From Sipunculus nudus (lineage: Eukaryota > Annelida > Sipuncula > Golfingiida > Sipunculidae), in assembly GCA_026874595.1 (NCBI GenBank), contig CM049313.1, positions 24,424,008-24,488,007 on the forward strand: a DNA stretch of 64,000 nt. Reading direction: 5' to 3'. Below, one piece after another: positions 1-64,000 of the stretch. The notes under the pieces were generated by a model. The model was not told where the DNA came from. It saw nothing but the letters and a program-made list of their open reading frames with translations, and searched no databases. Every line of letters begins with the position of its first letter. The stretch's first letter is position 1. The translations under genes and the position numbers were made by a program.

Positions 1-1040
1 ATCTTAATATAAGAGTAAAAATGAAACCTATACGTTGTGCAATTTGACACATATCCGAGTACAAAGCCCAGGAACTGTTCAAATAGTTCCATAAAGGTGG
101 TTACACTGATTTTTATCATTTATGTCATTACACCAATTTGCCTAGGCAAATATCCTTAAAAACGAGAAATTAGGTCACTGTGATTTATAATCTACTGGCT
201 ATTAGAACAAAAAAAAAATTGTGCACCCTGAATGTCAGATTGGCACTTATAGTATCTAATAGGCCCAGAATCCTCTAACGCAACACTAGGCCCAGAATCC
301 TCTAACGCAACATAGGAGCCTCTGTAAATATCTTCATGGAAATCTAAAATTAATTCATCGTGATATATATTCTGCAAGCTACAGGTCTAAAGGAGGAACC
401 TTAACACCCAGACAGTCTGACTGAGTTCAAATGGTGTCCGTAAACCCTAGAATATTTTAACCTAACATCCAGGAAAGTTCTGGGCAAATCTCCTTTGAAA
501 CCTGGAATTAGGTTCTTAGAGCATTCAAATATACATCCAGAGAGGTCCTTGGAAAGTTTTTGTCGAATCCCTCAACTAGATCACTGTAATCTTAATGCTG
601 TGAGCTAAAGGAAAAGCACGAATTTAACACTGAAAGTCAGATTGGTACAAATCATTACAGTTTGACTAGAATCTTCTCACATAAAATTTTAGGTCCACAC
701 TTAATCTCAAGCAACAATTGAAACTGGGTCATGGTGATCTATATTTTGTGAGCTAAAAGCAGCAAATCTAATTTTGAGCACCTAGAAAGTCAGACAGGGC
801 ATCAGTCTTAAATGTTTGATATAAAAAATGTCTTAGCTAAAGTAAAGAGAGGTCATTGTAATGTCTCCTTGGACATAAAAAATAAAGTCAATGGGAACCT
901 ATGCTATCCAAGACTTGTAAAAGAACATGAATATGAATTTTAGCAGTTATCAAAGAAACTTTAATATTGGCAGATAATGTTAACTAACACCAAAACCAAA
1001 ATAAAACAATTTTCTTGAAAATTATTTCAAGAATTCCAGA
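1..1040. other. AT-rich sequence without recognisable gene
   Basis: I see no convincing coding region here. The only local structure is a 27-bp direct duplication at 261-314 (unit begins aggcccagaatcctc). Phrases such as 'aaagtcagattggta' recur loosely at about 232 and 630, hinting at an old degenerate repeat. Short open frames on either strand show no family resemblance. Confidence 0.5.
261..314. repeat. 27-bp tandem duplication, two copies
   Basis: The unit starting aggcccagaatcctctaacg occurs at 261 and again at 288, giving two almost identical adjacent copies. It is a simple local duplication with no evident function. Confidence 0.85.
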
Positions 1041-1044
1041 CATT

Positions 1045-1625
1045 CAAAACATAGGCAAAGATACCAAACTGAATCCCCAACCTTAATTCCTTGGCTTGTC
1101 AGACATGACTCAACTGTTAAGAAGCCATATTTGAAGCTATACTGAATATCACGATAACCGAATATGGTATTGTCTTGGAGTAGGCTTCAATAGATTCTTT
1201 GACCCTGACAACAAAGGCAAAGATACCAAAATCAACCCCCTACCTCTGTTCCTTGGAGTGGAGTGTCATACATGATCAAATGTACAATTGCCATATTGGC
1301 AGTCATATTAAATATCCCCAGAATCAAAAACAGTAAAGTCTTGAAGATAATTTGAATAGTCTCATGGGCCATGAAAAACATAGACGATAAAACCAAAATC
1401 ATTCCTCTACCTCAATAACTTTTTGAGTTATGTATGATTTTATGGGAAGGCGGCCATATTGGCAGCCATATTGAATTTCACCGTAACCAAATACGGTACT
1501 GTCTTGGAAATGGTTTCAATAGATTTCTTGACCCTGAAAACATAGGCAAAGACACCTAAATCAATCCCCTACCCCAATTACTTTACGAATTATGTATGAT
1601 TCAATGGTTTGGCGTCCAAGATGGC
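1045..1625 (+). repeat. Degenerate ~165-bp tandem repeat, about 3.5 copies
   Basis: Four consecutive blocks each run through the same order of phrases: an 'acataggcaaagatacc' start, 'atcaatcccctacc', a 'tatgtatgatt' segment, a 'ggcggccatattggcagcc' segment, then 'aatacggtactgtcttgg' and 'tcaatagatttcttgaccctga'. Blocks begin near 1050, 1215, 1378 and 1538. The copies differ substantially, so the array is old. Confidence 0.75.
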
Positions 1626-1900
1626 CGCCATCTTTAATTTTACCCTTTCTGCCCGCGGTCCAGGATGTCTACCAAAGTTTTTGTTTTACTCCTCTAAAGG
1701 TGTCCTACTTGGATCAGAAGTCGAAATTACGGGACATACGATTGCACACAGGACCCCCCTCAGCCCCCGGACTAAAGATACTTGTTCAGCGGGGACTCAA
1801 GGACAACAGTCGAAGTTAAAGCTCGGCACAGAAACAGTTTCGCTCATTCTGCGCGCTTGCTGGGCGGGAGCCTTTACCAGCATCGGAAGAGACTCTGCTT

Positions 1901-2570
1901 ATGTATATTGCTCATTTTAATCTCCGCTTTTTGAAGCATTCTTCCATGTCAGTGTGCCTTCGCTCCCTTTATATTGAAGAAGGCTATAAGAATCCCCTTA
2001 ATGACTACGAAAGATTAAAGCGTGCATTAAAAGAGACCAGGTTATACGATGGACCACCTAGACAAAAGTTGCCTATTACAATGGAGGTTCTTTTGCTCGT
2101 GTCACAAGTTGTAGACCAAACGTTTAATCATAATATGTTATGGGCAGCAATGACATTAGCATACTTTGGTTGTTTGAGAGCAGCCGGACTCTGTGTATCC
2201 ACTAAGTTCGATGAGAAAGTACACCTCACAGTGAATGATATTATATTTGAACATGCTCATACGCCACCATATATTACCCTCCATCTAAAAGATTCGAAAA
2301 CCGACAAGAGTAGTCCCGGTATAGATATACATATCGGCTGTTCTCAAACCGAAGTATGCGCCAAAAAATCATATCTGGAAATGCGTTTTAACAAGCTCAA
2401 TGCCGATCTAAATCAGCCACTGTTTGTGTTCGATAATGGTTATGTTTTGAGCAAACGGTTATTCGCCATTCGCACGATGCACTGCCGATATAACCCTCCC
2501 TCCCACACCTTTGGACATTTCTTTAGATCGGGTGGATGCACCGTTTTTTGCTTAGATTATCTTTGGTGCT
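1901..2570 (+). pseudogene. Tyrosine recombinase remnant (Crypton/DIRS/Ngaro type)
   Basis: This is the catalytic part of a eukaryotic tyrosine recombinase, the enzyme that integrates Crypton or DIRS/Ngaro elements. Seen: an N-side segment with EGYKNPLND and RQKLPIT, the first arginine box YFGCLRAAGL, a lysine region with LKDSKTDKSSPG, and an H-x-x-R box reading GHFFRSGGCT. The family normally ends in a tyrosine segment after a GRW-type motif; here reading passes after about 2545 into unrelated sequence and the nucleophilic tyrosine is absent. Open reading frame continues to 2722 but the last ~45 residues look DUF6589-like rather than recombinase. The region upstream of 1901 has no clear N-terminal domain. 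I infer a 3'-truncated or recombined copy. The exact superfamily cannot be fixed without alignment. Confidence 0.65.
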
Positions 2571-2584
2571 TGTCTGTATACCTT

Positions 2585-3015
2585 CATGAGACGACTGATG
2601 TGAAACCAAAAGTCAGCCAGTCCTTCAACCAAGTCTCACACTTCATGAAGTTTTTGGCCAGTGGTTTGACGTGCCTCCTAGCCATGCCAGTTCAGGAAAG
2701 TCTTTATCTCATTGTTTTTTAAATGGCTATTCTTAAAAATGATCAAAAGTCACGGTTCTTTGTTTTCCTTTTTGGGGCATCTTAAGACCTTACACCTTGG
2801 TGTCTACGATGCAGACACCAGCAGTAAAGAAGGCGTACGTGAGATCATGGACCAGTATGTACTATGGGAAATAGATGGCCTACCACAGGTTGTGCCCTGT
2901 CATGGGAAACAGCTTTCATGTGTGAGGCCAAGCGAACCAGATCATTCAAACAGTCAAAGAAGGAGATGCTTCTTGGTTTGGAACCATGTCCTCAATAAAT
3001 TCACCATCGTGGGAT
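2585..3015 (+). pseudogene. DUF6589-like fragments
   Basis: The first part (about 2590-2790) reads VSQSFNQVSHFMKFLASGL and matches, on the opposite strand, sequence at 30360-30670. The second part (about 2790-2930) reads REIMDQYVLWEIDGLPQVV followed by PCHGKQLS. From memory both resemble DUF6589, a multicopy animal and fungal family of unknown function often found in repeats; that identification is recollection, not a search. The C-terminal-like block lies before the N-terminal-like block, so the arrangement is rearranged or two copies are joined. Reading frame changes near 2715 and downstream of 2935. A non-functional remnant. Confidence 0.5.
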
Positions 3016-3347
3016 AGCGCTCCAGGTAATAAATATAACTTTTCAGTTCTGAATACACATTCTCTCATGCAAGTCTCTGATTACTGTTTCTGATGAATAA
3101 ATATGGACACAGCCTTAAATCACTATGTGTTAGACCAGGTTCAATATGGGCTAACCATTTATGTCTCGAGTGTGCTCGATGTCGACCTTACCAGTGATAC
3201 CTGGTGTTGGTGTAACGAAGGTATGCAACCAAATTTTGTTTTGTTTTCATCAGTCTCCTTTATGCATATTTCACTTAAAAATCAACACACCACAGTTGCA
3301 TGGGGAAATTCAAAAATATCAGTGTTTTATTGGCTATGCATGAATCA

Positions 3348-3349
3348 GT

Positions 3350-3407
<58 letters not shown>

Positions 3408-3428
3408 TATTTATATATATATGTATGT
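3348..3428. repeat. (TA)n microsatellite
   Basis: About 80 bp of nearly pure TA with a few interruptions. The peptide-like open frames across it are artefacts of the dinucleotide. Confidence 0.95.
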
Positions 3429-3674
3429 ATAACTTATTTCATAAAAGGAGAAAAAACTCGCAACAAACCAAATGTTAAATGGGTATTTGAAATGATCTTG
3501 AATATTTCAAACAGTTAACAAATTAGTTTGTGTATAAATTGCATGCCGTATATTTCAAAGAATATTTTCGGTCTGGTTTTGATACCTAGCATAGTACAAT
3601 TGTATTTCTATACTTGACTTGATATGTACTGTGTTATATTCCTTGGGAGTCCTTAACCCTTGAGTCCAAGAATT

Positions 3675-4669
3675 GAGCCCCTTTTTTTCGTTTTATAAAT
3701 ACTTTTTTTCGGTTTTAATAAAATCAAATTCCGGAATTTTCCATTTTATCTTTATATTTTATGTAATAATATTCCTACATATTCTTACGAGTTAAATCTG
3801 GCAAAATCCGGATGATTAAATGGATTACGTGTTCAATAGGCTGGTTAAAATGTTTTACAAATTAATTACTGCTAACATTTATGCCAGAGTTACTTACGTT
3901 TATTGAAAATTATACGTGGTCCTGCGCATAAATTGTTCTCCGTCAGGCCCACACGCAAGTAATCCAGCGCGTGTTCACTGAATCGGCAAGACAGTTTGTT
4001 TTCATCTGTAAACAAATCAGGAAGGACCTGCTTTTGTCTGCGCTCTACCCTCGACCGTTTCAAACATTTGAAACAAGTATGGTAGTATTAAATTCAAAGC
4101 TATTTATCTACATGATATGCGGTTAGATCGAGATTTCCCGCTGGAAGATGTTGAGTTGTTTGCTTCTTTAATATGGTTATGCGAGAACACGACTGGAACT
4201 CTCACTCCCAAAAGAATTTCACAGCGTTGGTCAGTGATCATATCTTTTGACCTTTTTGAAACGTTTGTTTAATGGACCGAATAAGTAATTGTGGAATAAT
4301 TCTGATTTGGTTCGACTGATGGCCACCACATGGCGCTACCGCTTTATTGTATATCACAGAATTGCGGCATCAGCGTTTCTGGCATCGTTAATATTCGAAA
4401 AATCAAAGCTTGGTGCTTACTGTAACGGTTGTCAGCCGAAATTGGCAGACCTTGCTTGTTATATAGATGGCTGGCGCAGTTTAAAAGATTTTTTTTCACT
4501 AGATATTGGCGGAGAATTTCTTTTATTGAATTTTAAATCTGCTTTTAATTCGACTTTCCGCCGTAAACCGTGCATTTAATATAATTCCTTTTTTGAACCC
4601 TTATTCCGTTTTCAAGCCCTAATACGGGTTTTCCATCCGTTTTCCGTTAAAACGGAAAACCCCGGGCTC
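3675..4669. mobile_element. Possible ~1-kb DNA element with imperfect terminal inverted repeats
   Basis: The left end reads gagcccctttttttcgtttt and the reverse complement of the right end reads gagcccggggttttccgttt, an imperfect inverted pair of roughly 20-25 bp. The 6-mer caagaa lies just outside both ends (3668-3673 and 4672-4677), separated from the ends by two bases on each side, and could be a target duplication. Inside is a 96-codon open frame at 4289-4579 that I do not recognise. The sequence just inside the right end forms a perfect 10-bp stem with a 2-nt loop at 4639-4660. The evidence is modest and superfamily is unknown. Confidence 0.35.
4639..4660. repeat. Perfect 10-bp inverted repeat, 2-nt loop
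   Basis: gttttccgtt and aacggaaaac flank two bases. It lies just inside the right end of the candidate element at 3675-4669 and may be a subterminal hairpin of it. Confidence 0.8.
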
Positions 4670-5259
4670 TACAAGAACAAGTCTAAGTCAATTACTCTGG
4701 AATCCAAGTCAGAATCCATGAGAATGGACTTGAGACCAAGTGCAGACTTCAGTACTATATCACTGTCCTGTATGACAGTCCAAGAAAAGTTTAGCAGTTT
4801 GCAAGGTAATATTATAGACGTATGTTTTACACATAGGTCATATGTTGATCAATGTCTTTATTCAATGTCTTTATTTATTTTTTCACACATATATCAGTAG
4901 TACTTAATATATCTAGGTTAAATTTTGGTTGATTTATTGCATAACATTTATGCGTGAACCTGGATGTAGGCAAGTAGTAATGGTAATCCTACTAATTTAT
5001 TTTAATTTTCTTAACAGATACTGAAGAAGACATGTTGAATGTTCAAATACCATTGTCCCTTTTGGAGATGGTTCCATGTAGGATGGATCCCTTGCTGAAA
5101 ACCTCGAGACTGTGGATGGTGAACTGCAAGCCCCTGCTGGTGACTGGTGGTGCTAGATAGAATGCAGGAATCTGGAGGATCAGCATTTTGTGTATGCCGA
5201 ATGGACATAGGACCAGTAGTTACATGTGGTAATATCAACTGTCCTAGAGGGCACAAGTT

Positions 5260-5262
5260 TCA

Positions 5263-5302
<40 letters not shown>
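5260..5302. repeat. (TA)n microsatellite beside an element end
   Basis: About 40 bp of TA immediately precedes the TGTTACG end of the miniature element at 5304. Several element ends in this window abut TA runs in the same way (49688, 58394). Confidence 0.95.
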
Positions 5303-5303
<1 letters not shown>

Positions 5304-5462
5304 TGTTACGGGGTGACATAAAATACGGACCGAACTGTCTCGCTAGTGAAGTTTGCTTTGCTAGCGAAGCTGTTGGTACGCCGGACTTGTGCGCCACCGA
5401 CATCGGTTCGAAACCGGCATCGGCCAGATGTTTTCCCCTGAGCAATTTTTATCTTCGTAACA
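5304..5462 (+). repeat. Left terminal repeat / tRNA-like unit, copy 1
   Basis: This copy starts TGTTACGG and ends CGTAACA. Its B box ggttcgaaacc is a perfect match to the Pol III consensus core; the A box (tagcgaagctgttgg) is slightly off. It aligns along its whole length with 5569-5725, with differences mainly in the central stem region. Confidence 0.75.
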
Positions 5463-5568
5463 AATGACGTGACGTTAAACTTTGTGGCCCTGGGAATACA
5501 CTCACCAAAGTGTGACTCCTGGGATAATTAGTCTTGTTCTGATAGCAGAACGCTCTTAAGAGAGGGTG

Positions 5569-5725
5569 TGTTACGGGGTGACATAAAAAGCGGACCGAAC
5601 TGTCTCGCTAGTGAAGCTTGATTTTTTAGCGAAGTGGTTGAAACGCTGGACATGTGCGCAACCGACGTGGGCTCGAATCCCAGATCGGCCCAGAATTTTC
5701 CCCTTTACAATTTGTCTTCGTAACA
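5569..5725 (+). repeat. Right terminal repeat / tRNA-like unit, copy 2
   Basis: Same layout as copy 1. The A box tagcgaagtggttg is the better of the two; the B box has one change (ggctcgaatcc). It is followed directly by 'atata' and a short TA-rich stretch to about 5790. Confidence 0.75.
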
Positions 5726-6150
5726 ATATAACAATATACATACACACACATATATATATGTAAATATATATATGTATATGTATATATTGGGGCAGGTAGT
5801 ATGAGTAACTGTATTGATGGTAAGATGATGCACACAAGAGCTGGTCGTGCAATATGATGTTTACCCAACACATATGAAACTGTCCAAACACGAACACTGG
5901 ATACTGTATTTTTATGTACCTGTTGTATAATCGGGGATAATGGGAATGTGCATGGTGTATCAGTCTATTGTCCCACATGCGGCGTAATTTCCTTTGTTTT
6001 AACTGTACGTTCAAATCTGCTTGCATCACAGGGTCATGAAAAGTGACCATGCAAGTGAAGTTGCATGGCGACTTTCCAAATATGGGAAAGAAGTAGTGCG
6101 TAGCCAAAAAAAAGACACGCGTGACCTTCGACCAAGGAGGCGGGGCATCA

Positions 6151-6300
6151 GTTATAGCCCAATGAAATGTAAAGCAAGCCATGAGATTTGCTTGGCTTGT
6201 GTCAATCATGGCAGGCTCGCCTAGACGGCTCGCCGCGCCAGCCGTGTGACACAAGCCTCGCAAATTTCACGGCTTGCATTACATTTCATTGGGCTATAAC
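6151..6300. mobile_element. Fold-back element with 54-bp arms
   Basis: The left arm 6151-6204 (starts gttatagcccaatgaaatgt) is repeated in inverse orientation at 6247-6300 (ends acatttcattgggctataac) with only a handful of mismatches. The 42-bp centre is GC-rich (gcaggctcgcctagacggct). This is a hairpin-forming fold-back or MITE-like unit with no coding capacity. I could not define a target duplication. Confidence 0.8.
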
Positions 6301-6339
6301 CAATACTGAGAACAAAAAGCTGAAACAGGTACCCCTTTG

Positions 6340-6440
6340 ATGTTAATAAAAGCACCTTCAGGTAAACAAAACAAGCTGTGACACTGAAATGTACAAATTT
6401 ACTCCTGATGTTGTTGTACATTTCAGTGCCCTGGATGTAA
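6340..6440 (-). repeat. Dispersed repeat, copy 1 (partner at 23690)
   Basis: Read on the minus strand this segment has cagggcactgaaatgta, then tttcagtgtcacagctt and ttgttt, in the same order as 23700-23790 on the plus strand. It contains a perfect 15-bp inverted pair: cactgaaatgtacaa at 6382 and ttgtacatttcagtg at 6414. Function unknown. Confidence 0.65.
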
Positions 6441-8590
6441 AAGTACAGCCGCACTGAAGGGTGGTATCGTTTATTTGAAAAAAACATATTCATGCAAGTA
6501 CCCAGATAACCCCAGCAGTTTACACCTTGCTTTTTGTATCCTATTGTCGACCTTTTAAGAATCAATGGAATTTTGAAATGTTAATTCTAAATAAAAGATA
6601 TGTTAATTCTGTATAAAAAATTCAAAACTTTCTGGGGTTATAGTTAAAAACTCATAGTTTTGTATCATATATATCAATAATGTAGGCGAGGAGATATACG
6701 TCCTTTTTACATGGGGTTATATTAATATCGTCTACTACTAATACCAATGGTTGGAAGGACCTAGCTATTTATGACATACACGATGAGGATTTTGTATGCA
6801 GATGTTACATTGTCAGTAACGTAGAAAGCTTGCCTTGGTGCAAGGTCGATAATTACACACCGGTTGGTTTTAAGAAATCCCGTAGCGTTCCTCCTTTTAT
6901 ATCAGAAGGAGGAATAAAAGAGTCATTCAGACGAAGATGCAGCTTTAAGGGAAGTGCCACCCTTGCTACTGCGCATCGCGGACGCGCAGCTACTGGTGCG
7001 CTTGATATTGGGACACACTGAAAGCCGGGCCCAGAATGAGAAACACGGGCCTAATTTAACACATGAAAAAAAGACCCTTACTTACTAGAATCGATCTTAA
7101 AACTGAGTTAATCATAAAGATTTGGTTTATCCCTTCCCTATGAAATAAAAGTTTAGCTGATAATTTGTATTTTTAGTGGTAATTTTTTACTCTTAATAAT
7201 GGTTAAAATGATTTTATTTGGGGCCGTCAGGAATCCCAGGCCCACAGAAAACGGCCGTATCATACTTATTTTATGCGTATTTTACACTTTCTCTAGTTGA
7301 TTATAATAGAATGGACAGTAATCTAACCATAGACACCAGAAAATAAAATTTGGAAAATCAAGCCGGTTCCTCACTAAAACATATTTCTCAGTTGTTATAC
7401 AGTGTCCTGGTTATGTAATATATGATATAACAGAATTTTATCATGAAGAGAATAGCAGAAGACAATCAATGCCACATCCATATTGGGAAGCATGATCTCG
7501 GGTCACCCATGCCCTGACCTCTGGTGTATCAGAATAATTTAATGTTTAAGAGTTAATGAAGAAATGTTGCTACAATCAGTTCTTAAAAATGTTATAACTA
7601 TATCATCTAAGAATTATACATGAAGAAGTTATGGATCCAATATTTCCTATAATTTATTTTGGACAATCACAGGACAAGTTTTCTCATATCAAAAGATAAA
7701 GGACAGGGTCATGTGAAAAAAGATAAACATGACAGCATGGCAGGACACAGACATTCAACAGGATTAGAAAATAAAGTATTTTTTAAAAGTACTTTTACAA
7801 AATATATTTTTATTTTTTGCTCCAGAACAGTTTGTACCCGTCTGACTCATTACATATTGCTTAGAAAATATGTCAAAATATATACGAACCAAACTGGCTA
7901 CTTAAACTTATGTGTCACATCTACGTATTTCTTCCTGGTAAGATTAAATTGCATAAAAATATATGTATTTAAAACAGAACAAGACCTGAGTGGCATATCC
8001 GAGCACTTATCATCATTTTATAATGATCTTGTTCATTACCATTTACTTATAAAATATATCAGTTATTGCCTCCAAAAAGTGGAGTATTCAGCACACTGCT
8101 CCTCACGTAGCTGTAATTCACTGCAGTCGTACAAGATCTCCCTGGCTATAACCGCTACTTTATATAGCAAGGTTATCCTGGTCGGACCACCGGGACCACA
8201 GACCAAAGAATTGAAATCAAGCCAATGCGACCGGGGTATCGCATTATGCACACTATAGATAGATTATGAGTTTTGTCACAAAAGTATGTTATAACTCACG
8301 CTTGATTGAAACATATCCTAGTATAAGACAGATCGCAGTTTAGTACTAAGATATGACAGGAGACAATCTCTCAGTCTATGACGCGATCGAAATAACGGCC
8401 TTAAAGCAGTACTGGTTCATACAATGAGAGGGTTAGAAAACTGAATGAGTACCTTATAAATATTTTTTTCCAGTAGATAAAATGTTTTCCGGCTGCCCAA
8501 AGTGTATATTTCATTTTTTTTAATGGAACAAGTTTATTTACATAGATAACTTAGATCCATGGTATGGAATGTAGTAATATTTTGAATGCT
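6441..8590. other. No recognisable gene
   Basis: AT-rich sequence. A 199-codon open frame at 7659-8258 has low-complexity, lysine- and tyrosine-rich content without a family match, so I do not call it a gene. A more GC-rich patch (6830-7040) and another (8090-8250) are probably old repeat fragments. Confidence 0.5.
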
Positions 8591-8599
8591 GACCCCCTT

Positions 8600-9570
8600 G
8601 AGTGGCTTCCTTCTGCCCCTACACAAAACAAGTGACCAATGGGTCATGACGCTCAGCCGACTGACATGTTGACAATATGTCCTTGCACTGGCGACTGAAT
8701 GAGAAAATGTAGGTGGCATCATCGTTCATGCATGCATAATACAAGTTTATCAAGACCCATAAGCACACCAAATTTGATGACAGTCCAACCGGCCTTTTCT
8801 GAAGAATCTGGCAATTTGAGTGTATTTTGCATTATTTCTTGGGTGCTCAAACTTACCCCAAATATAAAGGTCACAGTGACGTAATTTCAGGTTTCTGGGG
8901 AGAACTTTTGAGGAGCTCTCAGGATGTCAAGTTACAAGAATCTGGGTTCAATGGTTATGATTTGTGCCCTACTTTGGTATCAAATTTTCAATTATTCAGG
9001 GGGGGGGGGGTGCTTATAAGCCCCATAAGCCCCTTTCCAAGGAGACTTTTCTTGGACCTCCCTGGATTTTAAGATAGAAGAATCTAGTACTAATGGTCAT
9101 GATTTGTGCATTGCTTTGGTATCAAATTTTCAGATATGCTGTGGGGTGATTTTTAGCCCCATAGCTCAGAGAATATGAGTAACAGAGACCTTATCTCGGA
9201 TTTACAAGGATATTTTTCACGGTCCTCCCTGGTTGTCAAGTTAGCAGATACTGGGTCCAGTGGCTGTGATTTGTGCCCTGATAATGGATGACTGAATCTT
9301 TAAAGGTCTTAAAAATAGAGAAAAAATTGCTTGAAATTATAAAGATCCAGGTGGCCCACCAGTCTGCAGGAACTGATGAAACACTCCATGAAGAAATATG
9401 CATGCAAAGAATCATGGTGATCAATGAATTAGTTGTTCACATACTGTAGCTTTTGTGTCAAATTTAAATTATTCATGGGGTTCTTCTGAGCCGAATAGCA
9501 CGGAGAATATTAGCAACAGAGACCTAACTAGAGGTTTCCTGAGCGATTTTCATGGACCTCTCTGGATGTC
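8600..9570 (+). repeat. Dispersed mollusc-type repeat, block 1 (left of the LTR element)
   Basis: This block carries the phrases seen again at 17257-18004 and 61480-64000: 'caagtgacc..tgggtcatgacg', 'atttgtgccct', 'agtctgcaggaactgatgaaac', 'atgcatgcaaagaatcatggtgat', 'agccccatagctc', 'gtaacagagacctaa'. Copies here are diverged. It includes a run of ten or more G at 9000-9011. The block is interrupted by the LTR retrotransposon at 9571 and resumes at 17257. Confidence 0.8.
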
Positions 9571-10728
9571 TGTCACGGGGTCACCCTGGCCCGTGGCCAG
9601 GTTCGTTTGAAATATTAAGGAAGGATGCCCAAGAATAGCCAAGCACTCTCACACACACCCATGAACAAACAACTAAGGCAGCAGGTATAAAACAAACTTT
9701 TTGTATTGACTATATATACAGTGAATTTCAATAAGTTGACTTGGCTGGTAGCTGACGCCGATTTAAAGTTGACACAGGAACTGCTACAGGTACCAGAGGG
9801 ACCTTCCCAAAAGTGCGATATCTGAAGACAAATAAAACCCTTATTTAATCTTTACGGTTCGCAACATAATCATCCCAAGAGAAATGTGTCACAAGAAGGG
9901 AGTTTTTAGACAGAAAAGCTAGAAGGACATATAGGATTTAAATTAAGACCGGATTTCAACAGGGCACGGCACAAGTTAATGGAGTAGAAATTATAGTAAT
10001 GAAAATATATAACCAGTTATGTTCTTATGAGGCTGCAATACAGTGTCTTTACAATGCAATAAGGAAAATTGTAACAGGCTCACCAACATTGCGTCAGAGT
10101 TTTAGGAACGTCTGTTGTCACAGGTTGGTAGTGGTGGCGTTGGGTTTTCATGGAAACCATCCCTCAGGTTTACTTCCGGTGCCTGGTTTCCCAAAATTTT
10201 TGCTGCTTGTGTAGAGTAATGCATTGCCAAATATTAACATGTAACTTCAGTCACTGTACAGTTTGGTAGAGAGTTTGGTTTACCATTGTTCATTTGGCAA
10301 AAATGTCCTCTGTCTGCACTTCTATGTTTTTTTTGTGTGTGTTCAGCTCATAGGTGAACCTCTCGGTTCCAGGTTCACAGACCAACTCTGGCCTTCACAC
10401 AAGATTCCCCATGCGCCAAGACACAGAAACGTTACAGCCTCACTTTGAGTTGTGTGATTACCAGGGCATAAGAAAGGACGCGTGACAGGGAGAAAGGGGA
10501 TTCTTAACAAGCAGAAAATAGAACAATTTAAAACCCAATGAATACACAGGGCATTGAAAGGCTGGACCTGACATGGTCCACTGCACTCAGTAAAAACTTG
10601 AAAACAGATCAGGGATTTAAGGTTACAGGACCTTACGGGCTCGGGTAAAGTTGAGGGCAGGGTTAGAAAACTGAGTCACATGTAAAAATATAGTAATAAT
10701 TATCGTTTTCAGCAGTCAACCTGTGACA
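9571..10728 (-). repeat. LTR (3' LTR in element orientation)
   Basis: Direct repeat of 16093-17251. It starts TGTCACGGGGTCACCC and ends CAACCTGTGACA on the plus strand. Being downstream of pol on the coding strand, it is the 3' LTR. The 71-codon open frame inside (9999-10214) occurs in both LTRs and is on the non-coding strand; I regard it as chance. Confidence 0.95.
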
Positions 10729-10729
10729 C

Positions 10730-10743
10730 TACCCTCCCCTTGG
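10730..10743 (-). promoter_or_regulatory. Polypurine tract
   Basis: On the minus strand the sequence just before the 3' LTR reads ccaaggggagggtag followed by TGTCACAGG. A purine run directly abutting the 3' LTR is where second-strand DNA synthesis is primed. Confidence 0.8.
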
Positions 10744-11034
10744 GAAGAAAATGCTGGCATTTTCCAGTGTCTATATATTGCCAATGTGCAACATGTTTAC
10801 AGTGAAGGATAATTTTGGAAGACAGACTAAAGACAGCCTTTTAAGTCTTTAAGACTTATCTATGAAAATCCCTTAATATCGATAGCTTATAGGTTCTATA
10901 AAATTATGTATGATAACTCCATAAAAAAACCGCTTACATGTTCTATAAACGTGTTCTAATATCTTAGGCTAGAGAGGCAGTGACCTTTGAAGGTTATTCT
11001 CCAAGTAGCGAGGGAGTTCATGGTACTTGTAGCC

Positions 11035-14000
11035 TTAGGTTCCAGGTACACGGCTGAGAAAATCGGGCCCATGATTAACTCTGCCAGACACTGATTCAAC
11101 CTTGAACTTATATTCTTGAAGCACCATCGCCCAACGCATTACACGTTTATTCAAACATTTGGATTGGTTGATATAGATTAAGGGCCTGTGATCTGTTTGA
11201 ATGATGAAGGCCCGTCCAAATAGGTACAAGTCATATTTCCGGACTGCCCATACTACAGCAAGGCATTCCTTCTCTATAGCGGAATAGTTCTGTTCGGACT
11301 TTGACAGTTTGCGGCTCGCATAAGCCACTGGATGTAGAACACCAACACAGTCCTGTAGCAGAATAGCTCCCAGTCCTCGATCTGAGGCATCTGTTTGGAG
11401 CACGAATGTTTTAGAGAAGTTGAGCAGTTGTAAAATGGGAGGGTTTGCTAGTTTTGACCTCAGAGCTTGAAAAGCTCGCTCCTGCGGTTCTTCCCATTTA
11501 ACCTTATTAGGTTGCCCTTTTCTGGTGAGGTCAGTTAAGGGTAAAGCAACCTCTGAATAGTTTGGGATGTAGCATCTGTAGAAACCTGTTAGGCCAAGGA
11601 AACTACGGTCTTGTTTCTTTGTCACAGGACGCTCAGTATCCTGAACTTTCTTGACAAGAGCTGGGTTTGTAGCCAGATGGCCATTACCCACCTGATGACC
11701 AAGAAATTCCAAACTTGGATAACCAATGAAACATTTTGATGGTCGTGCAGACAGATTAGCTTCATGCAAGATTTCAAGCACACGAGTGAGCGATAAAACA
11801 TGCTCGTTCCAGGTTTCATTGTGCACTAAAATGTCATCAATGTATGATACAACGTTATTCACGCCATCAAAGAGTTTACGCATCATACGTGTGAATAGCG
11901 CAGGAGCTACCACAATTCCGAATGGGAGGAAACGAAATTGCCATTGACCATCTGGGGTCACAAAAGAGGTATATTTTCGAGCCCAGGCAGCCATTGGAAC
12001 CTGCCAGTACCCTTTTGCGAGATCGATTTTCGTGAAAAAACGACTGTGTGACAATTCCGTGAACAAGTGTTCAGGGTTTGGCAATGGTTCAGGATCAAAT
12101 ACTACAACACGATTTAATTTTCTGAAATCCACGCAAAACCGCACATTGTTATCTTTTTTTCTGACCATGACGACCGGTGAGGCATATTCGGATTCAGATC
12201 GCTCAATAATGCCAAGAGACAGCATATCTCTTATCTCTTTTCTCATTGTTTCCCGAACAGCTTGCGGAACTGGATATGGTCTAGATCGGATTGGATCAGA
12301 TGTGGTCAAATGTATGTCACATTCTATTACATTTGTCTGTTTCGGTACGTCTGTGAAAGTGTCCTTAAACCTATCAAGAATTTGGCACACATCAGATTTC
12401 TGAGCAGTCAATTCAGAACTTACATGTACATCTGCTTTTGTTTCTTTCCTAACCACAGTAGGCATAGGAACAACATCTGTCAGATCAGTGTCAAACTCTG
12501 CCTCATCTGATTTACCTTCAAGTTCATCGTGTGAAACATCAGTCGCACAAAGTTGCTCAACTACATTATCAGACATAGGGGCATCAAACAAGCAGCTTAC
12601 CTGAGCTGGTTCCGGTCTACGAATGTATCTTTTGAGCATATTTATATGGTAGGATTTCAATTTACCATTGACCTTGACTTGGTAGTCATTATCATTGAAA
12701 CGTGACATGACAGGGTATGGACCTTTCCATTGAAGGAGTAGTTTATTATGATCAGTGGGGAGAAGTATTAAGACTTCATCTCCAGGCTCAAGGGATCTAG
12801 GTTTCTTTCCCAGGTCATAGTACCTTTTGTACCTACCTGCTGCTTTTTCCAGGTTTTGGTGTGCTAACTCACATGTGTCCTTGAGCTTTTCCTTGAGATC
12901 AATGACATATTGATAAGTAGATTTTACCTCTGCATCAGTAGTTTCATTTGTCATCAATTCTCTCAATACTTTCATGGGACCACGAACAGATCTACCATAA
13001 AGTAACTCAAAGGGAGAGAACTGGGTACTTTCTTGGGGTGCTTCTCTATAAGCAAAGAGCACAGCATTGAGGTATCTGTCCCAGTCCCTAGGACGTTCAG
13101 CACAGAGTCGCTTTAGCATGAGTTTTAATGTGGAATGGAAAGACTCAATGAGCCCATTACACATAGGATGATAAGGGGTAGTACACAATTGTCTAATAGA
13201 CAACAAACGACTCACCTCTTGCATGATGGCTGACGTAAACTGTGCGCCCATATCACTCAATACTTCAGACGGGATTCCTACTCTGGAATAAATGTCTACA
13301 AGTGCCTCGGCTATGGTTTCAGTATCAATGTTAGGCAACGCTACAGCCTCTGGGTATCTAGTAGCATAGTCAATGAGGGTAAGCAGGTATCTGTTACCCT
13401 TGTCTGATACAGGTTTTATTGGACCCACAATATCAACCGCAACCCTATGGAAAGGTTCATCTATGATAGGTACTTTGCCTAGAGGCACCTTGGCAACCTT
13501 GCCCTTCGGGAGAGTCCCCTGACATATGTCACAAGATTTGCAATAGGTACTTACATCATTGTGCATGTTTGGCCAGAATAATTGAGATGAGACTTTCTCA
13601 AAGGTACGTGCAATCCCTAGATGAGCTGACATTAATCCATCATGAGCCAGTTTTACAATATTTGCCCTATATTTTGTTGGCACAATAACCTGTGACCGTG
13701 GCTTGTCAGTTGCTAACCTGCCCGAGGTGACCCTGACAAGGTAATTGTTTTTCACATGGAACTGATATCTACCTTCCTGTGGCAGCTTGGCTTTCTGCCA
13801 TAAGTGAGCTAAGCTGTCATCATCTTTTTGTGCAGCCAAGAAATCAGAAGGAGTTACATCTGAGATAGGACTTGTCCTTTTAAGGGCCACAACAGGTTTT
13901 TCCTTTTCAGCTTTTGCTGCTCTAGTCTCTACAGCGTGGCAGTCTACATGCTCACTGTTATGCAGTACAGTCTTACCTTTGCCAAGAATCGGCGCTTTTA

Positions 14001-15153
14001 ATGTCAGATCGGGATCATTGACATCTCTAGCCCCAGGTATGTTTCCGATGATGACATCATACACTGGCTTTGCTATACAGAGTGCCTCTACTTCTCCACA
14101 ATAATATGGTGAAGATACATTCACGTGAGCTAAGGGGAATTCACGGACGGTGCCATCAATCAAGACACATGTTTGTTTATTACCAGTGAATTGCTCTGGT
14201 TGAATTAATTCTAGTCTTACAACAGCAGTGCTGCACCCAGAATCACGAAGAACAGTAACCTGTTTACTGTCCAAGTAGCCATCGCTGGTTGGCATCTTAC
14301 ATGCGTGAGCTTGAGAAACCTTGTCTATACCTTCTTGACATGATAAGCTAAGAACATCAAGTTTATGTCCACACTGGAGAGTTACACGACCCTCATTTGT
14401 GCAGCAGTCTTCTAATTTGCTAGCTAAACAAGCTGCTCCTGTGTTATCAGATTTAGAGTCATTACTCTTACCGGGTATCACATCTTCCATGGCCTTCAAA
14501 ACTGCTTTTGCTACTCTATCAGCTATTGCTTCATGTTGAGGTTTGTTACCTTGTGAATTGTCTACATCTAATGCCTGCGCAAGAGACCTCTGTTTCTGGG
14601 CAGTGAAACCTTTTCTTTCTGGACAATCACGAGCAAAGTGCCCGGGACGTTTACAGAAGTGACAAGTGAGCCTAGAGACATCTTTAATGGAAACTGGAGA
14701 CTTACCTGATGCAGGGGGACTGCGGAAGTCTTCTGCCTTAGGCTGGTGCCTTTCAAGTGGCTTTTGTTTCTGTCCATGCCAATCTTTCCTTGCCCATAAA
14801 CTGTGAGTGTAATACCCATGAGCCTCATTAAAACGCTCAGCCAATTCTGTAACAGTGTCTAAACTAGTACATTTTCTTTCTCTGAGAAATACTGATAATT
14901 CCTTGCAACAGCAGTTCATAAACTGTTCCCTAAGAATTAAATCTCTTAATTGATCATATGTCAGATGGATGCCTGCCATTTTCACCCTGTTATCAAATAA
15001 TCTGCATAAACGCGATGTGAATTGACCTGGTGCCTCATTCCTTTCCGGTCTACTTGTTCGGAATTTTGTCTTATCATAGTCCATCGCATCAGAAAGGGGC
15101 ATCTGCGTGTAAACTTCTAACGACTTGCCCTTTAACAAGGCACTAAGTCTCAT
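11035..15153 (-). CDS. Gag C-part-Pol polyprotein, integrase before reverse transcriptase
   Basis: This 1372-residue open frame encodes most of the LTR element's proteins. Residues 1-110 are Gag capsid C-part, SCAN-like (YDQLRDLILREQFMN). A zinc knuckle lies at 164-177 (CHFCKRPGHFARDC). Protease is suggested by DSG at 304-306 and VYDVIIGNIPG near 364. Integrase follows: HHCC at H504, H511, C541, C544, then D574, D634 and E670 (D-x59-D-x35-E) and a GPY/F-type module near 806-842. Reverse transcriptase comes only after it, about 930-1140, with KIDLAKGYWQ (D1044) and YIDD at 1104-1107. RNase H is at about 1247-1365 (D1255, E1294, D1321, D1364). No chromodomain is seen. The first ATG is internal: true Gag starts upstream at 15556, cut off by a frameshift. 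The SCAN link fits published derivation of SCAN from Gmr1-like Gag. All catalytic residues look present. Confidence 0.95.
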   Translation of the reverse strand: MRLSALLKGKSLEVYTQMPLSDAMDYDKTKFRTSRPERNEAPGQFTSRLCRLFDNRVKMAGIHLTYDQLRDLILREQFMNCCCKELSVFLRERKCTSLDTVTELAERFNEAHGYYTHSLWARKDWHGQKQKPLERHQPKAEDFRSPPASGKSPVSIKDVSRLTCHFCKRPGHFARDCPERKGFTAQKQRSLAQALDVDNSQGNKPQHEAIADRVAKAVLKAMEDVIPGKSNDSKSDNTGAACLASKLEDCCTNEGRVTLQCGHKLDVLSLSCQEGIDKVSQAHACKMPTSDGYLDSKQVTVLRDSGCSTAVVRLELIQPEQFTGNKQTCVLIDGTVREFPLAHVNVSSPYYCGEVEALCIAKPVYDVIIGNIPGARDVNDPDLTLKAPILGKGKTVLHNSEHVDCHAVETRAAKAEKEKPVVALKRTSPISDVTPSDFLAAQKDDDSLAHLWQKAKLPQEGRYQFHVKNNYLVRVTSGRLATDKPRSQVIVPTKYRANIVKLAHDGLMSAHLGIARTFEKVSSQLFWPNMHNDVSTYCKSCDICQGTLPKGKVAKVPLGKVPIIDEPFHRVAVDIVGPIKPVSDKGNRYLLTLIDYATRYPEAVALPNIDTETIAEALVDIYSRVGIPSEVLSDMGAQFTSAIMQEVSRLLSIRQLCTTPYHPMCNGLIESFHSTLKLMLKRLCAERPRDWDRYLNAVLFAYREAPQESTQFSPFELLYGRSVRGPMKVLRELMTNETTDAEVKSTYQYVIDLKEKLKDTCELAHQNLEKAAGRYKRYYDLGKKPRSLEPGDEVLILLPTDHNKLLLQWKGPYPVMSRFNDNDYQVKVNGKLKSYHINMLKRYIRRPEPAQVSCLFDAPMSDNVVEQLCATDVSHDELEGKSDEAEFDTDLTDVVPMPTVVRKETKADVHVSSELTAQKSDVCQILDRFKDTFTDVPKQTNVIECDIHLTTSDPIRSRPYPVPQAVRETMRKEIRDMLSLGIIERSESEYASPVVMVRKKDNNVRFCVDFRKLNRVVVFDPEPLPNPEHLFTELSHSRFFTKIDLAKGYWQVPMAAWARKYTSFVTPDGQWQFRFLPFGIVVAPALFTRMMRKLFDGVNNVVSYIDDILVHNETWNEHVLSLTRVLEILHEANLSARPSKCFIGYPSLEFLGHQVGNGHLATNPALVKKVQDTERPVTKKQDRSFLGLTGFYRCYIPNYSEVALPLTDLTRKGQPNKVKWEEPQERAFQALRSKLANPPILQLLNFSKTFVLQTDASDRGLGAILLQDCVGVLHPVAYASRKLSKSEQNYSAIEKECLAVVWAVRKYDLYLFGRAFIIQTDHRPLIYINQSKCLNKRVMRWAMVLQEYKFKVESVSGRVNHGPDFLSRVPGT

Positions 15154-15160
15154 GGCCCAT

Positions 15161-15556
15161 TCAGATGGGTCCCATTTCTGCCCTTTCGCAAAACGCTCGA
15201 ATCGTTCGAGATAAAGAGTCTAAACGATCACGATTCTCATCAAATGGCGGAATTTTTAGAGGGATGAAGTTGATAATTGGTGATCTTTCCGATTGTTCAC
15301 CATTTTCGCGTGATTTGTCAGCCATTTGTTTTTTTAATTGTAACATTTTCTCATCATGTTTACGCTCAGCTTCCTTTTCCTGACGTATCGCGTCTTGACG
15401 CGCTTCTTCGCGTTTAATTAACCGTTCTTCGCGTTCAGCGTCATCTCTTACTTTTTTCTCTAGGCGCACACGTTCAGTTTCTACAAACTATTGCAACTCA
15501 GGGCCTGAATACCCAAGCTCTTTACCCAAGGCAACTAGCTCTTTTAAGTGTTCCAT
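15161..15556 (-). pseudogene. gag N-terminal part, one nonsense codon and one frameshift
   Basis: The likely start ATG is at 15556 on the minus strand (MEHLKELVALGKELG). A TAG codon interrupts at 15490-15488, codon 23. The frame continues in phase through a highly charged, probably coiled-coil segment (KREEARQDAIRQEKEAERKH) to KIPPFDENRDRLDS. A one-base difference in the T run near 15218-15222 then shifts the frame; the alternative frame continues in phase into the 1372-codon pol frame, showing that Gag and Pol were one polyprotein. About 130 residues are affected. The leader from the 5' LTR to the start is about 535 bp and contains only unconvincing frames. Confidence 0.8.
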
Positions 15557-16075
15557 TTCTAATTTATGAAACACGAACACGAACAGCGGTGTGGTGCAAT
15601 CTCCGGTTGCACCCAGAAAAAAAAACACAAACGGCTGTTTATCGCCGTTACAGTATGTACCTACACGTAGATACACCACCAAGTTTATGGTACCAAACTG
15701 AGCTTCAATGCTCCTTCCCCATAGGGAAACCCTAACTGAACACAAAAAAAACAAAGTAAGGCCAATCGCCTTAGCGTATTCGATCATTACCCCAGCCGTA
15801 GCTGTTAAAACAATACAGGCCGTAGCCAACCCCAGGAGTCAACAGGTACATAGACCGAAATCACCGCAGTATCTTTGTCCGTAGACTAAAGACTACCTGC
15901 GCAGTCATGCACGGCCACAAAACAACCAGCAAACATGAAAAAGACTTTGACACTACATATACCTGAGGATTTCTCTCTCACTAGGGAGAAATATATAAAG
16001 TTCAGAGGAATGCCAATTTTCAAGCCTTATGTTTGTTCGAGGAGTGCGGAAAAGTACCCGACAGTTTGTAGGCAT

Positions 16076-16092
16076 CCTGGCATGCTCGCCAG
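16076..16092 (-). promoter_or_regulatory. Primer binding site, tRNA-Arg-like
   Basis: On the minus strand, one base inside the 5' LTR, the sequence reads TGGCGAGCATGCCAGGA. TGG is the complement of the tRNA CCA end. The rest resembles the complement of tRNA-Arg(ACG) as I remember the human molecule, with two mismatches in about 17 positions. Priming by an arginine tRNA is therefore inferred; the species' own tRNA could match exactly. Confidence 0.65.
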
Positions 16093-17251
16093 TGTCACGG
16101 GGTCACCCTGGCCCGTGGCCAGGTTCGTTTGAAATATTAAGGAAGGATGCCCAAGAATAGCCAAGCACTCTCACACACACCCATGAACAAACAACTAAGG
16201 CAGCAGGTATACAACAAACTTTTTGTATTGACTATATATACAGTGAATTTCAATAAGTTGACTTGGCTGGTAGCTGACGCCGATTTAAAGTTGACACAGG
16301 AACTGCTACAGGTACCAGAGGGACCTTCCCAAAAGTGCGATATCTGAAGACAAATAAAACCCTTATTTCATCTTTACGGTTCGCAACAAAATCTTCCCAA
16401 GAGAAATGTGTCACAAGAAGGGAGTTTTTAGACAGAAAAGCTAGAAGGACATATAGGATTTAAATTAAGACCGGATTTCAACAGGGCACGGCACAAGTTA
16501 ATGGAGTAAAAATTATAGTAATGAAAATATATAACCAGTTATGTTCTTATGAGGCTGCAATACAGTGCCTTTACAATGCAATAAGGAAAATTGTAACAGG
16601 CTCACCAACATTGCGTCAGAGTTTTAGGAACGTCTGTTGTCACAGGTTGGTAGTGGTGGCGTTGGGTTTTCATGGAAACCATCCCTCAGGTTTACTTCCG
16701 GTGCCTGGTTTCCCAAAATTTTTGCTGCTTGTGTAGAGTAATGCATTGCCAAATATTAACATGTAACTTCAGTCACTGTACAGTTTGGTAGAGAGTTTGG
16801 TTTACCATTGTTCATTTGGCAAAAATGAACTCTGACTTCACTTCTATGTTTTTTTTTGTGTGTGTTCAGCTCATAGGTGAACCTCTCGGTTCCAGGTTCA
16901 CAGACCAACTCTGGCCTTCACACAAGATTCCCCATGCACCAAGACACAGAAACGTTACAGCCTCACTTTGAGTTGTGTGATTACCAGGGCATAAGAAAGG
17001 ACGTGTGACAGGGAGAAAGGGGATTCTTAACAAGCAGAAAATAGAACAATTTAAAACCCAATGAATACACCGGGCATTGAAAGGCTGGACCTGACATGGT
17101 CCACTGCACTCAGTAAAAACTTGAAAACAGATCAGGGATTTAAGGTTACAGGACCTTACGGGCTCGGGGAAAGTTGAGGGCAGGGTTAGAAAACTGAGTC
17201 ACATGTAAAAATATAGTAATAATTATCGTTTTCAGCAGTCAACCTGTGACA
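16093..17251 (-). repeat. LTR (5' LTR in element orientation)
   Basis: Near-identical partner of 9571-10728. A TATATATA stretch at 16233-16240, read on the minus strand, lies about 140 bp from the inner edge and is a plausible core promoter for the element transcript; that is inference from position. I see no AATAAA on the minus strand between it and the inner edge. Confidence 0.95.
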
Positions 17252-17256
17252 ATGTC

Positions 17257-18004
17257 AAGGTAGAAGATTCCGGATGCAATGGTTAAGTTTGTGCCCTGTT
17301 AAAAGACGACCACATATTTATCAAAAGGAAAGATAATAATGCGTAAAAAGTCCAGATGGTGCCATCAGTATGCAGGAATTGATGAAACATTCCATGATGA
17401 ATATGCATGCAAAGAATCATGGTGATCAATGCAACAGTTGTTCAGATACTAGAGCTTTTGTATCATTTGTTTTAGTTATTTATTGGGGGTACTTCTGAGC
17501 CCCATAGCTCGGACAGTATGGGTGATAGAGACATAATTTCATATTTCAAACAGACTTTTCATGGGCCTCCTTGCATGTCAAGATACAAGATTCTAGGTCC
17601 AGTCATAACGATTTGTGCCCTGTTAACATATGACCACATCTTTAAAGGTCTCAAAAACAGAGAAAAAAAAATCATGAAAATAAAAAAAAAATATATATAG
17701 TAGCGCCACCAGTCTGCAGAAACTGATGAGACTTTCCATGACCAATATTTATGCAAAATTCATGGTGATCAATGCATTAGTTGTTTAGATACTTGAGCTT
17801 TTCTATCTAATTTTCCATTATTCTGGGGGGGGGGGGGGGGGGTATTTTGAACCCCATAGCTCAGAAGTTTTGAGTAAAAGAGACCTAATTTACGTTTCGA
17901 AAGAGACTTCTCATGGGCCTACTTGCATGTCAAGATAAGAGATTCTAGGTCTAGTCATTACGATTTGTGCCCTGTTAACAGATGACCGCATCTTTTAAGG
18001 TCTC
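17257..18004 (+). repeat. Dispersed repeat, block 1 continued (right of the LTR element)
   Basis: Continues the repeat broken at 9570: removing the LTR element and one target copy joins 'ctctggatgtc' to 'aaggtagaagattcc', matching the repeat consensus seen at 61980-62035. It contains 'agtctgcagaaactgatgag', 'cgatttgtgccctgttaac' and a 16-17 G run near 17826-17842. The block stops at 'ggtctcaaaaaa', 18004, where the LINE region begins. Confidence 0.85.
17826..17842 (+). repeat. Poly-G run of about 16-17
   Basis: An uninterrupted G homopolymer inside the dispersed repeat where other copies have 'ctggggggtact'. Expansion of a pre-existing G6 is the likely origin. It could form a G-quadruplex. 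Length may be unreliable in the assembly. Confidence 0.8.
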
Positions 18005-18314
18005 AAAAAATTACATCAAGCTATTCTATATTAATAATTATTTATATACAACATCCATATACAAAACTTTAGTATTGCACCATATATTTGTTGTTCAGCT
18101 TTTTAGAGTTACATTTCTTATTCTGTGTAATTTTATCTATGCAGGAACACAACTCCAGATGCCGTTATAGTCACCCACTATAAGTTCTCGAGATAGCTGT
18201 TACATATAGCTGTCTATCCCTCCAGACACACTCCTGCTCATTTCTGGTTGTTAATTACAAACCACATCTTATCAAACTGTTAGTTTTTGTTCGTGTGTAC
18301 ATCAATGTGTCAAT

Positions 18315-18766
18315 GTGCATGTTGACTCAAGTGTGTTTACTTTTGATCATGCTATTGATAGGATCAAGCAAGTCAAATCTGACCATCTTCTCATACACAT
18401 CGGTCCAAATCATGTAAGCAAAGAAAATGCAGACACTAGCATTCGTAAGTTCCGTAAGATTGTGCCAATTATAAAACAGAATCCTAGTATTAAGCACGTC
18501 ACAATTAGCACAGTGATTAGCAGACCCTCTAAGATATACTCTAAAAGAATAAGACTTCTGAATGCCGCACTAGAAATCTACGCTAAAAAAAAAACGGATA
18601 GACTCTGCTAATGAATGATAACCTTGGTCCATTTACACTAAAATCTGACAACCTCCATCTAAACAAGAAAGGCTCAAAGGCATTCCGTTCAAATATATGT
18701 GATGTAATCAAAATCGCAACCTCTCTTAAAAATTTTCACAAGCAAGCAGTAAAAGAATTATCATGA
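18315..18766 (+). pseudogene. LINE ORF1, SGNH/GDSL hydrolase-like
   Basis: The reading IDRIKQVKSDHLLIHIGPNH fits the SGNH block III 'IHIGTNH' (here P for T), and after a frame change in an A run near 18590 the downstream NDNLGPF and LHLNKKGSKAF fit the C-terminal D-x-x-H block. Such esterase-like ORF1 proteins are known in CR1/L2-group LINEs, where the role is thought to be membrane or RNP related. The start is missing; the first ATG at 18315 falls inside the domain. A frameshift and a stop separate the two halves. Ends at the TGA just before the ORF2 start at 18763. Confidence 0.65.
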
Positions 18767-19545
18767 ACAGTACCCCTTACAACGAGAGTTACTTACCTGG
18801 TCACAACAATGACGGGTTCATTCCCTATTATCAAAACGTGCCTTCCTCAAACACGCATGATAATGGTACCTCAATTGAAACACTCCTACAGTGTATCCGA
18901 AAGAAGAATGGCCTAACTATAATCCACTTAAATGTAAGAAGTCTTCCTCCCAAGTTCGACGAATTAGTGCAACTTGGTTGGACGATAGTATCGCAACCCA
19001 TGAAATCGAAATTCCGGGGTATACTCTCTACCGAAAAGACCGAAATAGACATGGTGGAGGTGTTGCCATTTATGTACAAAGTTCCTTGCAATCTACCGTA
19101 TGTCCTTTTATTTCTAATGATCATCTAGAAGTAATCTGGGTCCTAATTCAATGGAACAGACGTAACTCTCTGATCGGGTGTATATATAGACCGCCTCACT
19201 CTGACAAAAGTTATTTACAACTTCTCTTCGATAACATTAGCCTTGCTATGGCTAAACATGTTCATACAGTGATCATAGGCAATTTAATATTGATTTTAAT
19301 AACCCCAAAGCGTCTATAAATGTTAAGTTGGTGAATAAGGCCACATCATACAACCTTCATCAACTTATAACCTCCCCAACTCGAGTCACCGCAACCTCAT
19401 CCAGTGCGATAGATTTGATTTTTACAAATACACCCGGTATTCACTCATCATCCGGCGTTATTCCGTGGTCACTTAGCGATCATTATCTTATTTTTACCCG
19501 GCTCTCAGGAGGCAGTTGCCAAAAAAGGAACCAAATTTGTGAGAG
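18763..19545 (+). pseudogene. LINE ORF2 endonuclease domain, frameshifted
   Basis: The N-part reads GLTIIHLNVRSLPPKFDEL, the usual start of an APE-type endonuclease. After a frame change near 18965 comes WLDDSIATHEIEIPGYTLYR, then KDRNRHGGGVAIYV and GCIYRPPHSDKSY, then a degraded 'IGNLILIL' where GDFN is expected. After another shift near 19310 come SYNLHQLITSPTRVT, SAIDLIFTN and LSDHYLIF, the C-terminal catalytic blocks. At least three frame changes, so the nicking enzyme is dead in this copy. Confidence 0.8.
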
Positions 19546-21659
19546 TTAGGTCCTTTAAGAAAGTTGATCCCCTTGCCTTCAAGCGGTCCATTCAGTCATC
19601 ATTAACATTTCACTGTCTTCCCGATGTAAATGATGTCATCTCAGCCTGGAATCTATGGCATGATGAATTTCTGACCATATGTAATAAACACGCACCTTTT
19701 AGAACGTTTAGAGTTAGAAATAATAGACACAATCCCTGGATGTCACCTGATATCCAGCGTCTAATATATAACCGAGAACGCATTCGTAAATCTGCTGTGT
19801 CAAATAATGATCCACAGCTGTGGGCACAGTTCAGGCGGTTACGTAATTGGGTCACTTGCATGATCCGTCAACTGAAACGTTCCTATTATAGACACAAGGC
19901 ACAGTCATCAAAATCTCCCAAGGAGATTTGGCAGTCTTTAAAACACGTGATCAATCCAGTTAGCCGGGGTCAAGATAGTCCAGATCTAACTGCGGATGAC
20001 CTGAATGACTTCTTTGCCTCAGTTGGAAAAACTTTAACCAAAGCATTTACCAAAGATGTTGTGCAGGACCAACCTGATTTTACTGATTCTCGGTTTTCAA
20101 TCCCTCAAATGAGCCAACAGGATGTCGTGAAATTTCTAGTCGTATTTAAGAATAAACATGGAATTGATGTCCTTAATATGCCGGGGTTCTTACTTGGAGA
20201 GGCCGCGGTCATCTTAGCGCCATCGCTGACACATATTCTTAACTTATCACTCAGTACAGGAATAGTTCCTCCTGACTGGAAGTGTGCAAGGGTGGTACCC
20301 ATTTATAAGGGTAAAGGGAAACTTTCTGATACTAACAATTACCGGCCAATTTCGATCACCAGCCATGTGATTAAAATCTTAGAGAAGCACATTAAACGTC
20401 ATCTCCTTAATTACTTAAACCACAAACGCTTGATATCTCCTGAACAAACTGCCTTTCTTGCAAACAACTCTACCCAAACTGCATTACATAGAATAGTTGA
20501 TAATTGGCTGACAGTTATGAACTGCGGACGTGTAAACTCCATATGCTTTCTCGACCTTAAAAAAGGTTTTGATTCCCTAAATCACGATATATTATTGGGT
20601 AAATTAAAACAGTATGGCGTAAATGGAAACTCGCACACCTGGTTTTATAATTATTTATACGACCGAAAGCAGTTTGTCTGCTTCAATAACTATAATTCTG
20701 AGGTGAAAACCATCGATACAGGTGTACCACAAGGCACTGTACTTGGACCCATTCTTTTCCTACTATATCTTAATGACTTGCCCGATAATGTAACAGACGC
20801 AAAATGCTCGATTTATGCTGACGACATCACGCTATACGCAGACGGCATCGATCGCGAATCAGCACAACATTAGTTACAGGCTGCTGTAGACCAAGTTACT
20901 AAATGGCTTAATAAAAACAAACTAATTGCAAACGCCACAAAATCAGCTACTATGCTTGTGAGTTCCAAGCAACGCAAACAATCAAATTCATTACAAATAA
21001 TTATCGATAAAGATATTGTCCCGAATGTCAATGAATTTCCTCACCTTGGCTTGATCATTGACGCCCATCTCACATGGAAATCTCACACTTCTACCGTTCT
21101 TAAAAAGCTATGTTGCAAAATTGGACTTTTACATCGGCTCAGCAAATTTCTACCACAGAAGTTTTTAGTCACTATATATCACGCCTTTGCTCAACCCTCA
21201 ATAGATTATAGCCTAACAGTATGGGGCAGCTGTCCCAGCACATTCCGTGCCGCAATCCAACGAATGCAGTGTCGTGCGGCTAGGAAATTAACAAAAAATT
21301 ACGACCCAACTCAAAGAAGTTTAGATTTAGTGAAAGAAATATGCTTAATGACAATTGAACAGCGATATTTGTACCTCCTATCTATTTTAACCTATAAATG
21401 CATAAATGATTTAGCCCCTTCATATTTATGTAAGAATTTTCATATGGCGAAGGGCATTCATAATTATTCGACGCGGTTAACCGAAAACAAAAACTGTATC
21501 CTTCCGAAACCGCGTATTGAAGCCTTCAAGGCTACCTCTTTTTATGCAGGCAGTACTCTATGGAACTCCCTTCCTCGACACATTAAGTTTGCTTCTAATT
21601 TGCAGCATTTTAAAAAATTATCACGTTCGTACTTCTCCGATTTTACAATGATGTCATAA
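19539..21659 (+). pseudogene. LINE reverse transcriptase with one in-frame stop
   Basis: A long frame encodes the linker and reverse transcriptase: VVPIYKGKGKLSDTNNYRPIS, LISPEQTAFL, ICFLDLKKGFDSLNHD (catalytic D), TGVPQGTVLGPILFLLY and SIYADDITLYAD (YADD intact). TAG at 20871-20873 interrupts it; the same frame resumes at once (LQAAVDQVTKWLNKNKL) and runs to 21659 through the CR1-type thumb and C-terminal region (YHAFAQPSIDYSLTVWGSC). So only one nonsense change separates 444 and about 260 residues. Otherwise conserved, suggesting a fairly recent copy despite its broken endonuclease. Confidence 0.9.
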
Positions 21660-21994
21660 TCTTATCACAGCACGAAATTGTTCTAGATGTAATCGTTGCT
21701 CTTACCGCTGTTAGTACCGTCCCTTTTATTAATTTTATGATATTATCATTCCTTTGTAATGATTTTACAGTTTCATTATGTCTTTTATATTTCGCATTGT
21801 ACATGTACTTTTATGTATTTTTATTATCATGTTCCATTGTTTATAATATCTTGTATATCTTGGAAGAGGGCCCTGCTTATAACAGAATTCTTATTCTGGT
21901 ACAGGCCACCCTTCACAATATTATAATAAATAAGTACCATAGTGCCTTGCTTTATACGGAAGTGACATAGAGATCAATAGTGTCCCTGGTCACA

Positions 21995-22400
21995 TATAGT
22001 TAACTAGTTTTGTATATATGTTAGTTATGCAGACTGTTACACAAACAAATTAGATGCATGTATGTATGCATTTACCACGTATAATAATTTCAACACAAGG
22101 ATATCAAACCACAGATTAACATTCCATTTGTGTTTAAGTGCCACAGTTTTACAGTATTTAAGGTATACACAGTTTACTAGTTTTGTATATGTATGTTAAA
22201 ATTCATACTGTTACCATAATTAAGTGTACCTTAATATGCGCACATCAGAAAAACGTATGTATGTATGCAGCGACCACATATTTTAAAATATTTTTACACT
22301 TGGATATCAAACCACAGATTATCATTTCATATGTTTCTAAATGCCATATTCATACAGTTTAAAAAGTAGGTACCTCAAGCCACTAATTATACAGATCTTT
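21995..22400 (+). repeat. Diverged tandem duplication, ~170-200 bp unit, two copies
   Basis: Both units contain 'actagttttgtatat' (22003 and 22176), 'atgtatgtatgca', and 'ggatatcaaaccacagatta' (22099 and 22302) in the same order. Indels make the spacing vary. No coding content. Confidence 0.8.
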
Positions 22401-22540
22401 CAAATGTGTCATACAGATTCTTAAGTTTCAAAGATACACAGTCTAGTAGTTAGTTAATATAAGGTTAGTCGGACATTAGTATAATTTCAATGTGTTGACT
22501 TAGCAGGACACTAGCATCTTTAGACCAACAGATGTGTAGT

Positions 22541-22770
22541 ATTGATGGCGGCCAAAATCTGTCAATTGATCACACATTCAAAATTGCTTCAAATGAAGGT
22601 GTAGTAAATCCAGCGACTAAAAAAATGCAGGTCACTCTTTCTGGTACTGAATAGAAATGGGGAGGTGTTCACATGAAAGTTGACACGTGGTGAGCGTCTG
22701 GATGAGGTGGATCACCTACAGGAACATCTGAACACGTTAAGACTTCAATTATATAAGACTAGAATATACC
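22541..22770 (+). pseudogene. Fragment of the transposase-like family also found at 59.3-60.9 kb
   Basis: The translation contains DHTFKIASNEGVVNPATKK and, after a frame change, KLTRGERLDEVDHLQEHL. These match DHTFKVASNVGVVNP and KLTRGESLDEVAHLLEHLKN in the minus-strand pseudogene near 60.3-60.5 kb. The shared D of DHTFK is a candidate metal-binding catalytic residue of an RNase H-fold transposase. This copy has a stop and frameshifts and lacks the rest of the protein. Confidence 0.65.
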
Positions 22771-22839
22771 CATTTCAATACCTGCATCCACACTTTTCTT
22801 AAATAATGAGTAAGCACTGACATGGCGTGCGCGTTTGAA

Positions 22840-23000
22840 ATGCACTGACACAAATTTGGCGAGGGGTGAGATGTTCCGCGTCCAAAATCGTCCCAACGAT
22901 TAACCCGCAACATGATTCACTTGTGCCAAAATTCCCGATACGGCAGTGGTGAGATGTTCCCAGTCTAAATTCGTCCCCGCGGTCAACCCACATCAACATT
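22840..23000 (+). repeat. ~85-bp tandem duplication
   Basis: 'ggtgagatgttcc..gtc.aaa.tcgtcccaacgattaacccgcaaca' is followed by a diverged second unit 'ggtgagatgttcccagtctaaattcgtccccgcggtcaacccacatcaac'. Two copies, no coding content. Confidence 0.7.
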
Positions 23001-23689
23001 CATTTGTGTTGACCTAGCGGACTGTTTAGAAAAGGCCGACGCGTAGTGAATGTTTGGCAGATTATGTCAGGTTTGATTTGATTGGTTAGCGAGAGGAGAT
23101 TCAGGACGACGTGGGCGCCCTATGTGAGAATGGCCATGGCACAGCGCAGGTATTAAACCCATAATATTTTTATCGATTTTGAGGCCATTTCTTTTCCAAA
23201 CGCCTAAAAAATATAAACTCGTTCTTCCCCAGACCAAGATGCACCCTCGCACGAAGTTTGACGACCGTGCGATCCCTAGCGTGCGAATGAATCCGGACAG
23301 ACAGACAAACAGATTCCCGTGAATTATAGTATGATTCCCAATATTATAATAACAGACACACGAACACACAGCCTTGCGGATAAACCCACATACCAGATCG
23401 TCGCTACAGCTCAGATCAAATTACATTAAGGGGATTAGAATCTTTGTGAACAGTATGCCCCTTTTTTTAAGCTTTCATAATTTGTTTTTTTTTTTTTTAG
23501 CACTTTAACGGGTCGGCACCAATAATAAAAGGAAGCTGGTTTATTTAGTGACTCTTGTCATTCGTAATTTTCCCCCATGAAGTATTTGTGAAAAATTTTT
23601 TTTAAATAAATGAACTAAAGTGTACTTGACACTCAATGGAACAACGCTGATTAAAAATATTCCGGGGGTGCATGGGGCTTGTCAGTATC
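23001..23689. other. No recognisable gene
   Basis: Contains a T-rich patch at 23460-23500 and no frame with a family match. A 100-codon minus-strand frame at 23067-23369 looks like chance. Confidence 0.5.
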
Positions 23690-23800
23690 ACGTGGATCAT
23701 GGAACATTCAGGGCACTGAAATGTATAATCCCAGCTTGTAAGTTTCAGTGTCACAGCTGGTCTTGTTTTAGTGCCTTTGATGACTTTTTCCCAGTTTTCT
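23690..23800 (+). repeat. Dispersed repeat, copy 2 (partner at 6340-6440)
   Basis: Contains attcagggcactgaaatgta, then gtttcagtgtcacagctgg and cttgttttagtgcctttgat, in the same order as the minus strand of 6340-6440. The homologous stretch is about 100 bp. Unknown family. Confidence 0.65.
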
Positions 23801-25100
23801 TGAGAGAGCGGGAGACAAAAATACAAATAATGGTTGCTATCATCGAGATATTTATGAAAGTTATTTATGAGGACTATCCACTGTATTTAGTCTTATGCTG
23901 TACTTGATTTTATTTGCAGACTGCAAAGCAAGGAAACCACAGTAAAAGCTTGTCGAAGACTGCATTCCCCAGCATACCTGTATTATCACCATTTCAGAAT
24001 AGCTAATTTGATAAAACAAAAATATTTCTTGTGTGAAACGTAAATGGTTCACTTAAAGTGAAAGGACAGGCGGAAATAGGCACATTGTATACATTTCTTA
24101 TGTGACTGTGTAGCAAAAACGAAGAGATTTTTTTACAAATACATGTTTTCACCATGGCGATCTATGCAAAGTTCGTCTCTGAAAATGTTTGTTTAAAGTG
24201 CACTTCCTAAAAAATCATAGAATGGTGTAAATTTAGCAATATGATACTTGGTCTCTTTCCACTTTCAACAGCCTGAAATCCTACAACGTGTTAATAAAGT
24301 GACACAAAGATCAATGATAGCAAAGCATGGTCCATTAACATGGTATTAGTAGTCATGCTTGCAATCGGTCTAAAATTTTCAAGCAAGGCACCGTGCTTTC
24401 GTTGATATGTTTATATCTCCAAAATTAAAAATCTCAGGGCATTTTACTTCAAGAACTCTTCATCGACAGTACTTTCAAGGTTAGAGGAACAAAATGGATG
24501 AAACTGTGACACAAAGATTCCACAAGCTCTAGTTCTTGATAAAAATTCTTCCTCATACTCTTTCTACTATGTTCAAAGGTAAACCCATGATGCAGTGCCT
24601 TGGATGAAACAGGTGTAGTGCTCGACAGATTGTTCCAAGGCTATTTTATCCTATATTTCAGATCATTTCATAATATCTTTTTTATCCCTTGAAAATATCA
24701 AATAAACAAAATGCATTTCCTTGTTGTATGACTGTATAAACTATATTTATACGCATCAAATGATACATATTTTACTAACTTATTATATTTCAAATTACAT
24801 ACAAATAATTAACATACTGATAATGTGAAGCCAATTGTTAAAACTTTTATGCTTTCTCAACATAGTACATGTTACACTTGTAGCACCGTATGTTCCTGAC
24901 ATGGAAGGAAACCCCATTAAGAAGCAAATAATGGGGTATGAACTTTTCATCCTTAAGTGATGTTGGTGGCTGCAAACGCCAGTGCTGGTATCGACCCCAG
25001 AAACCAAATTGTGTCATGTGAGTGGTCCATTATTATCAAGATCTCAGCTACGTTTTCCATCAGGCTACATTGAAATGTTCTGCTTCATTCATACTCACAG
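23801..25100. other. No recognisable gene
   Basis: AT-rich sequence with only short, compositionally unremarkable open frames on both strands. Nothing I can assign. Confidence 0.5.
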
Positions 25101-25107
25101 AGCAATG

Positions 25108-25450
25108 TGTTAAAAATGACAATGCCACCCCGTAAATTTACATCCCAGTGCCCTTTAAGTAAGACTGTATGTTCCTGTAAATAGATCCCTATTTCCATGT
25201 AAAATTACATGCCGTATCAGCGTTAATTTACGTTCCGTAAAATTATGTGGACTGTCAACGTGCACGTAAATCGGGGTACATTCTCATGGTAAGTCACTAG
25301 AAATTACGTGCCATATAAAAGTAATTTTACGCTCAAGTTACGCGTTAAATTACGTGGAATAAAAACGGGGGCACGTAAAATTACGGTGCATAGTCATGGT
25401 AACTCGCTGCCAGGACTATCGAACGTAATGTTACGGACAACTTTTAACAG
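25108..25450. mobile_element. Possible MITE with repeated TAAATTACG motifs
   Basis: The left edge reads gtgttaaaaatgac and the right edge aacttttaacagtgt, an imperfect inverted pair. Between them the motif (t)aaattacg / cgtaaatt occurs about ten times in both orientations, e.g. 'cgtaaatttac', 'gtaaaattacatgcc', 'gttaatttacgttcc', 'aaattacgtgcc', 'taattttacgct'. This looks like a non-coding DNA element with subterminal repeats. A loosely similar motif pattern occurs at 57890-58331. Confidence 0.4.
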
Positions 25451-26283
25451 TGTAGTATGAACCTGGTCGCCTATGAACCTGGTCGCCTAAGTGACACAGC
25501 CCCATTGCATGTGCATTAGCTTGTAAGCTTGGCTTTAATTATCACGTAATTGGACGCACATTTTCTTATATCACTAGTTTTACATCTCCACAGGTGAGAC
25601 TTCATTATCTTTATACTTATCGACGAACAAGGACAGCCAAAAAAATTTATACATGTATATTATTGTTTTGTAAACTCATGCATACAGTGCATCAGGTTTT
25701 ATAGTCATATCAGGCTGCTCAGTCTCCGTCCTGGCTGTCTCTTTAGACTGGAAAATTTTAAAAACCCTAACCTAACAGATGTTAGGGTTTTGTTTCCCGA
25801 AAGTTGAAATCGAAAGTACTGCTCTGCCCGCAGGAGTGATAGACGAAGTGACCGATGTTTTAGTAGTTGACCAGGGGGATCCCAGCTGCAGTGGTATGGG
25901 GTGCTGCTATCGATTTTTCTGAGTCTTTTGTTCTCTGGTCAGTTTACCGTGGGGGCTTCAATTATCGTTTTAGAATCTTTCTGGGAGGCAATTCTTCTAT
26001 TTTGAGCGGATTTGGTCGTGAAGGCTTTGTCGTTTCTTTCGTTTCGATTGTTGTTGTGGTCTATGGAAATTCTTCTATTGAGTGAGATCCGGCACTTGTA
26101 TTGGTGCTGGCACTTGTATTATTTTCTGATGTTTCCATTTCAGCTTGTTCGTCTGCATTGTTTGAGGAGTAATCTATTTCAGCATGAGAAATTTCTCTAT
26201 CAGCGTCGCATATTTCAAACGTCTTTTTATAGAGTTCTCTGCCATCATTCTCATGGCAGGCTGCTATCCAGTCTGTTTAGTAG

Positions 26284-27211
26284 GGCTTCAGAATATCTAT
26301 ATTTGCAGCGAAATCCTCTGGGTGAATAGGAGTGCTCATCATTTTAGTGGCAATTATATCATGTGAGAGTCTTTCTACTGTATCTTCTTCCCAATCCTGG
26401 TAGAGGATTGCTGCTGCTACCATGTAAATCAGTTGTGTTTCAGTAAAGTGGTCAGTTTGTATTGCTGCATCTGCTACAGTGGTGGTTGTTTCGGTAGATT
26501 TGTCTTTCTTGGTTGTTTCTAGTTGTTGTAATAACTAAGGTTGTCTTTGGGGTAAGTCTTTATCCATTTCTTTCAGTCCGGAATGACTGAGAGGTTGTGT
26601 CTTCTTCGCACATGTTTTAGATTCTGTGGTGCAATATCTTGTGGTATGGTCTGGAGAGCCACATCTGTAGCATCTTGGTTGGTGTTTACATTCGCGTCCA
26701 TGATGTCCCCACCCAAGGCATCTTCCGCAGAAGGGATGAGTCTGGGATAGGTATGGTTCCGTGCGATAGTATCGATATCCCACAGTAATACCGTGTTTCA
26801 GGGCGAGTTCAGCGGCATCGTTTTCTGTCATGATGATCTTGACCTTGTATGTTGGAGTTTGGGTGACTGCACTACGTAAACGTATGACTGCTTTGACTGG
26901 AAGTTTTTCTTCTTGAAGTAGTTTTAATAAACCTTCTGTATCTGTAACTGGTGAAACACCCCTAATGACCACTGGATATTCGATGATCGGTATCTGTTTC
27001 GGCTTGCCCTTGTTTCGTCTACTTCATGCTTGACGGTTGTAATACTGGTAACGGTCCGGAACTTGACGTTTGACTTCCCTTCTTTTGGGTCTTTGAGCCT
27101 ATTACCATCTGTCGGTTTTACTGGATGAACATAAGGTTTATCCCTTGTAGAAACTACTGTATCCAGGATAATATGAACACAGGCTGGGAAAATGAAACTA
27201 GAAGTGCTCAT
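26284..27211 (-). pseudogene. LINE ORF1 with RRM-like region and two CCHC zinc knuckles
   Basis: On the minus strand a first frame (27211-26975) runs into a second one near 26970 by a frameshift. The second reads VIRGVSPVTDTEGLLKLLQ, an RRM-like or pre-knuckle region, then two perfect C-x2-C-x4-H-x4-C knuckles: CGRCLGWGHHGREC and CYRCGSPDHTTRYC. A TAG at 26537-26535 interrupts, but the frame continues in phase through threonine-rich sequence and RLSHDIIATKMMSTPIH to a stop near 26284. Jockey/I-like LINEs encode such nucleic-acid-binding ORF1 proteins that coat the transcript. No linked reverse transcriptase is seen downstream to 25500, so this is an isolated, truncated remnant. Confidence 0.75.
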
Positions 27212-27239
27212 ATTAAAAAAAAATTGCCATGGTCAAATT

Positions 27240-28990
27240 TGGGTAATATGTAAGGTCCTGAATTTACATTTATGCTAATAACTAATAAAAAATTATAATC
27301 AAGTATCTGGTATTCAATAAACACGTTAAGCAAAATATGTTATTTCTTTATGAAATGTCGAAATGCACATGGCTGTAGACTTTTCCTGAAAAGTAACATC
27401 AATTTACATTTTACGGGGAACCGTACAGGGAAACTTCTGAAATCGCCGTATGCGACGCAGTATCCGTGTCGTACAAGTGGAAGCACTCATATTTTATTGG
27501 TCTTAGGGTAAAAGTAACAGAAACCACAGTGTATGCCCATACAGAGCCAATGTCCTGAGCATCAGTTTTTGAGTCAACCAAAACCAGTTATATCTAGATA
27601 AACTTGGATAAACTGATCACTCAATTCTCCATTGACTGATCAGTGCAAATAAATAAATTTTATGAAACGTCACTACTACAATGCTGTATGATGAACCTTC
27701 TGAAACTTATTTTTTCGCCAAATACTGATTAATCCTTAACGCCTGCACAAAAACCACGACATGCCTACATATAACCTTAAATCAGATAACTCCGCCAGCG
27801 ATTTAACAAAGTGACCCAACACTTTCATCAACCGATTTGTTTTCTTGACCTATTACTACAAAATCTGCCCGTCCAATTATTTTCTGTCTAGGAAGCAACT
27901 TGTGATTTTAGGGTCACAGGGACTAATATCACAGGAGCCACCTGACCATATTTCTCCTTCCAAATGATACCCCACTTAAGATTGACAGTTGTCAATTCAA
28001 ACGGATATCGAACTAAACAAATAAACAGACAACCCACTAAACAACCCTTGTAAATTTGAGGTCATAGGTCTGCCCCAGAACGTTGTTTGGAGTCGTAGGT
28101 CAGGGTCCCGGGACTTGTCTTTTAAAGATGCCTTCCATTCGATTTTTCACTTGTGGCATCCCTTGTAATAATGAACATTGTTTGATGTTAGGGTCACAAT
28201 ATTGAAGGCCAAAGAATGTTTATAGAAGGTAACTCTTATTTAGGTGAAGCAAATTCCTTCTGACTTGCTCGCAGAACGCACATTTACAAAAGGTCATAAA
28301 TATATCGTTACTGACAAATTAAGCTCGGCATTTCAGCTGACCCATTTTGTACTGCTTTCAAAATTTAAAGTATACTTTAACAGAAGCTGCCACCTGATGT
28401 ATATACGTTTTTATTCCTTATGTTCGCTTAGGCAAAAAAAAAATGAAAAGGTATGGTTCTCAGGCACCGCCCGCGTCAATTTTAACCAACGCATCAAAAA
28501 CTTTTATTTTGATTTTTAATAGAACCTTGCCATTTTTTAGCTCGAGCCGCTCGAACATTTCTGTCAAGATGATAAAATCTACAATTTTTATAAAATTTCC
28601 TTTCTTATGTGTTGCTTTTACTTGCTTTGCAAAATAAATATGTGATAATCATGCTTTTCCCTTTTCATTTGACATTTTAAAGAAACATACGAAAAAAATA
28701 AAAATACCGCCCGCCCGCATTGATTTCTGAAAAAAGTGCCTGAGAAAATAAACTTTTTTTTGGCCTTACGTTTATAATATTATATAGATGTGGAATAATA
28801 ATATGAGAAGGGTTTACAATGAACATTTCGACTGATTTCTTAAGAATATAAGTGCAAGTTATGAATCAAGTTATGAACACAAACATTCTAATAATCAACC
28901 ATTTGATTGATTGTGCTAAAATTTAAAATATTTGTGTATATATTTTGAAAGCTTGTGCATTTATTTAATAGTTTAATAGTCCTCTTTTTA
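27240..28990. other. No recognisable gene
   Basis: Low-complexity AT-rich sequence. The 91-codon frame at 28244-28519 has no family resemblance. I see nothing to annotate. Confidence 0.5.
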
Positions 28991-29046
28991 TTGCAGAATG
29001 GCTTTTGGGTCTGCTCCCACATCCCCCCAATTTAAAAATATGAACA

Positions 29047-29864
29047 GATGCAACTGTAATCCAACAAAGAAGAGTCAGCTACACCAATGCAGCTGGGGAG
29101 CAGAAAGAAAGGGTCAAATGTGTAGTAATTGACACAGAAACCGGCCGATCCATCCTGTTGGTTTTCCACAAAAAAAAAACAAAAACAAAAAAAAAAATCA
29201 ACAGTACCTTGAAGCAGGAAAATGCATAAAATTTTATACAGAAGGACAAAAAAGAATTGTTGTGCACCCAGCAAAGTAACATATACAGGTAACTAGAACT
29301 TAACATCTATTTGAATAAAACAATGGATTATTATATATATATAAAACAATGGATTTATAAGTTAACAAAAAATCATCACAGTGATAATCCTCACATTAAT
29401 TCCTTACTAGTCTGCCACTAGACGAGGAAACAATTGTTAACGAGTTCTGAACATTATTCCTATTTCTAAATGAACAATTTCTTTTTGACTGAAAAATATT
29501 TACTAACCATAATCACTCTTTTTCAAGCCCAGTTGACAAAATCACGGGTATAGAAATGTTCGTTTGTCTGTCCTGCCGTCCGTTAGCGGGCACAAATCAT
29601 CCTTGACGGTACATCAAACTATACATAAATTGTATGATGTTAATCATTTTATCAATTTAACCCTTATTCCATATTTTAGTGATTCATCCATTTATCCCTT
29701 ATTTCATGTTTGAGGTTTTTACTGTTTTATATTACAGGACCACCACAGTTACCCGAACTGTGGAGCAGATGGTGACTGCTAAAGGAATTATTTACCAAAA
29801 CCCTGTGCCGATCAAAGACGTCCAGGCTGGCATGGACGTGACTATACAGGGCAGGGTGGAATCA
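29047..29864 (+). CDS. Three phase-consistent candidate exons, unknown protein
   Basis: Three coding-like patches join in frame through GT-AG introns. Exon a, 29047-29160, includes RRVSYTNAAGEQKERVKCVV; exon b, 29205-29275, includes YLEAGKCIKFYTEGQKRIVV; exon c, 29738-29864, includes GIIYQNPVPIKDVQAGMDV. The intron 29161-29204 is only 44 nt (gttttccac...caacag); the second (29276-29737) has gtaaca and a tttatattacag acceptor. Codon phases fit: phase 0, then a split AA/G lysine codon, then a boundary at a possible donor (gtaatt) at 29865. Alternating hydrophobic strands faintly suggest an OB-fold; I do not name a family. The 5' side is unclear: a good acceptor lies at 28984-28996 but its frame needs a one-base shift near 29043. 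It may be a gene fragment or pseudogene. Confidence 0.4.
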
Positions 29865-30355
29865 GTAATTAGTTACCACTTTTTTCTTTATCAACCTTAA
29901 CATTCCTTTCTCAACCTTCCAGCATACAACCTTCTATAATTTTAGTAATTGGCAAGAACATACATTCTCTATAGTCCTTTTCTTCGACTTACTTGCTTAC
30001 TTTGTTACAGCTCCCTTGACCTACAGAACTTTCATGCTATGCTTTCTTTTTCCCAAATATCATAAATGGATAGCTGTTCAAGCTAACTGTATCGGGAACA
30101 GCTAACTGAAACGACGTATTTGATTTAAAATATCCCTTTGCTATAGCGCCTCTTTATAGATAAAACGCTTTTTTTTAATTCTATTAGTTATTAGAAAGTC
30201 TTAGGTACTAAGTCTTCCAACTAAACTATAAGATACTTATGCATACCATTAGCAGTACATTTCTGCAATAATTATCTATTTGCATTCATTATAGCAAATC
30301 TAGTGAAACAATTTATTTGCAGATATCCAATTAAAGTGTGTGTAGTGTGACATGT
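29865..30355. other. No recognisable gene
   Basis: AT-rich sequence after the last candidate exon. I found no further exon with matching phase. Confidence 0.5.
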
Positions 30356-30359
30356 CACT

Positions 30360-31295
30360 TCAACTGGTCTGGCAACGTCGGTTGACATTTTCGAATGACT
30401 TTATAATGTGTCAGATGCCCCAACAAGGACCTGTAAACCTTTAACAATACTAACTGGTCCTTTTTTTGTGTAAAACAACCGTGACTTTTGTTCATTTTTG
30501 AGAATAGCCATTTAATACACAGGGAAATAAAGACTTTCCTCAATGTGAGCCATGCCAGTCAGTTGCATGGCCAGGAAGCACATCAGACCACTGGCCATAA
30601 ACTTCATGAAGTCTGAGACTCGGTTGAAGGACTGGCTGACATTTGGTTGAACATCAGTTTGGCGTCAGAAGTTTCGTGTATAGGACAAGGTGCCCCTGTC
30701 AGCACTGCTCTTACTGCTGTACAGCTTGTCCATGAAGTCCTATTAAAAGAGCGAGGAGGCCATTATGAAATTCATAAAGTTACATATACAGCCTATATTG
30801 GATGGTGATTGTTATCCTGAATAAAAAAAAACAATCGTCATAACACCCTACAATAAAAAACCTTCATACAAATAAACATCGTACACTATGGATTCCTTTA
30901 ATCTGCTGCGGGTCATTATCGACATTCACTTTTATCCCCTCTTTGTTCAAGAGCATGTAGGCAATCAATAACATTGACATATCGTTTTTATGTGAATTCT
31001 TACTTTTTTATACATGAGTAACATTACTAATGTTACTCTAATGTTTAACCTGCAACAGGAGCACTCGCTTGTGGAATTCCTGGGGTCGAGGAGCCACACC
31101 TTGCCGCCGTGTGACAGGTGAATGTGCCATGCTCCGGATCCTTCTTGCATATATTTCATCCTCTCCACAGAAACTCCATCCCCGTGACCGGAGATATCAA
31201 ACGGCTGTCCTTTCATACTCTTTTGAACAAACTTGCAGCTCGTCTAATATCGCCGTCACAGTAGAAGGATACATCCCGACCCCACCCACCTCTTG
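30360..31295 (-). pseudogene. DUF6589-like pseudogene, minus strand
   Basis: Reading the minus strand from 31250: SGHGDGVSVERMKYMQEGS in one frame, then VAPRPQEFHKRVLLLQ in another near 31080, then after a ~330-bp gap MDKLYSSKSSADRGTLSYTRN, VSQSFNRVSDFMKFMASGLM and further sequence to about 30360. These blocks follow the order I remember for DUF6589 proteins (a GD-x-L-S-x-E-R block, a P-Q-E-F-H block, then a C-terminal FMKF-like block). Several frameshifts and stops occur. The C-terminal block matches 2590-2790 at the DNA level in opposite orientation. Function of the family is unknown. Confidence 0.55.
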
Positions 31296-31299
31296 AATG

Positions 31300-33400
31300 T
31301 CTGCGATTGTTTTGTGCATAGTTTATTTGAAAATTTTAAAACTTTAAGGTTTCTGTCATATATCCAAAACGCTACTGCCCAGCCAGTACATTCCACGGCT
31401 GTGCCCTCCGCCTTTCCCTTGCCTCCTTGTTGCCGTTAATATAGGTTGTCCACGTTTTCAATTGCAGTTACCTTAGTGTTGTTCATTGTCGCCATTTCTG
31501 AAATGCATTAAATATAAGACCATTTCTTTTATTTATTTTCATCCTTATTTCGTTCACCTTCTCATGGTTGTCAGGGACGCCATAAGTTATGTTCCTAAAA
31601 CACGGACTTAAGCAAAAGCGCTTACTTCGTGGAAAGGCGATCACAGGTGCCAGATTTGCGATAGGACTTCTGTTGATTCATCAATTTGTGTCATTGCTGT
31701 AAAAGAAAAGCCTAACAAGTCCTTTATCAATTTAAAGGACCAGTTGGTCATGACTTTCAACCTATTGTCGTCGAAGCTACATTAGTAACATAATGGAACC
31801 CAAAAAAAACATCCTTAGAAGCAATCCATAAACAAAGCAAAGAACTAGACCAAACAAAACAAAAAGTTATTAGAAGTTATTAGAAATTTACATACAGATT
31901 AATAGAAAACCTAGCAAATAACTTAGAACACTGCTACCATCATTTCATATTAGTACTTAATAAAATCTTGTCTTTCAAAGGCCAACAAAGATTTATTAGA
32001 TTTCAAGAAAGTTGTTTTATTTTAGAACATTTAAACCTCTCTTTCTCTCTTTAACCCGTCTATCACAATTCTATCAACATGAAAATGCAATTCGAAGCGA
32101 AATCCCATGACACAGTCAAGAATTTTTTACGGCAGGGTTTGGATTTCTCTGCATTTTTATTTGTAGTATCAGTTTGACATATGCAGTTCTATAAAATCAG
32201 CTGGGTCTGTAATTTTGACATATAAAAAGAAATTTCCTTGCCACACTGAACTAACACACTTCTGAAGTAGATGTGGCAGGACTAGCAAAATAATTTACCT
32301 TAAAATGGTATATCACTGAGGGAGGTACTGGCCCTTCCATTTATTTACATCACCTTTCTCTACTGCCGCGTATAGCTGAGAGACCTGTACACAAGAAAAA
32401 TATGTACAGAACATGCGAGACATCTGACACTGCTAAATGAAGAAAACAGCTGGGCTGATATTGTTATATCTAGAAAAATTACTAACTGTATGGAATACTT
32501 TCATAAAAGAAAGAAAAGACTGTATTCAATTTTTTTATATTTTAATCTGTGATGAGAAACTTAATATTCCAATGCTCTGCGGCAAGATGACCTAGTCGGT
32601 AACTCTGTCTGACCTTTCAGCTTTATACAGATCATGACTTCCTTCATCATATAAAGCCATCAAACACCGCAAGTGTAACAATGGGTTTTTAATGGGAAAT
32701 TTGAAGTTTTTCATTAATATCTAAAATGAAAAACGTTGTTATAGGAGATTTATAGGACATGTAATAGTATGCCGAATTTTGGATTCGACGGGCAAACGGT
32801 TTCAAAACGGTCCAGTTTAACGGGCAGACAATGGACCACGCTGACATGACATTTACTACATTTTGATTTCAAAGCATACTAATAAATATTTACATGAATT
32901 AAGTTCATTGCGGAATTTTCAAGAATAAAAGATTCAATGTATGACAAAATTACAGACTTGCCTAACCTATGCTATAACATCAGCGAAAGCTAAAAGCAGA
33001 GTCTTGTTAATCATAGAGTGCTCTCTTAATATATCAGCTAAAATACTTGTGAAATATGCAGTTATTCATGTACACATCCAGTGACAAAGCTAATATATCT
33101 AGAGACCGATGGGTCATTTTACTCAGTTGAATTTTTTTTATAAGAGTAACTTATCAGAAAAATTACGGATTGGCTTTTTAGCTCAACTGTGAGCTATAGA
33201 TAAACTGCAGCGTCCGTCTAATGTCTGTTAATACTTGTTCTCAGCAATGTCTGGAGAGATACTTACAAATTTTTTTCCAAAAAATCAATCGGGGTCCGGT
33301 AATTTTTCTGCTTTGTTGTCAACCCCCACTTTTTTGTAAAATATTTTGAGCCAAATAAGTTGTGGTTTGCTTTATATTCACAGGATTATTGAGGGTTCCA
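31300..33400. other. No recognisable gene
   Basis: AT-rich, no convincing coding frame on either strand. In particular I looked on the minus strand for helicase motifs that would continue the RecQ-like exon at 34606-34803 and did not see a DEAH-type box. Confidence 0.5.
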
Positions 33401-33417
33401 TATTCTCCATCTCACTA

Positions 33418-34366
33418 TACATGAACCTTCACAGAGTATAAACATGAACCTTCACAGAGTATAAACAGTAACCTTCATAGAGTATAAACATTAACATTCA
33501 TAGAGTATAAACATAAACGTTCACAGAGTACAAAGATTAACCTTCACAGAGTATAAACATTAACCTTCACAGAGTATAAACATTAACATTCATAGAGTAT
33601 AAACATTAACATTCATAGAGTATAAACATTGACCTTCACAGAGTATAAGCATGAACCTTCACAGTATAAATATTCACAAAGTATATACATTAACTTTCAT
33701 AGAGTATCTACATTTACCTTCATAGAGTATAAACCTTTACCTTCATAGAGAACAAACATTTACCCTCACAGAGATTAAACATTAACCTTCACAGAGAATA
33801 AACATTAACCTTCACAGAGTAAAAAACATTAACCTTCATACAGTATAAACATTAACCTTCATACAGTATAAACATTAACCATGACAGAGAATAAACATTA
33901 ACCTTCATAGAGTATAAACATTAACCTTCACAGAGTATGAACATTAACATTTATACAGTATAAAATTAACCTTGACAGAGAATAAACATTAACCTTCATA
34001 GAGTATAAACATTAACCTTCACAGAGTATGAACATTCACAGTGTATAAACGTTAACCTTCACAGAGTATGAACATTAACATTCACAGAGTATAAACATTA
34101 ACCTTGACAGAGAATAAACATTTACCTTCATAGAGTATAAACGTTAACCTTCACAGAGTATAAACATAAAAATTCACAGAGTATAAACATTAACCTTCAT
34201 GGAATATAAACATTAACCTTCACAGAGTATGAACATTAACCTTAACACAGTGTAAACATTAACCTTCACAGAGTATAAACATTAGCATTCATAGAGTATA
34301 AACATTAATCTTCACAAAGTATAAACATTAACTTTTACAGAGAATAAACATTAACCTTCACAGAAT
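33418..34366 (+). repeat. 23-bp minisatellite, about 40 copies
   Basis: The unit is close to cattaaccttcacagagtat followed by aaa. Variants alternate cacag/catag, acctt/acatt and tataaa/gaataaa. Copies remain in register with occasional short units (33660-33690, 34025). If the RecQ-like exon at 34606-34803 belongs to a gene, the array would lie in its first intron. Confidence 0.95.
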
Positions 34367-34605
34367 TCTATACATCTCTTTATAAAAAGTTATAAAATTG
34401 TTTTCATTTATTCTACATTTTCCTATGTTCATTTATCATATGAAATATGTATCATTGTATCTATTTTTGAATATAAAAAATAATATTATAGTTTATGTAA
34501 ATTTGTATTTTTATACTCTCCTTAGTGGCCATCGGAGGGAATATAACATAAACAAACGTATTATAAATTGACTTCTTATGTTCCAGATTTTATTCTGATA
34601 ATTAC

Positions 34606-34803
34606 CTTAAGTGGACTTATGTTGCTTCCCCCAAAGGCGTTTTTCAGCAATGGAAACAACATAAAAATGATGCTTTTGCCATATCCTTTGGGAAGCAGGA
34701 CACAAGTGTTGTTCCCATTCACGATGTCTTCAAGGGTTTGTTTCTGGCCATCCTTTAATTCAATTTCTGGTTTCATTTTTTTAACAACTGCATCAATATT
34801 CAT
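34606..34803 (-). CDS. RecQ-like DNA helicase, isolated N-terminal exon
   Basis: The minus-strand frame begins at ATG 34803 and gives 66 residues. It contains LKDGQKQTLEDIVNGNNT (a Q-motif-like region), then VLLPKGYGKSIIF, the Walker A motif of RecQ helicases, where the usual form is LPTGYGKS (here K for T). It ends ISPLK and meets a strong donor, AAG|GTAATT, at 34605-34604. RecQ-family proteins continue with a SLM segment at precisely this place, so the splice site is credible. Later helicase motifs are not found downstream on the minus strand in this window (to 31300). It is therefore a retained exon of a truncated gene copy, or a gene with a very long intron. The T-to-K change next to the P-loop could weaken ATP binding. 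Confidence 0.65.
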
Positions 34804-34809
34804 TTGTAA

Positions 34810-35619
34810 ACAGCGGGCTTTTCACCCAAAAAAAACTACAAGTGGGTTTATTTACATCGTGTTTTCTTGATCTCATACCTTGGAGGTAAGCTTGTAGAGT
34901 TCAAGGTCGTGTCAGACCAGGCGGCAATGGAGACGGGTGGTATACATCTTCTGGACCTAAGAACCTGGTAGCTGAGGTAAATAAAGACTATCCCCTTTTG
35001 TTGCTGCGCGCAGTTAGTTTTTATATAACATCCTTGTACTATGATACAACATTTTTTTAATACCTAGATTTCTCCTAAACTGATTTCAAGACTCGATTTC
35101 AAGAAAATATCATCGTATCGTGCCCATATCCCGCATAGCTGTATATAAAGGGGAGCGACGAAACAGTCGACCCATCTCAGGTCATCAGACGTTTCGTGGA
35201 TTTAGGCGGCTTAAGTGTGAGTGGAAGGTCACCCACCAGGAGATCACGCGCTTTGATCAAACTTTAAGAATAAAGCTACGATTTCTTATACGCGGTTGCG
35301 GTACTTATCCGACCCGTCATCGGACAATTCGGATCATGAAGCGCCCGATTTAACACAAAATATAAATGGATGGGGGCGGACGAGGAATCCCACTGAATTG
35401 TATACGTCACATAGGGGTTTTCCCAGGATTATAACGTGTTTATCAGCATTTGCCACGAGAAAATAATTTTTTTTCCGCCTGAAAGCATCGATTTTGATTC
35501 TTGTGAATATAGGAAATATTTGTCTATCATTCACTGGTAAGTGGTCAGCCGAATACATGTATCTGTATCGATTCAAGTGGCTGGTTTCGTATCTTTTTTT
35601 ACTACCACTTTCACAATGC

Positions 35620-35661
<42 letters not shown>

Positions 35662-36020
35662 TACATAAATATCATATCATTATATATATAAATCATATAT
35701 AAATATATCATATATAAAAACATCGTTTTTATCCGCGACCGCTTAAAAGAAATCAGCCCAGGGTAACATCAAATTCCGCAACTAGTAAATGTATACATTA
35801 CGAATAAAGGTATCGCAGTTGGTATAAACGAACTGGAATGCGCGGTTAGTGTAGAGAACTTTTTATTTTTGGAACATTAATCTTGTAAATATAGAAGTTT
35901 TCAACAACCCGCGATCATGGTTGTGAGGCGGATTCTGCTCCGGAAATCGGACTTGTGAAAAAAAGCTGTCTAGCCCGCGTAGCGGTGGAGTTCATTGCGT
36001 TGTTCTTTTGAAATAGTATA
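34810..36020. other. No recognisable gene; contains a (TA)n run
   Basis: Includes a TA microsatellite at 35622-35659 and unassigned sequence. A 77-codon frame at 35120-35353 is arginine-rich but shows no family match. Confidence 0.5.
35622..35659. repeat. (TA)n microsatellite
   Basis: About 38 bp of uninterrupted TA, followed by diverged AT-rich sequence with 'atcatata' repeats to about 35720. Confidence 0.95.
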
Positions 36021-36026
36021 TCGCCC

Positions 36027-36590
36027 TTACCTAATGTTTTTAAGGTTTCCAAGCCATTGTAGTGCTGAAAACGGGTGTCTGTGTATTAGAGTATCCACAT
36101 TTGTCCAGTATATCTTTAATCTTACAAGCCCACTTTTGTCAAACATACTTTTCTGGACTTTGAACATAATACTAGAAAGTTTGCTTTGTTTGCCCTCTAT
36201 TAACCTGATCCAGAAATTAATCCTTCTTTCAACTACAGCCTTTTTCCACATATACTATGCAGTTTGTTGAATTTCTGTTCATTCTGAGTAGTTTTTTATC
36301 AGCTTATACCACAGAGAAGATCTATCGATTAGGTCAAAAGCTTTCTTGTAGTCGATAAAAGCACAAAATGCTCTTGTTATGCATATATAGCTCATATATA
36401 GCAGTGATTGTGGGACAAAAATGTGGTCAAGGGTAGAATAACCCTCTCTAAACCCTGCTTGTTCATCGCCCATTATTCCACAAGCTTCTATGTAGTTTGC
36501 CAGCCTGACATTCAATGTTGCTGTGAACAGCTTGCCAAGGCAGCTGAATAAAGTTATGCCCCGATAATTATCAGTATATTAAATGTTCCC
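36027..36590 (-). pseudogene. LINE reverse transcriptase fragment with internal deletion
   Basis: The minus strand from about 36575 reads NYRGITLFSCLGKLFTA-like sequence, then NVRLANYIEACGIMGDEQAG, FREGYSTLDHIF and AFIDYKKAFDLIDRSSLWYK, the fingers and first catalytic-D part of a LINE reverse transcriptase. Just after the YKKAFD block (about 36280) the sequence jumps to a C-terminal segment, RRINFWIRLIEGKQSKLSS and KVQKSMFDKSGL, to 36027. The palm with the YADD box and several hundred residues are missing, so an internal deletion has occurred at about 36255-36285. A dead, isolated copy. Confidence 0.8.
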
Positions 36591-36715
36591 TCTGATTGGT
36601 ACAGAGGGTATATGCCTCTAACCGTCTCTCACATGCACAAACTCACGATACCAGACAGACTTTCCACTCTTCTCACACCCCCTGTCACGCACAGCCTTGC
36701 ATACCGTTCTGACCA

Positions 36716-36992
36716 TTGTTACGGAACCTAATAACAACAGATCAGGTAATCGCGACCAGCACAAATTTTGTTACTTCTCATCCGAAAATTCTAGAAATGG
36801 AAAACGCACATGAACAGACCTGAAACATCTAGAACAAAGAACGCTGCGTCTCTACGCTTCAGACCCCATACGCGAGCCAACGCCCAACAAGCGAGGTTCC
36901 CATAGCAACGAATGATGCCTGCGCTAGACGAATCAGAATGTGAACAGACACATGTTACACCCCTCGTACAATAAAACAGACACCTATAACAA
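36716..36992 (+). mobile_element. 277-bp non-coding element, TTGTTACGG...TAACAA ends
   Basis: The left end TTGTTACGGAACCTAATA matches the sequence at 49688; the right end, with 'acaataaaacag' and 'cacctataacaatatata', matches the sequence ending at 58394. The short inverted ends are TTGTTA/TAACAA. A (TAA)n/(TA)n tract follows at 37010-37062. I read it as a short, internally deleted relative of the candidate large element at 49688-58394. Confidence 0.6.
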
Positions 36993-37015
36993 TATATAAA
37001 GGTACTAATAATAAT

Positions 37016-37017
<2 letters not shown>

Positions 37018-37062
<45 letters not shown>
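37018..37062. repeat. (TA)n microsatellite
   Basis: About 45 bp of TA after a short TAA run, then a TG run (tgtgtgtgtgt) to 37074. Confidence 0.95.
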
Positions 37063-37073
<11 letters not shown>

Positions 37074-37074
37074 T

Positions 37075-38175
37075 TCTCTATATAATTCATATTTAGATAT
37101 GAAGGAGACCTTATTCAATGATGTCTGGCTGTCGGAATAGAAGTGTCTAGCCCCAACGGTAACAAAACGTGCCAGCTTACCGGACTGACGGACACAGGCC
37201 GACTGGTACAGCTCATCAGACTATTAGTCAGCTGAGCTAATAGTCAGCTGGGCTAATAAAAACACAACGCATTTCCAGATTAAAAAGAAATCTATGATGA
37301 GCCATTTAATTATCCTGCAGATCCTTTGTATGGCAGGGGACCACAAGCAAAAACTTGGCAGAAAGGTTATGATGAATATGAAAGTTACTGCGAGTATAGT
37401 GTATGCAAAACTGTTTTTTTTTTCAGGAGATTGACTTACAATCTCTTCGGTGCCATGAACGGTCACCAGGTCCCCTGTAGTTCTCCGGTCTAGAACTTTT
37501 CAGATTGGTGAACAACATTAAATGGTGAACAACATGTGTCATATTTCTTGAACATGGATATCCAACGGTTATCCAATCTGATAATAGGACCAAAGAACTG
37601 CCCAAATACCTCTCAAAGCATGGTGTTCAAAGGAGTCACAGCCGTCCTTACCATCTGCAAATTAAAGGGAAGGTAAAAAGAAACAATGCGACACTAAAGA
37701 AAATGATTAAATACTGCCAGATGAGAGGAAAGAAAACTTGAAAAACTTATCAGACTACTTGTTCAGACCAGAGTCAAAACTGACGGTCTTGGAAAACAGT
37801 CGCACCAAATATCAGTGCAAAATTACCAGGTTGTATGTTTTGCGTTGTTTACTATATTACTTCCATTAAAGCCATTGTCATACAAATTTCTCGTAAACCC
37901 GCCCTCCTATACCCCTCCATGTGTTCCAAACACACCTTTAGACCAACCAACATTTGCCATTAATAAAGGGAAAAACCTGATAACTTAGCCGACCGCGCCA
38001 AAGTCGTTAGTAGCAAAATCGTTATTATGGAAGAAACTAATCATTTTAAATAACTTTCCAGTTTTATCCCTTTTTTCTCCCATCTGGATCTTCCTGATTC
38101 TGTTACAAGCCAGTACGGCGGCCTGACATTGACCTAAGTCATTCCTAGGATTTATTGTGGAAATTCTATCCTACG
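37075..38175. other. No recognisable gene; dispersed-repeat tail fragment
   Basis: 37180-37260 carries 'gactgacggaca' and 'tagtcagctgagctaa', the latter also present as a near-duplicate beside it. It resembles the ends of the dispersed repeat copies near 62640 and 63690. The rest has no assignable content. Confidence 0.5.
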
Positions 38176-38190
38176 AAGTGTACCTGGATG
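38176..38190 (+). repeat. 15-bp target-site duplication, 5' copy
   Basis: aagtgtacctggatg is repeated exactly at 45003-45017, directly after the poly-A of the LINE. This pair marks the two ends of one target-primed insertion. Confidence 0.9.
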
Positions 38191-38293
38191 GGGCTGAATG
38201 TCATGGCTACTCGCGGCTAGACGTGCTTGTGCGTCGCTTCGCATTAGATATGATTATTGAGGGTTATTTAAAGTCAAATTTGATGTTTTTAAT

Positions 38294-38967
38294 ATGACTG
38301 GAAGAGGCAAAGCTCAAGTTGGGTCTACGCCAACTCTAGAGAGTTATGGACTGAGGAAACACAGCGAGAAAAGCAAAGAAACAGATAAACAAAGCACGCA
38401 GAGGAGGGTCAATATGGAGGACGGCACAACTGTCAAAGCAAGTACACCTGAAGGACAGATAAATAACTGTGAACTGATGCAGGCTATTCGTGATCTAGAA
38501 AAAGGTCAGTGGAGTCAGAGGAAAGAATTGTAAATAGAATTATAGTTGAGTTTAACCAAAAATTTGTTGAAATAGAAAAAAGCCTTCAGTTAGCTCATGA
38601 AGAGATCCAGGATTTAAAGAGAGAAAATAAATCGCTGAAAAATAAATTGTCACAGTGTAAATCCTCTCAGGAAGATATGGCAAATGAAGTGGGAACATTG
38701 AAAAAAGACTCTATTGCAATAAGAAGATACCGCAGTGAACACAAAATTAGAGTTTCAGGGATCCCTAAAGAACAGAAAGAGAATTGTAAAGATAAACTGG
38801 TGAAATTTATTATGGATAATAATTTAATGCCGGAAAAGTCCGGGGGAGAGATCAGCCAGTTGTTTGAAGTAGTGGGGAGGACCGGTAAACGTCGTGAAAG
38901 CCCGCGCAAAATACTGGCCACATGCTACAATAGGGAAGTCAGAAATGAACTGGTAACAGTACGCTTC
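38294..38967 (+). pseudogene. L1-type ORF1, frameshifted and truncated
   Basis: The first frame (38294-38533) is polar and charged. After a frame change near 38515 it continues through a coiled-coil segment (QLAHEEIQDLKRENKSLKNK) and an RRM-like part (HKIRVSGIPKEQKENCKDKL, RKILATCYNREVRNELV). Coiled coil plus RRM-like domain is the L1 ORF1 layout, an RNA-binding protein that coats the transcript. It stops where a dispersed repeat begins near 38962, and the C-terminal domain is not found downstream. Confidence 0.75.
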
Positions 38968-39560
38968 TAAGGAAGCAACTGATTTTCACGCTGCCAGCTT
39001 TGACCGTTTATGATATATTTAGACACCAGATGGCGGTTCGTTGTCCGCTGAAAAAAAACGTGCGTATGATGTGACAAGCAGCCAATCAGATGCCAATAAA
39101 CAAACACTCGACAGGCATCCTGGCTCCGCCCATAGCTGCGCTTCAAGCGCCCTTTGATGAGTTTACGGTCGAATTTTAATTGCTTCCTCTGCATTCTCGA
39201 ATCATCGACCGATTCGATTATGACATTATAACTGTGTTAGCGTAGCCATGTATCTGTTGTCTGCAGAACATTAAACCAGCCAGCGAGGTGTGCGCGCAGC
39301 CTTTTTTGTTACGTTTCGTTTGAATTACAGCTCACCGGCCGGGCATCCTATGTGCCTAAGGCCCTAAGCAAACCACGTCTGGGGCAATTCTCTCTGAGCC
39401 TGTGGCCTGTTCAGATAGTTACCGGGGCGATGAGCTGTCAGTCAAAACGAAATGAACATCCGTGTAATTCTCGCCTGGCAGTGTCTTTCAGCACAAGGTC
39501 TCACCTGATTTGGCAAAAATACAGAAGGACTGGCGGTCACAAGAAGAAACAATGCAAGTT
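38962..39560 (+). repeat. Dispersed repeat inside the LINE, copy A (inverted partner at 45900-46300)
   Basis: The starting acgcttctaaggaagcaact, then 'tttgaccgtttatgat', 'caaacactcgacaggcat', 'ctgtggcctgttcaga', 'gcgatgagctgtca' and 'caaaacgaaatgaaca' occur in the same order on the minus strand of 45900-46300. Copy A has an extra ~230 bp at about 39130-39360. It interrupts ORF1 of the LINE. No coding function recognised. Confidence 0.75.
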
Positions 39561-39680
39561 GATTACCAGGAAAAATCAGATTATGTGCCCGGCCAATAGA
39601 CATTATGATGCTCAACATACTGAACTTTTCGGATATGACTGCGGATATAAACATTTATCTTATTTCTAGCCCGGAAAAAT

Positions 39681-40165
39681 TAACAATGAATTTACCATAA
39701 TAAGTGATAGCATTTGCAAATTCATCAATAAGACGAATAAAATTTTGGTGCAAGCTTTCCCTGGCTTGACATTAGAAGAACTATTGCGTAAACTACAGAA
39801 TAACGTAATCAAGGTCACCGACTTCAGCATCGTGCTTGTTCGGCGGAGCGCTGCATTTATTTAATGAAAGAAGCCATGCAGTTCATCAGACAGCGAAACA
39901 AAGCGGCCATGGTTGCGGTATCTGGACTGATTTCTTGCCCATGCGACGCAGGAACATCGTATCAGGTGAAACTTTGGGAAATCAATCGACAGTTAACAAA
40001 AGATTCTGTTATATACTATACACATGGAGAGCGTTCTCTAAAAGTGACCAGGGCGTAAAGCAGGTGAATATGGAACTTTACATTCAAAATGACAAGTTGC
40101 ACTTGTCCAGAAAAGGCACACTGGCGTTAAAAAAATACTTAGTAGGTTCTGTGAACCAGGCTTGA
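39681..40165 (+). pseudogene. SGNH/GDSL hydrolase-like fragment, three frames
   Basis: Reading 39681-39835: FTIISDSICKFINKT, then ILVQAFPGLTLEELLRKLQ and VTDFSIVLV, resembling SGNH block I (SDS) and the strand before block III. A second frame (39864-40058) gives EAMQFIRQRNKAAMVAVSGL, and a third (about 40055-40162) gives QNDKLHLSRKGTLALKKYL, the C-terminal D-x-L-H block. Such domains occur in ORF1 of some LINEs and in Ngaro retroelements. Two frame changes break it. Lying inside the L1-like LINE spacer, it is most simply a nested fragment. Confidence 0.55.
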
Positions 40166-40369
40166 ACCGAAAGATTGTTAAATCATAAAATGGCCAATAT
40201 CATCTTTAATATAAACAGAATCAAATATTTTGCTTTGTGTATGGGTTGTCCTCCTGGCTCGTGGAGTCCATTGGATGACAGGAAAGTTATACTTTATCCT
40301 GGTCTAAGGGGCTTTACGGGACAGGCGAATTAACTAATAATGCTGGAAATGTAATTAAATATTGCGTAA

Positions 40370-41000
40370 ATTTAGGCAGGGGGCAGCACTTAGTTATGCT
40401 AGGGGGCTGGGCGGGGCAGGCGGATTGGCTAACAAACTATTCAAGTATGTAATGTTGTTGTAAGTACAGGCAGGGGCAGCACTTAGTAGGGATAGAGGCA
40501 CTATGTTTGTCTTTTCATTTTGATGAGCAGTAATAACAGATATCAGTCTTAAATTATTAATATGGTTAAAAAAAATTATGATGCCGGAAACATTTAATAT
40601 TGTATTAAAATGAGTTCTTCGAACTCAAAAGAAAATGAGTTCAGGTAGGGGACAGCATTTTATAACAGTGGTGATGGACACACTATATTTGTATTCTTAC
40701 TTTTTATGAGTAGTTGTAGCAGAAGTCTTTGTTACATTATTAATTGAATAGAAATTATCATATAATTATGATATTATACATTTTACATTAAATAGGAACA
40801 AATAAAAAAGTTTGGATTAAATTTCAATTGAGATCGAGACCAGGCCAGAGCGGTACTGTTTTTTATCGCTTCGTAAATATAGGGAGTTCCTTATCTGAAT
40901 GAGTAGTTATAGCAGAGATCTTTTGTTAAAATATTAATTGAATCTGAATTACGATACCGGTGAACATTCAGTATTGTATTAAAATAATAAACTCTTCGTT
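40370..41000 (+). repeat. Degenerate ~187-bp tandem repeat, about three copies
   Basis: Blocks each contain 'tgag(c/t)agt(a/t)(a/g)tagcaga', then 'ttattaat..aat' and 'attcagtattgtattaaaat' in order, starting near 40520, 40708 and 40893; preceding GC-rich 'ggcaggggcagcacttag' segments also recur (40375, 40470, 40640). Confidence 0.65.
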
Positions 41001-41464
41001 ATTTGTCATCAAACAACATTTCATGTCAAGATTGAGAGTCTAACAAGGTTTAAATTAAAGTAACATTCTCCACAAATAAATTGAGAGTACGGTCGTTTTA
41101 AGACTAGAAATATTTAAAGAGAGTGAAGGGGTAAGTTAAGACGATATGTGTACTTTCCAGGGAACATGTTATTCGAATATTTAAAATAGAAATGAATGGA
41201 GCAGGGGAAATGCTAGACCGAAATGGGTTACTGGTACGCTGGCCTAGGCATTTTTATGTATACCAGTTGCTCAACCAACATGATTGGATACATGTTGGAG
41301 ATTTCTCCCACCAGAAGCTTTAGTAATGGCTGGGGGAAATGGGCGGTTCCGTGCTACCACCTTTTTGTTAGTGTCAGCAGGGGGCTGTCAGAATTGTGTG
41401 TTGTGTTTTGTCATTGTTTGTATTTGAATCATACAAAAACCACAAAATTTTCAAAACTCATATT

Positions 41465-44400
41465 CTCTCTTAGCATGGGTCTTAAACTTGTAATCGTTTT
41501 GGAGATTAGTTTTCAAATTGATTAGTCTAATTGGAGGGGTATGTAAAGCAGAAATAAACGGAGGTCAATTTTCCGATGGCCGAAGTCCTGTAAATGTGAT
41601 ATTTTATTTTTACAGGAAACGCATAGTATATTTGAAGTAGAAAATGTATGGCGAAACGAATAGTATGGACCGATAGTATATAGTCATGGAGACTCTAGTA
41701 GTAGAGGTGCGGCTATATTGTTTAGACATAATTTGGATATGAAAGATTTAAATGCTATATACAAATCATCAGATTAAGATCAGGAAGATTAATACTAGTA
41801 AAAGTAGAAATAGAACATACGACATATTTTTTAGTTAATCTTTATTCACCTAATATTCAGAGCTGTCAGGTTGCATTGTATATTTTCAGTTGAAAGCCTT
41901 GCTTAATAAATATACTACATCAGATGATAATATTGTGATAGGGGGTGATTATAATATGGTATTAGATGAAAGTATAGATAAAAAAAGGAGGAACTCTGGA
42001 TAAAAAAAGAAAAAGTAGCTAGTATAATGTATAATATTATCGAAAACTTTGATCTTATTGACATTTGGAGAATACGAAATCCTATAGTTAAGTGTTTCAC
42101 ATGGCGACAAAAAAAGTGAAAAGATCAAGTGGAAAAGGAAAAGGATATTGGAAGCTTAATAACAGTATACTAAATGAATCTGAGTTTTTTCAAGAAATAT
42201 CTCGGGGAAAGGATAACTTGGTTAGTGGAAACATCTAAAGTAACTGATCCAGGAGTTAATTGGGAATATATAAAATATAAGATAAGAGCTTTTTGTTTGA
42301 TATATTGTAGTAAAAAGAAAAGAAACCGAGATGAAAAGGAGAAGAAATTGTTAACGGCAGAAAAAATTGTATTATCGGGTAGATGGTGAAAATTGCCCAG
42401 ATAAAATAGAAAATCATAAGCAAGATATAACAAAAATTGAAACGGAACTTGAGAAAATAGATAATGAAAAAACACAAGGTTTGTTAACTACATCACAGGT
42501 TAGATGGCACAAAAAAAAGGGAGAAGAGAACAAAATATTTTCTTAATTTAGAAAAACGAAATAATATTGAAAAAACTATAAGAAATCTAATGAAAGAAAA
42601 TAATACTAGTGTAACAAACCAATCAGAAATATTGTCAATTTGTAAAGTATATTATCAGACATTATATTCAACAAAAATAGATAAAGATACTAATTAAATA
42701 GAAGAATACTTGAATACAATAAATGTATCGAAACTTGAACAAGATGACACTAATTTGTTAGACCGGCCGATATTTTGTGAAGAATGTCTGCAAACAATAA
42801 AGACATTCTCCAGTGGGAAAAGTCCAGGGAAGGATGGTATAAGTGTAGAATTTTATAAAAAGTTCTGGCCATAATTTGGTAAGCTTATGGTAGATTGCTT
42901 TAATACATCAATTGTTAAAGGGGAGCTCTCAGAGACAGGCTGTTCTAACACTTTTAGATAAAAAGAAAGATAGAACTTTGATAAAAATTTGAGGCCAAGC
43001 TCCTTGTTGAACAATGACTTCAAAATTTTATCAAAAACTTTAGCGATAAGGCTAACAAAAATTCTTCCTAAATTAACTCATATGAATCAGACCGGATATG
43101 TGAAAGGACGGTACATTGGAGAAAATATCCGATTAATTAAAGACTTACTGCAATATACGAAGGATCGAAATCTCTCGGGCGGCCTGATAGCAATAGATTT
43201 TTGAAAAAGGATTTGACTCGTTAGAATGGTCATTTATGTTTTCAGCTATGTGAAAGTTTGTTTTTTTCCCGAATATTTCATCAACCTTATCAAGTTATTA
43301 TATAATAATATAAGTAGCACTGTAATTAACAACGGAACGACATGTGGCTATTTTCCAGTGCACAGAGGAGTTAGACAAGGGGATCCATTGTCTCCCTAAC
43401 TTTTCATTTTGTCAATTGAAATGTTAGGTCAGTTTATACGACAAGAAGATGAAATAAAGGGTATTGAAGTAGAGGACGAGGAAATAAAGTAAGTACAGTA
43501 TGCCGGTGATACAGTGGCAATTGTTAATAATATTAAGTCGGTTAAAAAGTTTCTAGAAACTGTTGAATTATTTGGAAAATATAGTGGATTGAAAATGAAT
43601 AAAGATAAATCAGAAGGATATTGGATAGGGAATTTGAGAAACTCGTCAAGTAAGCCTTTTAATATATTATGGCCAGAAAAAGGGATTAAAATACTAGATA
43701 CTTTTTCTTCATATGATAACAAAGAATGGGGAAAAGAAAATTTCTATAAGAAAATCAAAGATATTGAGAAATTAATTAATATATGGCGTATGAGAAGTCG
43801 GACTAGCAGGGACGAATCCAAATAGTCAAAACTTTTATTATTTCCAAATTTCAATATCAGTTTGCTAATGATACACTTCCATTACGATGTAAAAAGTCGT
43901 TAGAAAAAACAATCTATCATTTTATATGGAATGGAAAGTCTGAAAAATTGTCACGTAATCTACTAATTCAAGAAAAAGAAAATGGGGGCTTGAATGCACC
44001 ACATTTAGAGTCCATTAATGACATCCCGTATAGCATGGATTAAGAGATACTTGTATACAGAAGAAAGATTTTAGAAGAAATTATGGAATGTTCAATTTAA
44101 ACGGATATCACAAAATGCAGAAATTATTTTATTGGGAAATTTTGATCAGAATTTTGAAAAAGAAAATATTACAGATTTCTACAAGGAAATCCTACGAAGT
44201 GCTCAGCTAATTAGAGCCGCTTTCTACAGGGATCAAAATTCCGGTAAACACTATGTTTCAAATCAGATCACTTCAAAACAAGTGTATCAGTGTACCAGGA
44301 ATGAAATTTGTTTACCCTTTTGTAAATTGCCACGAATTAATAAATTTGTCAACATGAAGGATTATGATTGGTCTAAGGTGTACCTATTATCTAAAAGTGT

Positions 44401-44890
44401 GTTTCAGGATGTTAAGACACAAGATTTTCAGTATAATATTCTGCAAAATATTTTAGTTAATAATTACTGGTTAGAGAAGTAGAAACTTGTAACAGATAAC
44501 AAATGTATTATTGGTTAGAGAAGTGAAAACTTGTATTAATAAAAACAGATAACAAATGTACTTTTTGTAGAACCAATGTGGAAAATACAGTGCATCTATT
44601 TTGGGAATGTGAATTGATTAAAGATTTTTGGTTAGAAGAAGAAATATGGTGTCATAATTGGCTGAAAGTTGATAATTTTTGTCTCGATAAAGCAGGAATT
44701 AGGAGTGTTAGAAGAAGAAAAGTGAAAAATTATATATTTAGTATTGGTAAAAGGTATATCTATGGATGAAGATGTAAAGAAACTGTTGTAACGATAACAG
44801 GATTTGAACAATATTTAAAGAATTACATGCAGATAGAATTGATTATAGCGGATAAAAATAACAAGACTCAAGATTTGATTGACAAGTGAA
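41465..44890 (+). pseudogene. L1/Tx1-like ORF2, many stops and frameshifts
   Basis: Endonuclease blocks: MGLKLV start near 41473, FLQETHSIFEVENVW (41605-41650), RSGRLILVKVEIEHT, and VIGGDYNMVLDESI (41937). Reverse transcriptase: KTFSSGKSPGKDGISVEFYK (42805), LRPSSLLNNDFKILSK (42990), HMNQTGYVKGRYIGENIRL, GGLIAIDF followed by a frame change, HRGVRQGDPLSP (43365), and QYAGDTVAIV (43496). The catalytic YADD has become YAGD. A C-terminal CTFCRTNVENTVHLFWEC (44557-44610) matches the zinc-knuckle region. At least ten disruptions are visible. The family assignment rests on the KGRYIGENIR and VRQGDPLSP blocks. Confidence 0.85.
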
Positions 44891-45002
44891 ATGTATTAAA
44901 ATGTTTAATAGACGGAGATATATGACATGCTTTGTAAGAGATATAATTTTTCTTTATTGTGTTTTTATTATGTATTGATTATGGAATAAAGTTTGTAAAA
45001 AA

Positions 45003-45017
45003 AAGTGTACCTGGATG
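45003..45017 (+). repeat. 15-bp target-site duplication, 3' copy
   Basis: Exact repeat of 38176-38190, immediately after the LINE's terminal A-run. Confidence 0.9.
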
Positions 45018-45300
45018 TTCCCACTTTCCAGATCTTGGTTTAACAAAAACAGAAACAAGTTTCATTTGTTCTGATTTGTTTTATTAATAATTCCATAAAT
45101 ATATGAAAATCATCAAAAATGACAGGGGACACCTTTTGAATACATTTCACTTGGAAACATTTCACCTGGAGTATATACTTGATGTAATCTCATATTGATA
45201 TTACCTGAGTACTACTTAGACTATGAATCTTCACAAAAACAACATCCAAAAAAATATATATTTATTTAACATTTCATGGCCGTGGGTATATACCCCCACC

Positions 45301-45512
45301 CCCACAATTCAGAATAATAAGATTTATTTTTACCACTGTCTCCAAATCTCTGGTTTGGAACAGGTGCTAACTGTCGGAATTGACCCGCTGCAATGACCTG
45401 CAGGCTTCCAAATGGAGCAGTGATATGTCTCACCATTCTTCATACAAATTCAGCTTGGTCGAACAGTTTTTCTGCTCAACATGCCTATTTCATCTAAGAC
45501 AAGTACATCATA
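45301..45512 (-). pseudogene. PIF1-like helicase fragment
   Basis: On the minus strand YDVLVLDEIGMLSRKT is a Walker B (motif II) block of PIF1-family helicases. After a frame change near 45445 comes FGSLQVIAAGQFRQLAPVPN, matching motif III (normally GDFxQLPPV; here GQFRQLAPV) and RFGDSGKNKSYYSELW. PIF1-type helicases occur both as host genes and in Helitron elements. Only ~70 residues remain, with a frameshift and one stop. No replication-initiator (HUH) domain is nearby, so origin stays open. Confidence 0.7.
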
Positions 45513-45834
45513 CGAACGTATTCATGCTTTCGCATCTATGTACTGATTTTCATTCTTGATTCTTATTCTTGATTCTTGTAGCCAACAGATATTTCTTTTT
45601 CCGTCAATCACCCTACCCTAGCCAATGATGCAGTGGTCCTTCCTGGATAGTTCAAACTAGCCATCCTTGTTGTTCCAGTAACAGCCATTTCTTGCTTTTA
45701 GGTTTCCTCAGGAGTTGCACAATCCTTTAAACGTATCACGTAGTACAATAAATTTAGGAAAATAAAGAAATGTTTTACTGTATTATGCGGAATGAATAGA
45801 CTCTCAAATGCTAAATAAATTAAATTATCACTAT

Positions 45835-46305
45835 TTCAGGTTAGAGCTACGCTCTTTACACAGCGCTTTACCCATAGGCCAACCACCTATATCGTAAGCG
45901 CTGTTTGTTATGACCCTGTATCCTGAACCTCTACACCAGAGGGGAGCACTGTATTTTGGTCCAATCAGATTAGACCCTGTGCTGAAGACAACACGGTTTA
46001 CCAGCCAAGCGAGGAATACACGGAGCCAATGTTGTTCATTTCGTTTTGAGTGACAGCTCATCGCCCCAGCGACCATTTGAACAGGCCACAGACTCAGAAG
46101 AATTGCCCCGCACGTGGTTTCTGGGCGGATTCTGATGCCTGTCGAGTGTTTGTTGACTTGCATTTGGTTGGCTGCACGTCACATCAGCAGTTTTTTTTTT
46201 TCAGCAGACAGGCCCATGTGCACCACCTGGTGTTTAAGTGCATCATAAACGGTCAAAGCAGGCAGCGCGAAAATCTAGCTTCTTGAGAAGCGCAAGATTT
46301 CCGCT
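45835..46305 (-). repeat. Dispersed repeat, copy B (inverted partner of 38962-39560)
   Basis: Read on the minus strand from 46305: cgcttctcaagaagc, 'tttgaccgtttatgat', 'aacaaacactcgacaggcat', 'gtggcctgttcaaatgg', 'gatgagctgtcactc' and 'aaaacgaaatgaaca', in the order of copy A. Beyond the shared part it runs to about 45835 with 'agcgctgtgtaaagagcgtag'. Confidence 0.75.
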
Positions 46306-47140
46306 GCCTTGGGAGCGTAGGTTAGAGCCAGTATTTCTAAAAGAGACAAATGTTTATCATACAAGCAATACTGCACACAAAAAAAAGCTTGCCTGCCAGA
46401 AAAACCACGATAGGAATTTGCCTTTAAAGACTATTTAAGAACTTGATCTGGCAAAATGTCTCAAGAAAAGGAGTGAAAGCAGTTGAGTACAAAGTCTTAA
46501 GTTTTATCCACAAAACAAGAATGATCACAACTATTCGGCCACTAAGATCACACTGCCAGACTTTTGTATGCCTGAAGCCAAACAGTATCAAGGTAAATAT
46601 ATGTGCTGTTGAGTATATGTTGGGCCAAGTACCTGTGTTAGTAATAGATCAACCCTGCTCTGGTATCACAGCTAGCCTGCATGGCCATGCCACGATCTGT
46701 CAGATCGCCCAAGAAATTAATCTTTACAAGAAAAATCGCAAAGCAGTGTTAACACAAAGTAATGAACAGCATCAAAACTAATAGTCAATTTAAAATTTAA
46801 AATCAATTCCTACCACTAATATATATATATATATACGGTTTGCTGTTTCATAGAGATAGTTCTCAATGTTAATGGTATTCATAACATTTCACGCTAATTA
46901 GTTCACAGTCCACTGAGTACTTTAATGTTTGGCTCAAAGTGACAGCCATATGATACATGCTTTGAGAGTTTTGCTGTTGATTACTTCAAGTGATGCGTTA
47001 CAAAAGGCAGCGGTCAATGCTTTGATGTGTTCCCTTTTGATGATTAATTCAATCCGGTGATTCAAAGTCTCTAATTGTAGGTATGGTCAAATTTATTTAG
47101 CCTATAAATTCAGCTGTACTGGGCTCATTCTATCTTTTGA
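46306..47140. other. No recognisable gene; short (TA)n
   Basis: A 112-codon frame at 46443-46781 has no family resemblance. A TA run of about 18 bp occurs at 46818-46835. This stretch could hold the 5' flank of the integrase gene that follows. Confidence 0.5.
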
Positions 47141-47146
47141 TGTGCA

Positions 47147-48829
47147 ATGGCACATCAGAATTTTGAGACCGAATTCAGGGAGGAATTGTTCAAGAAGTAT
47201 TCTAAATGTGCAAAACATCTCATTCCTAAGGAGTTGTACTACAAGACTATTCAAGATCTGAAAACAGCAGCTGAAATTTTAAGCTCAAAGTCACGTCACC
47301 AGTACTACATCCTAAAGAAGTATGAAGTACTACAGTGTGGTGATGTGGAGAAGCTTATAAAGAAGAGAAATTCACCAGAGGATCGCCCAGTGTACTACGC
47401 AACAATACAAGACACATATGACATCATCAGTAAAGCTCATATCTCAACTGGACACGGTGGTCGTGACAGGATGTTAAAACACCTCGGGCAAAAGTATGCA
47501 AACGTCACAATAGATGCTGTTGAACTCTACAAGTCTTACTGTTTTGTGTGTCAAGAGAAAAGGAAACGTCCTAAGACTAAAGGCGTTGTTGTAAAACCAA
47601 TTCTGTCAAGTGAGTTCAACTTCCATGGTCAGGTGGCTCTTGTTGACATGCAGTCATCGGCACAAGGCAAGTTCAAATGGATCATGGTCTACCAGTGCCA
47701 CCTCACAAAGTTTGTTATCCTGAGACCCTTGACTTCAAAGAGAGCTACTGAAGTTGCCTTTCAACTTTTAGATATCTTCCTCCTCTTTGGTGCCCCAGCC
47801 ATCCTCCAGAGTGACAATAGCTCAGAATTTAAAGCCTAAGTCATTACAGAACTCAAGGTATTGTGGCCTCAGCTCATCATGGTTCATGGCAAGCCCAGGC
47901 ATCCACAAAGTCAGGGCTCTGTTGAAAGGGCTAATGCTGACATTAAAGACATGCTTGTAGCTTGGATGAGTGACAACAGTACCTGTGACTGGACTGTGGG
48001 ACTCAATTTTTTGCAGCAACAGCAGAACTGTGCTCATCATGTTGGCATTAACAGAACTCCTTACAAAGTTATGTTTGGAGAGGACCCCAAGGTTGGCTTG
48101 GCATCTTCAATTCTCCCACAAGAAATCCTTAGAAAGCTTAAATCAGAAGATGATATCCTGGCACTTCTTCAGCCGTCATCATCTGTCAACACTGAGTCAG
48201 CCTCTGTTGACACCACTGAGCCTCTACTTCCTGCCACCAGTCCACCTTCAGCAGATGCAGACAACCAGCCACAGTCACCCCCAGAAGCCCAGGAGCCATC
48301 CTCTCCGGCCACCAGCCAACCATCATCTTCCACCAACAAGTCACCAACACCTACTGCCAACAGTCCACCATCACCACCTGCAACTGATCAGCAACCGTCA
48401 CCAGCTGCCAACAGCGACCCTGCACCTCTGGACAAGCGGCTTCAAGACATCTCCTGTCAGCGTAAAAGAGCATGCGATTCTCAGTTATCCCAAGCAAAAA
48501 GAATGGCCAAGCGCTCCCGTGTTGAATTAATGGCTGGTGAAGTGGGAGATAATGTTGCTGTCCCGATTCCAATGGTTGACAGGGGTAGAGGTGATCCCAG
48601 AAACATACTTGTAGTTATTCTAGATCGGGACGAAAATGACATGTACAGAATTGCAGTGAAGGCTGGAATTCTGAGCACAAAATATTGTAGGAACCAGTTT
48701 GACATCTGTCCCCAACGACTCTTGAGTGAATCTGATGTGAACAGAGAATGTAACATTTCGCTGCGCCAAGCGCTCAGGACTTCTGGCGGACAAGGGTTCA
48801 AAATAAGAATTAGCAATGTAACGCTTTGA
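47147..48829 (+). pseudogene. KRBA2-type DDE integrase gene, one in-frame stop
   Basis: The first frame (47147-47839) starts at ATG and has an HHCC zinc-binding domain (H98, H103, C132, C135; HISTGHGGRDRML) and catalytic aspartates D167 (LVDMQSS) and D223 (LQSDNSSEF). A TAA at 47837-47839 interrupts it. The same frame continues at once with HGKPRHPQSQGSVERAN, giving the third acidic residue 37 codons after D223. A proline/serine-rich low-complexity segment follows (about 48180-48430), then a conserved tail, VGDNVAVPIPMVDRGRGDPR and AVKAGILSTKYCRNQFDICP, to 48829. This is the layout of KRBA2-like proteins, integrases related to Ty3/gypsy and Ginger elements. With a single stop over ~560 codons and all catalytic residues present, it is young or was recently under constraint. 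Confidence 0.85.
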
Positions 48830-48839
48830 CCAAGACATT

Positions 48840-49480
48840 TCTGTGATAACCAGTGACTATTAGGGCTGCGTGATATTATCGATACATTGGTATACCGCGA
48901 TACGGTAAATCGCATTTTGCGTTGATTCAGTTTTCAAATATCAATAATTTCTCTATATTTTGTTTTACTTGCATAAACTATTTTTTTTGTTATAAGAATA
49001 ATATTTATATTACAAATTTAGACATCTTAATGTAGAGGCTTTAATGACAGGCCTAAAATGAAATGTTCAAGTTGGCCAGATAAACCAAAGATTAAAGGTT
49101 CATTAAAGGAAATTTGCATGTCTGCCAGATGGCATACAAGAAATATTTCCTTACAGCTAAGAGTAATATGTGCTGAATACACCCATAATGAATAATGATT
49201 GATTAATGTATTCTTTCCCGTTTCTGATGATAACTGCAGGAAGATCAGGTGTCAAGTTAACAGTATAATTTTTTTTTATTTATTATTAGTATTATTAGTA
49301 GTATTGTTTAGAAATGGCAGACTTGCAATGTGGCACATGGCTTTGATTATCCTGCACAGTCCAGCATTTAGTGATTGAAATAAACTGATCTGCATAAACT
49401 TTCATTGTGTCATTATATTTAACATGATAAACAATGATTTTGCCCAGTCGCTGAAATGGTGAGGATTGACCTATACAATG
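48840..49480. other. No recognisable gene
   Basis: AT-rich sequence following the integrase gene. I found no poly-A tail or terminal repeat that would define an element end. Confidence 0.5.
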
Positions 49481-49487
49481 AAATGCA

Positions 49488-49636
49488 TTCAGGGATTTCA
49501 CGAAATAACTAGAGCAATATTTCAGGGATTACACGAAATCCCTAGACTTTTTAGTGATTTCATGAAATCCCCAAGTAAAACAGTGATGATTTCACGAATT
49601 CCCTGAAAGTTTTAGGGATTTCCTGAAATCCCAAGT
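49488..49636. repeat. Array of five imperfect palindromes, ~30-bp spacing
   Basis: The palindromic core gggatttcacgaaatccc recurs with variation near 49490, 49524, 49550, 49586 and 49614, separated by AT-rich linkers of about 10-15 bp. The copies differ by single bases that do not always preserve the palindrome. Confidence 0.8.
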
Positions 49637-49651
49637 TACACATTTTACTGT

Positions 49652-49655
<4 letters not shown>

Positions 49656-49687
<32 letters not shown>
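49656..49687. repeat. (TA)n microsatellite at the left end of the candidate large element
   Basis: About 30 bp of TA ends exactly at TTGTTACGG (49688). Confidence 0.95.
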
Positions 49688-49692
<5 letters not shown>

Positions 49693-49696
49693 ACGG

Positions 49697-51570
49697 AACC
49701 TAATATAAACAGATCACGTATGCGTGATGAACATAAACGGAGATAAAAAAATCAGATTCTGCAACACTAGGCAGCGTGAAATGGGGAATGAATAAAGAAG
49801 TCAGTGGTTTTTTGTTAACAAACAACTATAATTTATTCTTAAAACAACCGTAACAATACAATACACTAAATCAATACAATAATACAGTAAAACAGCGGTA
49901 TAGCAACAATTCAATATAATCACACAGAAAATAATGTGCACAGTACCTGGATACCAATACCGTCACCACGATAAGTTCCCCAAATGCATACTCTCGGAGA
50001 ATGACAGTCCAGTGTATAAAGTTCCCGCAACAATCCATAAAGTAAACTGAAGTCCAAATCCATAAAATCTAGGAGAAAGTCTTAGAAAATAATCTATAAT
50101 TGCCGCATTCGTCGGATAAGGTCTTAGAAACTGACACACGCTTCTGCGTCCGCTGGAATCTTTTCTGCTCTCTCTGCCCGTTCTAAAACACAGCCCCTCT
50201 ATAAACTCTTAAACCCAAGCCGAGAATTTTCCACTTCTCGAACAGTCTATAAGATCTTGCCCAACACAGTAAGCACGCGCTTCAGGAATTCTCTGGAAAA
50301 ACAGCGCTGTGTGTATCTCTACATACATCACGTGACCTCGGCCAGGCGTGAAAACCCAAGGCCAACACGACAACGAGAGTTCAACCAGTACGGATCAAAC
50401 AGAGAATGTAATACATGGCCACACTGTTATAAACTTATGTATTTTTGCACAACCTTGCATGTTTCTATATACACAAAAGTCTTGTATGATTACCCCTGTA
50501 CAGCACATTGCATTAACACCCGTCCGTCTAAATTACATGCATTGAGGACTTCACATATCATTATGTGTAATGTGCACCACCGACCCGACAGGTTGCCACA
50601 GGTGTCCGGAGGATGTTCGGCTGTGGCTACTCTGGAGTGCTGGCTTATCAGCTGCTTATGACCCATCGAAGGCCATGCAGATGTGCGGGTCAGGGTATTT
50701 GCATCATTGAAGTCTTTGTGGGTATCGCTGGGCCGGCAAATGGGTCATGACCCGTATGGACGCGGCATCTAGCGCGATTTCTTTTGCGTGTGCTGTGTAT
50801 ATAACTACGTCTACAGGAGAGGGTTCCAAGAGACACAGGCGTCAGACAGAAGAAACTGCAGCTCCAGTTAACAACGTGTTTGACTCAGGCTAATTCTGCA
50901 GCATTTATGGTAAAATGATTCCCTAATTTTATTATAACAGTGTCTGACATGTACGCAGGTATGTCAAATTGTTGTTAGAATTAAAATAGTTACATGTAGA
51001 TCAGTAACGTTTATGTTTAATGATCATTTACTACACGATATATGCATCGTTAGGCCCAAGTAAGCTCATTTAGCAGCGACGGCTTGATTATAACCTTTTA
51101 CTAAGTATTATGAATGGAAAATTCAAACAAAATTCGTAGTGTGCTTGAGTGACTGAAAAATGTTTGTTAACAAGCGTTGCATGCATCATTCAAAATTTGA
51201 TTATTATTTTAAGCCCCATGAATTAAGCATATCTTAATTTGGCGGTTTCGTTGTGGTGACCGACAGCCTTGTTTTGCAAGCAGAGTGCACTTATAGGCTT
51301 ACGATCATAGGTTCATTTAATCCAACAGTTGAATTCAGAATGTGATATAGAACAGTTAATTAAATAAATGAAATAAATGAGAGTTATTCAAATACCTATC
51401 ATGTTTCAGATTATTTTATAAGAAAATTGATTTCTTATTACAATTAACGATTTTAAATTTAAGGCTGACAAAAAATGTTCAAATGCAAAATGTGTTTTTT
51501 TTGTGGAGGTAACCGCCTCCATTTTTTAATGCTTGCTTAACTAAGTATGTACACCTGCAGAATTCCATTC
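49697..51570. other. No recognisable gene
   Basis: Left interior of the candidate large element. The 134-codon frame at 50257-50661 shows no family resemblance. GC content rises at 50140-50400 and 50570-50880. A promoter might lie here, but nothing specific is visible. Confidence 0.4.
50422..50942. repeat. 11-bp inverted pair, possibly coincidental
   Basis: CACTGTTATAA at 50422 and TTATAACAGTG at 50932 are exact inverted copies 520 bp apart. No target duplication accompanies them; chance is possible at this distance. Confidence 0.25.
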
Positions 51571-51579
51571 CGGTTTCGG

Positions 51580-51760
51580 ACTACGTGACAGGGGCTTACA
51601 CAACCAGGCTCGGTGAATCACTCCTGCGGGTCCTGGGTGTACCTCATAACACCGAGGAACCCCCGAAAGGGAAAAATCTCACCCGCTCGGCTGAGATTCG
51701 AACTAACGATCTCCCGGCTTTGAGCCCTGCGCTATACCCCTGAGCCACAGAAGCCGGTTA
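51580..51760 (-). mobile_element. tRNA-derived SINE, minus strand
   Basis: The minus strand reads ggcttctgtggctcaggggt (A box TGGCTCAGGGG), then agttcgaatctc (B box GTTCGAATCTC) about 45 bp later, forming a tRNA-like head. It is followed by a ~110-bp body (gggttcctcggtgttatgag, ccaggacccgcaggagtgat). This is a Pol III-type short interspersed element. The head cannot fold as a full functional tRNA without alignment, and I could not find a clear tail or target duplication. Confidence 0.7.
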
Positions 51761-52174
51761 ATGCAAAATATTTTATTTCAGAACCCGATCTTTAAAAGGC
51801 TAGGTCAGGCATTACAAGCTCCACAGTAATATTCCAAATTTGTGTTTCCTCGTGTTGTTGCTAGTTGTCATTCTTTTATTCACTATGAATCAATCAAATC
51901 AAATATTTCACGACAACACGAAACATAAAAGCAAATCAAAGGGAAAAACCAACTGACAGGAATTTCATTTGTAATAGAATATTACAAAGAAAGATGTAAC
52001 TGCTTATCGAAATAGTTCTCGCATTTGAAAAATCACATCCGAAAGGGGGAAATATTTCCTGTCCATTCAAAAAATGCGACAAAAATTCATAAAGTATCTA
52101 GCTTTTCATCACATTTGTCACGAGTGCATCATGATTGATCTGCGTGCTGTTTAAATGATTGTGTAACTCTACAG

Positions 52175-53310
52175 GATGATACTGTTAAAATAAGAAATGT
52201 TTCAAGTGTGGCAGTAGAACAAATCGATGAAATTGACACGGAAACTGATTATAGCCAGGATTTATGGGGTCATGGGTATGAAAGTGATGGTGAGGATGAC
52301 CAGAAAGCACAAATAGCTCCAAGTTCAAGCAGGGATTTTGAAAATGAGTTATTAAGAAAAGTGGCTTTATTTCTATTAACACTGGAAACAAAGCGGCATG
52401 TGCCTGCATCTGTCTTACGGTAATTACTGAAGAGCCTCAGTGTGTTCATGTGTTTAGTTCATCTAATGTATCATTCCATATAAGGAACAAGTTGTTGAAA
52501 TATAATCATAATGGATCTAAATTACCAACAGATTTCATAGAAGAAGTCTCATAAATAGTACAAAATGATCCCTTGGCTAATATTCTTGACCAAAAGCAAG
52601 GTCCATTTAGATCAAAACAAACAGGGAAGACTTTCAACAAGAAATGGCTATCCTTTGTTGAACCAGAGCCTTATAAGCTTGGTAAAAGTGACGAGAACAG
52701 ATATTTTCGCAACGTACCTATACTAGAATCATTGCAGTCCCTTTTCAAGGAAAAAGGTATAGGTCTGTATTTAGATACAAACAATTCAATTATGGATAAA
52801 ATGTAAGATTTTCATGATGGAAATTCCATTTAAAGTATCACTTTTTTCCAAGAAAATTCAGATGCAATCAAACTCCTGTTGAATCAGGATGCCTTTGAAA
52901 TAGCCAATCTCCTTGGGTCAGCCAAAAGAAAACACAAACATCTTGCAGTGTATTATTCATTAGGAAATTTACATTCAAGCATACGAAGTACAATTGACAC
53001 AATGCAGCTTGTACTTTTATGCAAAGGGAGTGATTTTAAAGCTGAACTGGAAGAAAAGGGTGGGAAAAATGGTAAAAACTCATTATTTTGGCCATTAGTA
53101 AGAGATCTGAAAACACTTGAGGATGAAGGGGTCTGCCTTGGTATGGCTATTGGTACAAGAAAGGGCACGGTAGCATTTGTTCTAGGCAAAATTCTGTTGT
53201 GTTTCCATTAAGTCTGTGCTTGACCATCCACCTCTGGAGCTCTATACAAAATCGCCGTTTAAAGGGGACTACATTGTTCTCAAGCACACTATATAACACT
53301 TAAAGGTAAG
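52175..53310 (+). pseudogene. N- and C-terminal remnants of a large multicopy animal family, function unknown
   Basis: A tctacag acceptor precedes 52175. Coding-like blocks follow: TDYSQDLWGHGYESDGEDD, LRKVALFLLTLETKRHVPAS, NDPLANILDQKQGPFRSKQ, EPEPYKLGKSDENRYFRNVP, LLNQDAFEIANLLGSAKRKH, LAVYYSLGNLHSSIRSTID and GTVAFVLG. I remember this order from a ~1000-residue family with many copies in corals, fish and molluscs; its copy number suggests mobile origin, but I know no proven function. At about 53200 the sequence jumps to a C-terminal-like KGDYIVLKHTI, so the middle ~600 residues are deleted. In-frame stops occur near 52552, 52803 and 52831 and a frame change near 52424. A donor (AAAG|GTAAG) follows at 53306. 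Confidence 0.6.
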
Positions 53311-56300
53311 ATATTTACTTGATATTGTCTCATTTATGATTTGTAATGATCAACGACAGAAGAAAGAAAACCATTTAATCATCGGTATGGCCCAAAACTT
53401 TATACAAAGATATTATAAATATATTTAGCTCATAGTTTTATGTATTATTCAAACAAGATATATTTTATCATATACTTCCTGCAATTAATACCTATTACTC
53501 ATCCAAAAATATTAAAAATATTTGAGTGTTGATTATATTAGATGGATGAAATCAAGAAGTTCCTGAAAGGTTCTCTGCCAGGGCTCACAGACCAAAAGCT
53601 GGACGATGTAATGCAAGTTATGGAGGGCCATGGGTTGACTACACTGGAATTCTTAGAAGAATACTTGGAACCAGAGACGGACTTAAAGGACTGCTTCAAC
53701 ACTCTACAACGGCGCAAACTGTCTGCCAAGCTGAAGCAGATTAAATCTGGAAAGGAAACTGTAACACAACCTTGCAAGTTACATTTAGAAAGCTGCCTGC
53801 TAGGTTTATATGAAAGAAAAAATGTATACCCCACTGAAAGACGTGGTTAATATGGTTTTAAACGGTCACAAGAACGGAAGGATGGCTGCTTTTGAAATTA
53901 GAACGAAAATCTCGCATAGTAAGATGTTAGAGGAGTTCGATTTTGAACTTAATTTCCAAAGTAAAATAAAAGTCAAATACAGGGTTACTGTGAACCACAT
54001 ACCTTAAGGAATTCTGCATATTTGCTTTTCAATGTCATACACTTAAAGTGCTCACAGTTTTTTCAAGTGCTTGAACAAGAGTGAAAATCGTTGACCAGTG
54101 TTATTGAAAAATGGTTAAATTGAGTCACTTAAACAAAATAATGTACGTGGATTTGCTGTAAAAATTATGTCAAACAAAATACATAACAAAGAGTGAATAA
54201 TTCGAATAGATTATGATTCTTTTATGTTCTTTTTTAGATGCTGCTTCAGAACATGAGAGAGCCCAATGATATTGTAAACTTTAACATTTATTTACATTAA
54301 GTTTAATTTAATTGCAGGTACGTGTTTATTAGTTCTGTGAATATAACTAAATATATGTTGAACGGAGTAGATCATTCTACAGTTTCAATTTTTAAGCTAT
54401 TGGTCTGTAATAGGCTCTACTTATTTTCACCTGTAAACTTTTTCCTGTACTTGCACCATAACTTAAAAAAGTTTTTTATCATCAAAAGTTGTTATAAGTT
54501 TCACCCTGATGTAAAAGTACTGAAAAAATTTCAATATTAAAATCAAAATAATGCAGGTTAAGTAGTTCCTAATAAGTCTGATGCATGCATCCTCTTTAAT
54601 ATATCATTCAACTCACTGATAATGCAGTTTGTAACAGAAGAGAAATAATTATGAGAATATTATTTTTTTTCCTTGTATTTTTTATTCAGACACTGTAGTA
54701 GCGGTTCACACTCCGCCTCCAACAAGCGCACACCAAACACCAAAACAAAGTCATCCCTCAACACCAACAACAGGCCTAAGCCTAGCCACTCTACTGGATC
54801 AGGACAAGAGTCCTTACTTCGATCCCGACTGGGCACACAAATTCCAAGTCCCATTGGAGAAATGCTCGAGGGATTTACTCGATGGCTGCAGGGAAAACAG
54901 ACAAGGTAATAAAATAGAACTTCTGGCCTTCAACAGAATTCTTGGGACGCGATATGGACAGTGACCAAAAAACCTGGTACAGAATCACTCCAGGTAATAT
55001 GCAAAAACGTATGTGAGAAGTATCCAGCAACTTTTGCTTACAGAATACCAGGGTATGATGGTCCCTTGAGAAATAGATACACTACAGTATAAAACAGTAT
55101 AAAGTCGGTACAAAGGAGCTAGCTCGTTCAGGAAAAGGATGTATTCGTCAGACGATCATGTAGAGGGATCAGCCAAAAAGAAGAGGAAGACGCCTTCCTT
55201 GTACAACAAGGACCAATACGGCTGTGCCAAGTGGCAGCCGGATGGTCTTCCTGAGTGAGAGACAGATGAGTCGCAGGAGGAGAACAGGCTCTGGATGGCC
55301 AATGAGTTTAGGAAAGCCCACCAGGACACCGACCGCGTAAAAGCCTTAATGGCAGCCACATATGCGACCCAAAGATTTTTAATCAACCAAAAGGATAGCA
55401 CGGTTTCTTTGGTCCTGCAGTCATGGCCATTTTTACAAAACGGTAATATGTTCCTGGATCACTTCAACACCTTAATGGATTTTTATTTGTTGTCAAAATT
55501 AGACGAGGAATATCGAGCAAAGAGCGATGATATCATAAACTTTGCTTCTGAATGTGGCAGCAAGAGAGCTCGACAGGAGGCAGCCAAACTCAATGGCCAA
55601 AAGGAAGCGCTTCACCTCCAGATGCCGAGGGAAGCAGGTGCCTTGCTTCTTCTACCAGCCTTACTGGATGAAGAGGACGGTCTCATGCATAAATAGACAA
55701 ATGTAACCAGTATTCATATTTTCAAAATTTTTCATTTTAATTTAAAGTGTTAATCTAAGTAAAACCTTTCTGTGAAAAGAAGGATAATGTAGGAGGGTAG
55801 GATATGCCAATGGAGACATATGTTAACGAAATATTTAGATAAATGCTTTACAGCTTTATAAACTTCGTTTATTGTTATATGTCCATTCTATAATGACTGA
55901 AATGGCTTGAAATCATGACTGGTTACCTTTTATATATTTAAGAGGATACAGCAACGGCACCAGACATTGAAGCAACAGATGACATGCCCCACCCACATAT
56001 AGTCATATCAGTTAAGAAAATAGTACTTTTGCTGAATGAATTTAATAACATTGCCTGTATCAATATATACCAATGCCCTCAGGCCCTTTGATTTAGCTAT
56101 AAAATGTACCCTTTGACTCATTTTATGTTCCAATGACCATTTAATTACCACTACCAGTAGATATTTTTATTATATAAAGGTACTTGGAACACTTAGTGTT
56201 TAGTAATAATTTAATGTCAGATTTTGTTAAACGACAACTTGGTTCAGTGAGATATAATATAAACAGAATACATTTTACATTTCAGTTTCAGAGTCAAGTT

Positions 56301-56360
56301 AGTTTCAATTTAACTCTCACTTTTAATTTAATTGTATAATTAATCCTCGTTATTTTGCAG

Positions 56361-56523
56361 GAGACCATCCCCTCAGTGGAAACTGCTTTGCTGTGGTAGA
56401 GGGACACCTCCTAGCTGCTAAGGAGGACTTCAGGAAGGCCGTGGCGGTTTTGTTTGCTGCCTACTACTGTTTTAACCTGGCATACCCAGAAAAGATTGGA
56501 GCCTCGTTGGAGTTCATGCAAAG
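56361..56523 (+). CDS. SAMD3-like exon with intact splice sites
   Basis: The acceptor tattttgcag precedes 56361 and a donor GTAAAC follows 56523. The exon encodes GNCFAVVEGHLLAAKEDFRK and ASLEFMQ, and ends in a split arginine codon (AG|G) completed by the first base of the exon at 57131. The frame is open throughout. The preceding short exon (55943-56010) has a non-ideal donor, GTTAAG, one base out of phase. Confidence 0.65.
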
Positions 56524-56759
56524 GTAAACTACCTTATTATTTATGTATTCAACTAATACTTTTGATTATTCTCAATATACTCAAACACAAATTCATAAGA
56601 TGGCAGATGCTGATACAGTCAAGAATGTGATCTGCAGTATATATGCATCTGTCGTTAAGTAATTAGGTCTGCATGCTTAGCTGATGTGGGTTTGATTCCT
56701 GGTAGGTGTTGGTGTAAATGTTTTATCTGAAAAGATGTGTAAACTCAGGTCTGATGTGG

Positions 56760-56779
56760 TATATATATTTATATATTTA

Positions 56780-56832
<53 letters not shown>
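56760..56832. repeat. (TA)n microsatellite in an intron of the SAMD3-like locus
   Basis: About 70 bp of TA with a few T insertions on the left side, between the exons 56361-56523 and 57131-57416. Confidence 0.95.
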
Positions 56833-56835
<3 letters not shown>

Positions 56836-57130
56836 TTCAGTATGAATGTCTCATCTTGTAAAATCATTAATAATATTGCCCCTTAGGAAAAGGTGTTGAA
56901 ATAATTGTATCCACAGGTTGAAAGGTCTGTGATATATAAGGCCTTGATTCATATAGTTGAGCTCACTGGAGCTGGAGGATACCAGTAAAAAAAACATTTT
57001 AGCTCTTTCCTGTTGGTCATATCTGATTTATACCCGGAACAAGCTGGGGACAAAGCGGTGTCACTGACGCCAGTTTTCTGACCACGTTGATACTCTTGAT
57101 ATGTATAATTATTTCAACATATATTTTCAG

Positions 57131-57416
57131 GCTGTTTGCGGGGATAAATCCTGGAAGAGGAAGCAAAATTGAAAAAGGGACGAAAAAACGTATTCCTGCC
57201 ATGAACAAAAAGGTGCAGCAAGCATGGAACCATTTGAAAGATTACAAAAAAAATGGCAAGTTTAAATGGGCCCAGAAGGATCTCCCTGGACTCAGCATAT
57301 ATCTGCCAGGCCCACATTGTGCTGACCTGTGTGAAATTAAATCTTATAAATTATGTAAATTGAAATTATGTTTATGTTGCATTATGGCTATGTTGCCGTA
57401 TTGGTTTAATTGATAT
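57131..57416 (+). CDS. SAMD3-like terminal exon
   Basis: The acceptor tatattttcag precedes 57131. The split codon joins that of 56523, giving RLFAGINPGRGSK, then a lysine-rich run and KKVQQAWNHLKDYKKNGKFK, and a stop at 57414-57416. The last ~30 residues are cysteine/leucine-rich and may be non-homologous extension. A following AATAAA is not close by. Confidence 0.6.
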
Positions 57417-57889
57417 ATTATGGTTTGGTTTTCAGCTGATAAATCGAAAAGTAAACTAAAATATTTCATTCGGGTTCCAGAATTTGATTTAGTATTAAAT
57501 TATGTTCTTAAGAAGTCATGGGTTAAATTGTTTTGACATGTTCCAGTATTTTCTAAAAGGCATATAGCCTGACTATATTTAACAAATTGTAACCACACAA
57601 TCATCGTACGCAATAATGGGAAAAAATTATATATAATTGAAACATTTTATTGAATGAAAATTTCTTAACTAAAATAAATTGTTTTTATTTTACATTGGTT
57701 TTTTTCTTGTTTTCATGCTTAATCAACTTTCCCCACAGCTTTTCAGCATCAACATCAACAAGAAAATATATGCCATTTAATGGGAGATTGCAGTAATAAT
57801 CTTCGATTGACCCTCCCTGTCCATATTTAAATATTCTTGTTGAAATACAGTATATTATCTGTAATTTCACATTACTGATATGTAAAATT

Positions 57890-58331
57890 ATTTATCATGA
57901 ATGAATACAACACTCTATATAAACTTACAAAACAATGCATTTAAAATTATACATCATTGTATGTTAAACTACACAACAATGTATATAAAATAACACATTT
58001 CACATTAATTAACCCAACAATGCATATTAAATTACACAACATAGTACATTATTTTACACAACAATGCATATAAAATAACACAACATTGCTTATACACGAC
58101 AATGCATATAAAAATACACAACATTGAACAATAATTTACACAACTTTGCGATTTATATTACACAACATTGCGAATTATATTACATATCATTGCACATTAA
58201 TTTACACAACAATGCATATACAATTACACAACCTTGCAAATTACATGCCACGGTAATTTTACAGAACATTGTACTGGCACCCATGCTGCCATAACATTGT
58301 GGTGTAAAATTACAGTCAATTTATGACAGTG
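57890..58331. repeat. Subterminal-type short repeats (acacaacaatgcatataaaat)
   Basis: The motif 'ttacacaacaatgcata' and variants recur about 12 times at 25-35-bp spacing, alternating with 'acacaacattg'. The block ends 'gtgtaaaattacagtcaatt' and 'tatgacagtg'. It lies just inside the right end of the candidate large element, where many DNA transposons carry clustered transposase-binding repeats; that role is inference. Confidence 0.65.
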
Positions 58332-58389
58332 CAGACACGAGTGCCACAACAGGAGTTACGCCCGTGTTACATAATAAAAGAGCACCTGT

Positions 58390-58394
<5 letters not shown>

Positions 58395-58456
<62 letters not shown>
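58395..58456. repeat. (TA)n microsatellite at the right end of the candidate large element
   Basis: About 60 bp of TA starts directly after cacctgtaacaa (58394). Confidence 0.95.
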
Positions 58457-58459
<3 letters not shown>

Positions 58460-59285
58460 TCCGCATGTATTTGCATATGTAGTAATTATAATGGAAGAAC
58501 ATTAAAGATAATAAGTTGCATGAATAGAAAATATATTGTAAAATATAGTTTATAGGAATTACTTTATGATCCGCTCAAATGATGATGGGTCACCTTATAA
58601 TAGGTGTCATATTTTAATATGTGATAACCTATTTTAAATTATAATTACAGTGCTATATTTGGACTGCTGTGTTGACAACATATTACCATATGACACCCCA
58701 CGCCCGAAAATAAATCCACAGCCAGAATGATATGATGGTATACACAGCAGTAATCTAGGCCTATATATTTTGCATATTTTCAAGATTTTCATGGGTGATT
58801 TATTTTTACACTCATCGGGGGCATATGGCTAATCTCTCTTGGGAATGTTATAGCCTGTCTGAAGTTTGTGCTTCGTTTGGCAAGGTGAGGACCAAAACAT
58901 CCAGAATATATGAAAGCTGCATGCTCGACATTCTAAAATATTGTTGTAACTTCTCCCCATCAAGCACCAGCTCTTTCACTAAATGATGGGATTCGCCGTA
59001 TTTCTCTCTTTTCTCAAGAATGTTTTGGACCCATCACCTTCTTTTCCTTTCAACATAGATTTTAATAAGATTAGATATGGTAGAAGTATGTAATCCTCAT
59101 CACTTGATGATTCAGGCTCCGGACTGTTCTTCCTTCCTTTCTTATGAATGTTGGACCTATAATCGTTGGAATATATGACCTTCACACACGGGTCTTCCAC
59201 TCGAACTGATTGCGGCGCGCTTGTCCCCCGCGTCAGTGTGTTTTAAATCTGCTGCGTGACCGCTTGCCGCCCGCTCCATTGTGTT
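58457..59285. other. No recognisable gene
   Basis: AT-rich sequence with a GC-richer patch at 59180-59270. No frame on either strand has a family match. Confidence 0.5.
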
Positions 59286-59289
59286 TTAT

Positions 59290-60911
59290 ACTATCAACAA
59301 AACACACCCCAGCGTTGCAATGTATGTATATTTTATTATAACCTCGGTCTTCCCGTGAAAAAAAAAATCGACGGATTGCTGTATTTTCTTTATAGGCCAA
59401 CATTTATTCCTAAGAATTAATAGTTTAAAATTTATCGCGTAGAAACGTTCGGGCAGGGGTAATGGGACGGACTTTACCAAAAGAAATTTTAATACAGAGA
59501 ACTTTACTTTGGCCGAGGATTTACGACGCTTTGGGATGTACATAATAACCCTCTGATTGGTATGGAACAGATCAAGCATAACACGAGTGCCTTCGTCTTG
59601 GAGTTTTTTTTCTCACCAGGCAACAGATGTCGACGATTATAAATCGGGGGGGGGGGTGACTTTAGCCGCTGATGTCTGTTCTTCAAATATTATAAATCGG
59701 GGGGTGGCGGGGTGACTTTAGCCGCTGATGCCTGTTCTTCAAATGTTATAAATCAGGGGGTGGCGGGGTGACTTTAGCCGCTGATGCCTGTTCTTCAAAT
59801 GTTATAAATCGGGGGGTGGCGGGGTGACTTTAGCCGCTGATGCCTGTTCTTCAAATGTTATAAATTGGGGGATGGCGGGGTGACTTTAGCCGCTGATGCC
59901 TGTTCTTCAAATGTTATAAAACAGGGGGTGGCGGGGTGACTTTAGCCGCTGATGCCTGTTCTTCAAATGTTATAAATCGGGGGGTGGCGGGTTGACTTTA
60001 GCCGCTGATGCCTGTTCTTCAAATGTTATAAATCGGGGGATGGCGGGGTGTCTTTAACCGCTGATGCCTGTTCTTCAAATGTTATAAATCGGGGGGTAGC
60101 GGGGTGACTTTAGCCGCTGATGCCTGTTCTTCAAATGTTATAAATCGGGGATGGCGGGGTGACTTTAGCCGCTGATGCCTGTTCTTCAAATGTTATAAAT
60201 CGGGGGGTGGCGGGTTGACTTTAGCCGCTGATGCCTGTTCTTCAAATGTTATAAATCGGGGGGTGGCGGGGTGACTTTAGCCGCTGATGCCTGTTCTTCA
60301 AATGTTATAAATCGGGGGTGGCGGGGTGACTTTAGCCGCTGATGCCTGTTCTTCAAATGTTCTAGTAGGTGAGCCACCTCATCAAGACTCTCACCACGGG
60401 TCAATTTCCATGTGACCTGTTCCCCATTTCCATTCAATACAAGAAAGAGTGAACTATATTGTCTTTCAAACTTTTTGGTAAATGGATTTACTACACCTAC
60501 ATTTGATGCAACTTTGAATGTATGATCATTTTGGAAGAGTTGCACCGCCATCAATGTTACTCATCTGCTTGGCGCACAGGTGTTCGTGTGTTGTAAAGGC
60601 CCGGATAAACAGCCGCACCAGCGCATCATCAGACGGAGATTTTAAGTAAATATATGGACGGTCTTTACTTTCAGGGAAAGAATTTACAATATTTAGTAGC
60701 CCTTTTTGTCTCCTGACGTTTGCACCATGCTCCAACAGCTGAACGAGGTCACCTTGTGTCCTCCTATTGGTGAGGTCTCTGAAATTGGCTGCAGCAAGTG
60801 CAAAAGGCATGCCTGTTGACATGAGTACCCTGAATGCACAACAAATTGACGTGTGAATCCTATACGTGGACTGCTGATAATGGAAGGGACTTCATATTCA
60901 CTAAGCAACAT
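59290..60911 (-). pseudogene. Transposase-like gene split by a minisatellite
   Basis: On the minus strand from 60911: a region with HGANVRRQKGLLNIVNSF and SPSDDALVRLFIRAFTTHEH, then after a one-base shift near 60545, FQNDHTFKVASNVGVVNP and LFLVLNGNGEQVTWKLTRG, then LDEVAHLLEHLKNRHQRLKS. Here a 720-bp minisatellite (59640-60358) interrupts. Beyond it the sequence resumes with IIVDICCLVRKK and, after a one-base change in an A run (59611-59618), LQDEGTRVMLDLFHTNQRVI and PERFYA. The D of DHTFK and the D of VDICC are in the positions I remember for a family of RNase H-fold transposase-like proteins whose name I cannot give. A second fragment lies at 22541-22770. Confidence 0.6.
59640..60358 (-). 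repeat. 57-bp minisatellite, about 13 copies
   Basis: Unit (plus strand): gactttagccgctgatgcct, gttcttcaaatgttataaat, cggggggtggcggggt. Units are 55-58 bp, mostly differing in the G run. The outer copies grade directly into the coding frame on both sides (NRHQRLKS on the right; the 'attataaatcgg' junction at 59637 on the left), so the array grew from within the transposase-like gene. Confidence 0.93.
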
Positions 60912-61480
60912 CTAAAGCATATCCGAATTGTTAAAGAATAGGCTATGTCTGTATTTTACGCAGCTGTAGTCCGCTGCTACCAGCCAAACACTGCCCTCAG
61001 CGTGTAATAACTACACAATTAAGACATTGGGCACACATTACTACTTCCCCGGACCTCATGGCAGTCTCAATATTCAGATATAATTTCAACGAGCACTACA
61101 GCCAGTTTTTTTCGATGCTTGAACATCATACTCCAATCCCCTCCCCCTTAACAAACATGTTGCAATCAACCAAATAGAGTTGTATATGGATGTAATACAT
61201 GATGCGCCCAATGGTCCATTTTACTCGCACAAATTTCACGAACAACAAGCCAACCACAGTTTTTTTGTGTGCCCATCAGAAAAGAGTAACCTGACTAGTT
61301 TTATGATGAGATACTTTGTAGCAGCAGACTAGGCCAGTGCTTCATACAAAACATAAATATAAAGGCCGGTTATGCTGCAAGTTTATATTTCAGCTATGCA
61401 ATAATCATCTAAATATCTACACATTCAGCCTGGATTTCTGAAACGTAACAGCATAATCCATTAATATAACAAGTGACCCA
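60912..61480. other. No recognisable gene
   Basis: Sequence between the transposase-like pseudogene and the dispersed repeat array. No supportable feature. Confidence 0.5.
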
Positions 61481-64000
61481 GGGGTCATGACGTTCAGCTG
61501 ACCAGGAAGACATTGACAAAGTAATTTTATCATCTGAATGTCAAATTTGAATGAAATACTTTTTCCAAACTTGACCTTTTGTATAAAATCATCCAATATT
61601 CATTGGGGTACTATGGAGCTCTGTAGCATGAAGGATATGGGTAACAGACACCTATTTTCAAGGTTTACAAGATGACTTTTCAGGGGTCTCCCAGCATGTC
61701 AAAAAATAAAATTCTAGGTCCAGTTATTATGATTTATGCCCTGTTAACAGATGACCAAATGTTTATTCTGGGGGGTATTTCAAAGCCGCATAGGATGAAG
61801 GATATGGGTAACAGAGATGTAATTTCAGGTGCTCAAGGAGACTTTTCAGGGGCCTCCCAGCATATCAAGAAAGGAGATTCTAGGTCAAGTCATTATAATT
61901 TGTGCTCTGTTAACAGATGACCAAATCTTTATTCTCGGAGCCATAGCATGAAGGATATGGGTAACAGAGACCTAATTTCAGATTTCCAAAGAGACTTTCC
62001 AAAGGCCTCCCTGCATGTCAAGAAAGAAGATTCTAGGTCCAGTCATTATGATTTGTGCCCTGTTAATATATGACCAAATCTTTATTCTGGGGGGTACTTC
62101 AGAGCCCCATAGCTCACAGAATATGGGTAACAGGGACCTTATTTCGGGTTTCCATGTAGACCTTTTATGGGCTTCCCTGGAGGTGAGGACAGAAGATTCT
62201 AGGTCCAGTCATTATGATTTGTGCCCTGTTAACAGATGGCCGCATCTTAAGAGGTCTCAAAAATAGAGAAAAATATTGGTAAAAATCGAAAAAATACAGG
62301 TGGCGCCACCAGTCTGCAGAAACTGATGAAACACTCCATGATCAATATCCATGCAAAGAATCATGGTGATTAATGCATTAGTTGTTCAGATACTTGAGCT
62401 TTTGTATTAAATTTTGCATTATTCTGGGGGGTACTTCAGAACCCCATAGCTCAAAGAATATAGGTCACAGTAACCTAATTTCAGGTTTACAAGGAGAATT
62501 TCTATAGACCTCCCAGGATGTCAAGTAAGAAGATTCCAGGTCTAGCGGTTACGATTTGTGCCCTGTTAACAGACAGACGCCTGGATGGCCGGACAGACGG
62601 ACAAAAGGTGATCCCTATAGCTCAGATGACTTTCAGTCAGCTGAGCTAAAAATTGAAAAAATACAGGTGGCGCCACCAGAATGCAGAAACTGATGAAACA
62701 TTTCATGATCAATAATCATGCAAAGAATCATGGTGATCAATATAATAATTGTTCAGATACTTGAGCTTTTGTATCAAATTTTCCATTATTCTGGGGGGTA
62801 CTTCGGAGCCCCATAGCTCAGAGGTTATGGGTAACAGAGACCTAATTTCAAGTTTTTAAGGAGACTTTTCATGGGCCTCTCAGCATGTCAAGAGAGAAGA
62901 TTCTAGGTCCAGTTGTTACGATTTGTGCCATGTTAACAGATGACCGCATCTTATGAGGTCTCAAAAATATAGAAAAAAATTCGTAAAAATAAAAAAAATA
63001 CAGGTGGCGCCACCATACTGCAGAAACTGATGACACATTCCATGATCAATATCCATGCAAAGAATCATGGTGTTCACTGCAATAGTTGTTTAGATACTTG
63101 AGCTTTTGTATCAAATTTTCCATTATTCTGGGGGGTACTTCGGAGCCCCATAGCTCAAAGGTTATGGGTAACAGAGACCTAATTTCAGGTTTCCAAAGAG
63201 ACTTTTTATGGGCCTCCCTGCATGTCAAGAGAGAAGATTCTAGGTGTAGTCCTTACGATTTGTGCCCTGTTAACAGATGGCCGCATCTTAAGAGGTCTCA
63301 AAAATAGAGAAAAATATAAGTAAAAAATGGAAAAAAAATACAGGTGGCGCCACCAGTCTGCAGAAACTGATGAAACACTCCATGATCAATATCCATGCAA
63401 AAAATCGTGATGATCAATGCATTAGTTGTTCAGATACTTGAGCTTTTGTATCAAATTTTCCATTATTCTGGGGGGTACTTCGGAACCCCATAGCTCGAAG
63501 AATATAGGTCACAGTGACCTAATTTCAGGTTTACAAGGAGAATTTCCATAGACCTACCAGGATGTCAAGTAAGAAGAGTCCAGTTCTAGCGGTTACGATT
63601 TGTGCCCTGTTAACGGACAGACGCCCGGACGGCCGGACGGACGACGGACAAAAGGTGATCCCTATAGCTCAGATGACTTACAGTCAGCTGAGCTAAAAAA
63701 TAACATTGGATAGCTAAATCCATACATGTCCTTCAGGTAAATGCTGACAGTATGCACAAGAATACAGGCCGTGTTCAAGCAGGGCCTCCCTGCATGTCAA
63801 GAGAGAAGATTCTAGGTGTAGTCCTTACGATTTGTGCCCTGTTAACAGATGGCCGCATCTTAAGAGGTCTCAAAAATAGAGAAAAATATTGGTAAAAATC
63901 GAAAAAATACAGGTGGCGCCACCAGTCTGCAGAAACTGATGAAACACTCCATGATCAATATCCATGCAAAAAATCATGATGATCAATGCATTAGTTGTTC
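61480..64000 (+). repeat. Tandem dispersed-repeat array, ~340-bp units with a 12-bp palindrome
   Basis: Starts 'caagtgacccaggggtcatga'. The left part (61540-62240) has shorter units of ~170 bp with 'ttctaggtccagt', 'gatttgtgccctgttaacag' and 'atgggtaacagagacct'. From 62240 units of about 340 bp run: 'cgcatcttaagaggtctcaa', 'atacaggtggcgccaccag', 'ctgcagaaactgatgaaaca', 'atgcaaagaatcatggtgat', 'ttgttcagatacttgagctt', 'attctggggggtacttcgga', 'gccccatagctc'. The palindrome ggtggcgccacc is at 62299, 62666, 63003, 63344 and 63912. Two copies end in a 'gacggacaaaaggtgatccc' / 'tcagtcagctgagctaaaaa' tail (62600-62650 and 63640-63700). The array runs off the window. Confidence 0.9.

Follow-up and report, generated by a model that had tools for sequence, protein, structure and literature searches.

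Subterminal repeats are a trait of CACTA transposons, also present in the element described below, and in plants the TNPA protein acts on such repeats. The known elements compared here have CA..TG ends and 2-bp target duplications, and the ends of the animal TRC elements are suggested to start with CCC, as described in excerpts of three reports (PMC4298943, PMC1636069, PMC12730594). In fungi, DNA transposons carrying TET/JBP genes, some of them of the CMCT type, have a second gene beside the transposase (excerpt of PMC12730594). The window, which is the whole 64,000-nucleotide stretch of Sipunculus nudus DNA analysed, contains a transposon sharing the CA..TG ends and the 2-bp duplications of the elements in the three excerpts. 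It starts with CACTGT, in contrast to the CCC suggested there for TRC. It differs from the CACTA/EnSpm-like elements by a second, SAMD3-like gene located downstream on the same strand, and by subterminal repeats that are mostly one-sided. The elements in the PMC12730594 excerpt resemble it in having a second gene beside the transposase, but they are fungal and this gene encodes a dioxygenase instead of a SAMD3-like protein. The name SAMD3-like is the label given in the original prediction.

This prediction considered the 8.7 kb between positions 49688 and 58394 as a single cargo-carrying transposon, with ends TTGTTACGG...GTAACAA. The observations in its favor were found again: the ends of the span match those of a 277-bp copy (33 bp of alignment for the left ends, which lie at 49688 and 36716, and 41 columns for the right ends), and (TA)n runs adjoin both outer edges. 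The deleted gene of a multicopy family, the spliced SAMD3-like gene and the subterminal repeats, in 22-bp units, are equally present within the span. The best explanation as a whole, which we consider very probable, is that of two nested mobile-element insertions, an outer solo LTR and an inner DNA transposon (Table 1), and the apparent large transposon is explained by this nesting. The two outer segments together make up a single 793-bp solo LTR. When joined, they aligned end to end with 31 of the 57 compared rows, corresponding to 30 distinct other places. The place L007 matched 49688-50424 and 58332-58393, and L001 matched up to 50372 and from 58346, the insert being absent from both. The original prediction had suggested a genome search for paired ends. 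The end-pairing script covered ends 150-1200 bp apart, a range outside which 8.7-kb pairs fall. In a search with the whole span (best 40 of a capped list of 9,904 candidates), many places consisted of query bases 1-737 followed directly by 8645-8707, and the end pieces were separated by the insert in the window only. The insert is bounded by its own inverted ends and by a 2-bp CA duplication, revealed by the empty site GGC[CA]GACACG in L007, and six more places hold copies of it between different flanks. Because the empty sites are continuous across the insertion point, the single 8.7-kb unit is refuted, and its probability is negligible. A gene-carrying transposon with subterminal repeats does exist at this locus, with boundaries at 50422-58331 rather than 49688-58394, and the 277-bp copy, which the prediction took for a miniature derivative of the 8.7 kb, is related to the LTR and has lost its interior.

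Table 1. Features of the nested insertions and of the 277-bp copy (positions in the window).
Feature	Position	Strand	Basis or remark
277-bp internally deleted LTR relative	36716..36992	-	Its bases 1-59 and 94-277 match opposite ends of the 795-bp L011 copy
Left 4-bp target duplication ATAT of the LTR	49685..49688		Within (TA)n run, uninformative alone
Interrupted solo LTR, first part, TGTTACGG...	49689..50421	-	Retroelement sense strand is minus
Left copy of 2-bp target duplication CA	50420..50421		Empty site in L007
Inner DNA transposon, 7,910 bp, CACTGTTATAAA...TTTATGACAGTG	50422..58331	+	Own ends, duplication, copies elsewhere
Left terminal inverted repeat	50422..50454	+	About 33 columns align with right end
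tRNA-like SINE inside the transposon	51495..51776	-	Type and orientation judged visually
Remnant of transposase-like gene (TP)	52139..53208	+	Stop-broken, breaks off immediately ahead of the D-N / C(2)C part that relatives have
SAMD3-like exon 1	53542..53760	+	
SAMD3-like second exon, first piece	54689..54907	+	
SAMD3-like second exon, second piece, frame broken	54937..55089	+	
SAMD3-like second exon, third piece, in-frame TGA	55103..55693	+	
SAMD3-like exon, numbered exon 5 here	56360..56524	+	
SAMD3-like last exon found, numbered exon 6 here	57129..57338	+	
22-bp subterminal repeats, motif CACAACAATGCA, right end of inner transposon	57907..58243	+	Mostly one-sided
Right terminal inverted repeat	58299..58331	-	Alignment with left end
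Interrupted solo LTR, second part, ...CACCTGTAACA	58332..58393	-	Joined-halves alignment
Right copy of 2-bp target duplication CA	58332..58333		Inner transposon, pairs with left CA
Right 4-bp target duplication ATAT of the LTR	58394..58397		End-pairing scan

The outer element belongs to an abundant family, 1,323 + 1,328 copies of the exact left 18-mer being present in the 1.43-Gb genome, against 0 for the control. It has TG...CA ends and a short direct target duplication. Both ends were found at 31 other distinct places. The 4-bp duplication was exact in 20 of them, nine of which are not ATAT, and imperfect in three; a PPT-like flank adjoined the LTR in six and a PBS flank in two. At the place L066, the sequence beside the LTR encodes RVT_1 (6.9e-37), Integrase_H2C2 (5e-18) and SCAN (2.6e-12) Pfam domains on the minus strand, and in this one copy the integrase is upstream of the reverse transcriptase, with a SCAN-like gag. 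We take this retroelement to be Gmr1-like Ty3/gypsy, SCAN being presumably tied to the Gmr1-like gag. The likeness lies in the position of the integrase, the SCAN-like gag and the PPT and PBS adjoining the LTR, whereas the window keeps only a solo LTR, unusual only in being interrupted. The possibility that this repeat of about 800 bp was a MITE was ruled out by the adjoining PPT-, PBS- and pol-like sequences. In a literature search with the end sequence, the matches listed were unrelated by title. We propose that the retroelement would first have inserted at an ATAT site of the TA run and would then have been reduced to a solo LTR, presumably by recombination between its LTRs. The 7.9-kb CACTA/EnSpm-like cut-and-paste transposon jumped into the LTR later, making the CA duplication that the empty site reveals.

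The six other copies of the inner transposon are L059-L063 and L068, L059 and L060 sharing their flanks and counting as one event. The inverted ends begin with CACTGT in the window, L062 and L068, and deviate in L061 (GACTG / CATTG); a recognised left end was not found in L059, L060 and L063. All four copies with both ends found are flanked by 2-bp duplications: CA in the window, TA in L061, TG in L062 and TA in L068. Within this family, the transposase and the ends occur together only in the window copy. The six others lack most of the middle, and no other match to the gene-bearing segment 52130-55700 was observed at the DNA level. In L059-L061 the flanks of the missing 4.7 kb are joined through 21 bp of other sequence, and L068 retains 46 bp of the stretch otherwise missing. 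The last two SAMD3-like exons were recognisable in the five other copies tested and in the sixth, C7.

The original prediction saw no evident mobilising protein. What it described as a deleted gene of a multicopy family is all that is left of a transposase-like gene, and the analysis points to this enzyme as the one missing from that account. The gene is probably of the CACTA type, and is truncated and broken in the window. Two traits of CACTA/EnSpm (CMC/CMCT) elements are present: inverted ends starting with CACT(A/G), here CACTGT, and a target duplication of 2-3 bp, seen in the four complete-ended copies and in L071, another element described below. The window copy lacks the segment from the second D to the last E, in which the C(2)C and H(3-4)H motifs are expected. 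The relative L070 shows, as read by eye, CRTC and HFLIH motifs, and its C(2)C and H(3)H together with a weak match to Transposase_21 (5.4e-5, 22.9 bits, below the Pfam cut-off of 28.6) would be a further likeness to CACTA/EnSpm. In L071, CRYC is present and the second H is absent, also by eye. No Pfam match to Transposase_21 was found in the window or L071 pieces. The structure of the L070 transposase predicted from its single sequence had a mean pLDDT of 34.6. The cuts at the CACTG ends would have been made by an intact transposase, whether this copy then encoded it or another locus did.

The SAMD3-like gene is spliced and is broken in the window copy. At six of 24 other SAMD3-like places, a transposase-like gene was found within 12 kb (expected, 0.02), always on the same strand and upstream, and its identity to that of the window ranged from 36 to 59%. 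In L071 a 7,796-bp stretch with CACTGTG ends, flanked by a TA duplication, encloses both genes; in the scan of this place, an AT-microsatellite pair (22/26, 9/13) scored above the CACTGTG pair (19/26, 11/13). Since the pair recurs with the same strand and order at six diverged places, one of them inside L071, it is more likely that an animal CACTA-like lineage has the SAMD3-like gene as a second gene of its own than that this gene is there as chance cargo. At the 18 remaining places no transposase-like gene was found within 12 kb. Six of these are deleted copies of the inner element, and the twelve that are not so explained speak against this simple picture. Two of the places analysed, L067 (9.7 kb) and L069 (9.9 kb), showed no significant transposase match and no convincing CACTG ends.

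It is possible, if rather doubtful, that a host SAMD3-like gene was captured as passive cargo by a CACTA-like transposon, so that the pairing would reflect one old capture followed by divergence, with no role in transposition. The twelve places would fit such a history, as would L067, where a SAMD3-like exon is open over 311 aa with no visible transposon ends, and L070, one of 11 similar transposase places, in which no SAMD3-like match was found in 5 kb. However, the order and strand of the pair are kept at seven places including the window and, because this is so with transposase identities of 36 to 59% at the six others, the association of the two genes is old and retained. Separate later insertions of the transposase-like remnant and of the SAMD3-like gene into the element are very unlikely. 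A SINE insertion is indeed present in this stretch, and the 21-bp bridge in L059-L061 could be read in this way, but the last SAMD3-like exons in the five other copies tested, the 46 bp kept by L068 and the gene pair inside L071 argue against it.

Returning to the second-gene reading, the SAMD3-like product may assist transposition or expression as an accessory factor, with the 22-bp subterminal repeats as its possible target by analogy with plant TNPA. We tentatively suggest, giving it somewhat less than an even chance, that an old animal CACTA-like lineage, marked by CACTGT ends and 2-bp duplications, would use SAMD3-like proteins as its second transposition protein, equivalent to TNPA in plants, and that many genes annotated as 'SAMD3-like' in animal genomes would be transposon or domesticated transposon genes. 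The locus offers a testable case in which a CACTA-like transposase and a multicopy 'SAMD3-like' gene family would be linked. If this is true, SAMD3-like genes merit checking as possible mobile elements during annotation, and there would be a two-gene form of animal CACTA elements, with a second protein open to study. No Pfam match to a SAM domain was found for exon 1 of the window, L071 or L067, and a PDB search retrieved only Octarellin V.1 (0.022), short single exons making both tests weak. In the open-licence PMC literature, nothing relevant associated SAMD3 or SAMD3-like with a transposon or transposase, judged by title and start of abstract, and among the matches listed for sterile alpha motif with EnSpm, CACTA or DNA transposon, the term was absent.

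Inverted-end scans of L067, L069 and L072 gave no convincing pair. In L072 a CACTGTTATAAA end precedes the transposase by 1.7 kb, only those 12 bases being common with the end in the window, and the right end of L072 may lie beyond the analysed sequence. The SINE located inside the inner transposon was matched at 39 other places (best 40 of 3,905 candidates, in a DNA search with 51060-55760 that it dominated).

The original prediction took 49688–58394 as a single 8.7-kb cargo-carrying transposon. Its outward signs held: TA runs adjoined both outer edges, and the ends matched those of the compact copy at 36716, the left aligning over 33 bp and the right over 41 columns. Elsewhere in the genome (places numbered L), two uninterrupted copies of 811 bp (L007) and about 767 bp (L001) passed from the left half into the right half without the insert, which contradicts the 8.7 kb as one unit. 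When the genome was searched with the whole span (best 40 of 9,904 candidates scored), query positions 1–737 and 8645–8707 adjoined directly at many places, and among the matches listed only the window had its end pieces separated by the insert. A script joined the halves into a 793-bp product, against which 57 loci were set, including some that had entered the set through the inner element. Alignment over the full length was obtained in 31 rows, corresponding to 30 distinct places because L057 is L027. Across the 1.43-Gb genome, the exact left-end 18-mer was counted 1,323 + 1,328 times (reversed control, 0). The nesting of an inner transposon inside an approximately 800-bp repeat, and its boundaries, are nearly certain.

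The 800-bp repeat is an LTR. With TGTTACGG...GTAACA taken as its ends, both required within 150–1200 bp, 31 other distinct places were obtained. An exact 4-bp duplication was present at 20 of them (11 ATAT and 9 others, e.g., CAGT, GAAC, GGTA), and flanks were imperfect at three (L042, L045, L058). A PPT-like flank was seen at six (L007, L017, L023, L038, L043, L055) and a primer-site-like flank, TTGGGGGCTC..., which we take to be of the tRNA-Pro type, at two (L048, L051). In the neighborhood of L066, on the minus strand, the coding order was SCAN-like gag, integrase, reverse transcriptase, as in Gmr1-like Ty3/gypsy elements. The ATAT on either side of the window halves says little, because it lies inside a TA run. 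The 277-bp copy matched both ends of a 795-bp LTR in L011, and an LTR that has lost internal sequence is the best reading of it. The flanks of this copy (CCAT, ATAT) formed no clean duplication.

The insert is a separate DNA transposon, with ends CACTGTTATAAACTTATG and, reversed, CACTGTCATAAATTGACTG. CA, present once at the empty site of L007, was found on both sides of the insert in the window. Further copies were located at no fewer than six places (L059, L060, L061, L062, L063, L068), a lower bound drawn from the best-scoring candidates only; L059 and L060 represent one event, because their flanks are common to both. The 2-bp duplications of copies with both ends found were CA (window), TA (L061), TG (L062) and TA (L068), and the left end was not recognised in L059, L060 and L063. 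The six other copies lacked most of the middle, and a DNA-level search with 52130–55700 gave no other match among the best-scoring candidates. From its ends, duplication and relatives, the transposon is likely CACTA/EnSpm-like, the window copy being without the catalytic part.

Features of the nested insertion and of related places
Feature	Position	Remark
Interrupted solo LTR	49689-50421 + 58332-58393	
Inner transposon	50422-58331	7,910 bp
277-bp copy	36716-36992	
Transposase-like gene, broken	52139-53208	cut short before D-N and C(2)C part
SAMD3-like spliced gene	53542-57338	broken: in-frame stop and frame breaks
L070 open transposase frame	L070:1433-3901	823 aa
L067 SAMD3-like gene	L067:4470-7992	311-aa open exon

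The first gene is read as a transposase because of its relatives at L071 and L070. That of L071 goes on with GDN...CRYC, the part missing from the window copy, and the L070 frame contains C2H2-like fingers, the motifs CRTC, HFLIH and RFEAKH and a weak match to Transposase_21 (5.4e-5, under the curated cut-off); the motifs of both were judged by eye against the description in PMC12730594. L070 is one of at least 11 places with near-equal matches, eight of which have an 823-aa frame, suggesting a young family. No SAMD3-like match was present in the 5 kb fetched at L070.

The spliced SAMD3-like gene predicted inside the element was recovered there. Its last two exons were recognisable, partly decayed, in five other copies tested and at a sixth. 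No SAM domain was confirmed, so "SAMD3-like" stays a label. SAMD3-like matches (52 rows; best 87 of 122 candidates scored), clustered at 12 kb, gave 25 places. At seven, including the window, a transposase-like gene lay within 12 kb, always upstream and on the same strand; among the other 24 places, 0.02 such neighbors were expected versus six observed. These six pairs, on genome sequences C17, C6, C4, C14, C3 and C10 (the last at about 8 kb), had transposases 36–59% identical to that of the window. At L071 (C6), both genes lay within a 7,796-bp stretch whose inverted ends read CACTGTG and whose flanks show a duplicated TA. This end pair had 19 of 26 matches, reached by no pair in 40 first-order resampled sequences; in the real sequence one AT-microsatellite pair scored higher (22), but with a poorer start. 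At L072 (C17), CACTGTTATAAA precedes the transposase and the right end was not seen. Against the linkage, 12 SAMD3-like places outside the family had no transposase-like gene within 12 kb, and L067 and L069 resembled stand-alone genes in the stretches fetched. On balance the two genes probably belong together, the SAMD3-like gene being a regular second gene. No open-licence PMC paper was found linking SAMD3-like genes to transposons. No transposon ends were visible around the L067 gene within 9.7 kb, and it is possibly a host or domesticated gene.

We propose that the SAMD3-like protein might serve as an accessory factor, with the 22-bp subterminal repeats as its target. Loose matches to their motif numbered 22 in the element (14 at 57928–58262, two near the left end, six elsewhere) and 19 in the window's remaining 54,500 bp.

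Other repeats were visible in the window. Two tandem tRNA-like units at 5303–5724, starting with TTACGGGGTGACATAAA, ending with CGTAACAA and adjoining a run of TA, resemble either a dimeric SINE or a further LTR-like repeat that shares the TTGTTACGG start. Segments 9571–9870 and 10327–10626 recurred 6.52 kb downstream with 99% identity; this region (9571–17149) may represent either a young pair of LTRs or a stretch duplicated recently. Tandem repeats occupied 33419–34364 (23-bp unit, about 42 copies), 59637–60361 (56-bp unit, 13 copies, 95% matches) and 61597–63994, the last with periods of 166 and 337 bp and related to 9113–9532 and 17288–18009.
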